Shown here piece by piece: positions 1 through 64,000 of a DNA stretch of 64,000 nt (position 1 is its first letter; every line of letters begins with the position of its first letter). The notes below the pieces were generated by a model that ran no database searches, had not been told where the DNA came from, and worked only from the letters and a program-made list of their open reading frames with translations. Both the position numbers and the translations under genes were made by a program. The DNA comes from Agarophyton chilense (taxonomy: Eukaryota > Rhodophyta > Florideophyceae > Gracilariales > Gracilariaceae), in contig JARGXX010000016.1 of NCBI GenBank assembly GCA_030374765.1, forward strand, positions 992,001 through 1,056,000, read 5' to 3'.

Positions 1-282
1 CTCGAGGGAGCTAGCTTTGCCACTAGTGCAGACCACGATTCATTACACTGGCTACTGAATATGAACGATGCATCAAGTCGCCTCGCTCGGTGGCGCCTCA
101 GGCTGTCAAAGTATGACTATGAGATAACCTATAGGCCAGGCATCAAGCACCAGGCAGCAGATGCCCTGTCGCCAATCATTACTGGCGGAACTGATGACAC
201 TCCATTCTACGACCTAATTCCTACCCCCTTTACAGATGATGGACCTCAGGGTTACACAGGAACGGATGACGTTTTGGGTTAG
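1..282 (+). pseudogene. Ty3/gypsy RNase H C-terminal end
   Basis: Seen: one frame from the window edge reads the end of a retroelement RNase H, with a DHxSLxWLL segment near 24-60, the RWRLRLSKYDYEI segment and a KHQAADALS segment carrying the last RNase H aspartate. Known: these motifs mark the Ty3/gypsy RNase H that removes template RNA during reverse transcription. The frame closes with TAG at 280-282, where intact relatives (for example at 38.8-42.5 kb here) run on into integrase. The start lies outside the window. The element is on the plus strand and continues into the integrase and chromodomain remnants downstream. It is a decayed copy. Confidence 0.85.
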
Positions 283-499
283 GTCCAATCGGATGATCCT
301 GAGGTTAAGGGAAACGGAGTATACCTATTAGACTGGGAAACAGTAGCGCCCAGTTCGACACCACCTCAGGTTAACGCGATAGGCCCGGAGGAAAAAGAGC
401 TCCTCCCTATAACTATTGAGTAACTCCTACAGGCGTAGATCGAAGACGAGTACTGCAAGGAAAAAGCCCAATTTGTAGAAACCACTGGATGCCTATTCG

Positions 500-1732
500 A
501 CTATGAACGATTTGGACTACTGTGTCGCCGCTCACCATTGGATGGCACACTCCAACGGGTAGCACCAAGTTCACTAAGCGCGCGATTTCTATTCTTCGCC
601 CATTTCCCTCGCTTGGCTGGTCACTCTGGAGGCCGAATAATGTACCAGACCCTAAGGAAGTTCTTCTTCTGCCCACTTATGGCGCAGGACCTATTGCAAA
701 CCGTACGGAACTGTACTTCGTGCGCACAAATCCGAGGGTCTCGTGCCAACCATCAGGCCAAATTGAAGCTCTTCCCCGCCACAGTTCCGATGGAATTTGT
801 CGCAATGGATATAATTGGGTCTTTTGCCTTAGTCGTCCCATGGGAAACGGTATGTTTTGGTTATAACGGATAGGTTTACCAAACTTTCCCGAGACCTTCC
901 CCTAGGGAAGACAAAGGCCAGGGATGTCTCCACGGCCTTCTTGTCCCACTGGGTATACCCATATGGCATGCCACTCTACCTCCTTACGGAGAATGGCAGC
1001 CAGTTTGTATCCAAATTCTTCGCACACGTTTGTGCTACCTGATGTATCAAACATGTGACCACCACGGCGTACCACCCACAAACCGATGGTCAAGCCGAAC
1101 GCTTCAACCGCACCCTTCTGGACCGATTGACACACTACGTATCAGAGCACCAATTGGACTGGGAAGACTACGTTGAGCCACTGGTTTATGCCTACAACAC
1201 GCAGGTGCACGCTTCCACGGGGACAACACCGTCCGACTTAACGCTAACGAGAGCGCCGCCGCCGATAGCTGTTGACCTTCAGGAGTCTATCATACGCCAG
1301 GACATAACCGAAGGAATGACTACTACCCAGGAGATGCGCTACTCGCGCCGACGCATCGACCGCATTATCCAATCGGCTAGAGCTGTACTGACCACAGCCC
1401 AACGGCGCTACAAGGTCAATTTCGACAAAGCCGTCTGGAACACACCGACCTTTGGGAAAGAAGAACTTGTTTACATGGACTGGCCACCGAGGTACAGTGA
1501 GGACCTCGAGGACACTAAGCGAAAGCTCTTACCTCGCTTTACGGGACCATACAAAGCCTTTCAGGCCAATCAACATACCATTACGCTACTAATTGACAGG
1601 CTACTGGTCACTGTCTCGATTGATAGGGTGATACGAGCTCCCAGCTTCCCCAAGTCAGCAAAGTCCCAGTCCGCTGGCTCAACGGAATCAATACGACCTC
1701 AGGTAAACGCTGAAATCCCCACACCCCCTTAG
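500..1732 (+). pseudogene. Ty3/gypsy chromovirus integrase remnant
   Basis: Integrase inserts the cDNA copy into the host genome. Seen in broken frames: an HHCC zinc-binding segment (HFPRLAGHSGGR, then CTSC) at about 590-730; core catalytic motifs VAMDIIG (first Asp), LLTENGSQF and GQAERFNRT (Glu); and a GPY module (RFTGPYKAF) at about 1535-1560. The second catalytic position, normally DNG, reads ENG, a Glu-for-Asp change. At least two frame changes and a stop at 1040-1042 break it. The order RNase H, integrase, GPY, chromodomain identifies a chromovirus. It lies directly downstream of the RNase H end at 1-282. Confidence 0.88.
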
Positions 1733-1862
1733 GCAGTTCCCGCGGACTCGAATAGCCCCATGGACCCGATGGTCAATGCCAATGACGATGACCCATCTCT
1801 TCCAAACGACTCCGATGGACTCGCCTCTCTGGACCACACTCTCCTTCCAGAGAATGAACACC

Positions 1863-2150
1863 AACCATAATACATGATTGAGCGCATCATCTCCGCCAGT
1901 CGGGGAGAATATGAAACTATGATCTATCGCGTCCGTTGGCTCGGCTACAAACCTGAGGAAGACACCTAGAAAGAGCCTCAAACCATTTTGGCTAATTTTA
2001 TCCCCTATTGGCACAAAATCGGCAGCACGGAGCGCAGCCTTCAGGAGGTGGCAACCATTCGCCCGAATAATACTAAAACGCCTCCCGACACGACGTTTCG
2101 CCGAAGCCCGACGGTTTGCCGGTGCGCCCGCATCAAAAATCAAATCAAGT
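1863..2150 (+). pseudogene. Chromodomain at the integrase C-terminus, broken by TAG
   Basis: Seen: the frame from 1871 reads IERIISASRG, then YRVRWLGYKPEEDT, then a TAG where chromodomains have Trp (the DTWEP motif). It continues in the same frame as EPQTIL and on for about 15 more codons. Known: chromovirus chromodomains bind methylated histone tails and steer integration. The stop is one base from TGG. A related chromodomain is at 37255-37494, and a copy with its own stop is at 52150-52293. The remaining 2010-2150 carries no recognisable motif. Confidence 0.8.
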
Positions 2151-2280
2151 TTTCAGGCGACACCTGAGAAAACCCTTTGACACTTTCAAGTTTGGTCGCC
2201 GTCCCGGGACACGCACGTTTGAGATACAAGAGCGATCTTTGGAAAGCACAAACATTACTTTATTTGATTAACTAACAGAG

Positions 2281-4208
2281 GCCTAGCAGCCCTCGCCATG
2301 ACCTCAAAGTTCGCGGAAGCGCTCCGAACACAAACCGGACTCACTGGGGCGGCGCAGGAGTAACTCCGTCGTCCTCATGTGAACATGCAGTAGAGAAACT
2401 GGGACGAGAGTCACCCGAGGAGCCATCTGGACCACCTGAACCGGCCCCAGCGAGCCGAGCACGCTTCTTCGGCGGCGATTCACCTGAGAAACTATTTTCA
2501 CCATCGGAAGCCTCCCAGTCACTCAAATTTAGACCATGCCGGGCATCCAAGTTGGCAGTAACCCTCTTAGACATCACTTATGCATTCTGCTGCAGGATAT
2601 TGACCATAGCGGTCTTCAGATCTCGACCCTGTTGGAAAACAGCGGCGTAGCGCGCCGAGCGACGCTTGCAGGAGGAAGCTTCTTTCAGGACTGTGGCAAT
2701 GTCAATCGAGGCAGTATTACCAACGTTACGGCCGACTTGACGGAGATCCGCGGCTGCAGCGGTGACCGAAGCGGAAAAATACGGCAACGGAGAGGACGCA
2801 GCGATGTGGACGCCAACAGTGGACGTCTGAGCGATCGTATCACCTACAGGACTTTTGGCTTACACAGTAACCTCGCCAGGAGGGATGTCCACTTGGGCGA
2901 CGGGCGGCTCATATGAAAGTTCATTCTGAAGAGGATCGTCCGGAGAAGCTGGAGGAGGGGAAGCGGTCGGCAACACAACAGCGGACTCGACCGTGGAGTT
3001 GACGCCCCTCTAACAGGTAGGACCGAGGGATCTTTAACGAAGAATTCTCCATCGGACATACCAGCAGGAACCAGCGGTGTGGCTTCCACATCAGGCTCGA
3101 AGCACAGGGGATCGAGACCAATGGCCTTCAGATAATAGTCGGGCACATGACGCCTCGGAATGTCCGATGGTTGATTCCTCAAAGGCTTGGCGGGATAGGC
3201 ACGAGCGTCGTCCCGACCCTGTAGATGTAGCGGAATTGGGTTGAAAGAGTGGGTATCGTGTTCATACCAAAGGAACCCGGGAGTCTTGCCCCACTCCACC
3301 TGTAGTAAATGATCGAAAAGGGCATCGGCATCCTCGACGTCGAACTGGGTCCCACGGATGATATTCTGAATGGCCAGGTTCCTTAGGAAAGGGATCATGA
3401 TATCCTGGAGTGGAACTAAACGACTTCGAGGACCGGGTATGTTCTCGTCGTGCCATGCCCTCCAATCCTCCGAACGGACATTATCACGGACGCTGTATTT
3501 AGCGGTATCCAGGAAAACCATAAGGGACATCACGCCGAACTCAACGAAGAGAACCTGCCAAGAAAACAAATTCCTTCGATCATTTTCGTCGCCCTTGAGT
3601 TGGGGCGAATTGTACGCCACAACGGACGGCGTGAGAACCAAAAGGAGAGGCGAGATACGCCAGTAGAGGGCCGATTGGTTCTCATTCACGTAGGGAAGCG
3701 AAATATATAACGGAGGACGTTTGTCGGCGCTCATGTCATGAAATTCCACCCTGTGCCAGCAGAAGAAGAACTCCAGGGATTGACGTGAAGGGCCATCGTT
3801 CTCATGCATCTCGTTCCAAGACACCCTATTGGACATCCAAAACAGGCGTTCATACGGCGGACGGAAGCCCATGAGCACCGAGAGGTTGTGACCCGTCAGA
3901 GAAAATATCAGATGAGGCGAAAGGAAGTCCGTGTATAGGTCCGAAAGGAGTTTGTTCACCCGGAACTGGTACTCGGCTTCCTCCTCGCAGTGGATGTACG
4001 GCATGTCCGCTTCCATGAGGGTGCGACAGCGCGTCGCCGAACGCGGATCCACAGGACAATGCAACCATCGGTTATACCACGAGACGCTGCGCGCGTTCTT
4101 GCTGCCCGTCCGTAAATCGGGTATCTTCGCAAACCTCCGAGCGTCGAGATACATATGGCAGAACATTTGGAATTTTTCCACAGAGGACGGAAGAATGGTA
4201 TGACGCAC
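2281..4208 (-). pseudogene. Antisense-strand accessory ORF of a gypsy element (unknown family)
   Basis: I know no named family for this protein. Seen: a 454-codon open frame (4208-2844) on the strand opposite to the pol remnant at 1-2150. It has no ATG at its edge, so the N-terminus is probably frameshifted. Three other frames carry what may be its C-terminal end at 2304-3121. It is colinear with the proteins at 35009-36865 and 62642-64000. Shared stations are a region around NRWLHCPVDPR with EEEAEY after it, a hydrophobic segment SWQVLFVEFGVMSLMVFL, a WRAW plus proline segment, a leucine-rich stretch (LVPLQDIMIPFLRNL) and a VEWGKTP motif. Similarity is weak at each point but order and spacing hold. 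The two units converge tail to tail, as in element 1 at 34-46 kb. It is the most divergent copy in the window. Confidence 0.6.
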
Positions 4209-5985
4209 TGCCCGCGGGTTTCGTGCGATGGTAAATTAATAGCGGTCCCTGGGACGTTCATAAGCCAGTTTATATCACGAGGAGCTCCCCGCTTGGTTTT
4301 TGGAAGCCACGGTGCCGCTGCTCACAGTCTGGTTCGCCGGGAAATGGATAGGAAAACCGACGGAAGCGACAAAGTCCGCAGGGAGAGGAGCGTATCCGAA
4401 GGGCTTATAAGGCGAGTTCGGCATCGCGCGCGACTAATGGAAAAGTAACACAATGGGAAGACGAGATGACAGAATTGACCCGAGCGGACTGACAGGTGCA
4501 AGACACAGTGGACGAAGCCCACAAAGTCGCCAAAGGAAGAGCGGAGTCTAAGGAAGGCCCCAATGACCGGCAGCGGAGAACAAGCCAATGGACCATCTTG
4601 GCAACACAATGCAAGGAATACGCCGGCGATGCACCTATGGCCAGCGCTCACGGGTCGCTGGAGTTTCAGTCCTTAGGCCAATTAATTGTCACTCCGGCGC
4701 CAATGGTTAGCTCACGCTTCCTCGCATCCCCGCAGGTGATGACAACGCGACATCCTGTCGTGCCCAATGGTACTTGGAGCATCGAAGTGCTCACGTCTTC
4801 TGGGTAAATCATGAGGCCCTCTGGACTTCGACGTGACGGCCGAATCCTAAGGATGGAGATATACGAAGAAGCAACGAGAACGGTTGAGCTCTGTAAGCAG
4901 CCGGGGCCTGAGGTATCTTAAAGACGCCACGTGGACTGGCCGACCTCAGCTGGGCTCGTTTATATTAATATTTTTATTTTAATTAGTGTAATAGATTGGC
5001 ATTACACTTCCAGGGAGATCCCAGCGCCTCGCCACTGCTATTTACCTGGCTCGAGTGACACTTCTACCTCAGAGTAAAATAGGCACCGTTAGGATACTAA
5101 ATTACTCTCTTTGGTACATTAGTTCCACCAACTGGTCTTCAAGCCATCGTTCCCATAGCTTCAATCTGTAGGACTACGCAATAAACGCTAGCCCATTTCA
5201 CCAAGTACTCTGGGAGTGCCGCCGTCAAAGATACGAACCTTTGAACCCGCTCTACCACACTACCACTGGTCGAGACCCGCACGCTGACCAACCAGTCGTT
5301 TTGTTACAGCTGGCAAGAAGTTGGAACGGTTGAGAGAGCAATAAAAAATTACATGTTTCTATGAATCGCGTGGGAATTGATTCGATCTGGGAACTGAAAC
5401 CACGAAGGGACAATGGAAGAGCGGCGATTGTGTGGGGTATACCAGGATTGTTTGGGAGGAATGCCCACATTAGTTGCTGGTTCAGGACGATGATGTGAGT
5501 AGTGAGCAGTTTGCAGCATTGCAATACGTGTAGAAGACTATCTGCACCCATTTGGATGAGAACTTGATACAACCAGGCAGTGGGGCTGTAACTAACCAGA
5601 AGCTTGAAGGTTAGAGCAACACTCAAGGTCATTGGGAAACAGTTTGTGAAAAGCTTGAGATAATTTAGTCGCAACACGGCGACCGGGCGCCCATCACCAA
5701 CCACAAGCATCTGACCGCTGCTGTAGTGCGTTGATTCTGCGTCTTGCTGAAACGAGCGGTGCTCGAAATGGCGTTCGTGCTGCGAGCAGCAGTAAAGGTG
5801 CCGATATATTTCTGCGTGGGAGAATGGAAGTTATAGAGCGGAAGGTGGCCCGTTGTGTTGTGGGCGGCGAGACGGACGCGATGAATAAGCTGGAGGTGTT
5901 TGCCGACCAAGTGCAGTGGCGCAGCACATGGACGGGCTCGCAGGATGTTGCACAAGTGCTACGCGACAAGTGCACTGGGTGTGGC
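4209..5985. other. No recognised gene; probable remains of a gypsy 3' end
   Basis: By analogy with the other gypsy loci, the 3' LTR of the first element should lie here, but I cannot define TG/CA ends or a second copy. 4955-4985 is A/T-rich. A T-arm-like hairpin on the minus strand (5226-5243, with a TTCGTAT loop) is the only structured motif seen. The open frames at 5252-6101 resemble nothing I recognise. Confidence 0.4.
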
Positions 5986-6519
5986 TGATGGAGGTAGAAG
6001 GGAAGGTTTAGGGTTGAAGGGGAAGATCGCCAGCTCTGGCTAGAACTTACTTGGAGGTAGTCGACCTTCGACTTATGTGCTATTTGACTATGGTTCAACA
6101 TCCGGCTCCAGTAAATCCTACACTACAAAACGGGGACATTCAATACTACTAATCATATTCAAACATGAGAATAATCCCTGATCCAAATTCTCGTCACGGT
6201 AAGGTACAACAGGGCGCAATATACCATTACACTCGCTTGTGAACCAATTCAACATTCCAGCACATAAAAAGTTTAATCCGCATCCATGCACGATTCAGTT
6301 CCAGTAAAGCACTGCATGCCTTCTTTATTACACACGACAGCGTGTCTTTTCCTCCAAAACATTCCTTACAACCTATACTATGTGTAGAACAAAAGATCTG
6401 GACAGCATAAACGCCTTGCACAATAGTACAACTACTGCATGTGGACACGTGGAAACTGTAGATTCCAAATACCATTTTTTCCACCAATCCTATTGATAGC
6501 ACTAATCATTCTTCCGACA
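5986..6519 (-). repeat. Ty1/copia 3' LTR (family shared with 14163-14712)
   Basis: Seen: this segment is the inverted homologue of 14163-14712. On the minus strand it begins TGTCGGA, just after a purine-rich tract (6520-6535), and ends CCATCA. Matching landmarks in both copies include a GATTAGTGC block after the start, a TGTTTGAATATGATT block and a GCCAGAGCTGGCGA block. It borders the copia RNase H, RT and integrase remnants to its right, so it is the 3' LTR of that minus-strand element. The candidate left target duplication is GTGGC; the other end is lost. Confidence 0.75.
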
Positions 6520-6529
6520 TCTCTCACCC

Positions 6530-7344
6530 TCTGTCGGTCACTGCCTTCATACATTTAGGAATACCAAGCCCATTCCACGAAACTTTTGAAACTTCAAATG
6601 ACCTAGTTGATATGTCAACATATCGGGAACCATGTTCTATGTGGATCTATGCTGCAACTGGACCGCCTTTTCGCGCAATGCCTCTCTGGTGAATTGAAAA
6701 TGAATGTCGATGTGCTTAATACGCATATTGTACCACACCATCCCGGAAAAGATCGATGCAGCCTTGGTTGTCCCCATACACAGCGCTGGGTTTAACCATC
6801 ACCTTTAGAGACTTGTCCATATTTTCGCCACTTATGTTGCTGATTTCACTCGCAGCTGTCTTAATCATATTGCTTTCTTAGTCCCAGAACAAAGACTCAC
6901 GTATTCAGCCTAAGGGCTAGAAAGCGCGACCACTTGTTGTTGGCGAGAAATTCAATACACCGGAGCCCTACACATCGTGTACACAAAACCACTCGTTAAT
7001 TCACGCGTATAAGTATCACCGGTTCAGTCCAAATCTACGTACCCATGCATTTCACTGCCTGCTGCAGAGCCATAAGAGAGTCCCAACGAAGAAATGCCAT
7101 TGAGGTAGCGCAGAACACGGTTGACTGCCTTGCAATGATTCTCTCCAGGGTTTTCGACGGACTTGCCTTGTTTTGAAACTGTATACGATATATCCGGCCG
7201 AGTTCCATCAGAAAGATACATCAGACGATCAATCACCTGGCGGTTGCGGTCGTCTGTCACCTTTTCAGGACAGTGAGTAATGTCCTCAACGGAGTCCATG
7301 GGAGTGTATACTAAATTAGAGTGCAGCATACCAATTCGTTCCAA
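6530..7344 (-). pseudogene. Ty1/copia RNase H remnant
   Basis: Seen: on the minus strand 7344-7024 reads a copia RT/RNase H junction with STPMD-like TPMDSV, LMYLSDGTRPDISY and VNRVLRYLNG. Degenerate frames from 7020 down to 6530 carry the VYWISRQQQVVALSSA RNase H segment. Known: the TRPDI and RYL motifs are diagnostic of Ty1/copia. Several stops and shifts make it non-functional. The element continues to the right as RT and integrase and to the left as the LTR at 5986-6519. Confidence 0.85.
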
Positions 7345-7407
7345 ATCCTTGCATGTGTACGCTGACTGAGTGAGATATGGCAGTCTTTCGGACAGCTAAA
7401 TTTGATT

Positions 7408-8360
7408 CTAAAATCCAAGTACAATGAGAACTTCATTGTGGTCTTTCATGCGAAAACGGTTTGACAGTTCATCCTTAACACGATTCAATGTCTCTATGCT
7501 CGGGTTGGCGATAGGCATATCGTCCACGTATAAATCAATGATCACTATTTCTCCTAGTTCTACACCATTTTTCACACACTCATCTGAGTCGTTGGGCTTC
7601 AGATCCATCTCAATCACAAGAAACGTTTTTTTTGCGTTCCACTGCCTTACTGCTTGTCTCAAACCGTAGATAGCCTTCTTCAATCGGTACTTAAGTTCCT
7701 TACTCCCAGGCTCGATGAACCCTTCCATTTTCTCCATATACACAGTCTCCTCAAGTCATCATACAGAGACGCAGTCTTCACATCCATCTGATGCAAATGA
7801 TTTTCCTCGACTGCAATCATGGAAAAATCATTGAGAAATATGTGAACTTCAATAAATGTGCATATGTTTCCGAGATATCTACACCGTCGATCTGAAGGAA
7901 ACCTCTGGCAACCACACGAGCCTCGAAACGCACGATGGGCTCACCATTTGGCCTGAATTCATATTTCTTCACTTATATTGACTTGAAGAATATCACATTG
8001 CTGTCTGTTGGCCGTGGCAGAAATTCTCATATATCCTTTTCCGTCAGCCACTCGATCACTTCGGTTATTGCCTTTTTCCACGCCTTTGAGGCCACATGTG
8101 ACCCTGCATCATGCTACGGCGACGGAATGTGGTCGCTCGCAGTGAGCAGAGCAGTTCCACGCCACTAAAAGACGTTGTCTTCCTCCTCTCACACGCGGAA
8201 CGTCGCAGTTGCGGTGTCACTTCCTCATGTAAAGCAATGGGTTCTGTCACTAGTGACTTGGCTGACTCAAGGGAGGTTGCTTCGTCCAATGTTGTTGTTG
8301 GTGATGAGGGATCATCTTGTGCTGGGTCAATACCGGTGGAAAAATTTGTGAGTTCATAAG
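7408..8360 (-). pseudogene. Ty1/copia reverse transcriptase remnant
   Basis: Seen: 7743-7408 on the minus strand carries KKAIYGLRQAVRQWN and the polymerase motif LYVDDM, with both catalytic aspartates present. Frames at 7750-8360 hold the N-terminal RT part with multiple disruptions. Known: YGLRQ followed by YVDD is the copia RT signature. RNase H lies to the left and integrase to the right, so the order on the minus strand is integrase, RT, RNase H, which confirms Ty1/copia and not Ty3/gypsy. Confidence 0.87.
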
Positions 8361-9355
8361 ATGCAGGTTCACCTGAATCTTTAACATCGATAAAGTCGGA
8401 GTTAGCAATACTATCAGGCTTGTAATCAGTCCAGTTAAGCTCTTATAACCTTACATCTCTTGACACGATCGCTTTCTTTTTTGTCCACATCACACAGCTT
8501 ACAGCCATGTGACCCAGCGATGGATCCGGCAAAGTCAGTTTTCTAAGCATGCCTCTCAATTTTAACTAGCCTGTGATACACCACCTTGTACCAGCACCTG
8601 CTTTCAAAGACTCTCCGATTGTTTAGATCATGCTTGTGTTCACTCCAAATCTCGAATGGTGTTACATCACTCGGTAATGCTTTGAAAATGACTCTGTTAC
8701 GAACATACAATGCTACTTTACGTCTTCCTGTCCGAAAGTTCCTCGGCAGTTTCTTGCGGTGCCGCATAGAGCGAGCCATGGCCACGAGTGTTTGGTTGAA
8801 CCTTTTGGGGAGCCCGTTCTGCTGTGGCTCGTACGACACAGTTCGCTGAGGTTTAACACTAAGACGTTCTAACTCTGAAGAGAAGTTTTGAGAAACATAT
8901 TTACCACCGTTGCGAATGCCTAACGCATGTAGCACATTCTCACGTGCGGTGACACTTTTTCACATCTCTTACCGTCTGGTTTTGCTTGAATTTGAGCCAA
9001 TTGATGAACATCCGAACCACCTCTTCCCTTGTCTTGAGCATGTAATGAGAGAAATACGTACTGTAGTGGCTGATGAATGTGAAGAAAAACGCGAACATCC
9101 CAATGAAACCGAGCTCCATCAGACCAGAATAGTCTGAGTAAACCAGTTCCAAGATCTTCATTTCATGTTACCCTCTTTTCTTGGAACTTGAAGCCTGAGT
9201 GGCTTTCCCTACTACACAAGAGTCACATAAATCCAGATTCTGCAACTATTTCATATTAAGACCGGTCAGAACACCATCAAGAACCATTCGACTGATGCCA
9301 TCCTCATTAACATGAGACACTCTAGCGTGACAGATTGAAAAGTCAGACAGCATTG
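8361..9355 (-). pseudogene. Ty1/copia integrase remnant
   Basis: Seen on the minus strand: zinc-finger half CDSCVVGKATQ (about 9180-9215) with an upstream SVSHVNEDGISRMV stretch to 9355; a core start DYSGLMELG (about 9100-9130); a degenerate second-Asp region GIRNGGKYVSQNF (8920-8885); QQNGLPKRFNQTL, where the catalytic Glu should lie (here Pro-Lys); and VFESRCWYKVV near the end. Catalytic residues are partly lost. It stops abruptly near 9355, where an LTR-like sequence in the opposite orientation begins, so the element is truncated there. Confidence 0.82.
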
Positions 9356-9359
9356 AGGT

Positions 9360-9920
9360 ATCTTGTTGTGCAAGCTGTCTAGATGTGAGCGCAGGATATA
9401 AAGAAGAAAACGAAGGGAAGGGCAAAAGACAAGAAGGAAGAAAAATGTAAAACAGTGAAAACCCAAGTGAAGATAGTCAGCCTTGACAAATTTGTTCGGT
9501 CTACCCTGGTATTTTTCTTCGAGATACAGCCACCCTCATCGACAACTATATCTACCTTGTACTCCCTGCCGCCGCCAGCACTCTCCGTCAGCCAGCACAT
9601 CACGTTTCACAGCTTCCCACTGCGCGACGGGACGTTGCGTGCCAAAAAATTTCAAACATAAAGCATAACTAACAAAAACTCAGAAAATCATCCAAAGTTT
9701 CCCGCCAGTGCCCACCGCTCAGCGCAGCCGACATTCGCCTATGACGGAAAGAGTCAAATATTTAGCTCCCGATCGCACATACTCTCCAACTGCATAGTCC
9801 GAACTCATTCAGGGCGCTCGTCCAACCATATCGCTTTTCTTGGACCGAAGTTCCAAGATGCCCTATTACAATTTGCACCACTAATCCATATCATATTTTG
9901 TGACGCCATTCACAGTAGCC
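9360..9920 (+). repeat. LTR-like repeat, inverted homologue of 11655-12160
   Basis: Seen: about 400 bp here match the reverse complement of 11655-12160. Shared landmarks are GTGAAG(A/G)TA followed by TCAGCCTTGA, GACAACTATATCTAC and CATAAAGCAT. A TATA-like ATATAAAG lies near 9395-9402. The segment is inserted between two copia remnants. It is probably an LTR plus the first internal bases of another retroelement; exact ends were not found. Confidence 0.55.
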
Positions 9921-10079
9921 AATCAGATCTCCTTTTCACGTTGAAGTGAAGCACATATTCGTTTTTCTGCGGGTGGTGCCCAAAAGTACCTATTCGTATA
10001 TTCACTTGGTTTTTTACATATGTTCCGAGGCTTCAATCGCTTTGGGGCGTAGATGACCAAACCTCACCACTTAATAACA

Positions 10080-11640
10080 GGCACTCGACGACTTCGATAC
10101 ACCAACAGTCCTCCTAAACTTCCTGCACAACTCAAACACGCTTCATAATCGCCAACGCTCTAGACGGTCCAAGAGGCTTGATGAGAATGTATGACACATA
10201 CAGCTCGCTCGGTACGTAACTTTTATGAATTAAGATGTCATTCACCAAGTTCCAAATGAAATGAACCTTCACACCAGTTTTCTTGGCTCCCCAGAAGAAT
10301 ACCGCGTTCTCGCGGCACAGTCGATAGTGCATCGATTATCTAAGCGTGAGAGAGCATTCTGGCAGACTTGATATCCCGCTTCGCGTAGCACCCGGGTTAT
10401 CCAGAGAAGCTCCCGGGAGGCCACGGTCAACGCATTGTATTCCGCTTCTTCAGTAGATAACGCAATCGATGATTGCTTCCTCGCACTAAAGAAGAATATG
10501 GCTGATAAAAGATCAAAATGAAGCCCGACATAGACTTATGGTCACCAGTGTCTCCTGCAAAGTCGAAATTCACATACTTGTTTGGATCCAAACGTCCTTT
10601 AAGATAACAAAATCTTTAATTGCACGTACCACGCAAGTAAAGTAGCACTCTATTAACGGCTCTTTATATGTATGAAGTGATTTCGTTCTCACATCTATCC
10701 GAGATGAGAACTGGAGCAAGGTTGCCAAGACGCGTACGCGGATCTCAGTACCATAGCGATCCAAACATCTTTAGATACAATTAGTTTTCGAGCGGTGACT
10801 TGTCTTTGTCGTGGTTCAATATCAAAAAGAACGACTCTACCATGAATGTTGGATCTGACTTGACCTTTCGAATTCCAATCAAATTAGCATTCCTTCGATA
10901 TACAGCAATCATCCAATTTTAAATCCATCAAGCGTCCCGCTCGAAACAACCTTCAACATGAAGTCGACTCTCAAAGAGAGATTTACGCTGTTTTTCACGC
11001 GAACTTCGTTGAACTCTTTTAACTTCTCCAAAATGGATGACCGTTGGGCACCGGTTTGGGTAAGAATTAATTAGTCATCAACGTGAACTAAAACATAAGC
11101 GTACCCATTGTCTTTGGCTCTCTGTAGAAATACGCAGGCCGAGCTCAACGGTTTCTCAAAACACATGTCGTTTAGGTCTTTATTTGGTATACTGAGACAA
11201 GCAATGTGAACCAAATTGAGCTCGAACATCGCTATTACCAACTTTTAGTTCTTGACTTAGCACAATACACTTCCAGTGGAGAGGTCACACCAACATTCTC
11301 CTTAAGATCACCGTTCAGAAACACAGTCTTGATAATTTCTTTTGCAACCAACATCTGAAGTGAGAGCGCTCTGAAAAGAAGCATACGAACCACACTGAAC
11401 GCGACAACTGGTGCCTAACTTTCCATGTGGTCTTCGAAAAAGGTCTGATGATTTGCGCCAGTTTTGAGTTAGGGTCGACGTCGCCCCCAAGCCCTCAGAT
11501 TCTCGGTAATAGTGAAAACATAAAAGTGGATTTAAGCATGGACGGTTATTGGCCTCCCTTCTTGTAAAAATGCATATGCGCATCATCTAAACCCCAACGT
11601 GCAGCGGCCATCTGATGGGCCATTTCAAATGCTCACATGA
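10080..11640 (-). pseudogene. Ty1/copia RT and RNase H remnant
   Basis: Seen on the minus strand: HMES, stop, APVVAFSVVRMLL (about 11450-11390) and KTVFLNGDLKENV (about 11330-11290) from RT; NRVLLYLRG and VNFDFAGDTGDHKSMSGFI (about 10660-10520) from the RT/RNase H boundary; and KVHFIWNLVND with YVPSE (10290-10200) from the RNase H end. The YVDD region is too degenerate to place. Many stops and shifts. An RT start with a different ETYA motif lies at about 12230-12250, so this is a different element from the one at 12165-14160. Confidence 0.75.
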
Positions 11641-11654
11641 AACGTGGTATGGAC

Positions 11655-12160
11655 AAGTGTTCTGGCTCTAGTGGGGCTTGTTCGGGCTTCGTCCCAAGTG
11701 TAGCGATCTGATTTGACGAGCGCAGTGACTGAGAACTGGCAATCCGGTTGGAGTGAATGTGGGATTGTGCGCTGAAAATGGTGTTTTGGCCGTAATTAGC
11801 GAAGCTGGGCTGCGCAGGGAGATTGGCACTGGGGAGCCATATTGGATGATTTGTTGAGTTTTTATTTGTGATGCTTTATGTTTAAAAATGTGTTGGCACG
11901 AAACGCCTCGTCGTGCAGGGGCTAGCTCTAGGATGTGGGTGGCCCGCCGACGGGCACCAGCTGCGGAGGAGGCGCGTGTAAAGTAGATATAGTTGTCAGT
12001 GACGGTTGCTGTGGACAGAATTATATTTTCAAGGCTGATTACCTTCACTTGTTTTTCTTCTTGTACTTTCTTTTCCTTCTCGCCTCTTCTTATCCTTTCT
12101 CTTTTCTTTTCCATACCAGCGCTTGCATCATAGGTAGTAAGTAACACACTGTGGCATAAG
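11655..12160 (-). repeat. LTR-like repeat, inverted homologue of 9360-9920
   Basis: See 9360-9920. On the minus strand the segment holds purine-rich sequence, the shared TCAGCCTTGA and CTATATCTAC landmarks, and then an ATATGGCTCCCCAGTG stretch that loosely resembles the copia initiator-Met primer site. It lies between two copia RT fragments. Target-site duplications were not found. Confidence 0.5.
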
Positions 12161-12164
12161 TCTC

Positions 12165-14160
12165 CATGTTGTTTTCTCCATACGTTTGGTGACTACCACC
12201 GGCCAACACCCGAGCCTTGGAATCTTCCCCTGATGCATCCGCATTGTACTTCAATTTGAGAATGACATGGGTAATCAGGGTCCGTGATGCAGGAAATTCG
12301 TCTGGCTTCTAGGTTTACTTCGATACCAATGATTCAAACTCAGCATCAATGGCTGTTTACCGCATATCAAACTCCTTTCCAGAGACAGAAATGGACTTCT
12401 TAAGTGTTAGATCCTCGCTGGTTGTGACTTTGAAAGTCGTATCGCCCTGCGCTGATCCTACCATGAACCACTTGGGAGGGTGAAAACGAGTTTGACGTGA
12501 ATATCGAGGTTCCTGATTGCGAGTTGAAAATGGCTCAACATTGTCTGAAGGCTCTATATCATCAATGCTGGCACTGTGTACATTGTCTTTGCCACCATCA
12601 GAATCGCAATTTGACTCCAACAAGAGCGGTATAGGCTAGGTTACTCGTCTGTCTGGTGCTCGACGTCAGTTTCATCAACGGAGAAAACATCCGAAACATC
12701 CCCAGTAGTCTCGTCAGAACACATCTCCGACACATAGTCTTCATCCGACGCACTCTAAACATACATATAACTCGACAGTGCCGGGGGCGTCAGGAAACTC
12801 AGACTCGTCAAACTTCACATGGGGACACTCCATAATGCGCCGAGTACCATCATCAACAGTGACTAATACTTTGCAGACACTATGCTCAACAATCTCCAAG
12901 TTCCCACCTTGAAGCGCATGAGACTCGAATTTTGGTCCAACCGGAGTCCTAAGCGCTGTAGTGCATCCAAACACACGCATGATCTTCAGGGAGGGCTTTT
13001 TGCAAATAATCAGAAAACAGGGTTTATCACTAACCGATGAATGTTGCACATGGTTGCATACATAGATGACATGCTTCAAAGCAAAAGGCCAGGAGCTCGC
13101 GGGAGTATTTGCCTGGATAAGAAAGGACCAAGCAGCTTCAAGCACGATTCGGTTGATCTCTTTTGGTATCACATTTCATTGTGGAGTACACGGATGTGAG
13201 AAAAAGGTGATAGCATTCTTTCCCGTCAAGATCTGCTACAGTGCTTTATACTCGTCTGCACCATCCGAGTGTAAATTCAGAATTTCAGCTCCTTCAACCT
13301 TCTTCATTTTTGTAACCACATCGACGACCACATCCATCAAATCACTGCATTGGATAATTAAATAAAAGAACGCAAAAAGAGAATAACCATTCAAGAACGG
13401 ACACGAATATCGGAAACTATCTTGGAAAGACGTGTCCAAAAGTCCATCAATGTCTTAGTACACAATATCACCCACCTCCACAGCGTTCCGGAAGTGACCG
13501 GGGAATGGTGGCTTCTGAGACTTTCCAAGACTTAATGACCTGCATACTTCCTCCTTTTCAGAAAGACGCAGCACTCTTTGGGCGTACTTTTAAACCAATT
13601 AAAGATAGCAAACGTTCATGTGCGCCAGTCTACGGTGCCCGATATCAGTGTACTTATATCCACCTAATAACGCTAGGGCAAGCAAAGCATACGCCACGGG
13701 TTGTGGCAATATGTACAGACCTGTCTCCAAGTTGCGTATGTCAGTCTCTAGACTAAACCCATTTGAACGAAGAATCAAATGTACATTATGGCGAGAGAAG
13801 TCATAATTGATACCCAATAGTGTAAAAAACGTGGCTTCCACAAGGTACCTGGCTGACTAGCTAGTCAGCCAGGCACCCCGTGGAAGCCACGGTTTATTCC
13901 AAGTTTGGAAAAAGCAGTGCTCCAGACAGACGGGGGTTGGCAATTCGAAACGAAAGAAGCACATCATCGATTTCTGTCCCAATCACTGAACTCTTATCTG
14001 CAAATGCGACCAATCGTTTTTCACAACTGCCTAGTGAAAGAGCCATGAAAACGCGTCCCAAATGGAGACAATACACAATAGCACCACTATCAGCGTATAT
14101 GTTGAAGTGCTAATGAAAGTATGGTGGTCTTATCAACAATTACCACAGCGATTTCTATTG
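12165..14160 (-). pseudogene. Ty1/copia protease-integrase-RT start remnant
   Basis: Seen on the minus strand: a protease-region frame (14076-13894); an integrase zinc-finger part GHRRLAHMNV (about 13640-13610); the core with LHSDGADEY for the second Asp (13270-13250); KEINRIVLEAAWSFLIQANTPASSWPFAL (13160-13080) near the catalytic Glu, which is itself lost; MRVFGC (12985-12970); and an RT start with LKLKYNADAS and YGENNMETYAT (12280-12230). Several shifts and stops. A 62-nt palindrome at 13830-13891 interrupts the protease-integrase junction, and the copia LTR at 14163 cuts off the upstream part. Confidence 0.8.
13830..13891. repeat. 62-nt near-perfect palindrome without spacer
   Basis: Seen: arms 13830-13860 and 13861-13891 pair at 28 of 31 positions, with the centre between 13860 and 13861 and no loop bases. 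The mismatched pairs are 13842/13879, 13843/13878 and 13847/13874. It sits in the decayed copia protease-integrase region. Confidence 0.9.
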
Positions 14161-14162
14161 GA

Positions 14163-14712
14163 TGTCGGATGAGTGATTAGTGCAGTCACTTTAATAGGTG
14201 GGAAAAGGGTTTTTGGATTCTACAGTATACACGTGTGCACATGCATTAGTTGTTCTTCTCTACAAAGTGTCCTGGCTGTCCAGCTCTTATGTTGTACGCA
14301 TAGTACAGGCTGTAAGGTATGCTTTGTAAGAAATGACAAGCTGTCTTATGTATCACAGAAGGCATGTCTTGCTTTTCTGGAAGAGGATCAAACATGGAGG
14401 CGGATTATAATTAGTATGTGCTGACATATTGAATTTTTGTCATACACTTCAGTGTAAAGGTGTTTTGTGCACTTTTGCACCTTGTCATAGTATGCTGATG
14501 TGAATTTGGATTAGCGGTCATCAACATGTTTGAATATGATTGGTTGTATTGAATGTACCTGTTTCCTAGTCTAGGGTTTACGTGATCTGGTGGTTCGACT
14601 GTTGCCAGAGTTAATTAGTATATAAGTAGAAGATCGAAAACTTCGAAGTATGTTTGGGCCAGAGCTGGCGACATTCCGTTTCAACCCTCAACCTTCCCAT
14701 CTAATTTCAACA
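14163..14712 (+). repeat. Ty1/copia 5' LTR
   Basis: Seen: the repeat starts TGTCGG and ends TTTCAACA. It is followed at once by GGTTATGGACCCAGC, a one-base variant of the Drosophila copia primer-binding site. A TATA box (TATATAAG) lies near 14619-14626. The inverted homologue at 5986-6519 has the same boundaries. The candidate 5' target duplication is TTGGA (14158-14162). The gag, protease and integrase remnants to the right are on the same strand. Confidence 0.8.
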
Positions 14713-14727
14713 GGTTATGGACCCAGC
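14713..14727 (+). promoter_or_regulatory. Primer-binding site, initiator-Met half-tRNA type
   Basis: GGTTATGGACCCAGC lies directly after the LTR. It complements the anticodon arm of initiator Met-tRNA (CTGGGCCCATAA) apart from one A for G. Known: Drosophila copia is primed by a cut tRNA-iMet paired at this region. A matching site is at 56405-56421 (minus strand). Confidence 0.7.
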
Positions 14728-15960
14728 CTTACTGGTCTATGTCATCTTCTTTCGTTTGTCCCCGCTCTCACGCACTGTCGTACACCCGCTCCACCGTTTC
14801 ATTTCCATCGTTCGTTTCGACGTCGTTTCGTTTCGACGTCGTTCCGCTTCGACATAGTTTCGCTGCATAGTCGTTTCTTTTCGCCGTCGTTTCGTTGTAC
14901 CGTCGCTGAGTTGGTTGTCTTGATTGTTGTTGATGGTCGGCGCTGGTGTCTGTTTTCAGTTTCTAGTTTGAATTCCTACCTAAAGCGTAGTGGTGGTCCT
15001 AGTTCGCCGTCTTTTGTTGTTGTGTTTTCTGATTTGGGGCTTCGTTTAGTCGTTTGTTGTCGATGGCATTCTGCTCCGTGTTTTGTTCTTGCTGGAGTTG
15101 CCCTTTTTTCGTTTCTTTTTTGGGCCCCCGTGTCGTTTTCGGTGTGTTTTTGGGGTGCGATTCGCGTTTCGTTGAATTCTGGGGCTTTTGCTTTGAGCTC
15201 AGCAATTGTTTGTGTTTGGTCTTCATTTTTTTCAGTGCAACGAGCGGTTGATCCAAAAACTCGGGTACGGGACGTTAGGCTGCCGGCTTCAACCAAAGCA
15301 GGTCTTTTGTCAAGCGGACTCCAATCTGGCTCTTTTAGAACTGATAAAAGTGAAGGTCGGGAAGACTTGGTGAGAAACGCGGGTGGATCTGTGAACGGGA
15401 TTCTGTGGCGTACTGCATGTGGTTAGGTGTTTGACTTGGTTTATGAGCCTGACGTTCTCGATGGGCGCTTGGATTCTTGGTAACAGCATTTAAAAGAGGT
15501 ATTGATCTATGATAAACAGGGCGGCGACGTTCTGCAGGCTCACTCCCTTCTCGGGATCAAAACGCGTGCAATCTTCATTTGTTGCGCCTCAGGAGCGTAC
15601 TTTGGGTGTTGAAGATATTTCGGTTTCGAAGTTGCGCAAGTTCTTGCAAAAGATCAGAGAGGACTAACTTGGTGAATTCATATCTTTGGTCATGAACTAT
15701 CCTCTGGAATACCTGTAGAGAGCAACACACCTTCCTTAAGCTTGAGGGAAGGTAGACTGCAGAATCTTTTACCTACCCAGAAGAGCTCTCAGGGTCAGGG
15801 GTTCGACTCCCTCGGGCAGTAGGTATAGGAAGCCTTACTAGTGCACCCACTGACTCCTTTCAGTTCAATCATTAGAGTTTTTATTGTTGTTGTTTTTAAT
15901 TTTGTCGTTGTATTTACTGGATATCCAGTTAGATCTACGTCTCACTCAATCGATTTACGC
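14728..15960 (+). other. Copia leader between primer site and gag
   Basis: No gene recognised. It holds an imperfect tandem of CGTTTCGACGT-like units (about 14810-14905) and a T-arm-like hairpin at 15797-15812 (AGGG, then GTTCGACT, then CCCT) that matches the pol III B-box consensus. A 258-codon Phe/Ser-rich open frame (14650-15426) begins inside the LTR and was rejected as a gene. Confidence 0.45.
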
Positions 15961-15961
15961 A

Positions 15962-17594
15962 ATGAACTCGTTCAGTGGCGTCAAAAACGAAAAGCTTAGT
16001 AAGTGCAACTTCCATGTTTGGAAGCAAAAAATAGAGCTGCTTTTTCCCTCAAAGACTTTGAAAACCATTACAGCTCAACGAGACCCACCGATGAAGAAGA
16101 GCTATGAAAGTGAAGGAATTACAAAGCAAAGGCTAGAGCTATTATTTGACTGAGCCTTAACGACGATCATTTGGATCACATCAGAACAACGAAAGTGCTG
16201 CAGACATGTGGAAGGGGATTTGCGATTTGTTTCGGCGTCAGACTCTACGGAACCAAATCAACGCCAGGCGTTCATTATACACCACCGGGACGCGTGTCGA
16301 GGAGGAAATAGTACAGTTCATCGGTAGAGTTCGAAATCTTGCGTCGGACTTGAAAAGACTGGAAGTCATCGTTGAGGAGGAAGACATTGCAATGGCTATT
16401 CCCTGTCGGCTCCCTGAACTCTTTGAGCACCTGATTCTTGCAAACGATACTAGCATGGGGGACCGACCACACACTCTCGAATTAGCTAGGAGTCGTTTGC
16501 TGCAAGGAGAGTAGCTTATGATGGATCGCACGAAAGATGAATCTGTACATGAAGCCGCTTTGGTGGGCAGAAAACTACGATGGAAGTCGATTATGTGTCA
16601 TATTTTTGGCAAAAAGGGTCATATCCAGGGAATATTTTTCACGAAGCAACGTGATGAGGCCGATATGGATCAAGACGCATCGGCTCACACAAGTGTTCAA
16701 ATCGTACTCCTCCACGTGGGCAGCTAGGGCAGTTGTGATTCTGATCTTGTATGTATCATTGCGACTGGATCGCACAAGGCCACCAATGGCTATTGGATCG
16801 CTGTCTCTTGCTCGACTATCCACATGACTCATGAAAAATCAATGTTTCAATCATATGACCAAAAAAATGTCTTCCCGTTGTAGTATTAGCAATGATTGCA
16901 AACTTGAGTCTCGTGGATAAGTGTGTGTTAAGCTAGACCTCGCAGTTGATGGTTCAAAGCGCATATGCAGACTCAAACCATTTGTGCACGTACCTGGTTT
17001 AAGGTACCACTTATTGTCAGTGTCAGCGGTGTGCGACATGAGAGCGCATGTTGCGTTTAACAGGCTCCATGTAAGTGTGTATAAGGGCTTCAAACTCATT
17101 TCTGAAGGCCGTTGCATGAAAAAGGCTGTACCACCTTCGATCTGGTTCTGATCAGCTTCCACACCAACATACAGCACTTCTGTCCACTCGTCACGTCCTT
17201 GTGGCACACCCGAATAGCTCCTGTTAATGAAGACTGCATGAAAAAAATAGTTCTGGATGGTGTTTTGTCCGGAATGAATTTGTACTTATTGCAAAAAATG
17301 GATGTCTGTGAATCGTGTGTAGGAGGCAAAGCCACGAACGCACCGACTCTAAACCAAGACGTAGGAAACTGCAAAGGAGCTCATGGAAGTGGTTAAGTCT
17401 TATGTTTCTGGATCGATAGAGCTCTGTTCCTCGGGAGGCTCGCGTTAGTTTGTTACATTCATCGTCGAATACAGTAGATTTTGATCCGTGTACATGCTCA
17501 AGAGAAAAGAAGAAGTGTTTTGAATGTTCATTGAAAGGCTCAAAATCATTCAGAACCAGACGGGAAGAGAAGTGAAAACTGTTACTGCAACGGA
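15962..17594 (+). pseudogene. Ty1/copia gag-protease-integrase remnant, first part
   Basis: Seen: ATG at 15962 opens MNSFSGVKNEKLSKCNFHVWKQKIELLF, a typical copia Gag start. Gag continues at 16206-16514 (IVQFIGRVRNLASDL). A zinc-knuckle-like CHIFGKKGHIQGIFF follows at about 16594-16640, with the last Cys lost. A protease-like stretch lies near 16785-16830, integrase CESCVGGKAT at about 17310-17340, and a degenerate integrase core to 17590. Multiple stops and shifts. The reading is interrupted at 17595-18223 by a solo gypsy LTR and resumes after it. Confidence 0.75.
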
Positions 17595-18223
17595 GAATGT
17601 GTAGTATTCTGCACTGTCGGAATGCCGATGGAAGATTTTTTTGGCTAAGTATGATGATACTCAGAAGTGAGTGCAACAGCTAGGATGAAGTTATGAAGCG
17701 GCACCCCGTAGATGGTCCGTGAGGTGGTATGTTACACGTGCGACATTGGTCTGCCACGGCGCATCCGATTCGACCCTTTGTAGGGGAATACCTGATTGGC
17801 AACAGCGCACATACTGTAGTGAGTGGCCACGTGGCAAGCATTATCCCGAACTGTAGAGGGGTTCATCGGTTAACCAAGTTTATATATAGATATTATTATG
17901 GGCGGCGCTCACCCCTGTGCACTGTACTTAAGGTACAGTAGGGAGCGCCGACTCCAAAGTAAAGAAGACAACAAACGGGTTCACAACTCACTTGTTCCGT
18001 GTTCAGGATTCCTTTAACTGGAGATCCGGACAAGCTACAACAAGTAGTTGTCCGTTCAATAGTACCAACCACTCTCATTGGCGAGTGGGGCCTTACAACC
18101 CCCATTCTAGCTCGCTAGTGTTGTGCTGTACCACACCTTCCCCTTAGCCGCAAGAACCCATTCGACAGTCCCAAACACTGTCGCAGGTGTCTGCTCTCTC
18201 CGTAGAGCTGATACTACAGAATG
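17595..18223 (+). mobile_element. Solo Ty3/gypsy LTR (17600-18218) with GAATG target duplication
   Basis: Seen: the segment begins TGTAGTATTCT and ends ATACTACA, with GAATG directly on both sides (17595-17599, 18219-18223). It lies within copia integrase sequence that continues on each side. It is homologous in inverted orientation to the LTR at 57017-57644. No internal sequence remains, so it is a product of LTR-LTR recombination. A stem-loop at 17904-17949 pairs as an outer GGCGCTC/GAGCGCC stem and an inner ACTGTAC/GTACAGT stem. Confidence 0.88.
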
Positions 18224-18960
18224 TACTACATGCGTAACCCACCGACAGCGGTGTTGTAGATGTTTCTCAGAAGTTCTCTGCAGATATAGAACGTCTTGGT
18301 GTGTACCATTAGCGAATTGATCCGAAAAAAATATAGCAGAACGAGATCCACAAAAGATCCAACCAGAAACTCATGAACATGACTCGCTCTATGTTATAGC
18401 ACAAGAAACTACCAAAGACCTTTTAGGCGGAAGTAATGAACTTTGTGCTGTATTTTCGTAACAGAGTCACTTGAAAAGCATTGCCGAGTGATTTAACACC
18501 ATTTTAGCTTTGGAATGGAGGCAAGCCTGATTTGAGCAATCTGAAAGTCTTTGGAAGCAAGTGTTAGTACAAGGTGGTGGAGGATCACAAGCTGAAGAAA
18601 TTGGAAAAGCGTGCAAAAGACGCTTTTATCATCGGATACACCGCTGGGTCGCACGGATATGAGCTATGGGATATGACCAAGAAAAAAGTAATCGTGTCAG
18701 GATATGTAGTGTTTAAAGAGCCCAAATGGATGGAGAACATGCTTGACAGTTTTAATAACTTCAGCTACGTCAACCTTAAAGTTTCAGGTGAACCTTCATC
18801 TGATAAAAAATAAAACTTTTGGACAGGTATCGACCCAACGCAAGATGATCCCTCCACACCAAGACCAGCATTTGACGAAGCAACCCACCGATCGGCGCGA
18901 AAAAAGCGTCGATTCTCTTCGTTCAAAAGCATAGAAGGTAACACCAGAGCCTAGATAAAT
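18224..18960 (+). pseudogene. Ty1/copia integrase remnant, second part
   Basis: Seen: degenerate frames from 18340 read an integrase C-terminal half, with FRNRVT and LKVFGSKC. The frame at 18574-18813 then gives KLEKRAKDAFIIGYTAGSHGYELWD and KKVIVSGYVVFKEP. Known: FVGY, YRLWD and VVFxE are standard copia integrase tail landmarks. RT and RNase H are absent, so the element is truncated near 18960. Confidence 0.78.
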
Positions 18961-20236
18961 TTTAAATGCTGCATATCCCTCTCACCATACCATATTTCTC
19001 GGGTAATTTATTCGAAATATTCGAGGACCGGTCTTCATCTATCGGCCGTCAGCGCCATTTTGAGCCCCTGTAGCCTTTTTTCCGCCCCCATTGCGACTGA
19101 TGAATTTATTGCCCTCGACGGGGATTCCATCATTCTGATTTCTTCCTATCGTAGGAGAGCTTTCCGCCTTTATTTTTCTTTGTATGACCCGTCTTCTAAG
19201 AGCGAGCCATAAGCATAGTCTTTGTGGCACTATTCTTGATCTTGGAAGTCCCAGTCTCTCTCAGTAATCGATTTGCGTCAAAGAAGATTGCAGGGTTGCC
19301 TTGTTTGACAAAAAAGACATTTTACGAGCTTTATACATTCTGTGATCGGTGATGTCTTATATATGTATATAGAGTATGAAAGCATCGTTTTTATATCTTG
19401 AACGGCTATCAAAACCTTCTTAGCGACGGTCAGTCGACTGTATGGATCTTAAAACTTTTTTTTGAAATCTTGGCGGTTGTAATCATGGTTAGAACTATAT
19501 GGTCGGAGGCAACTGTTTTCTATAAACTAGAATTTCTTGAGAAACCGAAGGTTCTTATGATTTCATCAAGTCAGATTGAAGATCTTTCAAGTGTTTTAAG
19601 TAAGATATATGCGTAGCAAGAACATGTGGAGCACGAATTAAAACGTTTCGATACCCGATCCTTGACAGGGTGTTAATCTTTTGCGCTATTTTTGCGTTGT
19701 AATTAAAACTTAGCACCGCGATGTATAAGATTGTACGACTTCACAAGCCCGGGTCGACGTTTTTGTCCACGGGGTCAGCGACGGAGAGGGGTGGGGCTGG
19801 TTGTGTAACTCTGATAAACTCGGTTCGTGCTTTTTAAAAGTTGTCACTGTTTTGCGAAAGGGGAATGTTACTGCTGGCATAGAAATAGACATGTAGAGAG
19901 CTTTGATCGCGGTCGGTTGTTGGTTTGTTTATGTAGGCTTCTACTACCGCGACTGAGATGGCTGGCCGGCTGACAGCATAATTGCGGTTACATTGGGACC
20001 ATCCCATTATTCCTATTTTCCCAGAATGAGGCTAGGGAGGCTCCCTCGACGAAAAGGATTGTGTCTCATTGTTTACACAGGCTTCCATGTAACAATTTGA
20101 ATGTTTTTTGTACGCTATGCAGATCACGCGTGAAAACCCTTTTGCGGCCACTCTTCGCCTCGGATGCTCGAACTGTTCGGGTCGAAGAAGTATTTGACCC
20201 TTTCCCAACCGAAAGCACTAAAATAACGTCTATTTC
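18961..20236. other. No recognised gene
   Basis: Stops occur in all frames and nothing matched a family I know. 19860-20060 is more G/C-rich than its neighbours. Confidence 0.4.
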
Positions 20237-20836
20237 ATGCAGCGAGCTTCTTTTGGCATTGAAGAGCTCCTTAACGAAGATGAAAGCGACGGGCACTCTT
20301 TTTACGACGATGATGAAGCTGGCGATGACCTTGAAGTAAAACAACTGTCCGCAACAAAGCGTGGAGGCAACAAAAAAGGTACGTGGAACTTGAATGCAGA
20401 AGATATAACAGTATTTTTTGATTGCGTAGAAGAACATGAACCTACTGGTTCGAACATATGAACTCGTGTGTGCAAAGATTTCAACTGTTACGCCCGCATG
20501 AATGACAGACCTTAACGTCAAATGAAAAGTCTCAAAAAGAAGTTTGACAAAATGGTTTACATGAAGAAAAAACAGGCGATCCTACGTGCCCGCCCCAGGT
20601 ATGTCGCACTAAACAGATTCAGAACCAAATACTGTCCGAGATGGTCTCTCTCACGTATAACAGCAACCTTGATGATGAAGATGTCGAGCCCTGAACTGCA
20701 GTTCAAAACTGTAGTGCGGAAAAACGTAGTGCTAATGAACAAGAACGAGGAGGTACTAAGGAAAGAAAATGAATCAGCTCTGTATCGTTTAGGAAGAACT
20801 GATGGAACAAGAACATCGCATATTTGGGTTTCGTGA
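20237..20836 (+). pseudogene. Myb/SANT-like DNA-binding protein, decayed
   Basis: Seen: ATG at 20237 opens an acidic N-terminus. It is followed by KKGTWNLNAEDITVFFDCVEEHEPTG and, after a frame change near 20465, by SLKKKFDKMVYMKK. A second change gives TGDPTCPPQVCRTKQIQ at about 20571-20620. Known: the Trp-spaced helices followed by SLxxKF and PTGDPxxP are typical of a Myb/SANT-like module found in many copies in protist genomes. PIF/Harbinger transposons encode a Myb-like partner of the transposase. The transposase remnant at 21314-22050, converging on it, supports a shared origin. Two shifts make it a pseudogene. Confidence 0.6.
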
Positions 20837-21313
20837 AGGGAAACTGACATGATTTGATTGTGAAAAGCATAGTGAATGCCAGTGATGTTGGGGGGTATCA
20901 TCTTGATTCCGTAGCTCTACCTTGGATTGTTCTCGATCACGTTCTGCCTCGATCGGACGCCAGAAACAGTCTTACCTACCTCCACAAGAAACTTGACGAT
21001 ATTCTATCTTATTGCCAGAATGAGTCTGCAACGTGTAGCTACCAGTGAAGGAACTTGTCGTGGACTGACAACTGCAAAACAATCAAGAATACCTGTGATA
21101 AGAAGCATGAGCGCGAATACATACACGGTTTGGGAGACATATCTGCTGGGTCTCACAAAAATAACCGCTCTGAGATTTATTGAGAACCAAGGATGGGTTA
21201 ACTCATATATAGTCGATTTGAGAAACAGATGGTTAATTGTGATCACCTTGGATGCCATTGATAGGTTGCACCTCAACAATGAATTTGTGCACTTGCTGGT
21301 CCTCGATATCAAA

Positions 21314-22050
21314 CTAAATCGTGTGTGGCGCACCGTATACCGTAGCAATTTGGTTATGTCCAATGGTTCGCGTTCGATAATTCACTAAATGACAGGCGAC
21401 GCTGAGCGTGCGTCCGCGTTTGTAATGGCTGGCAGGTAATTTCTTGCTCAATCTACGAATGAGAGACTTCAGGCCTCGGACCCCCACATTCAGCACTTTG
21501 TCTCTCTCTGGGGTACAGGCTTTACAGGCGTTTCAATGAAAGCTCTATGGCGGCACAACCCGAAGACACAGGCATTGAGTTCATTTCGTTTGTCTTCCGG
21601 GCACGGACCAGTTTTCCGTTTGTAATGCGGGTATTATTAACGAAGGCACTATCTTCTAGGACGACGTAACCAGCAGGCGTGTGGCAGTCTTAAATCAGTG
21701 AAGGACAGTACAGTCCTGAAACGTATGCGAGCTTGCTGTAGTGCCAGCTTCGAGGGTAATTGAGACAAGCGTCTGTTATCTCTCCCTTCAAGTTCCAGAC
21801 AAGCAGGTTTGTGGCCTCCAAGCTTTTCGTCATACCATTATAGGAAGCATTCTGAAAGTCGCGTTCGTTGAAGTCCGCGCAGAGCATATAAGCACCATCA
21901 CTCACCCCAAAACCACCTCGAAGCGCATACCCATGACTTCTGTGTTTCTGGAGAAGAGCGCAAGACTCTTTCATTCCGTCTTCGGTTGGCCACTCGATGC
22001 GAAATTCAGCGTGGTTTCTATCGCGCACAACAGCTCACAGAACGTCCAGC
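21314..22050 (-). pseudogene. DDE_Tnp_4 (PIF/Harbinger-like) transposase remnant
   Basis: Seen on the minus strand: GFGVSDGAYM (about 21930-21900, first Asp), FQNASYNGMTKS, CLNYPRSWHYSKL (about 21770-21735), then in another frame GYVVLEDSAFVNN (about 21680-21640, second Asp), and finally LNVGVRGLKSLIRRLSKKLP with NYRTRTIGHNQI (21496-21340). Known: these landmarks follow the DDE superfamily endonuclease that excises and inserts PIF/Harbinger elements. The third acidic residue, expected as EWG, reads NVG, so catalysis is lost even apart from the frameshifts. Terminal inverted repeats were not found. Confidence 0.7.
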
Positions 22051-22056
22051 GCAAAT

Positions 22057-23409
22057 TCATGCAATTTTTAAAGAAATGTAGGGGTGATTCTGAATATCGG
22101 GCACAATGAATATTCCACATCTTCTGTTTTCATGGACCACAATGCGACGAAAAGCAAATCTTAATCGTGTAGAAAAGGATTTTAGGCCCCTTGCGGTGTA
22201 AAAAGTTCGAAAAGGGGACCCTTTACTTTTTTCGTGTCGGGTTGGTTTATACCACGGAAGAAAGTTCTCAAAGAAAAAATATCTTGGAAAACCAGTCGCT
22301 ACCACAAAATATTCGTTTTTGCCGCAAAGAAGGCACTTTCGCCACGGCTTTGTATAGATTCGGGGTCTCAGAATTCCGGAGCAATGAAACTTACTGTTGT
22401 TAGTGCATCTTTTGCGGGGTAATGCTTTTCGTTTTTTTCTTTGGACAATTAATAGAATGAAAGTAAGTAAAGCCACAAAAACACCTTCTTGGATAAAAAA
22501 GTTGTTATTGTAACACTTGGGTCGTTCATCTTTTGTCAGATTGACGGGGTGCATCAAATGTTTGTCAAATATGGATTGTGGGCTGCATTCTGTTGGAGAG
22601 TAAAAGAATCTGTTGAGTTACGTAAAACTAAACACTATAAGCGTCTGGAACTCTGGTTCGGGTGCCCCTTACCCAGTCCAGATTCCGAAATCTGGAAGGC
22701 AGCCAGGCTAACGTGTTCGGTTCCTATTCGGTATCGGTCTGGAATTCTGGGATTGTGGGATTTCTGCGATGCACCCATTGTATTCTCTGGTAGTCTTAAC
22801 ATGTATAAACCAGTGCATAAAACGAAGGCAATTCTGTACAGTTTCTTAATTAATTGTATAAAGAATTATTGGGGCAAAATCAGCTATAATGCTCTTGATC
22901 CTTTCATTGAATCAATGCGAAGCTGTGTATATGTCATTGAGGCCAAACGGTCGAAAATAAAGTACTAAACGTGCGCTACAGAGAGTATGATACAATAAGA
23001 TATGTTTATCGAAATTTTAGTGCAAGGGATATGATTTTGAAACCTTCACCTCAGTTTGTTAATTTGCTTGGCTGGTGGTGATAGAATCATGGAACAAAGT
23101 AATCAAATACTGTTTTTTTGCTTTTTTAACTATGCTGGTGGAGATGCTCTAATCCGAACGGAGTGAACACTACGATTAAAAAATTTCCACGCTGAGTGGA
23201 CACGTGGGAATGCCGAGAAAACCTTCCACTCAGAATCTTCGTGATGAGGAGCGATCGGTCTATCAGTTGGACGGAGTACAGCTTCATCACAGGCACCATA
23301 GACTTTATCAAAGTCGTCAACGCCCCGCCCCCTTCCTGTCCATCTGCACGATTCGATTCGATCTATCTCCCACCCCGCAGTGCTTGTTCTCCCGCCCTCA
23401 TCTGTTCCA
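22057..23409. other. No recognised gene; 5' flank of the PMT gene
   Basis: Open frames on both strands (22057-22557 minus, 22489-22968 plus) resemble nothing I know and lack clean ATG starts. The last ~250 bp before 23410 is the likely promoter and leader of the mannosyltransferase. Confidence 0.4.
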
Positions 23410-25050
23410 ATGACCACTTCTAAGCAGTCCGAGCTGCGACGTCGGCGCCCAAAACCGGGCGGGGGCAACCAGACATATCTTACAGCGTTTGACGCCGCCG
23501 AGAAGCCGCTAAAGTTTGGTGCGGTGAAGGGGAAAAGTCCTGATTCTGGCGCGAAGTTGAACAAACCACGTTACGCAAATGTGACGCGTCCTCGCGTTTT
23601 CACCGTGTATCAGACAGTTTTAGACTGGATTATCATGGTGGTTCTGTTCGTGGCAGCGGGAATTGTGCGTTTTTATCGTCTTGCCTATCCAGATGTTGTA
23701 ATCTTTGATGAAGTACATTATTTATCCTTCAATAATCATGTGTTGAACGGAACATATTTTTTCGATGTGAATCCGGTTTGGGGAAAAGTCGTCATGGCAT
23801 TCATCGCAAAATTGGTTGGGTATGACCCATCCTATGATCTACCTGCTCTTGGTGAAAAACTTTCTACACCCTTTCAGGCGTTTGCGGCTCGTGCCCCTTG
23901 TGCTTTCTTCGGTACGCTTACGGTGCCCGTATTTTACAAGGTTTGCAGATGGTTGCATCTTAGCACTTATGCATCAGTTGTCGGGTCTGCATTCATTTTG
24001 TTTGATTCTATGCATGTCATTCAAAGTCGGGTCGCCATGGTCGATGCTTTGCTTGTGTTCTGGACTTGCTTTTCTGTCATCTGTGCTTTTACTTTGTGGG
24101 ATCAGAAGAATTTTATCATTTTTAAGGGTAAGGATGTCAAATTTTCCTCTGTGGCTAAGATGATCATGCTGCTCGTTGTCACTGGCATCAATTGCGGTCT
24201 ATCAATATCTGTGAGGTGGACTGCGTTTGCTACTCCAGTGCTAATCTTCATCATCAGCTTTTTTGGCGTGGGTCCTTTTCTTGTCGAACCTCTTAATCTT
24301 ATCGAATTGTTGGTGTTGTACACAAGTGCATTTGCTGGGTATTGCGGCTCGTTCTTGGTATTCTTATTGCAAGTAAACAAATCGGGCTCGGGCGACGGTT
24401 TTATGAGCCCCGATTTCCAGGCTTGTCTGCAAGGGAACAAACACGCACAACCCGGTACTTGTGAAATGTCGTATGCAGCGCGTATATGGGAGATTAACAA
24501 GCAGATTTTTAACTACTCCAAGCACATCCGTGGTAAGGACAAATGGGGATCCTCATGGTTTCAATGGATCATCAATTGGAGAGGGGCATTGTATTACAAA
24601 TGGTATGATACGCCAAAGAAGTTATTGGCTGTCATATACATTCTGATGAACCCTTTCATGACACTGTTGATTAACTTATTGATGATCGCGTTTGTCGCGG
24701 GATTGTTCTACGTTGTACGGTATCGTAAGCAGCTGTCTATCAACGAGGCGTTGAAGGCCCATCTGCGACGAGGAAGTGTGATGTTCTTTGGTTGGGTATT
24801 AAGTATGCTGCCAACGATGGTGGTGTATAGATCAGGCCCGGTTTATCAGTATCTACCTGGCTTATTCTTTGCGCAGGCATTAGCTGCAGTCGGCTTCGAT
24901 TTTATTCCCAGAAAGCTTCGCCCAATTGCATGCATCATAGTTGTGGCGATACTTGTGGCAGGGTTTGTGTACTGGAGTCCCTGGGTGTATGGCACTGTTC
25001 TTTCGGAAGAGGAACACATAAGACGAAGGTGGCTACCCCGGTGGGATTAG
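23410..25050 (+). CDS. PMT-family protein O-mannosyltransferase without MIR domains
   Basis: Predicted ER membrane enzyme that moves mannose from dolichyl-phosphate-mannose to Ser/Thr of secretory proteins (GT39). The first ATG is at 23410, giving 546 aa in a single exon. Seen: a basic cytosolic N-terminus (1-65), a first membrane segment (about 71-89), then a lumenal loop with FDEVHY (Asp100-Glu101, the conserved acidic pair of PMTs) and FFDVNPVWGK. The family usually has HPPLGK at the last site, so the His and Pro are changed. Many membrane helices follow. A soluble loop of about 65-75 residues (about 325-395) stands where Pmt1/2/4 and POMT carry about 200 residues of three MIR repeats. The C-terminal helices with YRSGPVYQYLPGLFFAQAL match the PMT C-terminal block. 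Its 3' end faces the gene at 25239-25505. Confidence 0.88.
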   Translation: MTTSKQSELRRRRPKPGGGNQTYLTAFDAAEKPLKFGAVKGKSPDSGAKLNKPRYANVTRPRVFTVYQTVLDWIIMVVLFVAAGIVRFYRLAYPDVVIFDEVHYLSFNNHVLNGTYFFDVNPVWGKVVMAFIAKLVGYDPSYDLPALGEKLSTPFQAFAARAPCAFFGTLTVPVFYKVCRWLHLSTYASVVGSAFILFDSMHVIQSRVAMVDALLVFWTCFSVICAFTLWDQKNFIIFKGKDVKFSSVAKMIMLLVVTGINCGLSISVRWTAFATPVLIFIISFFGVGPFLVEPLNLIELLVLYTSAFAGYCGSFLVFLLQVNKSGSGDGFMSPDFQACLQGNKHAQPGTCEMSYAARIWEINKQIFNYSKHIRGKDKWGSSWFQWIINWRGALYYKWYDTPKKLLAVIYILMNPFMTLLINLLMIAFVAGLFYVVRYRKQLSINEALKAHLRRGSVMFFGWVLSMLPTMVVYRSGPVYQYLPGLFFAQALAAVGFDFIPRKLRPIACIIVVAILVAGFVYWSPWVYGTVLSEEEHIRRRWLPRWD

Positions 25051-25238
25051 TAGTTTGCGTGGCAGGTTAGAGGAGAGGTGTTTTGTACAAAAGAAAACAA
25101 TTGAACAAGATTACCGTAACGTAACGGCGGTTTTTACATATTGGACCACATGGATGCAACAGAAAGAACTAGTGACAATGTCTAACCCACCCTCGTGCGT
25201 GCTGATAGAAATCTTCGACGTAACGATGCCAATAAGGC
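25051..25238. other. Convergent intergenic gap
   Basis: 188 bp between the stop of the mannosyltransferase and the stop of the minus-strand small membrane protein. It must hold both 3' ends; no clear polyadenylation signal was picked out. Confidence 0.5.
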
Positions 25239-25505
25239 TTACAAACTCTGGGTGTTGGCGTAGTTGACGGCCACATCCGTGTGTACGTGAGCGGAAACAA
25301 AGGCAAGCTTGGTAGAGCCAATGGTGATGGGCGCCTCATCTTCGTCGTCATCAGAAGAGCACAGCTTGATCACGAGCGGAATGGCGATTGCGGCGGCAAG
25401 CACGGCGACGGACGCACCGATAATTATCTTACAGCGGTCTATCTTATTTTCGTCATCCTTCTTATCAGTGGGCGTAGTGGTGGCGGGGGTGGTAACGTCG
25501 GCCAT
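25239..25505 (-). CDS. Small single-span membrane protein, unknown function
   Basis: Not recognised as a named family. ATG at 25505 gives 88 aa. Seen: a polar, Thr/Lys/Asp-rich N-terminus (about 25 residues), then Cys plus a hydrophobic helix of about 20 residues (IIIGASVAVLAAAIAIPLVI, about 29-48), a Cys-Ser-Ser, and an acidic run SDDDEDEAP, then a C-terminal tail of about 30 residues. The clear helix with charged flanks argues for a real gene despite the short length. The frame is open further upstream, but that part lacks similar features and the ATG with compact hydrophilic start is preferred. It converges with the mannosyltransferase and diverges from the four-span protein at 26234. Confidence 0.6.
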   Translation of the reverse strand: MADVTTPATTTPTDKKDDENKIDRCKIIIGASVAVLAAAIAIPLVIKLCSSDDDEDEAPITIGSTKLAFVSAHVHTDVAVNYANTQSL

Positions 25506-26233
25506 TTGGTGGGTTGCGGGATGAGGCGGGACGTGGGTAGAGGCTTGAAAAGATGGGTGATGAGGGCACGGAGGGCAGGGGGACCTGGGATAGTGAAGGG
25601 TTGGTGGCGGAGAAGCAGGGTGGACAGCTTTTACGGGGCAAACGCGGAGTCTTGTGTGAGGTGGCCTCGAGATAAGGGTTTGCAGAACAGCATCTACGAT
25701 TGGGTGAACATTCAGTGTAACAGTCCCCCGAATCGCTTCCATGTGCGAAGTTGGCACAACCAACCAGGCATCGCAACTTGTCAGTGGAACAGAGGTGTGG
25801 ACATGGAACAATGGAACTACATATACGTGGATACGTGTCCCGCTGTACACGGATGGCACGGGTAAAAGTCGGTGGTGTCCAATGACACCGAACGCTTGGC
25901 GGGTGTGACGGACTTGTGCTTTGTGTCGGTGGTATGACGCGTTGTGTGTGCACACTGTGTGGTGGTTGGTCCGCTGACTGAATCCCGCGACAGAAAACGG
26001 TCAGTTTGCGCGACATGAATGTCAGTCGCTGTGCTGCTGATGACTACGTCGCTGTTTGTCGAGACTCGGCGTTTGTCGGCGTGGCGTTGTGCGTGCGAGT
26101 GACCCGGACGGACTCTGACTCGCTTCACTCCGCCTGTTCGTTGCTTTCCTCGTTCGCTCTTGCCAACGCCTGGTTGGCGCCTTGTTTTGCTCTCTCCTCG
26201 TGCGCTCGGCGGGAAGAGTGGCGTGTGCAGTTT
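25506..26233. other. Divergent intergenic region
   Basis: 728 bp between the starts of the small membrane protein (minus) and the first four-span protein (plus), so both promoters should be here. Open frames on both strands are unstructured Pro/Ser/Arg/His-rich products of biased composition and were not called. Confidence 0.5.
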
Positions 26234-26758
26234 ATGATGCAGTCTCATAACACAGGCGCTGTTCTAAAGCCTCCTCCGAAGACTATCTTGAGTCCGCCTT
26301 CTCGGTCCGGCGTCCTTTCTGTCTACGCTACTAAGCTTGTTGCGTTGGCATTTGTTTGGTTGTGTTCGATTGTTGTCTGGGGGCACCAAAGCAATGTGGC
26401 CGCTGTCATCGACAAATGTAATGCGCGGTGCATCATTCACATCATCTTTGCCTTCATCTCATGGCTCTTCACGTCAATGTTGTTGATTGCCAATTATCGA
26501 GCCGAGTCCGACCGCACTGAGGGCTATACAAGTAGCTACGAACCTCAGGCCACTGCGTTACTCATCTTCTTTTCGGTCATTGTCGTCATCAGTGCCAGTA
26601 CGCACAACGGTGCCGATTTCATTATCAAATGGTTTGCATGGCTTGGCTTTTTCGGAAGTATTTACGCTACCTTCAAATCATACCACTCTTTCAAGGAAGG
26701 TGACTTGCCTACTGTTCTACCTGAAAACTTTGACGAAGAGATCTATGTGTACGGATAA
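26234..26758 (+). CDS. Four-span membrane protein, MARVEL-like (paralogue 1)
   Basis: Seen: ATG at 26234 gives 174 aa; a second ATG follows immediately. A Pro/Ser-rich N-terminus of about 30 residues precedes four hydrophobic segments (about 36-55, 68-90, 111-131 and 139-155) and an acidic cytosolic tail ending EEIYVYG. After helix 1 the loop has DKCNARC; the paired cysteines recur in paralogue 2. Known: this layout fits MARVEL/synaptogyrin-like proteins of vesicle membranes, but similarity is by topology only. The nearby convergent gene at 26988-27569 shares YAxK, CLCSIVV and WLxFFGSIY motifs, so the pair arose by inverted duplication. Function is inferred. Confidence 0.72.
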   Translation: MMQSHNTGAVLKPPPKTILSPPSRSGVLSVYATKLVALAFVWLCSIVVWGHQSNVAAVIDKCNARCIIHIIFAFISWLFTSMLLIANYRAESDRTEGYTSSYEPQATALLIFFSVIVVISASTHNGADFIIKWFAWLGFFGSIYATFKSYHSFKEGDLPTVLPENFDEEIYVYG

Positions 26759-26987
26759 GCGTTTTACTTTTTGTTTCCTTCTTGCTTTTTTGTCTTGTGC
26801 CTTACGTCGTGTATATATTATATCCTCGTAAATCTCCGAGCCGCTGCTGTGTGCATGGCACACAAGTGCCGCGTTCGTTTTCTAATCCGCCAGATGCTTC
26901 TGGGTTCAGTTCAACACATGCTCTTCTTAACTTCATTTATACAAATCATATGTGGTTTCATCTGTTTTATATCACAAACCTTCAAAG

Positions 26988-27569
26988 CTACGAGAAGTTG
27001 GCGTATTCCTCTTCTTCTGCAGCTTGCGTCGCAAAGTTCTCCTCAAACTGAAGTGTTAATCTTTCCTCCTCCCTCGCATTATGCGCCTTGTACGCACCAT
27101 ATATACTTCCGAAAAACGCCAGCCACCCGAAGAATATGGCAATTTCGCTCGTGTGGGGCACAACCACCGGTAGGGCGGTGTTCTCAACGCATGACAGTAT
27201 AGAAACGCCAAATATCCACCATACAGCTAATCCAAACATGGCTTGTTTCTCTCTTTGTGAGGTGTACCATGCCATAACTTCTGTCTTGCCCTTCCATTGA
27301 AAAAAATGGAAGGCTAGCAAGGTGCCGGCCGTTAGAAATGAAACCACCGCAAAGACTATCGATGCTGCGCACAAACTTGAACAACGATCGGTAGAACTGG
27401 CAAAGTCGGAAGTGCTTCCAAAAACAACAATGGAACACAGGCATACAAATGCTTCGCAAACGATCTTCTGGGCGTACAATGAAATTTCTCCAGACCGTGG
27501 TGTACCGGGTGGTGGACCTCGGTCATCGAAATCGTCTTCGCGCTTCACAGATAGCAATGGCGTGGACAT
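26988..27569 (-). CDS. Four-span membrane protein, MARVEL-like (paralogue 2)
   Basis: Seen: ATG at 27569 gives 193 aa. The N-terminus MSTPLLSVKREDDFDDRGPP is polar, followed by SLYAQKIVCEAFVCLCSIVVFG (helix 1), a TDRCSSLC loop and helix 2, a Lys-rich loop, helix 3 (FGLAVWWIFGVSILSCV), helix 4 (IAIFFGWLAFFGSIYGAYKA) and an acidic tail EEEEYANFS. Length and landmarks match the gene at 26234-26758, tail to tail with a 229-bp gap. An upstream in-frame extension exists but lacks the conserved start. Same caution on function as the paralogue. Confidence 0.72.
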   Translation of the reverse strand: MSTPLLSVKREDDFDDRGPPPGTPRSGEISLYAQKIVCEAFVCLCSIVVFGSTSDFASSTDRCSSLCAASIVFAVVSFLTAGTLLAFHFFQWKGKTEVMAWYTSQREKQAMFGLAVWWIFGVSILSCVENTALPVVVPHTSEIAIFFGWLAFFGSIYGAYKAHNAREEERLTLQFEENFATQAAEEEEYANFS

Positions 27570-29150
27570 GACGCTTTCGCTATGCTTTGACGATCTAGTT
27601 GGAATCGCTGCGTGGTTCAAAGCCTCCCAACAAGAGGTTCGAAGGATGTAGAGGAAAGAAGCGGCGCACAAGCTGCGGTGGAAGGCTCAAAATGGCAGAA
27701 GCGCGAACCTCGAGTCATGCAATGTAGAAGGGCGAGTAGCTTTCGTGGCAGATGACAGCTCCGCTCTCTAGCTAGAGCTGGCGCCGGTGTACAACTTCCT
27801 TCCCATTCAACGGTGGCGGTTGAGGGATGGGTATTGGCTTTTCGGCATGGGTCGTTGTCAGCTATGCGTAAGTGTGTTGTAAGGTCGTTACGTAACGGCC
27901 GCAAGACTGGAGTCAGCATATGGGTCAAAATTTCTCAATCCTGTGTTCAAAAATCGAACGAAACACGTGTAAAGTCACCACCTACTGTATCATCTGTACA
28001 AACTTGTAGCAGTCTACCTTTGGTACGACTGTGGCACCAGTAAAAAGCCCACAAAGGAAATGAACATTTGTTTGAAACCGATGGTCTACCGAGGTCAACA
28101 TGCTCTTTATTTTGCAACGTAGGTGAAGAGCTCTACTGGAGAAAACATAGTGTAGTCAAAACCCTGTGCAGCTTTCTCGAACTTGTAGCACTAATACTCC
28201 TGATGGAAGGGTGGGTTGGGAAACCAAAAGCGAAAAGTTTGCGTGTTTTAAAGTGCGACGGAAGTGATGACAACGATTTTGGAGAAAAAGCATAGAGGTG
28301 CCTGTACCAACCAGTGCGGTTTCGCAAGGAAGACGACGGCGACACAAATAGAGTAGATGGAATCGGCGCCGTCCCAGAAGTCCCCGAAATGCTCAAATAA
28401 ACCAACTTTGGTTCTCCCAAAACCCAGTGCGAAGAATCGGCTCACACATCCATTGCTAAGCTAACTACAAACCGAAAGCGGCTGTCTCACCCCGTAAGCC
28501 TCTGCACTACGTGGCTCTGCCTTAATAATCGTAAATATTATTAGGCGAATGAGAGACCACCTTGAAGAATAGGGTCCCATTCACGTCAGCTGCAAAATAT
28601 GATGGATATCTTCAGCATTTATGCGCAACCAATCATTCCTGTGACTAGAAACAGAATCACCAGACTGGTTTCAATCACTCATTTCTGAAGGATGTCCCAT
28701 TCATATTGTAATGCCACAGTTGCATTTGTTCCGAAGAATCACTCGATGGCAGTTTCTAGGGGGCCACGTAGCGATGCATCATTGCACACATCTTCATTTT
28801 TTCTTGGGTGTTCCATTGGCACCATCATCCAGCCCCCAGTTGCCGCCTGTGCGGAAACACCCCTGTTCTATAAACAGGCTTCTTTGAGAGCAGCACACAT
28901 GCTAGAAAGCATTGTCGCCGGGTGTTCTGTCGGAGGCTTTCTGTCGCGCCAGCTGTTCTGCCACCATCTCGCTTCAACCTCCAGGTCATCATCATGACAG
29001 GCAGGAAGCCCATCGCCGACAGGCTTTCACCAGAAGAAATACGACGCAACATCGTCTGAAGTTACGCCTCGAGTTAGAATGTTTAATGCATTGAAAGTGA
29101 CAGGTATTCGACAACACGAAAGCAAAAGCACCGTGTGGACCTTGAGTACA
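27570..29150. other. Intergenic; palindrome and hairpin only
   Basis: No gene recognised in 1.58 kb. A 12-nt palindrome CGTTACGTAACG lies at 27886-27897, about 320 bp upstream of paralogue 2. An A/T-rich hairpin (28519-28546, TAATAAT paired with ATTATTA and closed by GCC/GGC) lies further right. Short frames at 28133-28445 (minus) and 28692-28997 (plus) show no family features. Confidence 0.45.
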
Positions 29151-30236
29151 CTAGCGTCGGGTTCCACCAACTAGCTTGTTGGAACTTCTCTTGCCCTTCA
29201 CCTCAGCCGATTGCACTGCGTGCAACAATATATACTTTCGATCTGTAGTCGGGTTGTGATGGGCGGCTCCCTTGCTCCAATCGTAACCAACGGCGTACGC
29301 AAAAATGTTTCCATCAGTGCTGAAGGCTGTCGCAGTAATTGGTTGGTTGACCCTTTGGAACTGCTTGAGACGATGCTTGTTATCTTTATCCCAAAAGTTG
29401 AAACCACCGTCCCCACCCGCCGTAGCAAACGTTCCGTGTTGTTCGTGGAACGAAATCGAGTTGACTGGATAAATGACGCTATTGTCCGGATCACGATGGC
29501 ATTTGAATGCAAAGTCCAAATTCTTTCGGTCTTTCTCATGCACATGATCAATACTCACACGCCCTTCGATTGAGCCTACAGCATATCCGCTCTGATCTGG
29601 GAAAGTAGCCAGACATCGGAACTGGTATTTGAGTTGTGCCATCTTTTCATGGTAGACCACAGCGGGCTTACGAATATCATATACACGAAGTTTTCTATCT
29701 GCCGTTCCGACAACGAGCAATGGGGCTCGAACATCCATACAGTAGACTCTTTCGGACAGAGGAACGGATCCCATCGGAGTCCCTGTGGGAGCCCGCACAT
29801 CCCAGTACTTAATAGTCTTATCCCATGACCCAGTCACAAGACACGGAGAGCCGTTTCCCATATCCTTGCAGTAAAATACATGTCGAATGACATCATCGTG
29901 AGCAGCAATTGTAGTTTGGTTGTTAGAGCTCAATTGCCACATTCGGGCTACTTTGTCGGCTCCTGCGGAAAACACAGCTTGACCATCTGCGCTCCACGCG
30001 ACGTCAAGCACCGGTCCCTGATGTTGTTTCATACCAACAGGGTTGGATTGTCCGTTGGACTGCACCTCCCAACATCGTACTTCATTATCCCACGATCCGG
30101 AAAGGAGGAACGACTTCGGAGCCAACGTTTGGGGCGAGAAAGCAAGGGACTGTACCGTATCATTCGGCGGCTGATTGAGAAGAACATCATTATTCGGATT
30201 GTGTGGAGCGTTAGCGTTTCCCGCGGCAAATGACAT
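29151..30236 (-). CDS. RAE1: mRNA export factor RAE1/Gle2, WD40 protein
   Basis: Predicted nuclear-pore-associated mRNA export factor that binds the GLEBS motif of a Nup98-type nucleoporin and also acts in mitosis. ATG at 30236 gives 361 aa, the usual length, in a single exon. Seen: a short disordered N-terminus, then WD40 blades with SGSWDNEVRCWEV (about 46-58), SAGADKVARMW (about 90-100), TGSWDKTIKYWDV, GTADRKLRVYDIR, and a TAGGDGGFNFWDKD blade. The RAE1-specific end carries GYDWSKGAAHHNP, close to the family's GYDWSKGxEHxNP signature. The last residues are basic. It diverges from the acyl-CoA-binding protein gene, with 625 bp between the starts. Confidence 0.95.
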   Translation of the reverse strand: MSFAAGNANAPHNPNNDVLLNQPPNDTVQSLAFSPQTLAPKSFLLSGSWDNEVRCWEVQSNGQSNPVGMKQHQGPVLDVAWSADGQAVFSAGADKVARMWQLSSNNQTTIAAHDDVIRHVFYCKDMGNGSPCLVTGSWDKTIKYWDVRAPTGTPMGSVPLSERVYCMDVRAPLLVVGTADRKLRVYDIRKPAVVYHEKMAQLKYQFRCLATFPDQSGYAVGSIEGRVSIDHVHEKDRKNLDFAFKCHRDPDNSVIYPVNSISFHEQHGTFATAGGDGGFNFWDKDNKHRLKQFQRVNQPITATAFSTDGNIFAYAVGYDWSKGAAHHNPTTDRKYILLHAVQSAEVKGKRSSNKLVGGTRR

Positions 30237-30861
30237 TGTTGAAGTTGCGCGCAGCCTTGTCCCGAGGAAAGGCGCAAAAATGAGAAGTCAGTGGTAATGA
30301 AAGTCGACCGATCTTCAGTTGCCAAATAGACAATCTAGGAAGGTTCTAATTGGTCTGCAAATGCACGAGAGCGCCACACGCTTGCGGGAGTCCCCTTGAT
30401 GGAGAACCGAAGACCTTGGTATACGTCGAGTAAAAGCCTTGCACTTGAGTTTTCGCCGAAGCAACCCAAAGTGTAACGAAAAAACGGAGTGCAGATGAAA
30501 GTTCGCTTGTACTGTAGTGATCCAGACGACTAATTTTGCATCGCATCACGCATCAACGGGTGCATTGTATCCCCGATCGATCTTGGTCTTTTCATTAATT
30601 CTCATGTTATTGGTCGCCGATTTCCACTTGTTTTGTCTTGAATGGTTGGTGAACTCGCTCCTTCGACATTTCCATACAGTCCCGATTTTCTGGCAGGCGT
30701 GGAGGGGGTCGGAGCGTAAGACAAATCCATCTCAGATATCTCGTCCTCACAGCTCATTTCGCCGGTTTCGTCAGCTTCAGGTCCCCGGAGCGAGTGACCA
30801 ATTTATCATCGATAAGCAGGCGATCTCTTTTCGTACAAATCTTCTAATTCTCAAGAACGTA
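30237..30861. promoter_or_regulatory. Shared head-to-head promoter region, RAE1 and ACBP
   Basis: 625 bp between two divergent starts. No TATA box at a standard distance was clear on either side. The plus strand is open upstream of the ACBP ATG from 30517 in the same frame, but that stretch does not resemble ACBP family members and was not added to the protein. Confidence 0.5.
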
Positions 30862-31366
30862 ATGGGTCTCCCAGAAGTGTTCAAGGAGTCTGCTGAACGC
30901 GTCAAGAAACTGCCAGACGCTTCCAACGACGACAAGCTTGAGCTCTATTCCCTATTCAAACAATCAAACGCTGGAGATTGTAATACAAGTAAGCTATACC
31001 TACCTGGTCATGTATTGAGGTATTTAAACGATTTTTTTTGGCTCTAACAAAGCTTCACTATGTAGATCGCCCCGGTGGATTATTCAACTTGGGTGATAAG
31101 GCGAAGTGGGATGCATGGAACTCCCGGAAAGGAATGGAAAAAGATGAGGCAATGAAGGCCTACATTAACAAGGTGGATACTCTATGTGGAACTTGCTTCG
31201 CCTCACAGGTCTAACCACAGCGCTTTAGATAGTACTGAGACCACAGAATGAAGATGTGACGCCAGGCCTCGACGAAGTACGGCATATGCGAAAAGGAATC
31301 TTTGGCACAATGATGTACAGAACATCGAGAGTTAAAAGTCTTAGCGCTTCGAAATCGGGTTGTTAG
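30862..31366 (+). CDS. Acyl-CoA-binding protein, three exons
   Basis: Binds long-chain acyl-CoA esters and carries them in the cytosol. Exons: 30862-30988, 31066-31172 and 31229-31366. Introns of 77 and 56 bp have GT..AG ends and a CTAAC branch-like motif near the acceptor (31043-31047 and 31210-31214). The spliced frame stays open to TAG at 31364-31366 and gives 123 aa. Seen: [18 protein letters not shown] (helix 1), [14 protein letters not shown] (YxxyKQAtxGD block), RPGG, and [19 protein letters not shown] followed by AYINK, the acyl-CoA-binding signature. Exon 3 adds about 45 residues beyond the normal ~87-aa fold, with a basic end. Exon 3 rests on frame and splice sites alone. If intron 2 were retained, the frame would end at a TAA at 31212-31214. 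Confidence 0.87.
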
Positions 31367-33069
31367 ACCGTAATAAAAAAGAAGAGTTTAAATACACCCT
31401 ATCGAAAGGAACGCAGTTTTGATGAACATGGATCAAAATCGATATCTCGTTTTTGCGGACCTGATCTCTACACCAGTTCCTGATGTCATGAAAGCCTTAT
31501 AACCTGAGCGAGGGGCAATGCGCAATTTCAACAGTATAACACGAGAAAGTCTTGATTACATTTCTACAACCGCACATGCATTTTTCAGGCAGAACGACAA
31601 CCGGGGCACCGAGAACTATGATTCAAATATAAGCAAAACAAAAGTCTTCAATGCTACACCTGCGGTGGGGTTCACTCTTATCCATCTGAAACGATGCCCC
31701 CACTCAGCTCCAAACCCCTTTAATGCGGATGAGTTGACTCACGGACTCACGGACTCACGGATTCATAATCACTATCCAAGTATACTGTAGCAATCCCCCC
31801 TTTTGAAACGGGGGCTAAATAGAGCAACGGCTCAAAAAGGCAGCGATCCCGGATTTACGAAATCCAGGAGGGCACTCGCGTTCGTATCCCTAATACTCCA
31901 AAGATTCACTATAGTGAATCTCACCAAAACCTTGAAAACACCCCGAAAGCCCATAGGTTCAATGTAGTGAACCTATGACAGCATTCACAAGGTCAAGACA
32001 TGAGGGTTGCCTGGCGAGGGTTTCATGATCAAAGCCCATTAAATGCTACATTCCGCGAAACCTTGATAAAGTCACCACCCCGTTCCTTCTTGCCGCACTC
32101 CATGATGGGTAAATGGACCTTGTATTGTAATCAGTAGGTAGTACAATGTAAAGCAAGTAATTGTGAAGCTTTCTGTGAAAGTCATACCCGTAAAAATAAA
32201 AGGGCACAACTTGGGTGGATACAACCCAAGGAAAAACATGTAATAAATATGCTCTCGAGAGTACCACTCCAGATGAGGGCAAAGATAAGATGTCAAATAT
32301 AAGACGTCAAAGGAAGACAGAAAAAAGAAGAAGAGTAGGTAGAGAGTGATACTGACAACGTAATAAATAAACATGTGTTTAGCAGAGACAAATATATAAA
32401 GATGCGAGGTAAGAAAATGAAAATTTATAAAAGGCCTATAAAAAATGTAGAGCTTTTACGTATAAATCTTAACCGTTTAAAACAAATATTGCTCTTTTTC
32501 ATATAACCGGCTCGATGACGAAGAATTTTATAATAAACTCAAAGATTGTCAAATTTTGGAAACTTTAAATCACAAACAAAGCACCATACATCTTTTTTTT
32601 TGTACTAAGCGCATCGTAAATCTTTTTTGGAGCTTTAAGCCGCCTTGGGGCACATCGAACTGGGGCCGGCAGGCTCTACAATTTGATGCTTCAAAAGATG
32701 CATCGTTTTAAAGAAGGCTTAAAAGATGGAATATGGCGGCTACACCTCTTAAAATGAGTATAGACATCTTTTATGTGCCTAGCGCGCGGATTAAAAATAG
32801 TTTTGAAAAATGTGAAGAACCGATGTTTTATGTAGCTTTCATTTAGACGCTAACTAATTCGACTTTTGGCTTCAAACCTTTTACAATTAAATGTTTGTTT
32901 GGGTCTATTCTAGAGTATGGGACTATGTCCGAGAGAGACGGAATTCATTACTTGCACGTAAAACGCAAAAAATAGTGAGAGTCAACTAAAATTTAACAAA
33001 TTCCTAGTACTAGCAGTTTGTGAGTCTTACGCTTTGTCACGCGGTTCTGTAAATAATAAAAAGAAAGAA
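31367..33069. other. A/T-rich intergenic region with a hairpin cluster
   Basis: No gene recognised. 31740-31765 has three copies of a GGACTCAC unit. Five short hairpins lie at 31795-31977. From 32040 to 33069 the DNA is A/T-rich, with poly-A/T runs and no long open frame except a Tyr/Leu/Phe-rich minus-strand one of chance type (32046-32374). Confidence 0.5.
31795..31977. repeat. Cluster of five short hairpins
   Basis: Seen: C5/G5 (31795-31814), GAGC/GCTC (31822-31833), GGATTT/AAATCC (31851-31865), the perfect 18-nt palindrome GATTCACTATAGTGAATC (31903-31920), and CATAGGTTCA/TGAACCTATG with a 6-nt loop (31952-31977). This could be a structured RNA, the remains of a small foldback element, or chance in part. 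Confidence 0.6.
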
Positions 33070-33074
33070 GCAAC

Positions 33075-33289
33075 CAAGAATGTTTCGCTTTACTTCTGAT
33101 CTTCGTCTTCTTTGTCCCTTCCTCGGTCCCCCCCAGCTGTAGAACTCTACGAACTTTAGCTTGTGCGCTACTTGTAGTCTAGCTAGTTCTACCTTCTAGC
33201 TGTTAGAACGGTTCCCTATATTTGAACCTTGTTCAAATATCTTGTGCGCAAATAGTTCGGACTGTAACCGAACTCAAAATATTAACACA
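33075..33289 (-). repeat. Copia 3' LTR
   Basis: 215 bp, paired with 56422-56634. On the minus strand it starts TGTGTTAATATT just after the purine tract at 33290-33306. It contains two hairpins kept in both copies: ATATTTGAAC/GTTCAAATAT with a CTT loop (33218-33240) and AGTTCGG/CCGAACT (33254-33274). Confidence 0.88.
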
Positions 33290-33599
33290 CTTTCCACTTT
33301 GTCATCTTAAAAACAGTTGCTTACACTTTGCTCTTGGACAATTTCACTTACCCGGTAGATGAGTGAACACTGCGCGACTCAGCAGTAGAGAGGTCAAATG
33401 GCAATTTTCCATCACACAGCAAGAGCTCTAAAGTTTGAAAAAGCAAACTGTCGGTCTTCGTGAGGGGATCAGCCAACTTTTGTTTTCCAGGTATCCACAC
33501 CATTTGGTCAACGTTATGAATCTCAAACTGATACCGTTTAACGCTAACATCTCCAGGAACAGAGCGATTATTGGCATTTCGATACGTAGATAGAGCACT

Positions 33600-34007
33600 T
33601 TAGAGATTCATAGAGTCAACGACGACAATGTGGCCTACTTCTTTACCAAGTAGCATATTCATTGCCTGAACCAGTACGTTTACTTCATCAATACCCTCAC
33701 CGGCGGCGAGGATTTCTGCAGAACCAATAGACTTCACAGGTCTTTTGGATTTGTGAGAACTCCAAGCGAGGGGATGAAAAATGAAATTCTTCTTCAACTC
33801 TCCGAACAAAAGGCCAGCCACAAACCCCAGTTGCCCATAGTCTTCGGTGCGAATTGCATCCGAAAATACCACCACTGACACTTGGTACGACCGGGAATCA
33901 TTTGGTCGCTGATAATGTGTGATAGTGCCTTGTCTCTGCAAAAACCGAAGCATGTTGACCTGCGTAACTAAATCCTTCACAAGAGGTTGCGGACCTTTCT
34001 GCTGTAG
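33600..34007 (-). pseudogene. Copia RNase H (3' part of the split element)
   Basis: Seen on the minus strand from 34007: LQQKGPQPLVKDLVTQVNML, then VVVFSDA (catalytic Asp area), GQLGFVAGLLFGELKK, FHPLAWSSHKSKRPVKS, and the SAEILAAGEGIDEV segment with the catalytic Glu, ending VVVDSMNL with TAG at 33601-33603. This part is open throughout, so it decayed little. Its upstream half is at 45809-46013, across gypsy element 1; the target copies GAAAC mark the break. It removes RNA from the RNA-DNA hybrid. Confidence 0.85.
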
Positions 34008-34012
34008 GAAAC

Positions 34013-34927
34013 TGTGGAGCAAGACCCGGCGACAGGAAGTGCTCTCAAGGTGTTCGAAGCCTTGCTCCCTGGGGGAGGCAGACTCAGAGACAGACCCCTC
34101 CGTTCCACCCGTAGTGTGGGGTGTAACTCCCACGGGGGATTCCGGCAGTAACGACGGAGGTGAGGGGTAAAAACCGTTGGATCGGGAATGGGTATGGGTA
34201 TCCCAAAGAATGGGGGAAAATCCGGCAAAGAGGAAAAACGGGGCGAGGGTCGGGCACTAACAGGCACCGGACCCGAGAACCAGAAAAGGGGCGAAACAAC
34301 AAAAGAAACCCAATACAGGGGCGAAAACCTGTCCTCGAAAGGAAACACAAAAAGCACGCAACAAGTAAGCAGAACCTCCACGGGGTATCGTGCACGCAGG
34401 TCGTCTGAGCGGTCCCAAGGGGGTGGTTGCACGGAACCCAAACGTGGGCACTCTCCAAGTGGAGTCGTGTCCCTACGCAGGCGTTGCTAACCAGAGCCCG
34501 TTCCGGGTTGTAAGGCCGAAACGATGGCGACGGAGAACCTCTAAAGGTATCGAAGACCAACCTTGGTTACCATTTACTTTGAGCTTCGGACTGTCAGATC
34601 TCGCCTCCCTAAGTAGGGCCCACTAACTAAACTCTACAGTAGTGCACACCTGCTCAGGGCCATACACGTGGAGATCCCACTGCCAGGGCCCAAAAATCCA
34701 ACGTTCTAACAAATATCCGAAAATCGGTGCCAAAATTAAGCCACGTGTATCACGGGGCCAATCCAACCATGGGCCATCCGAATTTTCCCTTATAGGCGAA
34801 ATATAGCCAGAAAACAGTGCCACCTCAGCACACCTTAGAGGGGATCATAGTCATAACCCTCGGAGGGTTCAATCCTCATTCTATGAGTTGCATCTTCAAG
34901 TTTCCCCTAACTGGGCGTTGCTCTACA
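34013..34927 (-). repeat. Gypsy element 1, 3' LTR
   Basis: 915 bp. It holds G-box palindromes CACGTG at 34665-34670 and 34742-34747, a CCAAT at 34758-34762, and a core with TATA motifs on both strands (34787-34805, TATAGGCGAAATATA on plus). The plus-strand side could start the antisense gene at 35009. A conserved ACAGGGGCGA block recurs in the LTR at 61719-62606. A purine tract on the minus strand (34928-34943) abuts it. Confidence 0.92.
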
Positions 34928-35008
34928 TCCCCCCCTCCTTAAGACGAGGAAGAACATTCCGAGCCGCGGGTGTCTAACTTTCCGATCACTATACATATTT
35001 CTTTCCCA

Positions 35009-36865
35009 ATGGGGTCCTTCACCACTTCTGAGGATCGCCACAAAACCGGCACATCGGTACAACTCTCTTCTACTCCTCCGACTTTCGGCGATAAGCAACT
35101 TTTCGCAACAGCGGTCTCGACTAGCGCTCTCAAGGGAATGAACCCATACGCCATCAACCCACTCTCGGGGCCATCGGCCTCCGCGCCGGCGGACAACGAA
35201 GCTCCCCAGCAGGGTGAATATTTCTCCGGTTTGGATGCGGCTCCGTCAGGTACCGAACCTTTCGCCTCGGCGGGCAACCGACATCCTCAGGAGGATTTGG
35301 ACATCAACGCGGTGGCGTGGAACTCCGCCCATGCGATGCCCTTGGTAGCAAACTCGAGAGGTTGGATCTCAAACGAATCCTTTCGAAGGTGGAGTCCCCT
35401 TACCGATCCGGTGATCTATTCCCGCGCTCCGTGGTTCCATCCGACAGCGGTTCGCGACGATGAGCTCATCGACTCCTACGTGGAGGACGGCTAATTGCCG
35501 GGTGGCCTACCTGTTGAGGTTGTACGTTCTCCCGATTGGAGGGCGCGGGTAGCCATAGAGCCTCAGTATCTATACCGCAGTCGCGGGGAGTCCCTGGACA
35601 AGGCGCGCGCAACGATGGCGGCTCTGGCCTACCAGCGATTGGAGAGGTCACGCTTTGACCATCTGGTTCCCCCGGAGTACGGGTTCGACGTCGCCTATTA
35701 CCACACGTACGGTGAGGTCTCCTACAGGGATAACCTGGCAGCCTTTCCCGAAGCCGAGGTCCGCGGACCAGGTTTTCCTCTCCGAGAAGATATGCTCCAA
35801 TGGAGTCGTCCCATCCTTCGGGCTGAGTTCAGGTACTTTCAACGGCAGTTTACCCAGTATGGGTTCGATCGACGCGTGCGCTTCGAGCGCCGCTCGCGCT
35901 CCCGTTTCGGGTTCCTTGTCCCGTATCCTCACGTGGAACTGGAGCGCATCCGTAGCACGGCGAAGGTTGGGCGATTCGTGCCCCTTTCAGCTTGATGGAG
36001 TAAGGTCGAGGTCCCCCGAGGGTGCTTTGCTGAACTGCCCCCATGCATCTACTATATCGGGTCTCGTTTGATGCACGACCCGAACTCGGGATACTGGGCC
36101 CTCGTTGCAGCCGAGTGGGCAGCCCGCGTAGCGGCGCACCTCCTCTGGGATGCTCATGACCATTTCCGTATCTGGTATATTCCTCCGATGCTACGGACCA
36201 TCATGCGTCAGATCGACCTTGTCCCAGTGTTGGGTTCGGCCAGCAACGTGCAGGACCTGTATCCAATCTTGGACGTGATCGACAACACCCAATGGGATCG
36301 AGTTCCAGTGGCAAATCAGCCCGCAGGGGAAGGATCCGCACGAGACAAGTCTCCTGGCCGGTACGATCCGGGCTCCGGTAACTGGGTCTATTACAATCCC
36401 TTCGAAGGGGTTCGCATCAGCGCGGCGCAAGCACGGGGGATGATGGACTCGCCTCGACCGATGCCGGTGGGACACCCGATGGGGTTCATTTATACCGACG
36501 ATTACGAGTACGAGCCTCCAGTAGACCTGGACGATCCAGCGTTGGATAACGAAGTGCCAGCTCCTAGTGGAGTACTCCCTGTGGAGCCATCTGCACCCTT
36601 CCAACCAGTGGGAACGACCTCAGCTGCGGCGGCGAATGCATCCGGTGGCGGTCCATCTGCTCCCCCCGGGTGGGGTGTGAACACCCTTGCGCAGGCGCCG
36701 GTTGCCACTCCGCAAGTGGATAGTGTGCGACAAGGCCTCGTGAACGCAGGCATTCCGATTCCCCCGGGTATGACGGATGTGAGCCAGATGTTGGCTTTCG
36801 CCTCGGCGTACCATCAGGGTCAGAATCCCAACGGTGGGGCGGGTCCCTCCTCGGGCTTTCCGTAG
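35009..36865 (+). pseudogene. Antisense-strand accessory gene of gypsy element 1 (unknown family)
   Basis: Not a family I can name. ATG at 35009, 82 bp inside the 3' LTR, opens one frame of 619 codons to 36865, broken only by TAA at 35492-35494 (relatives have Tyr or Asn there) and TGA at 35993-35995 (relatives have Trp). Seen: a Ser/Thr/Pro-rich N-terminus (1-130); SRAPWFHPTAVRDDELI (about 140-157); WRARVAI and EYGFDVAYYHTYGEVSYRDN (about 225-245); a basic Arg-rich stretch near 300; VEVPRGCFAELPPC; WALVAAEWAARVAAHLLWDA followed by RIWYIPPML; then a Gly/Pro/Ala-rich tail. No clear signal peptide or membrane span. Homologues: 2281-4208, 52779-53676, 57669-58415 and 62642-64000, always on the strand opposite to gag-pol. 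It is convergent with the chromodomain ORF. Confidence 0.8.
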
Positions 36866-36898
36866 TTCCGCCTTCGGGCAATTGTAGAGTCCATAGCT

Positions 36899-37085
36899 TG
36901 GCGACAATAGTAAACTTCTGATATTTGCATAACTTCTTTTCTTCTTCCTTCCTAGGATCTTAACTTCTTCTTCATCTTCTTCATTCCTTCTTAGGATCTT
37001 CTTCATCTTCTTCCCTTCCTAGGGTCCAATCTTCTTCTTAATCTTCTTCTCCACTTCGTGGGTCTTCTTTTCCTTTTTCATTATA
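36899..37085. repeat. Polypyrimidine/polypurine tract between convergent units
   Basis: Seen: about 150 bp of CTTCTT-type repeats on the plus strand (GAAGAAGAT on the element strand) with a recurring CCTAGGATCTT spacer. It lies between the end of the antisense gene and the chromodomain ORF. The same tract is at 52559-52735 in element 2. Confidence 0.85.
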
Positions 37086-37254
37086 AACTGTCCCGATAAC
37101 CGGTGTTGTGTTCCCCGGTTAACGGCGCTAGGCCGAGGGCCAGTAGACATTCCCTCTCAATACGTGTTCTTCGGGATACTCTCCTAAATTCCTCTTCAGA
37201 GGTCCAACATCTTCCTCACTTCGAGGTCGCATCCACAACAGTTCCCGTGGTGGC

Positions 37255-37494
37255 TTACCCGACTTGGGCACGATCCAGACTTGAAGGCAAGGTTACCCGA
37301 GCGCGTCGGTGATAGGATAAAACCTTAGACCTCGGAAGGTGCTCAATGGGTTCCACTGTATCCTCATCAGGCGAGAATCCGTACCATCGGACTTGGTAGC
37401 GAACTTCTCCCTCGGGGGTGTAGATGTGACGCACGATGCGATCGATAACGAATTCCTGCGGGTACACTTTTCCCTGTTCGGGCTTCTCTTCCAT
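37255..37494 (-). CDS. Chromodomain ORF of gypsy element 1
   Basis: A chromodomain of a chromovirus, expected to bind methylated histone and guide insertion. ATG at 37494 gives 79 aa; the frame is open further back to about 37572 without ATG. Seen: FVIDRIVRHIYTPEGEVRYQ, then VRWYGFSPDEDTVEPIEHL with the usual aromatic cage positions, then a basic end. It is separated from the integrase GPY module (38780-38850) by ~1.3 kb with several stops, where chromoviruses usually fuse it to integrase. Either an intron joins them or the domain is made alone. Element 2 has the same ORF with a stop after DEDTV. Confidence 0.72.
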   Translation of the reverse strand: MEEKPEQGKVYPQEFVIDRIVRHIYTPEGEVRYQVRWYGFSPDEDTVEPIEHLPRSKVLSYHRRARVTLPSSLDRAQVG

Positions 37495-37830
37495 CTTGGA
37501 ACGCTCTAGTTCCCTTGAGGGTGTCAACGTAGGGTCTAGACACACCCCGGTGGGTTCTTTTCCGTGTTGCAAGCGGGTCTCAGCACTTCGTCCAAACGGT
37601 GCCGAGTGGCCTGTGGGCTACGTTGTAACTTCCGTCTACGGAGTCAAAATGGCCCAGTTTTGGGGCCTTCTTAAAGCTAAGATCTTCCCGATAACAACGG
37701 AGTTCTTAGATTCCGTGACGGTTGAGAAACCGCGACGCGGTAGTGTCTCCAATCTCAGGGGGTTAAGACTTCAACGTCAACTCGAGCTACGGGGACGAAG
37801 GTTGCTCTTGTGCAACGCGCCGTGCGACGG

Positions 37831-37930
37831 AGGCGGTTTGCGCGACGGTTGGTCGTCAGAGCCTCTTGATTGGCTCAGTGAGGCGGTTTGCGCGACGGTT
37901 GGTCGTCAGAGCCTTTTGATTGGCTCGGTG
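37831..37930. repeat. Two tandem 50-bp units, each with a CCAAT motif
   Basis: Units 37831-37880 and 37881-37930 differ at two positions. On the element strand each holds CCAATCA. The same pair occurs in element 2 at 51714-51813. They lie between the integrase linker and the chromodomain ORF. Confidence 0.92.
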
Positions 37931-38370
37931 CCATTCGACGTGTGCCACATAAATGCGCGGGCGCCGGTTACCACTCCGCAAGCGGGTGTGAGGTGGCTCT
38001 TCCGACACGCGCTAGCACTCTCCTGAGCTGTCCCCGACGGGTTTCACTCATTTCTTTCCCATTCCTGAGGGTTCCAGTGTCTCCATAGGAGTTCCTATTG
38101 CCATTCCATAACGGAGAGCCAAATTTGGTCATCCTCGTCGTCGAGATCTTCCCCGTGCGGGTCCGCTGACACAGCTCGTTCCCAAGAAAGCGGGGTTTGA
38201 GTGTGCGACACCTCAGTGTCTCTTCCGCAGCGGCGGGTGATCGTCGGCTCTGTAGGCGTTCCGGGTGCAGAGTTCTCCACACGACTCTCCCTAGGCGGGT
38301 TTTCGTCATCTTTTCTGACGTTGTGCTCGGCTGGGTCGGCGGTGATGTCGCTACCCATATGCTGGGGTTG

Positions 38371-41300
38371 TTACTTCTCTGTCGCCGGCTCGGTCGGGCT
38401 CGCCGTTTCACTGTGAGAACTAGATTCCCTGTTAGGGCGACTGGTTGACGCCGAAACATCGTCCTGGGAAGGAACTAAGTCCTCCTCCCCCTCCTTAGGC
38501 GGAGAGCCAGGAGGCTTGATTACCTCCGGTGGGGGAGTAACTCTGTAAGAGTTCGTTGGCTGGGCCCTTGAGGGAGCGGGCCCAGGTTCGGGAGTATCCG
38601 AAGGTTCCGGTAGGTCGGTTAAACCACGTTCCGGGTGCGGAAGTATAACGGGGCGGGTGTTCGAATCTCCGCCTGACGGGTTAACTTCCGTTGAATCATT
38701 CCCTGTGGAGGGCGTTGGTGCCGACACCACTTCCACATTTGGGTTGGGCGCTCGTGTGATGCGGTCCCTGGAGATCCGTTCGTGGCGGTTAGCGATATCC
38801 AACACCACCGTGTCCGGGTCAACAGAAACCACACGATAGGGTCCGTCCACAATTGGGCGAAAGCTTGTGCCTACGTTCCTTTTCAGGATTGTAGTATTCC
38901 TTTCGAAGGAAGACGAAGTCGTCGGGCTCCACCTGAGGTAGAGGTTTGCGAACCCGATTGTCAAAGTCCTTCTTGTAGGCGCGTTGAGCTTTGTCCATTG
39001 CTTTCCGGGCTATCGGCACCATCTTCGTAAGCCACTCCTTCCAGGCTTCTCGGTACAATCCCAGTGACGGGTACGTCGACAGCGTCGGTTGAGCCTCGAT
39101 GGCGACCGGCGGCGGTGTCCTCGACAGTACCAGTTCGAATGGGGATAACGATGTAACCCGATGTACCTGGGTGTTGTATGCATACGTGATAGCGTCTGTG
39201 TACAAGTCCCAATTTTTGGGGTGATCCGCAACATACGATCTCAAAGCGTTGAGTATCGTGCGGTTAAACCTCTCCACCTGGCCATTCCCCTGAGGGTGAT
39301 ACGTAGTAACAAATAAATTCCTTACATCAAGGATTCGACATACATCCTGAAAGAACTTTGATGCGAATTGCCCTCCGTTGTCGGATAGCAACTGCACCGG
39401 CGGTCCATATACGAACACCCAATGGGTCACGAACGCTTGCGCGACGGTAGCGGCGGTGATCCGCTTCAGCGGCACAGTTCTCGTTAGCTTAGAGAATCTG
39501 TCAGAAATGACAAGCAGATACCGATGACCTCGGGGCGTCCTGATAAACTCCCCTAGGATGTCTATGGCCGCGAATTCGAGTGGAGCCCGTGCCGGGAACA
39601 GCGTCAACTTCTTAGAGTGCTTCCGAAGTTTGACGTCATTCTTGGCGCAATTGGTGCAGGCCCATCTGACGGCGTAACAATCGAATGCCATTGCCGGCCA
39701 GTAAAAGTCCCTTCTCAACGTGAGGTACAGTTTTCTTCCCCCGGGGTGGGCGCCAACCTTCACATAGTGAGTGAGGTGTAATACCCTCTGTTGTAGGGTG
39801 TGCGGCACCACTATCCTCGGGCGAGGTCCAACGGTCCTGATTAGGTAACCCTGATCGTCGTCCTCGAAAGGTAACTGCAATCCTCCGTTGAGGCGAGCCC
39901 TAATCCGTGTACAGAATGGGTCGAGCTGTTGCTCGCGTATCATCTCCTCTGGAGAGATAGGTATAAAAGAGCCGGTCGGCGAATCCAGACTCTCGTTGAC
40001 GAGTATATCGTCACAAACATCATCCGTCAGCGGTTGAGCTCCTCCCTCGAGGTCCGATACCATAAAGCATGGGATGTCATCGTCCTCGTATGGTTCCGTT
40101 TCCGCTGTGGTTCCCAAGCGGGATAGTGCATCAGCCTGAGTGTTCAGCTTCCCTTTCTTGTACAGGATCTCGAAGTCGAATTCCGACAGTCGGAGACGCC
40201 AGCGCATAAGGCGGCCCGACGGTTCGGAGATCTCCAGGAGCCAACGCAAGCATGCGTGGTCCGTATGGACTTTGAAACGAGTACCCACCAGATAGGGGCG
40301 AAGTGTAGCTAAGGCCCACACAACGGCTAAACATTCTTTCTCGGAGACCGAGTAGTTCCTTTCATGGATATTCAGGGAACGTGACCAGTACCCAATAGGG
40401 TGACGTTCACCATCCTCAGAAGATTGGAACAGTGCACACCCTACTTGGTTTGCACTAGCATCGGTGTCCACTTCGTAAGGGAGCCCAGGATTGGGTAGAG
40501 CCAAGATTGGCGGTGATGTTACGGCATTCACCAGTGCCGTGAAGGCAGACGCTTCCGCGTCGCCAAAAGGTTCCAGTTCAACTGGTTGTCCTTTCGTCAG
40601 GAGCCTGTTGAGGGGGTTGGCAATATCCGCAAAGTTCGGGACGAATCGGCGATACACGTTACACAGACCTAAGAAGGATCGCAACTCCGTTTGAGATTTC
40701 GGGTGTTTTGCTTCCTTCAAGGATTTCACTCGTACTTCATCGATTGAAAGCTGTCCGGGACGGATGATATGACCCAGATACTTAACCGAATCGGTGAAAA
40801 ACTCGCACTTCTTGAGTTTCAAGGTGATTCCCGCGTCGCGGAGTATCTTCATTACGTCCCTGACGTGTTCGAGGTGGTCATCCAGGTTGTTGGAGAAGAC
40901 AATAATGTCGTTTAAATACACTAGACACGTCCTCCACTTGAAAGGAGCCAACAGAATGTCTATCGCCCGTTGAAACGTTGCGGGGGCATTTGTCAACCCA
41001 AAAGGCATCCTCCGGAATCGGAAAAGTCCTTTATGACACACGAAAGCCGTTTTGTCTCGATCTTCCTCCCTAATAGGGACTTGCCAGTAGCCCGAATTGG
41101 CGTTGAGGCTAGAGAAAACAGTAGCGCTCCCAATGGAGTCGATGTATTCGTCCATCCGAGGGATCGGGTACACATCCTTAATGGTTACCTCGTTCAGGCG
41201 TCTGTAATCGATGCAGAAACGCCACGATCCATCCGGTTTCGTAACTAACACCACTGGTGAGGCCCAAGCGGACTGGGCAGGTTCAATTACGCCGGCTTTA

Positions 41301-42547
41301 AGCATCTTTTCCACCTGAGATTTCTCCTCTTCCCGAGCTTTCGGTCCAGCCCTGTAAGGGTGTTGGGCAATAGGCCGAGTGTTCGGTAACAAGTCGATGC
41401 GGTGTTCTGTAATCCCAATAGTTCCAAGGGAACCATCCCACACGGGGGTAAATTCACAAAGCATGTGCCTCAGCTTCTCCCGATGAGATGCGGGTACATG
41501 GTTGAGATCCCATTTCTCCAATTCCTGAACAGGATCCGTCTGGTCTGCTCCTGTGATAGGGGCCGTAACCTTCTGAGGTTTAAAGTGTTCAGCGTGTGGA
41601 ACTGCAGTCGTATGCTCACCGTCTTTCGCGATTTCGGCAGTGTCCTCCCCCTCCTTAGGGTCCGCCACACCAAGGACCTCTGCGATAGAGATCTTTGTAG
41701 GTACGACCGCATGCGGATGTGGAAGAACAGAACCCAGGATCTGGTGTTTGACCAAATGCTGCGTTGTCTTTCCAAAGTTGGCTACCAAAACCTTGAAAGG
41801 TTTATCCGGTTCCACGGAGACAGCCCCATTCGCAAGGGCGAGTTGACGCCGCGTATACAGAGACGGGTTCGGTTGTACCACATGCACACCAATTTGCTTG
41901 GTAACAACTGTGACCCAAACCTGGGTTTCTGGCGGGATAGCCACTGACTTCGCAACCTTTACCCGTGTAGACATCGGGTCCTTCTTCACAGATTCCTGCG
42001 CGACAGGGAGAGGAACGCGTGTTCGCGCTGCTCCCTGTAAGGGTTTACGAACGATTGGGATCGTAGACCCGTCTTCGAGTTTCACAGTTCTATTCCGAGG
42101 ACGGATGGCTTCCACGAAGCGGTCGCAAAAGTCACAACCCAGTATGACTGGTGCTGCAAGTGACTTGCATACAATAAACTCTAGCTGAACGAGATAGGAG
42201 CCTAACCTCACCATGAGGGAAATTGTACCCAGTGTCCGTAGCGGGTTGTTGTTCGCATCGGCGATATCCAAACGTGGACCGGTACGAACTTGAACCCGGA
42301 GCAGCGGGGGCAACAATTCAACATGAATTAAGTTAGGAGCGGCTCCTGTATCCAGGACAGATATTTGACGAACCATAAACTGGTTGGACAGGCCGAAGTC
42401 GGCGAATACCTTATAATTCCGCTTGGCCATTACCCTAACTCGATCCGGAATACGGAGATTACGGGACCGTATCCACGGGTGACGGAAAACACTAAAGTAT
42501 CCCGAGTTAACGTAGGTGTCAGCCGTTTTCCTTGAAAGGATTGTCAC
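38371..42547 (-). pseudogene. Ty3/gypsy Pol of element 1 (protease-RT-RNase H-integrase), damaged
   Basis: The open frame 42547-38819 has its first ATG at 42430. Seen in order: protease VLDTGAAPNLIH; RT motif A reads FSSLNANSGYWQ (Asn at 41102-41104 codon) and motif C reads YLNDIIVFS (Asn at 40910-40912), so two metal-binding Asp are Asn; RNase H with DTDASANQVG, SEKECLAVVWAL, HTDHACLRWL and ADALSR, all intact; integrase zinc finger and core with AIDILGE, LSDNGGQF and VERFNRT, intact. Near 38851-38860 one extra base shifts the frame, and IVDGPYRVVSVD (GPY module) plus a Pro/Ser/Glu-rich linker continue in another frame to 38371. Gag ends 84 bp upstream in a different frame. Predicted to lack polymerase activity. 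Confidence 0.9.
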
Positions 42548-42574
42548 AGCTGGGGAGCGAAGCTAGAGCGCCTC

Positions 42575-42620
42575 GGGCGTCTTCAACTCCAGCTTAGAAG
42601 ACGCCCCTCCCGCAGGGGAG
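42575..42620 (-). promoter_or_regulatory. Two stem-loops between gag and pol
   Basis: Seen: GGGCGTCTTC (42575-42584) pairs with GAAGACGCCC (42597-42606) over a 12-nt loop. Directly beside it CTCCC (42607-42611) pairs with GGGAG (42616-42620). They follow the gag stop (42631-42633) by about 10 nt on the element strand. A role in translating pol is inference. Confidence 0.75.
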
Positions 42621-42630
42621 ACTCCCAAGT

Positions 42631-44661
42631 TTAGTTTTTCGAAGCGGACCCCACCGAATTCGGTGCAGCTGCCTCGAAGGGGACCGGTTGTTCCCCGTTC
42701 GCGGGTACAAGTTCTGTATCCCTGTCAGCAAGGTGAGCTCGGAGTATCCTTTGTTCTTCATAGGACCTACTCGGGACTCGAGCTTTCTCCTCAGGGGTCA
42801 GAGCCTCGTACTGAGCGATAATTCGTGAACCCTCCCGCAGGGGAAATGTGCAGTCTGGTGCTTTGTGACCACGGAGGTAACACAAATAGCAAATCAGCTC
42901 TGCCGGGTTCGGTTGTGGACGTGAATCCACGCGACGTGGTGCTGTATCCCTCCATCCGGGGCGAGAGAACCGAGCAGCGGTATTCGCAAAAGGTAGCGAT
43001 GCTGCTGGCACCCTCCGTCCTTGGGTATAGAGCGCAGGGTCTTCATCCGTAGTCGGAGCGGATGTCGACGGCAACTCAGACGTACCCATAGATTCGGAGT
43101 TACTTCCCATGAAGTGAATGTTATCATTGACCCCCACAGGGGTAGGGCCTCCTGCGAGTGACAAAGACGAGTTACCTCCATCGGCGAGGAGTGCATTTGT
43201 CGGCCGACTCTTTCGGTTCTGCCGGGCACGGAGAGTATTCCCCTCAGCCTGGGCGTACTGAACCAGTTCCAAGTAGGTCAGCTTGCGCTTCTCTTCCCGA
43301 TGTCGGGCAACCAATGACCTTATCGAGGGGTCCAATCCATCCACAAACATGGAGCATCTCTCATAGGCGGGGAATACATTCCCGCATCGGTGAAACGCTT
43401 TATTCAAGCGAGTTGAATACACCGTTTCGGTTTCCATCGGCTTCTGCCGCGTATCCCTTAATGCAAGGGTTGCTTCCTGAATCGCATTTCCAGTAGCGTA
43501 TGACCTCAAGAGGTACTGCACCGCTTCGGGCCAGCACGTGACTCCCCCTTCCGAGGCTCGGGATGATCCACGGACGGAGTTGAACTGGTCTTCAGCCATC
43601 CCGTTTAAGAAATAGGGTAATGCAAGATACGCTTGCGCTTCACTCATACCGAGGATGCCAGCCTCCTGGACGAACCTCGCAAGGAAATCGAGCACCAGAA
43701 TTGGGTCTGTTCCTGTGAACTCCCTCTTCTGTAGGGTGATTCTCAGCCTTTTGATGTAGTCCTTGACCTTACCCGTTCCGCCGGATGTTCGATCTCCCGA
43801 AGGGTTATCCAAGCGGTAATAGCGGTACGATAGCAGCTTCCGATAGAGAGGATTCGTCGGCTTCAGCTCCCTTAATCCAAGGTGTTTCCTACCCTTCTTC
43901 CGGGTACGGATTGCCCCTTGAGAGGTGTAAGTAGCCTTCGACCGAGTCGCCCGGGATGACCGGCGTTCATCTTCACTATCCGAAGATTCGGAGGACGAAC
44001 TCGATGGCGAGCGATTGGGATCGGAATCCGATAAATCCTTTTGGAGGTGAACCTTCTTCTTGGACTTGCGGCAGTCCTGTTTAGCGGAGCGGTGTTCTTC
44101 GTCTTCCGAAACGTCGGGTTTATCCTTCGAGGCTGCTGCGTCTCCGTCCATACGGATAATGTCCTCGAGGGTGTCCAGCCGAGCTTGGAAGCGTTCCGCT
44201 TGCACGCGGTGTTCCTCCACGAGGCTCCGGTACTCCTGGATAAAGACCCCAGGGGTACCAAAGCTTTCCAAAAAAGAGTTCACATCCCTCCTCAGGGTAC
44301 GAAGGTCATCGGCGACTCCCCGCACCTGGGCGTCCTCCACCTTGAGGCGGAGGGTAGTAACCTCCTGAAGGAGCTCGATGTGAGCTGCGTTGGCGATATC
44401 GATTCGAGTCTCCAGGCGCTGTAATTCAGGGTCGGCCCGACTTCGGGGTGCTGCTGAGGGGGTCTTCACCACTGGAGCTGGGCCCACAGCCACGACCTCT
44501 CGAGGACCTGAAACCACTGAGGGTGCTCTCCGAGTGTCCGGATCGATACCGGAATCGTTCCGACCTTCTGGAATTGAGGTCCTCGACCTAGGCGGGGCCG
44601 GGGGCACTGAATCCGCTTGACGGTTCGATCCAGTCCTGGAACCACGGGTAATCGGCGACAT
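42631..44661 (-). CDS. gag: Gag polyprotein of gypsy element 1
   Basis: Structural protein that forms the particle in which reverse transcription occurs. ATG at 44661, 228 nt after the 5' LTR, gives 676 aa, uninterrupted. Seen: a disordered Ser/Pro/Arg-rich N-terminus (1-80); a coiled-coil region (about 80-170) rich in Leu, Glu and Arg; a Ser/Asp/Glu run (about 205-235); a Gag capsid-type region (about 290-480) including FLARFVQEAGI, WPEAVQYLLRSYATGN and RLNKAFHRCGNVFPAYERCSMFVDGL; and a CCHC zinc knuckle CYLCYLRGHKAPDC (about 590-605). The protein appears identical to the Gag at 49009-51039, although the LTRs of the two elements differ. Confidence 0.93.
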   Translation of the reverse strand: MSPITRGSRTGSNRQADSVPPAPPRSRTSIPEGRNDSGIDPDTRRAPSVVSGPREVVAVGPAPVVKTPSAAPRSRADPELQRLETRIDIANAAHIELLQEVTTLRLKVEDAQVRGVADDLRTLRRDVNSFLESFGTPGVFIQEYRSLVEEHRVQAERFQARLDTLEDIIRMDGDAAASKDKPDVSEDEEHRSAKQDCRKSKKKVHLQKDLSDSDPNRSPSSSSSESSDSEDERRSSRATRSKATYTSQGAIRTRKKGRKHLGLRELKPTNPLYRKLLSYRYYRLDNPSGDRTSGGTGKVKDYIKRLRITLQKREFTGTDPILVLDFLARFVQEAGILGMSEAQAYLALPYFLNGMAEDQFNSVRGSSRASEGGVTCWPEAVQYLLRSYATGNAIQEATLALRDTRQKPMETETVYSTRLNKAFHRCGNVFPAYERCSMFVDGLDPSIRSLVARHREEKRKLTYLELVQYAQAEGNTLRARQNRKSRPTNALLADGGNSSLSLAGGPTPVGVNDNIHFMGSNSESMGTSELPSTSAPTTDEDPALYTQGRRVPAASLPFANTAARFSRPGWRDTAPRRVDSRPQPNPAELICYLCYLRGHKAPDCTFPLREGSRIIAQYEALTPEEKARVPSRSYEEQRILRAHLADRDTELVPANGEQPVPFEAAAPNSVGSASKN

Positions 44662-44868
44662 GCTGCAGACACGACACCGACGATTCGAGGTAACGATGAA
44701 ATTCGATCACGAGATTCCCGGAGAACGGATGACGTAACACAAAACAAAAATAAAAACCAATTCCACCCTTTCCCAAGGGAACCACTACAACAAATCTTCT
44801 CGACGGTGCTTCCTCTTCCAAGAGATATTCCAACACGTGGATGACCAACCCAAAAGTCCGAGAACGGA

Positions 44869-44886
44869 TTCTAAGTCGGGAGACCA
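44869..44886 (-). promoter_or_regulatory. Primer-binding site of gypsy element 1
   Basis: Two nt inside the 5' LTR the element strand reads TGGTCTCCCGACTTAGA, with the TGG expected for pairing to the CCA end of a tRNA. The same sequence follows the LTR of element 2 (48784-48801). I cannot name the tRNA. Confidence 0.65.
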
Positions 44887-44888
44887 CT

Positions 44889-45803
44889 TGTGGAGCAAAA
44901 CCCGGCGACGGGAAGTGCTCTCAAGGTGTTCGAAGCCTTGCTCCCTGGGGGAGGCAGACTCAGAGACAGACCCCTCCGTTCCACCCGTAGTGTGGGGTGT
45001 AACTCCCACGGGGGATTCCGGCAGTAACGACGGAGGTGAGGGGTAAAAACCGTTGGATCGGGAATGGGTATGGGTATCCCAAAGAATGGGGGAAAATCCG
45101 GCAAAGAGGAAAAACGGGGCGAGGGTCGGGCACTAACAGGCACCGGACCCGAGAACCAGAAAAGGGGCGAAACAACAAAAGAAACCCAATACAGGGGCGA
45201 AAACCTGTCCTCGAAAGGAAACACAAAAAGCACGCAACAAGTAAGCAGAACCCCCACGGGGTATCGTGCACGCAGGTCGTCTGAGCGGTCCCAAGGGGGT
45301 GGTTGCATGGAACCCGAACGTGGGCACTCTCCAAGTGGAGTCGTGTCCCTACGCAGGCGTTGCTAATCAGAGCCCGTTCCGGGTTGTAAGGCCGAAACGA
45401 TGGCAACGAAGAACCTCTAAAGGTATCGAAGACCATCCTTGGTTACCATTTACTCTGAGCTTCGGACTGTCACATCTCATCTCCCTCAGTAGGGCCCACT
45501 AACTAAACTCTACAGTAGTGCACACCTGCTCAGGGCCATACACGTGGAGATCCCACTGCCAGGGCCCAAAAATCCAGCGTTCTAACAAATATCCGAAAAT
45601 CGATGCCAAAATTAAGCCACGTGTATCACGGGGCCAATCCAACCATGGGCCATCCGAATTTTCCCTTATAGGCGAAATATAACCAGAAAACAGTGCCACC
45701 TCAGCACACCTTAGAGGGGATCATAGTCATAACCTTCGGAGGGTTCAATCCTCATTCTATGAGTTGCATCTTCAAGTTTCCCCTAAGTGGGCTTTGCTCT
45801 ACA
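44889..45803 (-). repeat. Gypsy element 1, 5' LTR
   Basis: 915 bp, partner of 34013-34927. It shares a block of variants with the 3' LTR of element 2 and not with its own partner (see findings). Confidence 0.92.
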
Positions 45804-45808
45804 GAAAC

Positions 45809-47867
45809 TAGCCGCAAATGCGCAGAATAGCGAAGCAGCCAGTCCCAACCAGCCCAGCGAACTGTTAAGCGACCTAAACGCATCTGCTTCAAGGCTATTC
45901 AGTTGTTCTTCTCGTTGTTTACACCTGTTGCGATCCAGGGGGTATGGTTTGTAGGCCTTCAGCTTTTTGTCTCCATGTATCGTAATGGAATGATCTTCGA
46001 ACTGAGTAACCATGAGGCCACAAAACTGAATGTCCCGGGTGCATACACGATAGTGTCTAAGGTGAATGATTTCCTGATCTGTTCGATAACTTCAGTAATC
46101 TTCCTGCGTGACCCACCAAAAAGTACATCATCAACGACCTTAATGGCTGCAACAGATAGCTTTCCATCTTCCATCTGATAGAATATCTGATGTACATAGA
46201 TCAGTTAACTAAACCCATTTCTTGTAAAAAGATCGTCGCTCAATCGTTGCCATTTCGCAGAAGCATTCACAAGCCCATAGGTTGCTGCAAGAATTAACCA
46301 GTAGAAATTATACCTTGTGGTGCACTCACGAGGTGGGACCATGTACACATCTCTCGTTGCGTCTCCAGTCTGGAGAAACACGCCCTTGAAATCGATCTTA
46401 GCCAATGTCCACTTGTGTATCACTGCAAGTGACAACAATATTCGAATACCAGTAGGTGGGCAGGTGGTCGAATCGGTCTTCAAAGCATGCTTCTGTTTGT
46501 CTTCGTTTCCATGTGGGACAATTCGCGCACGTAAAAGGAGTGATGTGGCATCACACTTTTTGATCTTGTAGAATACGTGACTGGAGATGATGTTGGCATC
46601 ATGAGGGACCTGCGTGATAGGAACCTCACGAACAGTATTCTTGAATGCCTTTTCTTCCACCTTGTAAGCATTCTCTGTGAGAAAAGGGGGAACACCATGG
46701 GATTGGTGCAACATAAACTCTTTATTGCCCAGAACGTCATAGTATTGATGCAGTACATCGGCCTCGATACTATCCAGCTCCTGTCGTGGAGAAGCTGAAC
46801 TTCGGTTCCCACAATAGCTTCTCCTCCTGTGGCGTTGTCGACATATCTCCATGTCTCCTCTTGAAGTTTAAGAACTTCCTTCTGACCATTGTCGTAGCAA
46901 ATGGTGTATCGTTCGGATCGGGGGGAGAAACGCACGACTGATCCTGTGTAGTACTGGTTATCCAAAGGCCAGTCTTCGATTGTGTCTCCCAACTTGGGTA
47001 ATGTGGCACCAATGCCTGCTGTGTCTCCAATACCCATATCGTACTGACTGTCGTAGTTCTGTGTTCGCGTTGCTTCGGTAGTGTCCTCTTATGCAAGACA
47101 CCAATCGTAGGCAAGTGAAACTGAGTGATCCAACTCGTCGATTGCATCCTACACAGCAGAGACTAGCTCGTCCTGACCCACCGCGGGCCGTACATCTTCT
47201 ATCGCTGCCGATATAGTTCTACCATTGGCACCAGGGACTGTCACCGTTCGATTTTCATGGTCGTATGTGATAACAGGCTTAACCCCGGTCCACTTTCCTC
47301 GTTTCTCATTTGAATTCTTGATGAAGACCTGAATAATGTCCCCTACACTGATAGGAACATCTCTCGTGGCCTTCAAGCGCAATATGAGGGTCAACTTGCG
47401 CTTCGCTAGCAGGTTTCATGCGCTTTGATAAGGTCGGGGGGGATCTCAGAGGGTATGGCACCACTCAGAACAGAGCAAGTGTAGCCTTTGGCCAGTTCTT
47501 GGTCCGACGGAACATCACTGCCGTAGAGATCATTCGATATGCGCAGCGACTTATTATTCAAAAGAGGTACCTGGGCGTCATCTTCGTCGTTCGACGCAGC
47601 CTTGAGACGGAGAAATATGTCTCTAATAATTCGGTGCTTGGACTCAAGCTTATTCTTGTTCTGTCTTCTTGGAGGCAGTGGTCGTGCTTCAATGCCATGG
47701 CGACCGAGATATCCAAGATATATCGAATTGTTAAACGTAGGATCGAAGAGGACAGACTTCGGGTACCAAAAGAGGGATATCCAATGGGACTCAAACGCAC
47801 AGATGGCGTTGTTCAGAGACGTACCTACTACGGTCGTTCCCGTAGAGTAGAGTGCATTGGAGTCCAT
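45809..47867 (-). pseudogene. Copia integrase end and reverse transcriptase (middle of the split element)
   Basis: Seen on the minus strand from 47867: SNALYSTGTTVVGTSLNNAI, then FDPTFNNSIYLGYL (second catalytic Asp) with PPRRQNKNKLESKHRIIRDI (catalytic Glu), both typical of GalEa-type copia integrases. RT follows with VPHDANIISSHVFYKIK, RIVPHGNEDKQK and LAKIDFKGVFLQTGDA (46852-46205), then KVVDDVLFGG (46140-46110) with the catalytic pair intact, and LGWLGLAASLFCAFA before the element 1 break. Stops and frame changes occur at about 47147, 46480 and 46175. It lies between the two gypsy insertions. Confidence 0.85.
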
Positions 47868-48781
47868 TGTAGAGCAACCCCCAGTCAGGGGATACTTGAA
47901 GATGCAACTCATAGAATGAGGATTGAACCCTCCGAGGGTTATGACTATGATCCCCTCTAAGGTGTGCTGAGGTGGCACTGTTTTCTGGTTATATTTCGCC
48001 TATAAGGGAAAATTTGGATGGCCCATGGTTGGATTGGCCCCGTGATACACGTGGCCTAGTTTTGGCACCGATTTTCAGATATTTGTAGAACGTTGGACTT
48101 TTGGGCCCTGACAGTTGGATCTCCACGTGTATGGCCCTGAGCAGGTGTGCGCTACTGTAGAGTTTAGTTGGTGGGCCCTACTGAGGGAGATGAGATCTGA
48201 CAGTCCGAAGCTCAGAGTAAATGGTAACCAAGGTTGGTCTTCGATACCTTTAGAGGTTCTTCGTCGCCATCGTTTCGGCCTTACAACCCGGAACGGGCTC
48301 TGGTTAGCAACGCCTGCGTAGGGACACGACTCCACTTGGAGAGTGCCCACGTTTGGGTTCCGTGCAACCACCCCCTTGGGACCGCTCAGACGACCTGCGT
48401 GCACGATACCCCGTGGAGGTTCTGCTTACTTGTTGCGTGCTTTTTGTGTTTCCTTTCGAGGACAGGTTTTCGCCCCTGTATTGGGTTTCTTTTGTTGTTT
48501 CGCCCCTTTTCTGGTTCTCGGGTCCGGTGCCTGTTAGTGCCCGACCCTCGCCCCGTTTTTCCTCTTTGCCGGATTTTCCCCCATTCTTTGGGATACCCAT
48601 ACCCATTCCCGATCCAACGGTTTTTACCCCTCACCTCCGTCGTTACTGCCGGAATCCCCCGTGGGAGTTACACCCCACACTACGGGTGGAACGGAGGGGT
48701 CTGTCTCTGAGTCTGCCTCCCCCAGGGAGCAAGGCTTCGAACACCTTGAGAGCACTTCCCGTCGCCGGGTTTTGCTCCACA
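47868..48781 (+). repeat. Gypsy element 2, 5' LTR
   Basis: 914 bp, TG..CA, followed by the same primer site as element 1. In one block it carries the variants of element 1's 3' LTR. Confidence 0.92.
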
Positions 48782-49008
48782 AGTGGTCTCCCGACTTAGA
48801 ATCCGTTCTCGGACTTTTGGGTTGGTCATCCACGTGTTGGAATATCTCTTGGAAGAGGAAGCACCGTCGAGAAGATTTGTTGTAGTGGTTCCCTTGGGAA
48901 AGGGTGGAATTGGTTTTTATTTTTGTTTTGTGTTACGTCATCCGTTCTCCGGGAATCTCGTGATCGAATTTCATCGTTACCTCGAATCGTCGGTGTCGTG
49001 TCTGCAGC

Positions 49009-51039
49009 ATGTCGCCGATTACCCGTGGTTCCAGGACTGGATCGAACCGTCAAGCGGATTCAGTGCCCCCGGCCCCGCCTAGGTCGAGGACCTCAATTCC
49101 AGAAGGTCGGAACGATTCCGGTATCGATCCGGACACTCGGAGAGCACCCTCAGTGGTTTCAGGTCCTCGAGAGGTCGTGGCTGTGGGCCCAGCTCCAGTG
49201 GTGAAGACCCCCTCAGCAGCACCCCGAAGTCGGGCCGACCCTGAATTACAGCGCCTGGAGACTCGAATCGATATCGCCAACGCAGCTCACATCGAGCTCC
49301 TTCAGGAGGTTACTACCCTCCGCCTCAAGGTGGAGGACGCCCAGGTGCGGGGAGTCGCCGATGACCTTCGTACCCTGAGGAGGGATGTGAACTCTTTTTT
49401 GGAAAGCTTTGGTACCCCTGGGGTCTTTATCCAGGAGTACCGGAGCCTCGTGGAGGAACACCGCGTGCAAGCGGAACGCTTCCAAGCTCGGCTGGACACC
49501 CTCGAGGACATTATCCGTATGGACGGAGACGCAGCAGCCTCGAAGGATAAACCCGACGTTTCGGAAGACGAAGAACACCGCTCCGCTAAACAGGACTGCC
49601 GCAAGTCCAAGAAGAAGGTTCACCTCCAAAAGGATTTATCGGATTCCGATCCCAATCGCTCGCCATCGAGTTCGTCCTCCGAATCTTCGGATAGTGAAGA
49701 TGAACGCCGGTCATCCCGGGCGACTCGGTCGAAGGCTACTTACACCTCTCAAGGGGCAATCCGTACCCGGAAGAAGGGTAGGAAACACCTTGGATTAAGG
49801 GAGCTGAAGCCGACGAATCCTCTCTATCGGAAGCTGCTATCGTACCGCTATTACCGCTTGGATAACCCTTCGGGAGATCGAACATCCGGCGGAACGGGTA
49901 AGGTCAAGGACTACATCAAAAGGCTGAGAATCACCCTACAGAAGAGGGAGTTCACAGGAACAGACCCAATTCTGGTGCTCGATTTCCTTGCGAGGTTCGT
50001 CCAGGAGGCTGGCATCCTCGGTATGAGTGAAGCGCAAGCGTATCTTGCATTACCCTATTTCTTAAACGGGATGGCTGAAGACCAGTTCAACTCCGTCCGT
50101 GGATCATCCCGAGCCTCGGAAGGGGGAGTCACGTGCTGGCCCGAAGCGGTGCAGTACCTCTTGAGGTCATACGCTACTGGAAATGCGATTCAGGAAGCAA
50201 CCCTTGCATTAAGGGATACGCGGCAGAAGCCGATGGAAACCGAAACGGTGTATTCAACTCGCTTGAATAAAGCGTTTCACCGATGCGGGAATGTATTCCC
50301 CGCCTATGAGAGATGCTCCATGTTTGTGGATGGATTGGACCCCTCGATAAGGTCATTGGTTGCCCGACATCGGGAAGAGAAGCGCAAGCTGACCTACTTG
50401 GAACTGGTTCAGTACGCCCAGGCTGAGGGGAATACTCTCCGTGCCCGGCAGAACCGAAAGAGTCGGCCGACAAATGCACTCCTCGCCGATGGAGGTAACT
50501 CGTCTTTGTCACTCGCAGGAGGCCCTACCCCTGTGGGGGTCAATGATAACATTCACTTCATGGGAAGTAACTCCGAATCTATGGGTACGTCTGAGTTGCC
50601 GTCGACATCCGCTCCGACTACGGATGAAGACCCTGCGCTCTATACCCAAGGACGGAGGGTGCCAGCAGCATCGCTACCTTTTGCGAATACCGCTGCTCGG
50701 TTCTCTCGCCCCGGATGGAGGGATACAGCACCACGTCGCGTGGATTCACGTCCACAACCGAACCCGGCAGAGCTGATTTGCTATTTGTGTTACCTCCGTG
50801 GTCACAAAGCACCAGACTGCACATTTCCCCTGCGGGAGGGTTCACGAATTATCGCTCAGTACGAGGCTCTGACCCCTGAGGAGAAAGCTCGAGTCCCGAG
50901 TAGGTCCTATGAAGAACAAAGGATACTCCGAGCTCACCTTGCTGACAGGGATACAGAACTTGTACCCGCGAACGGGGAACAACCGGTCCCCTTCGAGGCA
51001 GCTGCACCGAATTCGGTGGGGTCCGCTTCGAAAAACTAA
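49009..51039 (+). CDS. gag: Gag polyprotein of gypsy element 2
   Basis: ATG at 49009, stop TAA at 51037-51039, 676 aa, uninterrupted. Same architecture as the Gag at 42631-44661: coiled coil, acidic Ser run, capsid-type region and one CCHC knuckle (CYLCYLRGHKAPDC, about 590-605). All parts compared are identical, including overlapping non-coding frames, so the DNA is nearly or fully identical over 2 kb. This is the only intact protein of the element. Its own pol is deleted, so any movement would need enzymes from another copy. Confidence 0.93.
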   Translation: MSPITRGSRTGSNRQADSVPPAPPRSRTSIPEGRNDSGIDPDTRRAPSVVSGPREVVAVGPAPVVKTPSAAPRSRADPELQRLETRIDIANAAHIELLQEVTTLRLKVEDAQVRGVADDLRTLRRDVNSFLESFGTPGVFIQEYRSLVEEHRVQAERFQARLDTLEDIIRMDGDAAASKDKPDVSEDEEHRSAKQDCRKSKKKVHLQKDLSDSDPNRSPSSSSSESSDSEDERRSSRATRSKATYTSQGAIRTRKKGRKHLGLRELKPTNPLYRKLLSYRYYRLDNPSGDRTSGGTGKVKDYIKRLRITLQKREFTGTDPILVLDFLARFVQEAGILGMSEAQAYLALPYFLNGMAEDQFNSVRGSSRASEGGVTCWPEAVQYLLRSYATGNAIQEATLALRDTRQKPMETETVYSTRLNKAFHRCGNVFPAYERCSMFVDGLDPSIRSLVARHREEKRKLTYLELVQYAQAEGNTLRARQNRKSRPTNALLADGGNSSLSLAGGPTPVGVNDNIHFMGSNSESMGTSELPSTSAPTTDEDPALYTQGRRVPAASLPFANTAARFSRPGWRDTAPRRVDSRPQPNPAELICYLCYLRGHKAPDCTFPLREGSRIIAQYEALTPEEKARVPSRSYEEQRILRAHLADRDTELVPANGEQPVPFEAAAPNSVGSASKN

Positions 51040-52149
51040 ACTTCGGATACTCCCGAACCTGGGCCCGCTCCCTCAAGGGCCCAGTCAACGAACTCTTACA
51101 GAGTTACTCCCCCACCGGAGGTAATCAAGCCTCCTGGCTCTCCGCCTAAGGAGGGGGAGGAGGACTTAGTTCCTTCGCAGGACGATGTTTCGGCGTCAGC
51201 CAGTCGCCCTAACAGGGAATCTAGTTCTCACAGTGAGACGGCGAGCCCGACCGAGCCGGCGACAGAGAAGTCACAACCCCAGCGTATGGGTAGCGACATC
51301 ACCGCCGACCCAGCCGAGCACGACGTCAGAAAAGATGACGAAAACCTGCCTAGGGAGAGTCGTGTGGAGAACTCCGCACCCGGAACGCCTACAGAGCCGA
51401 CGATCACCCGCCGCCGCGGAAGAGACACTGAGGTGTCGCACACTCAAACCCCGCTTTTTCGGGAACGAGCTGTGTCAGCGGACCCGCACGGGGAAGATCT
51501 CGACAACGAGGTTGACCAAATTTGGCTCTCCGTTATGGAATGGGAATTAGAACTCCTATGGAGACACTGGAACCCTCAGGAATGGGAAAGAAATGAGTGA
51601 AACCCGTCGGGGACAGCTCAGGAGAGTGCTAGCGCGCGCCGAAAGCGCCACCTCACATCCGCTTGCGGAGTGGCAACCGGCGCCCGCGCATTTATGTGGC
51701 CCACGTCGAATGGCACCGAGCCAATCAAAAGGCTCTGACGACCAACCGTCGCGCAACCCGCCTCACTGAGCCAATCAAAAGGCTCTGACGACCAACCGTC
51801 GCGCAAACCGCCTCTGTCGCACGGCGCGTTGCACAAGAGCAACCTTCGTCCCCGTAGCTCGAGTTGACGTTGAAGTCTTAACCCCCTGAGATTGGAGACA
51901 CTACCGCGTCGCGGTTTCTCAACCGTCACGGAATCTAAGAACTCCGTTGTTATCGGGAAGATCTTAGCTTTAAGAAGGCCCCAAAACTGGGCCATTTTGA
52001 CTCCGTAGACGGAAGTTACAACGTAGCCCACAGGCCACTCGGCACCGTTTGGACGAAGTGCTGAGACCCGCTTGCAACACGGAAAAGAACCCACCGGGGT
52101 GTGTCTAGACCCTACGTTGACACCCTCAAGGAAACTAGAGCGTTCCAAG
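51040..52149 (+). pseudogene. Integrase linker region of element 2 and 50-bp tandem units
   Basis: Seen: from the deletion join the frames match the Pro/Ser/Glu-rich linker downstream of GPY in element 1. 51714-51813 repeats the two CCAAT-bearing 50-bp units. No RT, RNase H or integrase motifs remain. A row of stops separates it from the chromodomain, as in element 1. Confidence 0.7.
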
Positions 52150-52293
52150 ATGGAAGAGAAGCCCGAACAGGGAAAAGTGTACCCGCAGGAATTCGTTATC
52201 GATCGCATCGTGCGTCACATCTACACCCCCGAGGGAGAAGTCCGCTACCAAGTCCGATGGTACGGATTCTCGCCTGATGAGGATACAGTGTAA
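52150..52293 (+). pseudogene. Chromodomain ORF of element 2, stopped early
   Basis: ATG at 52150 reads the same chromodomain as 37494-37255 up to DEDTV, then TAA (52291-52293) where element 1 has Glu. The frame goes on as PIEHLQKSK. The truncation removes the C-terminal helix, so folding is doubtful. Confidence 0.75.
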
Positions 52294-52558
52294 CCCATTG
52301 AGCACCTTCAGAAGTCTAAGGTTTTATCCTATCACCGACGCGCTCGGGTAACCTTGCCTCCAAGTCTGGATCGTGCCCAAGTCGGGTAAGCCACCATGGG
52401 AACTGTTGTGGATGCGACCTCGAAGTGAGGAAGATGTTGGACCTCTGAAGAGGAATTGAGGAGAGTATCCCGAAGAACACGTATTGAGAGGGAATGTCTA
52501 CTGGCCCTCGGCCTAGCGCCGTTAACCGGGGAACACAACACCGGTTAACGGGACAGTT

Positions 52559-52735
52559 TATAATGAAAAAGGAAAAGAAGACCCACGAAGTGGAGAAGAA
52601 GATTAAGAAGAAGATTGGACCCTAGGAAGGGCAGAAGATGAAGAAGATCCTAAGAAGGAATGAAGAAGATGAAGAAGAAGTTAAGATCCTAGGAAGGAAG
52701 AAGAAAAGAAGTTATGCAAATATCAGAAGTTTACT
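52559..52735. repeat. Polypurine tract of element 2
   Basis: Counterpart of 36899-37085, purine-rich on the plus (element) strand. Confidence 0.85.
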
Positions 52736-52778
52736 ATTGTCGCCAAGCTATGGACTCTACAATTGCCCGAAGGCGGAA

Positions 52779-53676
52779 CTACGGAAAGCCCGAGGAGGGA
52801 CCCGCCCCACCGTTGGGATTCTGACCCTGATGGTACGCCGAGGCGAAAGCCAACATCTGGCTCACATCCGTCATACCCGGGGGAATCGGAATGCCTGCGT
52901 TCACGAGGCCTTGTCGCACACTATCCACTTGCGGAGTGGCAACCGGCGCCTGCGCAAGGGTGTTCACACCCCACCCGGGGGGAGCAGATAGACCGCCACC
53001 GGATGCATTCGCCGCCGCAGCTGAGGTCGTTCCCACTGGTTGGAAGGGTGCAGATGGCTCCACAGGGAGTACTCCACTAGGAGCTGGCACTTCGTTATCC
53101 AACGCTGGATCGTCCAGGTCTACTGGAGGCTCGTACTCGTAATCGTCGGTATAAATGAACCCCGTCGGGTGTCCCACCGGCATCGGTCGAGGCGAGTCAA
53201 TCAGCGCACGTGCTTGCGCCGCGCTGATGCGAACCCCTTCGAAGGGATTGTAATAGACCCAGTTACCGAAGCCCGGATCGTACCGGCCAGGAGACTTGTC
53301 TAGCGCGGATCCTTCCCCTGCGGGCTGATTTGGCACTGGAACTCGATCCCATTGGGTGTTGTCGATCACGTCCAAGATTGGATACAGGTCCTGCACGTTG
53401 CTGGCCGAACCCAACGCTGGGACAAGGTCGATCTGACGCATGATGGTCCGTAGCATCGGAGAAATCTCCACCCTGCTGGGGAGCTTCGTTGTCCGCCGGC
53501 GCGGAGGCCGATGGCCCCGAGAGTGGGTTGATGACGTATGGGTTCATTCCCTTGAGAGGGCTGGTTGAGACCGCTGTTGCGAGAAGTTGCTTATCGCCGA
53601 AAGTCGGAGGAGTAGAAGAAAGCTGTACCGATGTGCCGGTTTTGTGGCGATCCTCAGAAGTGGTGAAGGACCCCAT
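52779..53676 (-). pseudogene. Antisense accessory gene of element 2, internally deleted
   Basis: ATG at 53676, 82 bp inside the 3' LTR as in element 1. Seen: the N-terminal ~70 codons match element 1. At CTCCG the sequence jumps to the part after RIWYIPP, a 959-bp deletion relative to element 1 (35224-36183) with 5-nt microhomology that also shifts the frame. The C-terminal Gly/Pro/Ala-rich part (53471-52779) remains open in its own frame. The APWF motif and the EWA region are gone. Substitutions in the kept parts show it diverged more than the gag region did. Confidence 0.8.
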
Positions 53677-53757
53677 TGGGAGAGAAGTATGTATAGTGAT
53701 CGGAAAGTTAGACACCCGCGGCTCGGAATGTTCTTCCTCGTCTTAAGGAGGGGGAGA

Positions 53758-54671
53758 TGTAGAGCAACGCCCAGTTAGGGGAAACTTGAAGATGCAACTC
53801 ATAGAATGAGGATTGAACCCTCCGAGGGTTATGACTATGATCCCCTCTAAGGTGTGCTGAGGTGGCACTGTTTTCTGGTTATATTTCGCCTATAAGGGAA
53901 AATTCGGATGGCCCATGGTTGGATTGGCCCCGTGATACACGAGGCTTAGTTTTGGCACCGATTTTCGGATATTTGTAGAACGTTGTAATTTTGGGCCCTG
54001 ACAGTTGGATCTCCACGTGTATGGCCCTGAGCAGGTGTGCACTACTGTAGAGTTTAGGTAGTGGGCCCTACTGAGGGAGATGAGATGTGACAGTCCGAAG
54101 CTCAGAGTAAATGGTAACCAAGGATGGTCTTCGATACCTTTAGAGGTTCTTCGTTGCCATCGTTTCGGCCTTACAACCCGGAACGGGCTCTGATTAGCAA
54201 CGCCTGCGTAGGGACACGACTCCACTTGGAGAGTGCCCACTTTCGGGTTCCATGCAACCACCCCCTTGGGACCGCTCAGACGACCTGCGTGCACGATACC
54301 CCGTGGGGGTTCTGCTTACTTGTTGCGTGCTTTTTGTGTTTCCTTTCGAGGACAGGTTTTCGCCCCTGTATTGGGTTTCTTTTGTTGTTTCGCCCCTTTT
54401 CTGGTTCTCGGGTCCGGTGCCTGTTAGTGCCCGACCCACGCCCCATTTTTCCTCTTCGCCGGATTTTCCCCCATTCTTTGGGAAACCCATACCCATTCCC
54501 GATCCAACGGTTTCTACCCCTCACCTCCGTCGGTACTGCCGGAATCCCCCGTGGGAGTTACACCCCACACTACGGGTGGAACGGAGGGCTCTGTCTCTGA
54601 GTCTGCCTCCCCCAGGGAGCAAGGCTTCGAACACCTTGAGAGCACTTCCCGTCGCCGGGTTTTGCTCCACA
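53758..54671 (+). repeat. Gypsy element 2, 3' LTR
   Basis: 914 bp, preceded by the purine tract AAGGAGGGGGAGA (53745-53757) on the element strand. It shares a variant block with the 5' LTR of element 1. Confidence 0.92.
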
Positions 54672-54676
54672 TCCAT

Positions 54677-54987
54677 CACATGGAACATACACTTCTCGTC
54701 CAGAAACATGTGGTCTACACAGACCACGTTGTTGAAAGAACGCGACATGGAACTGAAAGAGACCTTCCTCGCAGGATGCGGCAAGGCTGTAGTCTTACAA
54801 TGATGCATTCTTCGAGCCTACGAGCAGGGTACTTGTTATCGTCATCGCTCTTTACATCATTTCGTTCCAGCAAAACTCTGATGTCCGAATACGTAGAATG
54901 TCCACAAGCATGTTTGTGGACCTTGTCAACTATCTTCTTGAGTTCATTCCAAGGTCGAGGGACGTCAGACTCCGGAACGTGGGCCAT
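54677..54987 (-). pseudogene. Copia integrase N-terminal part (split element)
   Basis: Seen: HKHACGHSTYSDIRVLLERN and LEECII (zinc-binding HHCC start, about 54930-54820). After a frame change near 54800 comes HCKTTALPHPARKVS, then VVCVDHMFLDEKCMFHVMD with the first catalytic Asp area, up to the TCCAT break. It joins 47867. A TGA at 55000-54998 separates it from the gag/protease frame, which is the same frame. Confidence 0.8.
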
Positions 54988-54997
54988 AGCGCATCAC

Positions 54998-56418
54998 AAT
55001 ATCCCTACACTCTGATCATTCATCGGCTGTGCTCGAAATGTGAACGCGCCATGGGGGATGTAACTGTAGAAATCATGGTCGACTAGCAATATCGTACCCG
55101 GCGAGACACCGCTACTATCACATGGAATCTGCAATACATTTGTCTTCATGTGCGTTATGTCACAGTGCTGGGTAAGATTTCTCCCAACCACCCATTGGGA
55201 TGATCCTTCTATGACCAAATGCCTGATTTTCACGGCGTTACCTTCATCCGAAACAGCCTGCAGAACAACAGACCCAAGCACCTTCCTAGCTGGGCTGGAG
55301 TGGTTGCCAGTGCCATACTTCCAAAACAGCCTGTCTGCAACAGACTTCGGTAAAGGGCCCAGTGTCCCATTCGACTCAGGACATACTGGGCGGCGAAAAA
55401 GTTGTAGCTCATCTCTTCCAATGGCACTGTACGGTGCACCGTTGTCCAATAAAGGTCCAACGAAGTCATCACTAAGACTGCTGGACGCATTTGCGCCACT
55501 TAATTGAACCATGTTGAAAGTCAGTACATTTTTCTGATTATTCCTGCCAGGTGGGGCATCCGTGGAGCGAACTCCATGCTTCAAAGTTCTATCTTCCTTA
55601 TGATCAGTTTCCCAATGTTCAAACGTCTGGCACGAGTGGCACTTCGTGCGCGCCTTCAGCTCTGCAAGCTGTTCTGGGGTTCTTGATGTTCTTCCCCAAA
55701 AGGTAAATGAGGTTCTATGTCTTGTACTTGCGGCGGCATTTACAGAAAGCGTTGGCGGTTTTGACTCATTTTGAGTGATCTTATCGCATTGCCGCAACAC
55801 AGAGGCAATCGAATCGTAAGAAACACCTTTCAAATAGTCGTTCGTAGTGGCCGCAGCGTCCAACTGATCACGACGGGGGGCGCTGTTCGCCAAGACAGAC
55901 ACTCTTTCATTGTTCTCCACGTTTGAGTTAGACAGGAGAATGAAAGCAACCAACGACTCCGACAACTGCGCTTCTGTTCCGTGTGCAATTAACCTCGATA
56001 CATGAGCCTGAAACCTGGACTCGAAGTTCCTCAATGACTGGTTCTGATGACGCTCCATGGTCATCATCTTCAGCAGATCTTGATACACGTCGGTAACTGC
56101 TGCAAGGGGATCCTGTTTGTAGATGATATTCAGAATCGAAGAAACTCCTTTCTTCGATTTGATGAAATACCTCGAAATCGATCTACATAGATCGCGGGCT
56201 CTACCACAGAGCTGTGACTGCAACAATATCTCTCTCAACTCCTGAGGGATCTTGTTGTTGTTGGAATCGGGCAGTCGTTCATGGAAATCCGTCCACTGTG
56301 ACCCCGCGTTTACACACTGCTCCTGATTCTCTTTGCCATCGGTCCACGGCACACTGCGTATATCCCTTGAGAAACGCGGCCGTGATGGCATATCTGTTGA
56401 TGAGCTTCCTGGGCCCAT
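54998..56418 (-). CDS. Copia Gag-protease (GalEa/PyRE1G1-like)
   Basis: ATG at 56418 lies inside the primer-binding site and opens about 474 aa. Seen: a Gag region with ILNIIYKQDPLAAVTDVYQDL and FESRFQAHVSRLIAHG; a knuckle-like CHSCQTFEHWETDHKED (about 260-277) in which the expected last Cys or His is altered; and the protease LLDNGAPYSAIG (about 330-341), where the family usually has LLDSGAPYSAIG. WVVGRNLTQHCDI is the protease C-terminal landmark. The frame ends in TGA just before integrase and continues in the same frame after it, so the stop is either a mutation or a readthrough site. The rest of the element is broken, so the intact frame may just reflect youth. Confidence 0.8.
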
Positions 56419-56421
56419 AAA
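56405..56421 (-). promoter_or_regulatory. Copia primer-binding site overlapping the gag start codon
   Basis: Directly after the LTR the element strand reads TTTATGGGCCCAGG, the complement of the initiator-Met tRNA anticodon arm (CTGGGCCCATAA). The ATG at 56418-56416 within it opens Gag. Confidence 0.78.
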
Positions 56422-56634
56422 TAAGAATTTTTCGCTTCACTTCTGGTATTGGTCTTCTTTGTCCCTTCTTCGGTCTCCCCCAGCTGTAAAACTCTACGAT
56501 CTCTAGCTGGTGCGCTATCTGTAGTCTAGCTAGTTCTACCTTCCAGCCTTTAGAACGGTTCCCTATATTTGAACCTTGTTCAAATATCTTGTGCGCAAAT
56601 AGTTCGGACTGTAGCCGAACTCACAATATTCACA
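56422..56634 (-). repeat. Copia 5' LTR
   Basis: 213 bp, partner of 33075-33289, with the same two hairpins (56565-56587 and the AGTTCGG/CCGAACT pair after it). Confidence 0.88.
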
Positions 56635-56639
56635 GCAAC

Positions 56640-57016
56640 CCTTTGTGATTTGCAAGATCACAAAACGAGTTGACACAACCACAGCAGTTTTTGGACCAGA
56701 TTTCCTAAAGAGAAAAAAAGGCGGAATGTTGATAGCCTAACAGACAAAAACTATTATAGAAGATAGGTTGATGCCGGTTCAGGAAGGCGTGGGACGCTCT
56801 TTTTGAGCTTATTGGACTATAGTTGGTCGGAGACAACCGCAGTCGGCTTTATATAGCGTAAAATAGAATTTTGGTAGGTGTTGGTCTGCTGGATGCCCAA
56901 AACTCGCTCCCTGATGAGCTGAACTGAGCGGTAGTGTCCTTCGCAAGTGAAGAAGTGCAATGGCAAGCCGATTGTGAGACCGAAAACGGGGATTGCTGAT
57001 ACTTGCAAAGTTGGGG
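56640..57016. other. No recognised gene
   Basis: Sequence between the copia right end and the next gypsy LTR. A poly-A run near 56713-56721 is the only notable feature. Confidence 0.5.
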
Positions 57017-57644
57017 TGTAGTATCCGCTCTAACGGAGAGAGCCGACACCTGCGACAGCGTTCGGACTGCCGATGGGTCGCTTGCGGCGAAAGAAAAGGG
57101 GTGGTCGAGCTACAACACCAGCGAGCTGGAAGTGGGGTGTAAGGCCACTACTCGCCAGCGAGGGTGAACAGTGCAACTGTAAAACGTTGATGGGACGTAG
57201 GCACGAGACGGCTCTTGAAGTGGTTGGGGGCTGACTATCTATTATAGCTCGTCCGGATCTCCGGTTAAGGAATCCTAAACGAGGAACAGAATAGTCATGA
57301 TGCCCATGTTGTCTCCTTTACTTGGAGTCGGCGCTCATCTCTGGTACACTTTATACTGTGTGCCAGGGTGAGTGCCCAAATAAATATATAAATAATACCC
57401 AGTGGTCAGCCACTTGGCCAAACCACTGTATGGGTATGGTCCCTAATGGACGTCTAGCTACAAAGGGTAGTAAAACCAGCCACGTGGATTGCCACTACAT
57501 GCACCGTTGCAAGCCACTCCACTCGTGAGACCACGTGTCCCACTAAGAGATTCTGCCTCTAGGCATCCTACGCGGTGTGCCGTTCCAACCGCGACTTCGC
57601 GAAAAAACAACATATCGGATTCCCCGACATAGTAGAATACTACA
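57017..57644 (-). repeat. Gypsy 3' LTR, same family as the solo LTR at 17600-18218
   Basis: 628 bp, TG..CA. On the minus strand it begins TGTAGTATTCTAC, after a purine tract complementary to 57645-57658. A hairpin (57330-57376) matches the one in the solo LTR by structure with base changes on both sides. A TATAAA on the element strand lies in its loop (57355-57350). An antisense gene follows on the plus strand. Confidence 0.85.
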
Positions 57645-57668
57645 TACCCCCCTCGTTAAGCGCAAACC

Positions 57669-58415
57669 ATGGGGGACGCAAGAAGCGTTTATACGCAGTC
57701 GGACCGGTGTTCCGGGTACTCATCGTCATCACGAATTCCTCGCCCCCCGACCAACTCTTACAGTTCTCAACAGCATTCTGTTCCCCACCGCTCTTCAGCT
57801 CGATCTCTCGCGATGGATCCGAACGCCGGGTCCAACCCGTTTCAGCCCTCCTCCGAGGATGTGCCTTCTGGGGCTCCGCCTAACACTGCTGGTTCTGCGT
57901 CGCAGCCTACTGCTCAACTCGGTCCATACCGTTCGTTCCCCACACCGTACACCGGATTCCGGTCGGTACGGTTACCTCAGCCAACCGTGGCTCCGATGCC
58001 GAACGCGGCTTACGTCGCCTCTGCGGGTGTGATTCGAGCTCCTTCTCGTCGTGCTCAGCGGAGCTACTCACACCCCGCGGATTTCTGTGGACGAGATCCT
58101 CTCGACAACGTTGAACTTTTTGCGCAAGCGCCCTGGTTTGATCCAGTTGCTATCCGCGATGACGCGTTTATACAACAGTATGTACACGGTGGGTACTTCC
58201 CTGACGGTATTCCGGAACACGCGATTTATAGCGACGACTGGGCGATCCATATTGCTTTGCCAGACAACGCGATTGCACAATATTCAACGGAAACCTTATC
58301 CGAAGCCCGTACGCGGTTCATCAAGCTGATTTACCAGCGTCTTCACCGATTCATCAGTACGGTTCTCCTCCCGCAGGACAAGTTTCTTGCGAGATACTCG
58401 CAAATCGCGTTTTGA
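57669..58415 (+). pseudogene. Antisense accessory gene, third gypsy family, truncated
   Basis: ATG at 57669, 25 bp inside the LTR, 248 aa. Seen: a Ser/Pro/Gln-rich N-terminus (1-150), then AQAPWFDPVAIRDDAFIQQYVHGGYF (about 155-180, the family motif), WAIHIALPDNAI, and a LSEARTRFIKLIYQRLHRF segment matching the relatives at 35009 and 62642. It ends at TGA in LARYSQIAF, where relatives go on for 300 or more residues. The following DNA shows no match, so the gene is truncated. No pol remains to the right; a DIRS-like element follows. Confidence 0.75.
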
Positions 58416-58418
58416 GAT

Positions 58419-58910
58419 GAAGAAAATTTGCTGTGTATGTACAGGTTCAAGGTCTGAACACGAAAAGAGTCCTTTCAGAGTAACGAATATGCATTTCCTC
58501 TCGTTGACTACATGACAGCTCGCTACGCTCGTATTATTACGCTTCGCATTTTTAACAAACTAATATTGACAAGGTAAAAAACAATTTTTTGACAACAACA
58601 TTTCAATTTTTAATACCAAGCTATAGTGTTTTATATTACGACGCGATGGCATCCGAGCGACTTAAACAAAAAACAAATGAGTCCCAGTCAGCTCACCCCC
58701 ACTCCCCAAAAACCAGTCCTAGACCAAACCCCATTAAATTCCTACAACCAGGTCCACTACTACTATCCAAAGTAAACTTCCTTCTCATATAGGTTCCAAG
58801 CTCTTAGTTGATATTCCAGGACACAGTTTTCTGTTATATGGGTTTTTTCAGAAAACTGATTCCGAGTGTCAGAATTCTGCGAGTGGGGTGCAGAAATCTG
58901 ACGAACTGAC
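58419..58910. other. Flank with two hairpins near the DIRS-like 3' end
   Basis: No gene recognised. CAGTTTTCTG/CAGAAAACTG (58824-58858, perfect 10-bp arms, 15-nt loop) is followed by a second inverted repeat 58868-58902 (12 of 13 pairs, 9-nt loop). They lie just beyond the recombinase end and may be part of the element's terminal repeats. Confidence 0.6.
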
Positions 58911-59754
58911 TTAAACGAAAACTATTCTCGTCTTAAGTATCCACATGATAATCCAAACCCCCAGCCCAATCTGGCGGCGGCACGTTGAACGATGTGAATG
59001 CCCTGGTGTAACCAGCCTCAAATGACTTATGTTGGGCCAGGGATAATTCGTTGAGCGCTTGGTATAATTTGTGTGGTTGAATATATCCCTTAAGATTCTC
59101 ATCGCTTTGCTAACGTCCTCGGCATTTAATATCCTGGTCGGCGAGGCGAGCATAAAGCTTATCGGTGGTTGCCCCGCCGTACCTAAGCATGTGTGGAGTA
59201 ATTGCGAACGGACTCCCTAGACGTTCGACGGCTCTTCGGAGACCGGCCCGAAACCGGGCCGGTTGATATGGGAAAAGAACTTCTGCTTCTGGCAACTTCC
59301 TTCTTCTAAGCAACTTGTTCAACAAAACCGCCAAAACATACGGCCTTATCGTGACGGATTCGTTACGGCCACGTTTTCCTATCGCAATATTGAGCATCCC
59401 ATAGTGCGGCCGCTTTTCGGTTAGCGGCATCATGGCGACGTCCAATACTTTTAGCTGCAATAAATCCCCTAGCCTGAGATACCCATCAAACAGCAGCAGT
59501 AATCCCACCCCCAGATCCGGATCCCCGTGTTTGAAAAGATCCAATTCCAATCCGTATACAACGATTTCCGGACACACGCCAAAGTGAAGGTTAGGGCGCG
59601 ACGCTGTCCAGGCTTGTATACTTTGATTCGCCAATACCAACTTCCCGCTGAGTTCGGGGAGAAAAAATTCCAACGCTGATTTTGCCTGAGCTACACCTCC
59701 TGCCTTCAATTGCTGATTACCATGAAAAAGATCAATGCAATACCTCGTGAACAA
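58911..59754 (-). pseudogene. DIRS-like tyrosine recombinase
   Basis: Inserts the circular cDNA of DIRS-type elements by site-specific recombination. Seen on the minus strand: DGYLRLGDLLQL with the catalytic Arg (about 59500-59465); a RGRNESVTIRPYVLAV segment; PHMLRYGGATTDKLY with the H-x-x-R box (about 59205-59160); then KCRGR, a TAG at about 59111-59113, and QSDENLKGYIQPHKLYQAL with the candidate nucleophile Tyr. The TAG replaces a Trp expected in GRW. All four catalytic positions appear present, so a single stop is the visible damage. RT and RNase H lie upstream on the same strand. Confidence 0.82.
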
Positions 59755-59884
59755 TTTATCAACTTCTTCTGCATTCCTACATCGACGGCGAGCGGCTGGT
59801 TCTTGTACCAGTCACTCCACGAAATAACCATGGTTCTTACGGTAGCCCTGCAGTGTTGCTGCTATTACCCGTCGGTGAGCTAGA

Positions 59885-60388
59885 TCAAAAAGCCCGTGAC
59901 GGTTCATCGGCTGGATTTTCCGCGCTAGGGACATAAAAAGAATCCATTGTTAGGTCACCAACGAGTACCAACGCGGCAACGCGCCTGCAGGTCCGGTTAA
60001 AGCTTCGCTTACTGCTACCTCCCTTTAGCAAAGCTCCAAGAAGCGATTGGTTATCAATAAACATAATTATTCGTGTTTGATAATTATTCCGATTTCGAAG
60101 AAGCCAACACAGACCAAAAATGACTGCTTCGCCCTCTAAACTGTATATCGGGTGTTTTTTCTTCCAACGATGTCGTATCGCAATTTTCAACTCCTGTTCT
60201 TCAATCCATTCAATCCGATTTGATCCTTCGCAAATTTTTAAAGGATCTTGGCACTCGGTATAAACTACTCCTCCACCAATTAAGCTTCCGTCTGTACAAA
60301 TGATTGTTGGGTTGAACGGCGTAGAAATATTAGTCCGGATCAACGGTGCTAGTTTTAAAATTAATCCCAGCTCCTTCCAGCTAATCAC
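59885..60388 (-). pseudogene. DIRS-like RNase H domain
   Basis: Seen: IICTDGSLIGGGVVY (first Asp), YSLEGEAVIFGLCWLL (Glu), MFIDNQSLLGALLKGGSS (Asp) and SAENPADEPSRAF (last Asp). These four landmarks follow the YR-retroelement RNase H pattern. The segment is open, but it lies in a different frame from the RT remnant upstream, and stops separate it from the recombinase at 59754. Confidence 0.85.
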
Positions 60389-61418
60389 GATGCCGCCAAC
60401 ATATTCTTTGGTCGAGGACGTAATGTATTCTTTCGAAGACCGAAAAGAGCGGCCTCCTTAAGAGCATAAACCACGCCCATTTTCCAATTATGCTTTGTAC
60501 TTCTTGCACCTCCCATATCTTCTTTTTCAGCATGTTTTCAGTAATTGTTATCAGCGTTCCCGTTTTTTCCTGCTTTGGCATCAATACGCCATTTTTCCCG
60601 ATTTCAATTCCCAAGACTTCTGTTCTTCCTTCTTCTGCAGGCCATGATAATTATGTCGCTTGCGAAGGCAAAGAGCTATGCTCTCAGACTCCTTTATCAC
60701 GGCCCGCAGATTTCTTTCCGACATTTCTTTGTTTGTTCCAAACGAAAAATAATCGTCCACGTAAGCTCCAAATTTATATTCGCCAACGGAAATTGAATCC
60801 GCTAGCCAGTCGTCTATGGAGAGCTTAGCGCGAGCTAAGATTTATAGATGGATTTTCTGAGCCACAAAGACGGAGTGTGACCACCCCATGGGCATTGAGA
60901 GCATGACGGGGAATAATTTTTTCCGTTCGACTTCGATTGATGGCAAACCAAAATACGTATTCATCCATCCTGGTAATCTCATTACATGATATTGATTGTC
61001 CATGTCTGACTTTCCAACATAAAGCGTTCGTCCTTCCGGGTTGTGTAATCTCGCTAGATGCCCTGGGTTAGGAAGTTTGATTTTTGGTGGTTCGGTAAAC
61101 TGAAGGTTAGCGTTCCGGGCGTCGATTATGAGCCTTTTTTCCCTCTTTTTCATGGACCGCAAAAGCACCATTCAAAACTTTCAGTTTTCCTTCCCTCAGA
61201 TCTACTAACCCCCCTTCCACCGGTTTCCTAATCAGTGCACTGTAATCTTTCGCCTTCACTTCACAAAACGGCTTCTTAGCTCCCTTCACCTCTTCATCTT
61301 CTCGAATAATTTTTCTAGTCATATATAGTAGCTGTACATCCCCTGGTAGTAATGAGATAATATCAGCCGAGGCTGCCAGTCCGTGTTCTGGCAATGATAC
61401 TCGGTCCGGATTCAGCAA
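60389..61418 (-). pseudogene. DIRS-like reverse transcriptase, frameshifted
   Basis: Seen on the minus strand: AASADIISLLPGDVQLLYMTRK (RT N-terminal region), LVDLREGKLKVLNGAFAVHEK (61210-61150), RLIIDARNANLQF, SDMDNQYHVMRLPGWM (catalytic Asp, about 61010-60960), MPMGWSHSVFVAQ (60900-60860), then FGAYVDDYFSFGTN (YVDD, 60775-60735), then GKWAWFMLLRRPLFSVFE (about 60490-60440). Breaks occur near 61150, 60842 and 60620. Known: the RT, RNase H, YR order without protease or integrase is diagnostic of DIRS/PAT-like elements. Confidence 0.85.
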
Positions 61419-61718
61419 GACCCATTAGTGTGTGTCACTGTATTCGAACGTAGAATCAACCTCTCCTACGAACTCCTCCGCAACGAAATAATTTCGGCCG
61501 TATGAGTCCTCCCTGATGACTTGCAAGATATTGCTCTCCAGGCTTTGTACAGCGTTTCTCTCTTGTACCGGTAGAAAGAGGTAGACGAGTCCGGCATACA
61601 AGCAATCAAGCCAACTTAGAAGTCCCTCAAGTATACTTTAAACTTTCTTATTACGTCTTCACTTTTGTCGTTGTCGTGCGCTTGCATTCTTTGTATCCTT
61701 TTCCCGTTTATCAGATGC
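61419..61718 (-). other. Upstream remains of the DIRS-like element
   Basis: A minus-strand frame with RIQRMQAHDNDKSEDVIRKF (61715-61630) fits the spacer or gag end of the element, but no zinc knuckle or other landmark is visible. The gypsy LTR at 61719 cuts it off. Confidence 0.4.
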
Positions 61719-62606
61719 TGTAGGACAACGCTTGGAGCAGAGACACCACGAAGATGTTCGGGATCTTTCTCTCTTGAGAGACACGCCTCAGGCGGAGGAG
61801 ACGCGTCCCAGCGGAGAACAGAAACAGAGCCACTCTGGAAAGGCACGACGAAGCCGGGTGTAAGACCGAGGCCAATCCGGCGGGATATACCTATAGTGTT
61901 TAGGTGAGCACGGCACAGCCCGGGGTGTGACCAATCCGAGGCGGAGCGGTATCACGGCGATTGTCGGAAAAGGAGCGAGGAAACACTCGTATGAGGTGGA
62001 CGAGCGAGGTGAGTGAGGCGGCCACTCACGAGAGCCAAAAAGGAGAACAAGAGGAAAACGGGGGCAAAACCCTATACAGGGGCGAGACTACGACAAGTGT
62101 CGGCGATTAAATAAGAACCCACGGTGGTGGTAGCACTATCGTTAACAGAGCGGTGGATGAACTAACGTGCGACGGGCGCTCACGCAGTATGCGGTAAAGA
62201 CGCGCCGAAGGCGAAAAGTTCAGAGCCAAGACTTCCTCCTTCGGATCTCCCAAGAGGGTGTTTACTGGGGAGCCGTGCTCAACCTTCTAAGTAGTGTGGC
62301 GCGCGGCCCCTGACAGTGGGCGCGCGCCCGAAAAATAGACACTACATAGCGATAGCGTAGCTAAATAAATACTAAATAATACTAAATAATACTAACCATT
62401 AGGTAGAATCCGGGCCACGTGTGGCACGCCTCGCACTAGAGCGTCGGCATCCGTGCAGTCCACGTGTTCCACCAGTGTGAACTTCCGGTCCTAACCGGCC
62501 GTCAGCACGCAATAGCGGTATAGTTTGTCATAGCCCAAGCCAATCTTCAAGCGAGCGAACTCTCGAAGTCCAGCGAAGAAACCCCCTTGAAGGGCATTGT
62601 CCTTCA
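61719..62606 (-). repeat. Gypsy 3' LTR, fourth family member, partner outside the window
   Basis: The right end is supported: CCTTCA followed by a purine tract on the minus strand (62607-62618), as in elements 1 and 2. The left end near 61719 (TGTAGG) is a guess. Like the 915-bp LTRs it has GGAGCA near the left end and an ACAGGGGCGA block (62077-62086). 62360-62395 repeats TACTAAATA. The element should continue to the right on the minus strand beyond 64000. Confidence 0.65.
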
Positions 62607-62641
62607 TATCCCCCTCCTTAGGTGACGAACACGCCGTCGAC

Positions 62642-64000
62642 ATGGCGGGGAGGCAACGGTCCAACTGGCGTAAGAGCAAGCCGCGTACCGCGTCCAGCGA
62701 TCACTCGACTGTCGAAGGCAGAGCTGCACAACCGAACGACAAACGCACCAACGCGGTAACCACTCCTCGAACTGCGAGCGCTCTTGCGCTTCGTACACCA
62801 ACATCCGGCGACCACATCCCGATACCTCGGCGACCAGTACTCCCGATGAACGGTGGTTACAATCCCCGCCGGGGTTACTTCTCCGGTTTCCATTTGGCTT
62901 CCCTTCCGCGGGGGAGTGCCTCGTCGACCGCGCCGAGGCGATCCCGGGGTCCCGTTGAAGCTTCAAGCCACATCACTCCTGTGGAGGACACCTGGCCCAG
63001 TTACGATGAACTCGTCGGGTTAAACCCGCGTCAACATGCGGCGATTCTCCGGAGAGCTCCGTGGTTCCATCCGACAGCGGTCTTCGACGGAGAGCTCGTG
63101 GCGTTGTATGCTGATGGTAATGCGCTTCTCCCGGGCGAGCTTTCGGCTTTGATCACCACCTCGTGGGATTGGCGACGCCGTGTGGCGGTTCCCGTTCACG
63201 CAGTTCTGCGGCGAAGGCGCGAGTCGGCGGAAGAGGCGCATTGCGTATTCGTCCGCATCGGCTATTCACGGATCAACCGGGCAAACTTTCAATATTCCAT
63301 CGCCCACGAATTTGGCTTCGACCTACGGATGTACCGGACTCAGGGTGAGATCGGCTATTGTGACCGCCTTGCGGCGTTGGAAACCTACGCATGGCGCGGT
63401 GAATTGCGAGCGCGTCACGAAGCGATCTGCTGGGTCCGTCCGATCATTCGTGTCGAGTTTTGTCATCTTCGTCATGAGTCTCGATATCGGTGGTTACAGA
63501 ACTTTATCCGAAAGTAGCGTCGGGGCAGATCCCGCTTTGGGTTCTTTGTCCCTTGTCAGAACACGGAGATAAACCGGATTACTTCCTTCTATCAGTTCGG
63601 ACGATACGTTCCCCTTCCTGGGTGGTGGTCCTCCGTCGAGGTGTGCCGGGGAGGTTACGTGGAATTGCCTCCAGTCGTCTCCTATCTGGGCTCGTACCTC
63701 ATTGAGGATCCGCACTCCAGCTTATGGTCTGTGGTACTAACCGAATGGGCAGTCCGCGCCGCGGCATACATCATGTGGGAAGCCTACGACCAGTATCGAC
63801 TGTGGTATCTTCCTCCGGGTTTGAGTGGTTTCATCCGGCAGCTAGACCTTCAACTTCTTCTTGGAGGTGTCGATAATTCTGATGAAGCTCAGGAGCTCAT
63901 CGACATCATTGGGCGTGTCGACTGGGCTGTCGTGCCTGTCCGGCAGAGCGGCCGTGGTCAAGAAGCCGGTGGGGCTGATCGGTGTCCGGGGCGTCGCACG
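62642..64000 (+). pseudogene. Antisense accessory gene, fourth gypsy copy (runs off the window)
   Basis: ATG at 62642, 36 bp inside the LTR. One frame of 453 codons continues to the window edge, broken only by TAG at 63515-63517. Seen: an Arg/Ser/Pro-rich N-terminus; RRAPWFHPTAVFDGELVALY (about 139-158, the family motif); DWRRRVAVPVHAVLRRRRES; HEFGFDLRMYRTQGEIGYCDR (about 222-242); WVRPIIRVEF; then after the stop RSRFGFFVP, a GRYVPLPGWWSSVEV segment, ELPPVVSYLGS, TEWAVRAAAYIMWEAYDQ with RLWYLPPG, and a DWAVVPV end. It aligns over its whole length with 35009-36865. Pol on the other strand is expected to the right. Confidence 0.78.

Follow-up and report, generated by a model that had tools for sequence, protein, structure and literature searches.

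An antisense gene under coding constraint between families of red-algal chromodomain Ty3/gypsy elements (Gracilariaceae)

Antisense accessory genes are known in flowering plants, in the Boty element and in HTLV-type retroviruses (PMC7264820). The plant elements Retand, Grande and RIRE2 are described as carrying antisense ORFs between pol and the 3′ LTR, and non-autonomous derivatives are known. TRP28 is reported in 97% of Retand clusters, GENE23 is described as nuclear and as having its own promoter, and for Grande both an antisense transcript from its own promoter and a nuclear protein have been shown (PMC11963269, PMC7264820). Boty of Botrytis and Sclerotinia has an antisense accessory gene, named brtn in Botrytis cinerea (PMC8365987, citing Zhao 2011), and the account that compares these systems gives the function of the plant and fungal antisense genes as unknown (PMC7264820). 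The antisense genes of HTLV, HBZ among them, have their promoter in the 3′ LTR (PMC7264820). Algal elements with a chromodomain need not be chromoviruses: gypsy lineages of this kind from the brown alga Ectocarpus are reported as unrelated to them (PMC12477816).

We analysed a 64,000-nucleotide stretch of the red alga Agarophyton chilense (called the window here; contig C16:992001-1056000) and searched the 79.8-Mb assembly to which it belongs. The window holds copies of a genuine antisense gene, under constraint between families, in chromodomain Ty3/gypsy elements of the Gracilariaceae. These elements share gag, the RT-RH-INT order and a chromodomain behind the integrase with other chromodomain Ty3/gypsy elements; the antisense gene is extra. 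It resembles aORF-3R of Retand, Grande and RIRE2 in that a long ORF lies antisense to gag-pol in the interval between pol and the 3′ LTR, occurs in several families and is accompanied by non-autonomous derivatives. Retand, however, has TRP28 (PF04195) and is described as a non-chromovirus lineage of flowering plants, whereas the elements here belong to a red alga and have a chromodomain, and none of the 12 algal members scanned matched PF04195. The likeness to brtn of Boty, drawn by description only, is that of an additional antisense gene in a gypsy element, the host there being a fungus. With the HTLV genes the likeness is in position only. HBZ is a bZIP protein; the algal members match neither bZIP nor any other Pfam domain. 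HBZ is also much shorter than the algal antisense protein. The first-pass annotation had named Grande and HBZ as parallels and claimed homology to neither, a restraint that the lack of any TRP28, bZIP or other Pfam match justifies.

No earlier report of such a red-algal gene was found in the titles and abstract openings of the open-licence literature. Antisense accessory genes themselves are already known; what appears to be new is the protein family, the red-algal host group, the box pair and the derivative pattern. That red algae have yet another such family, with no relatives that can be recognised, suggests an opposite-strand gene at the 3′ end to be a recurrent solution.

Antisense frames and elements in the window

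Table 1. Positions of elements, genes and sequence boxes in the 64,000-nucleotide window
Feature	Position	Strand	Details
Element A	34013-45803	-	Ty3/gypsy with 915-bp LTRs; target duplication GAAAC
3′ LTR of element A	34013-34927	-	915-bp repeat, 97.8% identical to 44889-45803; 5-bp target duplication GAAAC
5′ LTR of element A	44889-45803	-	partner of the 34013-34927 repeat
gag of element A	42631-44706	-	691 codons; C-terminal part looks zinc-knuckle-like by eye; label given from position
pol of element A (RT, RNase H, integrase)	38819-42562	-	Pfam RVT_1 1.4e-35, RT_RNaseH 8e-35, rve 1.1e-9
3′ end of element A pol region, with chromodomain	37258-37617	-	PF00385, E 2.9e-8
Polypurine tract of element A	34928-34945	-	adjoins the 3′ LTR, between LTR and antisense ATG; from sequence
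Element B, pol-less derivative of A	47868-54671	+	target duplication TCCAT; LTRs 47868-48781 and 53758-54671; gag 48964-51039
AS1, family C antisense gene, remote homologue	2281-4424	-	ATG at 4424, upstream of the frame start first noted (2281-4208)
pol 3′ part of AS1's element (RNase H tail, integrase, chromodomain-like stretch)	1-2270	+	matched by element A pol in tblastn (E 3e-77)
AS2, antisense gene of element A (family A)	35009-36865	+	618 codons; two internal stops in the window copy
AS3, antisense gene of element B	52779-53676	-	internally deleted AS2 copy; core lost, frame shifted
AS4, truncated 5′ part of a family F antisense gene	57669-58415	+	beside another LTR; BLASTP homology
AS5, family E antisense gene	62642-64000	+	one internal stop; runs beyond the window end
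Paired CCACGTGT/ACACGTGG boxes, 3′ LTR of element A	34664-34749	.	344 and 267 bp before the antisense ATG
CACGTG pair, LTR beside AS4	57481-57538	.	one of the two is CCACGTGT
CCACGTGT pair, LTR beside AS5	62415-62468	.	

Element A has the LTRs, target duplication, RT-RH-INT order and chromodomain by which a chromodomain Ty3/gypsy element is recognised (Table 1). Its gag had no Pfam match, and its pol had no match in a scan against prokaryote genomes. The window also contains other material. A Copia-type RT fragment lies at 46208-46867 (-; RVT_2, E 1.9e-9). A tyrosine-recombinase-like ORF at 59113-60457 (-; PF00589, E 4.3e-5, below the cut-off) adjoins an ORF that looks RNase-H-like by eye, and the two are perhaps a DIRS-like element. 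A 480-aa gag/protease-like ORF of another retroelement, with a weak DUF1759 match and a zinc-knuckle-like motif by eye, occupies 54997-56436 (-) and adjoins the second copy of a 212-bp repeat (33076-33287 and 56423-56634). Two host genes were identified: a protein O-mannosyltransferase-like gene at 23302-25047 (+) and a WD40 gene at 29154-30287 (-), for which the best match, THOC3, is below that model's cut-off.

Five frames in the window, AS1 to AS5, had been annotated as related and open. The relatedness holds for four of them: AS2, AS3, AS4 and AS5 belong to one protein family of about 600 aa. AS2 is 38.6% identical to AS5 over 389 aa (E 4e-79) and 37% identical to AS4 over 92 aa (E 3e-17), AS4 matching both AS2 and AS5 across approximately 90 codons near its end, and AS3 is 95.6% identical to AS2 over 228 aa of the C-terminal part. 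As open frames the window copies do not stand, since each of the four carries stops, a lost core with a changed frame, or a truncation (Table 1), and AS1 is related only remotely, by profile comparison. An open copy of family A elsewhere (L055) is 618 aa long, the same length as AS2, and beyond the window a further 420 bp of AS5 align to a protein of Gracilariopsis chorda (P0003). The motifs described as common to the frames are all present in AS2 and AS5, and the first (APWFxPxAVxDxEL) also in AS4; AS1 lacks most of them in literal form.

The window copy of AS1 has two in-frame stops soon after its ATG and a frame change near its 3′ end, and its tail contains PPKKRARL. BLASTP detected no similarity between AS1 and the other antisense frames and single-sequence hhalign gave an E-value of 0.028, so AS1 was rejected as a plain family member. 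A five-member profile of family C, compared by hhalign with a seven-member profile of the other families, scored 50.5 (probability 78%, E 1.8e-5), with an identical motif order across 141 columns; no control exceeded 29.4, whether columns were shuffled (60 runs), blocks were shuffled (60 runs) or the profile was reversed. Because of these family profiles and shuffle controls, we accept AS1 as a remote homologue of the AS2/AS4/AS5 family, visible only by family-profile comparison. Family C copies are mostly 66–76% identical to AS1 and include open frames of about 700 aa, and a search with the C profile returned seven proteins, all from A. chilense. The chromodomain-like stretch beside AS1, near 1871-1966, matched PF00385 at 0.0016, below the cut-off. 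Upstream of AS1, the stretch 4500-5200 (-) is repeated in the genome at 82–86% and might be the LTR of family C; 40 genomic places were scored for these 701 bp, and no same-strand pair lay at element distance among the matches listed.

Families, coding constraint and position across the genome

Candidates of five types were found in the genome: at least 71 of type D (P0003-like), at least 92 of type C (AS1-like), at least 135 of type A, at least 134 of type E (AS5-like) and at least 150 of type F (AS4-like). The open representatives measure 591 aa (D), 622 aa (E), 618 aa (A) and 608 aa (F, L057). Many copies of types A and D have open frames (21 of the 30 D loci read have no internal stop in the matched stretch), and stops occur in many rows of types C, E and F. 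The G. chorda homologue P0003 (BWQ96_03215) is 617 aa long and in a profile search showed 46% identity over 98% of AS5, the remaining matches being three A. chilense fragments. No relatives outside red-algal sequences were found in protein searches limited to candidates sharing short words; one of these searches gave two A. chilense matches, at 86 and 90% identity. Three D copies (L039-L041; C68:3138241, 3147438 and 3156635) have equal scores and a constant spacing of 9197 bp, as in a tandem array of one element.

To compare families, one open copy each of D, E, A and F was aligned (563–590 codons). Amino-acid identity is 31–48%. Across the six family pairs, identity at third codon positions is 0.28–0.36, near background, and at positions 1 and 2 it is 0.49–0.62 and 0.52–0.64. 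The dN/dS values are 0.18 (D/E) and 0.31 (E/A), the remaining four pairs being saturated, and 0.39 for AS2 and AS5 (core 0.35). As dS is 1.7–2.8, the between-family range of 0.18–0.39 is only rough. Within family C, six pairs gave dN/dS of 0.29–0.54 at dS 0.19–0.64. Recent copies look different. The pooled pN/pS within family D is 0.67 (28 distinct of 30 loci), a weaker constraint than that on A-family pol (0.44, 20 loci), and the two broken copies AS2 and AS3 have a dN/dS of 0.84 on 21 changes, which is no evidence for selection and the value least in its favour. Values of this kind are as expected for mostly neutral decay after insertion: the recent copies are decaying almost neutrally, whereas constraint shows between the lineages. 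Variants of the D family, relative to expectation, have N/S of 0.70 when shared and 0.79 when singletons, a difference too slight to use.

A coding frame on the other strand could have produced the antisense frame as a by-product of composition. This was rejected: each reverse-strand frame over AS2 and AS5 has 8–23 stops, and the conservation, with its third-position pattern, tracks the antisense reading frame. The annotation had argued for selection on an element-encoded product across diverged LTR families and had set a dN/dS near 1 between families as one of the results that would count against it. The between-family values, rough as they are, did not refute it, and five families in one genome, together with a full-length homologue in another genus, point the same way. 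Selection on the antisense product between families is supported.

The antisense gene is convergent with a pol ending in a chromodomain in all five families. At the D loci, the chromodomain stretch is on the opposite strand in 30 of 30, and the match starts 336–343 bp beyond the antisense stop; a pol piece upstream of the chromodomain was found in none of these 30 flanks, probably because the flanks end too soon. For family A, 37 copies of pol were compared. In 21 of them an A-type antisense match follows downstream at no more than 6 kb, in every case on the opposite strand and never on the same strand; the other 16 have none nearby among the matches listed. Families E and F have the same layout at one locus each, and family C in the element of AS1 in the window. 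A stretch homologous to the chromodomain is present in D, E and F as well. The annotated rule that adjoining gag or pol lies on the opposite strand is borne out in the window by gag and pol of element A and by pol of AS1's element.

In families A, E and F the antisense gene lies directly beside an LTR. The starts had been placed 25–82 bp inside an LTR purine tract at three loci, and the distances from the LTR end obtained here agree: 82 bp for AS2, approximately 25 bp for AS4 and approximately 36 bp for AS5, where the LTR ends of AS4 and AS5 were judged from the points at which genomic LTR copies stop matching. The AS5 end is set near 62606 because most genomic copies stop at query 505–510 or extend to 516. 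An LTR pair was found for family E, in that the stretch before AS5 recurs 10.46 kb further along C16 in the same orientation at 98% identity, and for family F as same-strand pairs about 10 kb apart on C25, C103 and C68. For family D, an LTR beside the antisense gene would follow from the tract context: the ATG is 47–51 nt from the start of the tract motif at the 22 of 30 loci that match both search strings. The family D tract had no match in the window.

The layout of the protein is alike in all six representatives, with part borders set by hand at motifs. A low-complexity N-terminus rich in Ser/Pro/Thr/Ala/Gly is followed by a core of 308–317 aa (about 315) with a net charge of -7 to +7, and by an acidic tail with a net charge of -10 to -22. 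Hydropathy peaks at 0.9–1.5 in six of seven proteins and at 1.82 in one C-family frame. Family C tails have a basic PPKKR-type motif and D and E have arginine runs; no clear NLS was seen in families A, D, F or the G. chorda protein. Pfam gave no match at E up to 10 in any of seven and a further five members (12 scanned), PF04195/TRP28 and bZIP included. A genome-wide PF04195 search was empty, and its control searches were empty too. Structure prediction (AlphaFold, two models) gave a mean pLDDT of 41 and 39, which is very low confidence. Sequence searches of solved structures gave weak matches that were taken as chance: DRS2 at E 0.12, within the low-complexity tail, and designed TIM barrels at E 0.014 and at 0.044, where no single stretch passed alone. 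One further search had no match.

Pol-less derivatives and the possible role of the product

Element B does not differ from element A in gag (0 of 2076 positions), but it is without pol, and the core of its antisense gene is deleted. Its junctions have short overlaps of 17 and 9 nt, which would fit template switching. The pol-deletion junction is spanned in at least 29 genomic places (29 of 40 among the matches listed) and the antisense-deletion junction, near 53457-53465, in at least 40 (40 of 40 among the matches listed). Both occur together in 20 of the 29 pol-deletion copies, and the antisense deletion is present in 3 of 37 pol copies. Eight A-type antisense matches were hand-picked from the at least 135; in five, a pol-deletion junction precedes the match by 1.65–1.71 kb, and open antisense frames of 640–650 aa are present in three of these pol-less copies. 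Pol-less copies recur with a broken antisense gene (most) or an open one (some). Because at least 40 copies share the same antisense deletion, and pol-less copies recur with or without an open frame, the antisense product appears to be dispensable in cis and would then act most simply in trans. Given the broken copies, it may also be needed nowhere at all.

The account we favour, with moderate confidence, is that of an old protein-coding antisense gene that lies downstream of pol and, in three families or more, immediately adjoins the 3′ LTR. The U3 part of this LTR would supply an antisense promoter, and the gene would then be expressed from integrated DNA only and apart from the packaged gag-pol RNA. 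The product would be a soluble nuclear protein that helps to regulate the expression of elements in trans, as an accessory factor whose probable targets are the LTR U3 regions with their common CACGTG pairs. Full copies could in that case still provide for derivatives that have lost pol, the antisense core or both.

A role as an accessory replication factor, in nuclear import, integration or particle function and not in transcription, is possible, though we are inclined to doubt it. The constraint between families is like that of an element protein, three of the five pol-less copies (from the eight picked matches) retain an intact antisense frame, as might be seen if its protein could work together with gag, and a part in nuclear import of the pre-integration complex has been suggested by authors working on plant elements (PMC7264820). 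A protein expressed from the opposite strand would, however, be expected to be uncoupled from particle assembly, and many copies are without the gene in cis. Those same multiplied copies with a broken gene, and the failure of the short-word protein searches to find relatives beyond red-algal sequences, would suit a passenger, either a captured host gene or a remnant of another mobile element, with no function for the element. Its presence in five families and two genera, its coding constraint and its convergence to the chromodomain at every place examined make this unlikely.

The position between pol and the 3′ LTR is also the place of env, and the convergent layout could yield dsRNA over the 3′ part of the element. 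An Env-like or cell-to-cell transfer protein is nonetheless hardly credible: such a protein would have a sense orientation and transmembrane segments, but the gene is antisense, its tail is acidic and of low complexity, and hydropathy peaks at 0.9–1.5 in six of seven proteins and at 1.82 in the seventh. The other reading takes the antisense RNA as the functional product, through silencing or dsRNA control, with the frame incidental or a by-product of composition; small-RNA control is discussed for the plant antisense ORFs (PMC7264820). We regard this as very improbable, as 31–48% of residues are kept while third positions are near background, the reverse strand is closed by its 8–23 stops per frame over AS2 and AS5, and the frame has a length of 591–622 aa in four families and 617 aa in another genus.

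Regulation by the antisense product through the U3 regions draws on the boxes in the LTR ends. CACGTG is a known target of bHLH/bZIP proteins. Over the 400 bp that precede the antisense ATG, families A, D, E and F share only short local matches with one another, and two CACGTG palindromes are present in all four LTR ends compared. The longer form CCACGTGT occurs twice in A, D and E and once in F, a total of seven against a resampled mean of 0.04 and a maximum of 2 (5000 resamplings), the CACGTG pair having been noticed by eye before testing; any hexamer present at least twice in all four regions turned up in 3 of 1000 resamplings. Of the 14 occurrences of CCACGTGT/ACACGTGG in the window, 10 fall within LTRs, either of elements A and B or next to AS4 and AS5, and a further two follow closely on the 5′ LTRs of elements A and B. 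Boxes noted for their concentration in LTRs of different families, often in pairs, are at 34664, 34741, 45540, 45617, 48047, 48123, 54013, 57531, 62415 and 62460. The arrangement varies: two 8-mers are present in 22 of 30 D copies, so the boxes are unpaired in some, the pair is differently placed in one E-family copy (L056), and AS1 has one CACGTG in the 800 bp upstream.

A more specific and rather speculative proposal is that the antisense protein is a transcription regulator of a new class, made by the element itself, with paired CCACGTGT-type boxes in the U3 of its own LTRs as recognition sites. Such a cis-trans circuit would have been kept as the LTRs diverged beyond alignment, and it would also control the pol-less and antisense-deleted derivatives in trans. 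The boxes could also serve a host factor only. With five families that have open copies, natural deletions and a shared candidate operator, the function is open to direct test. A further CACGTG pair was noted at 17735-17828, where the sequence resembles the LTR beside AS4.
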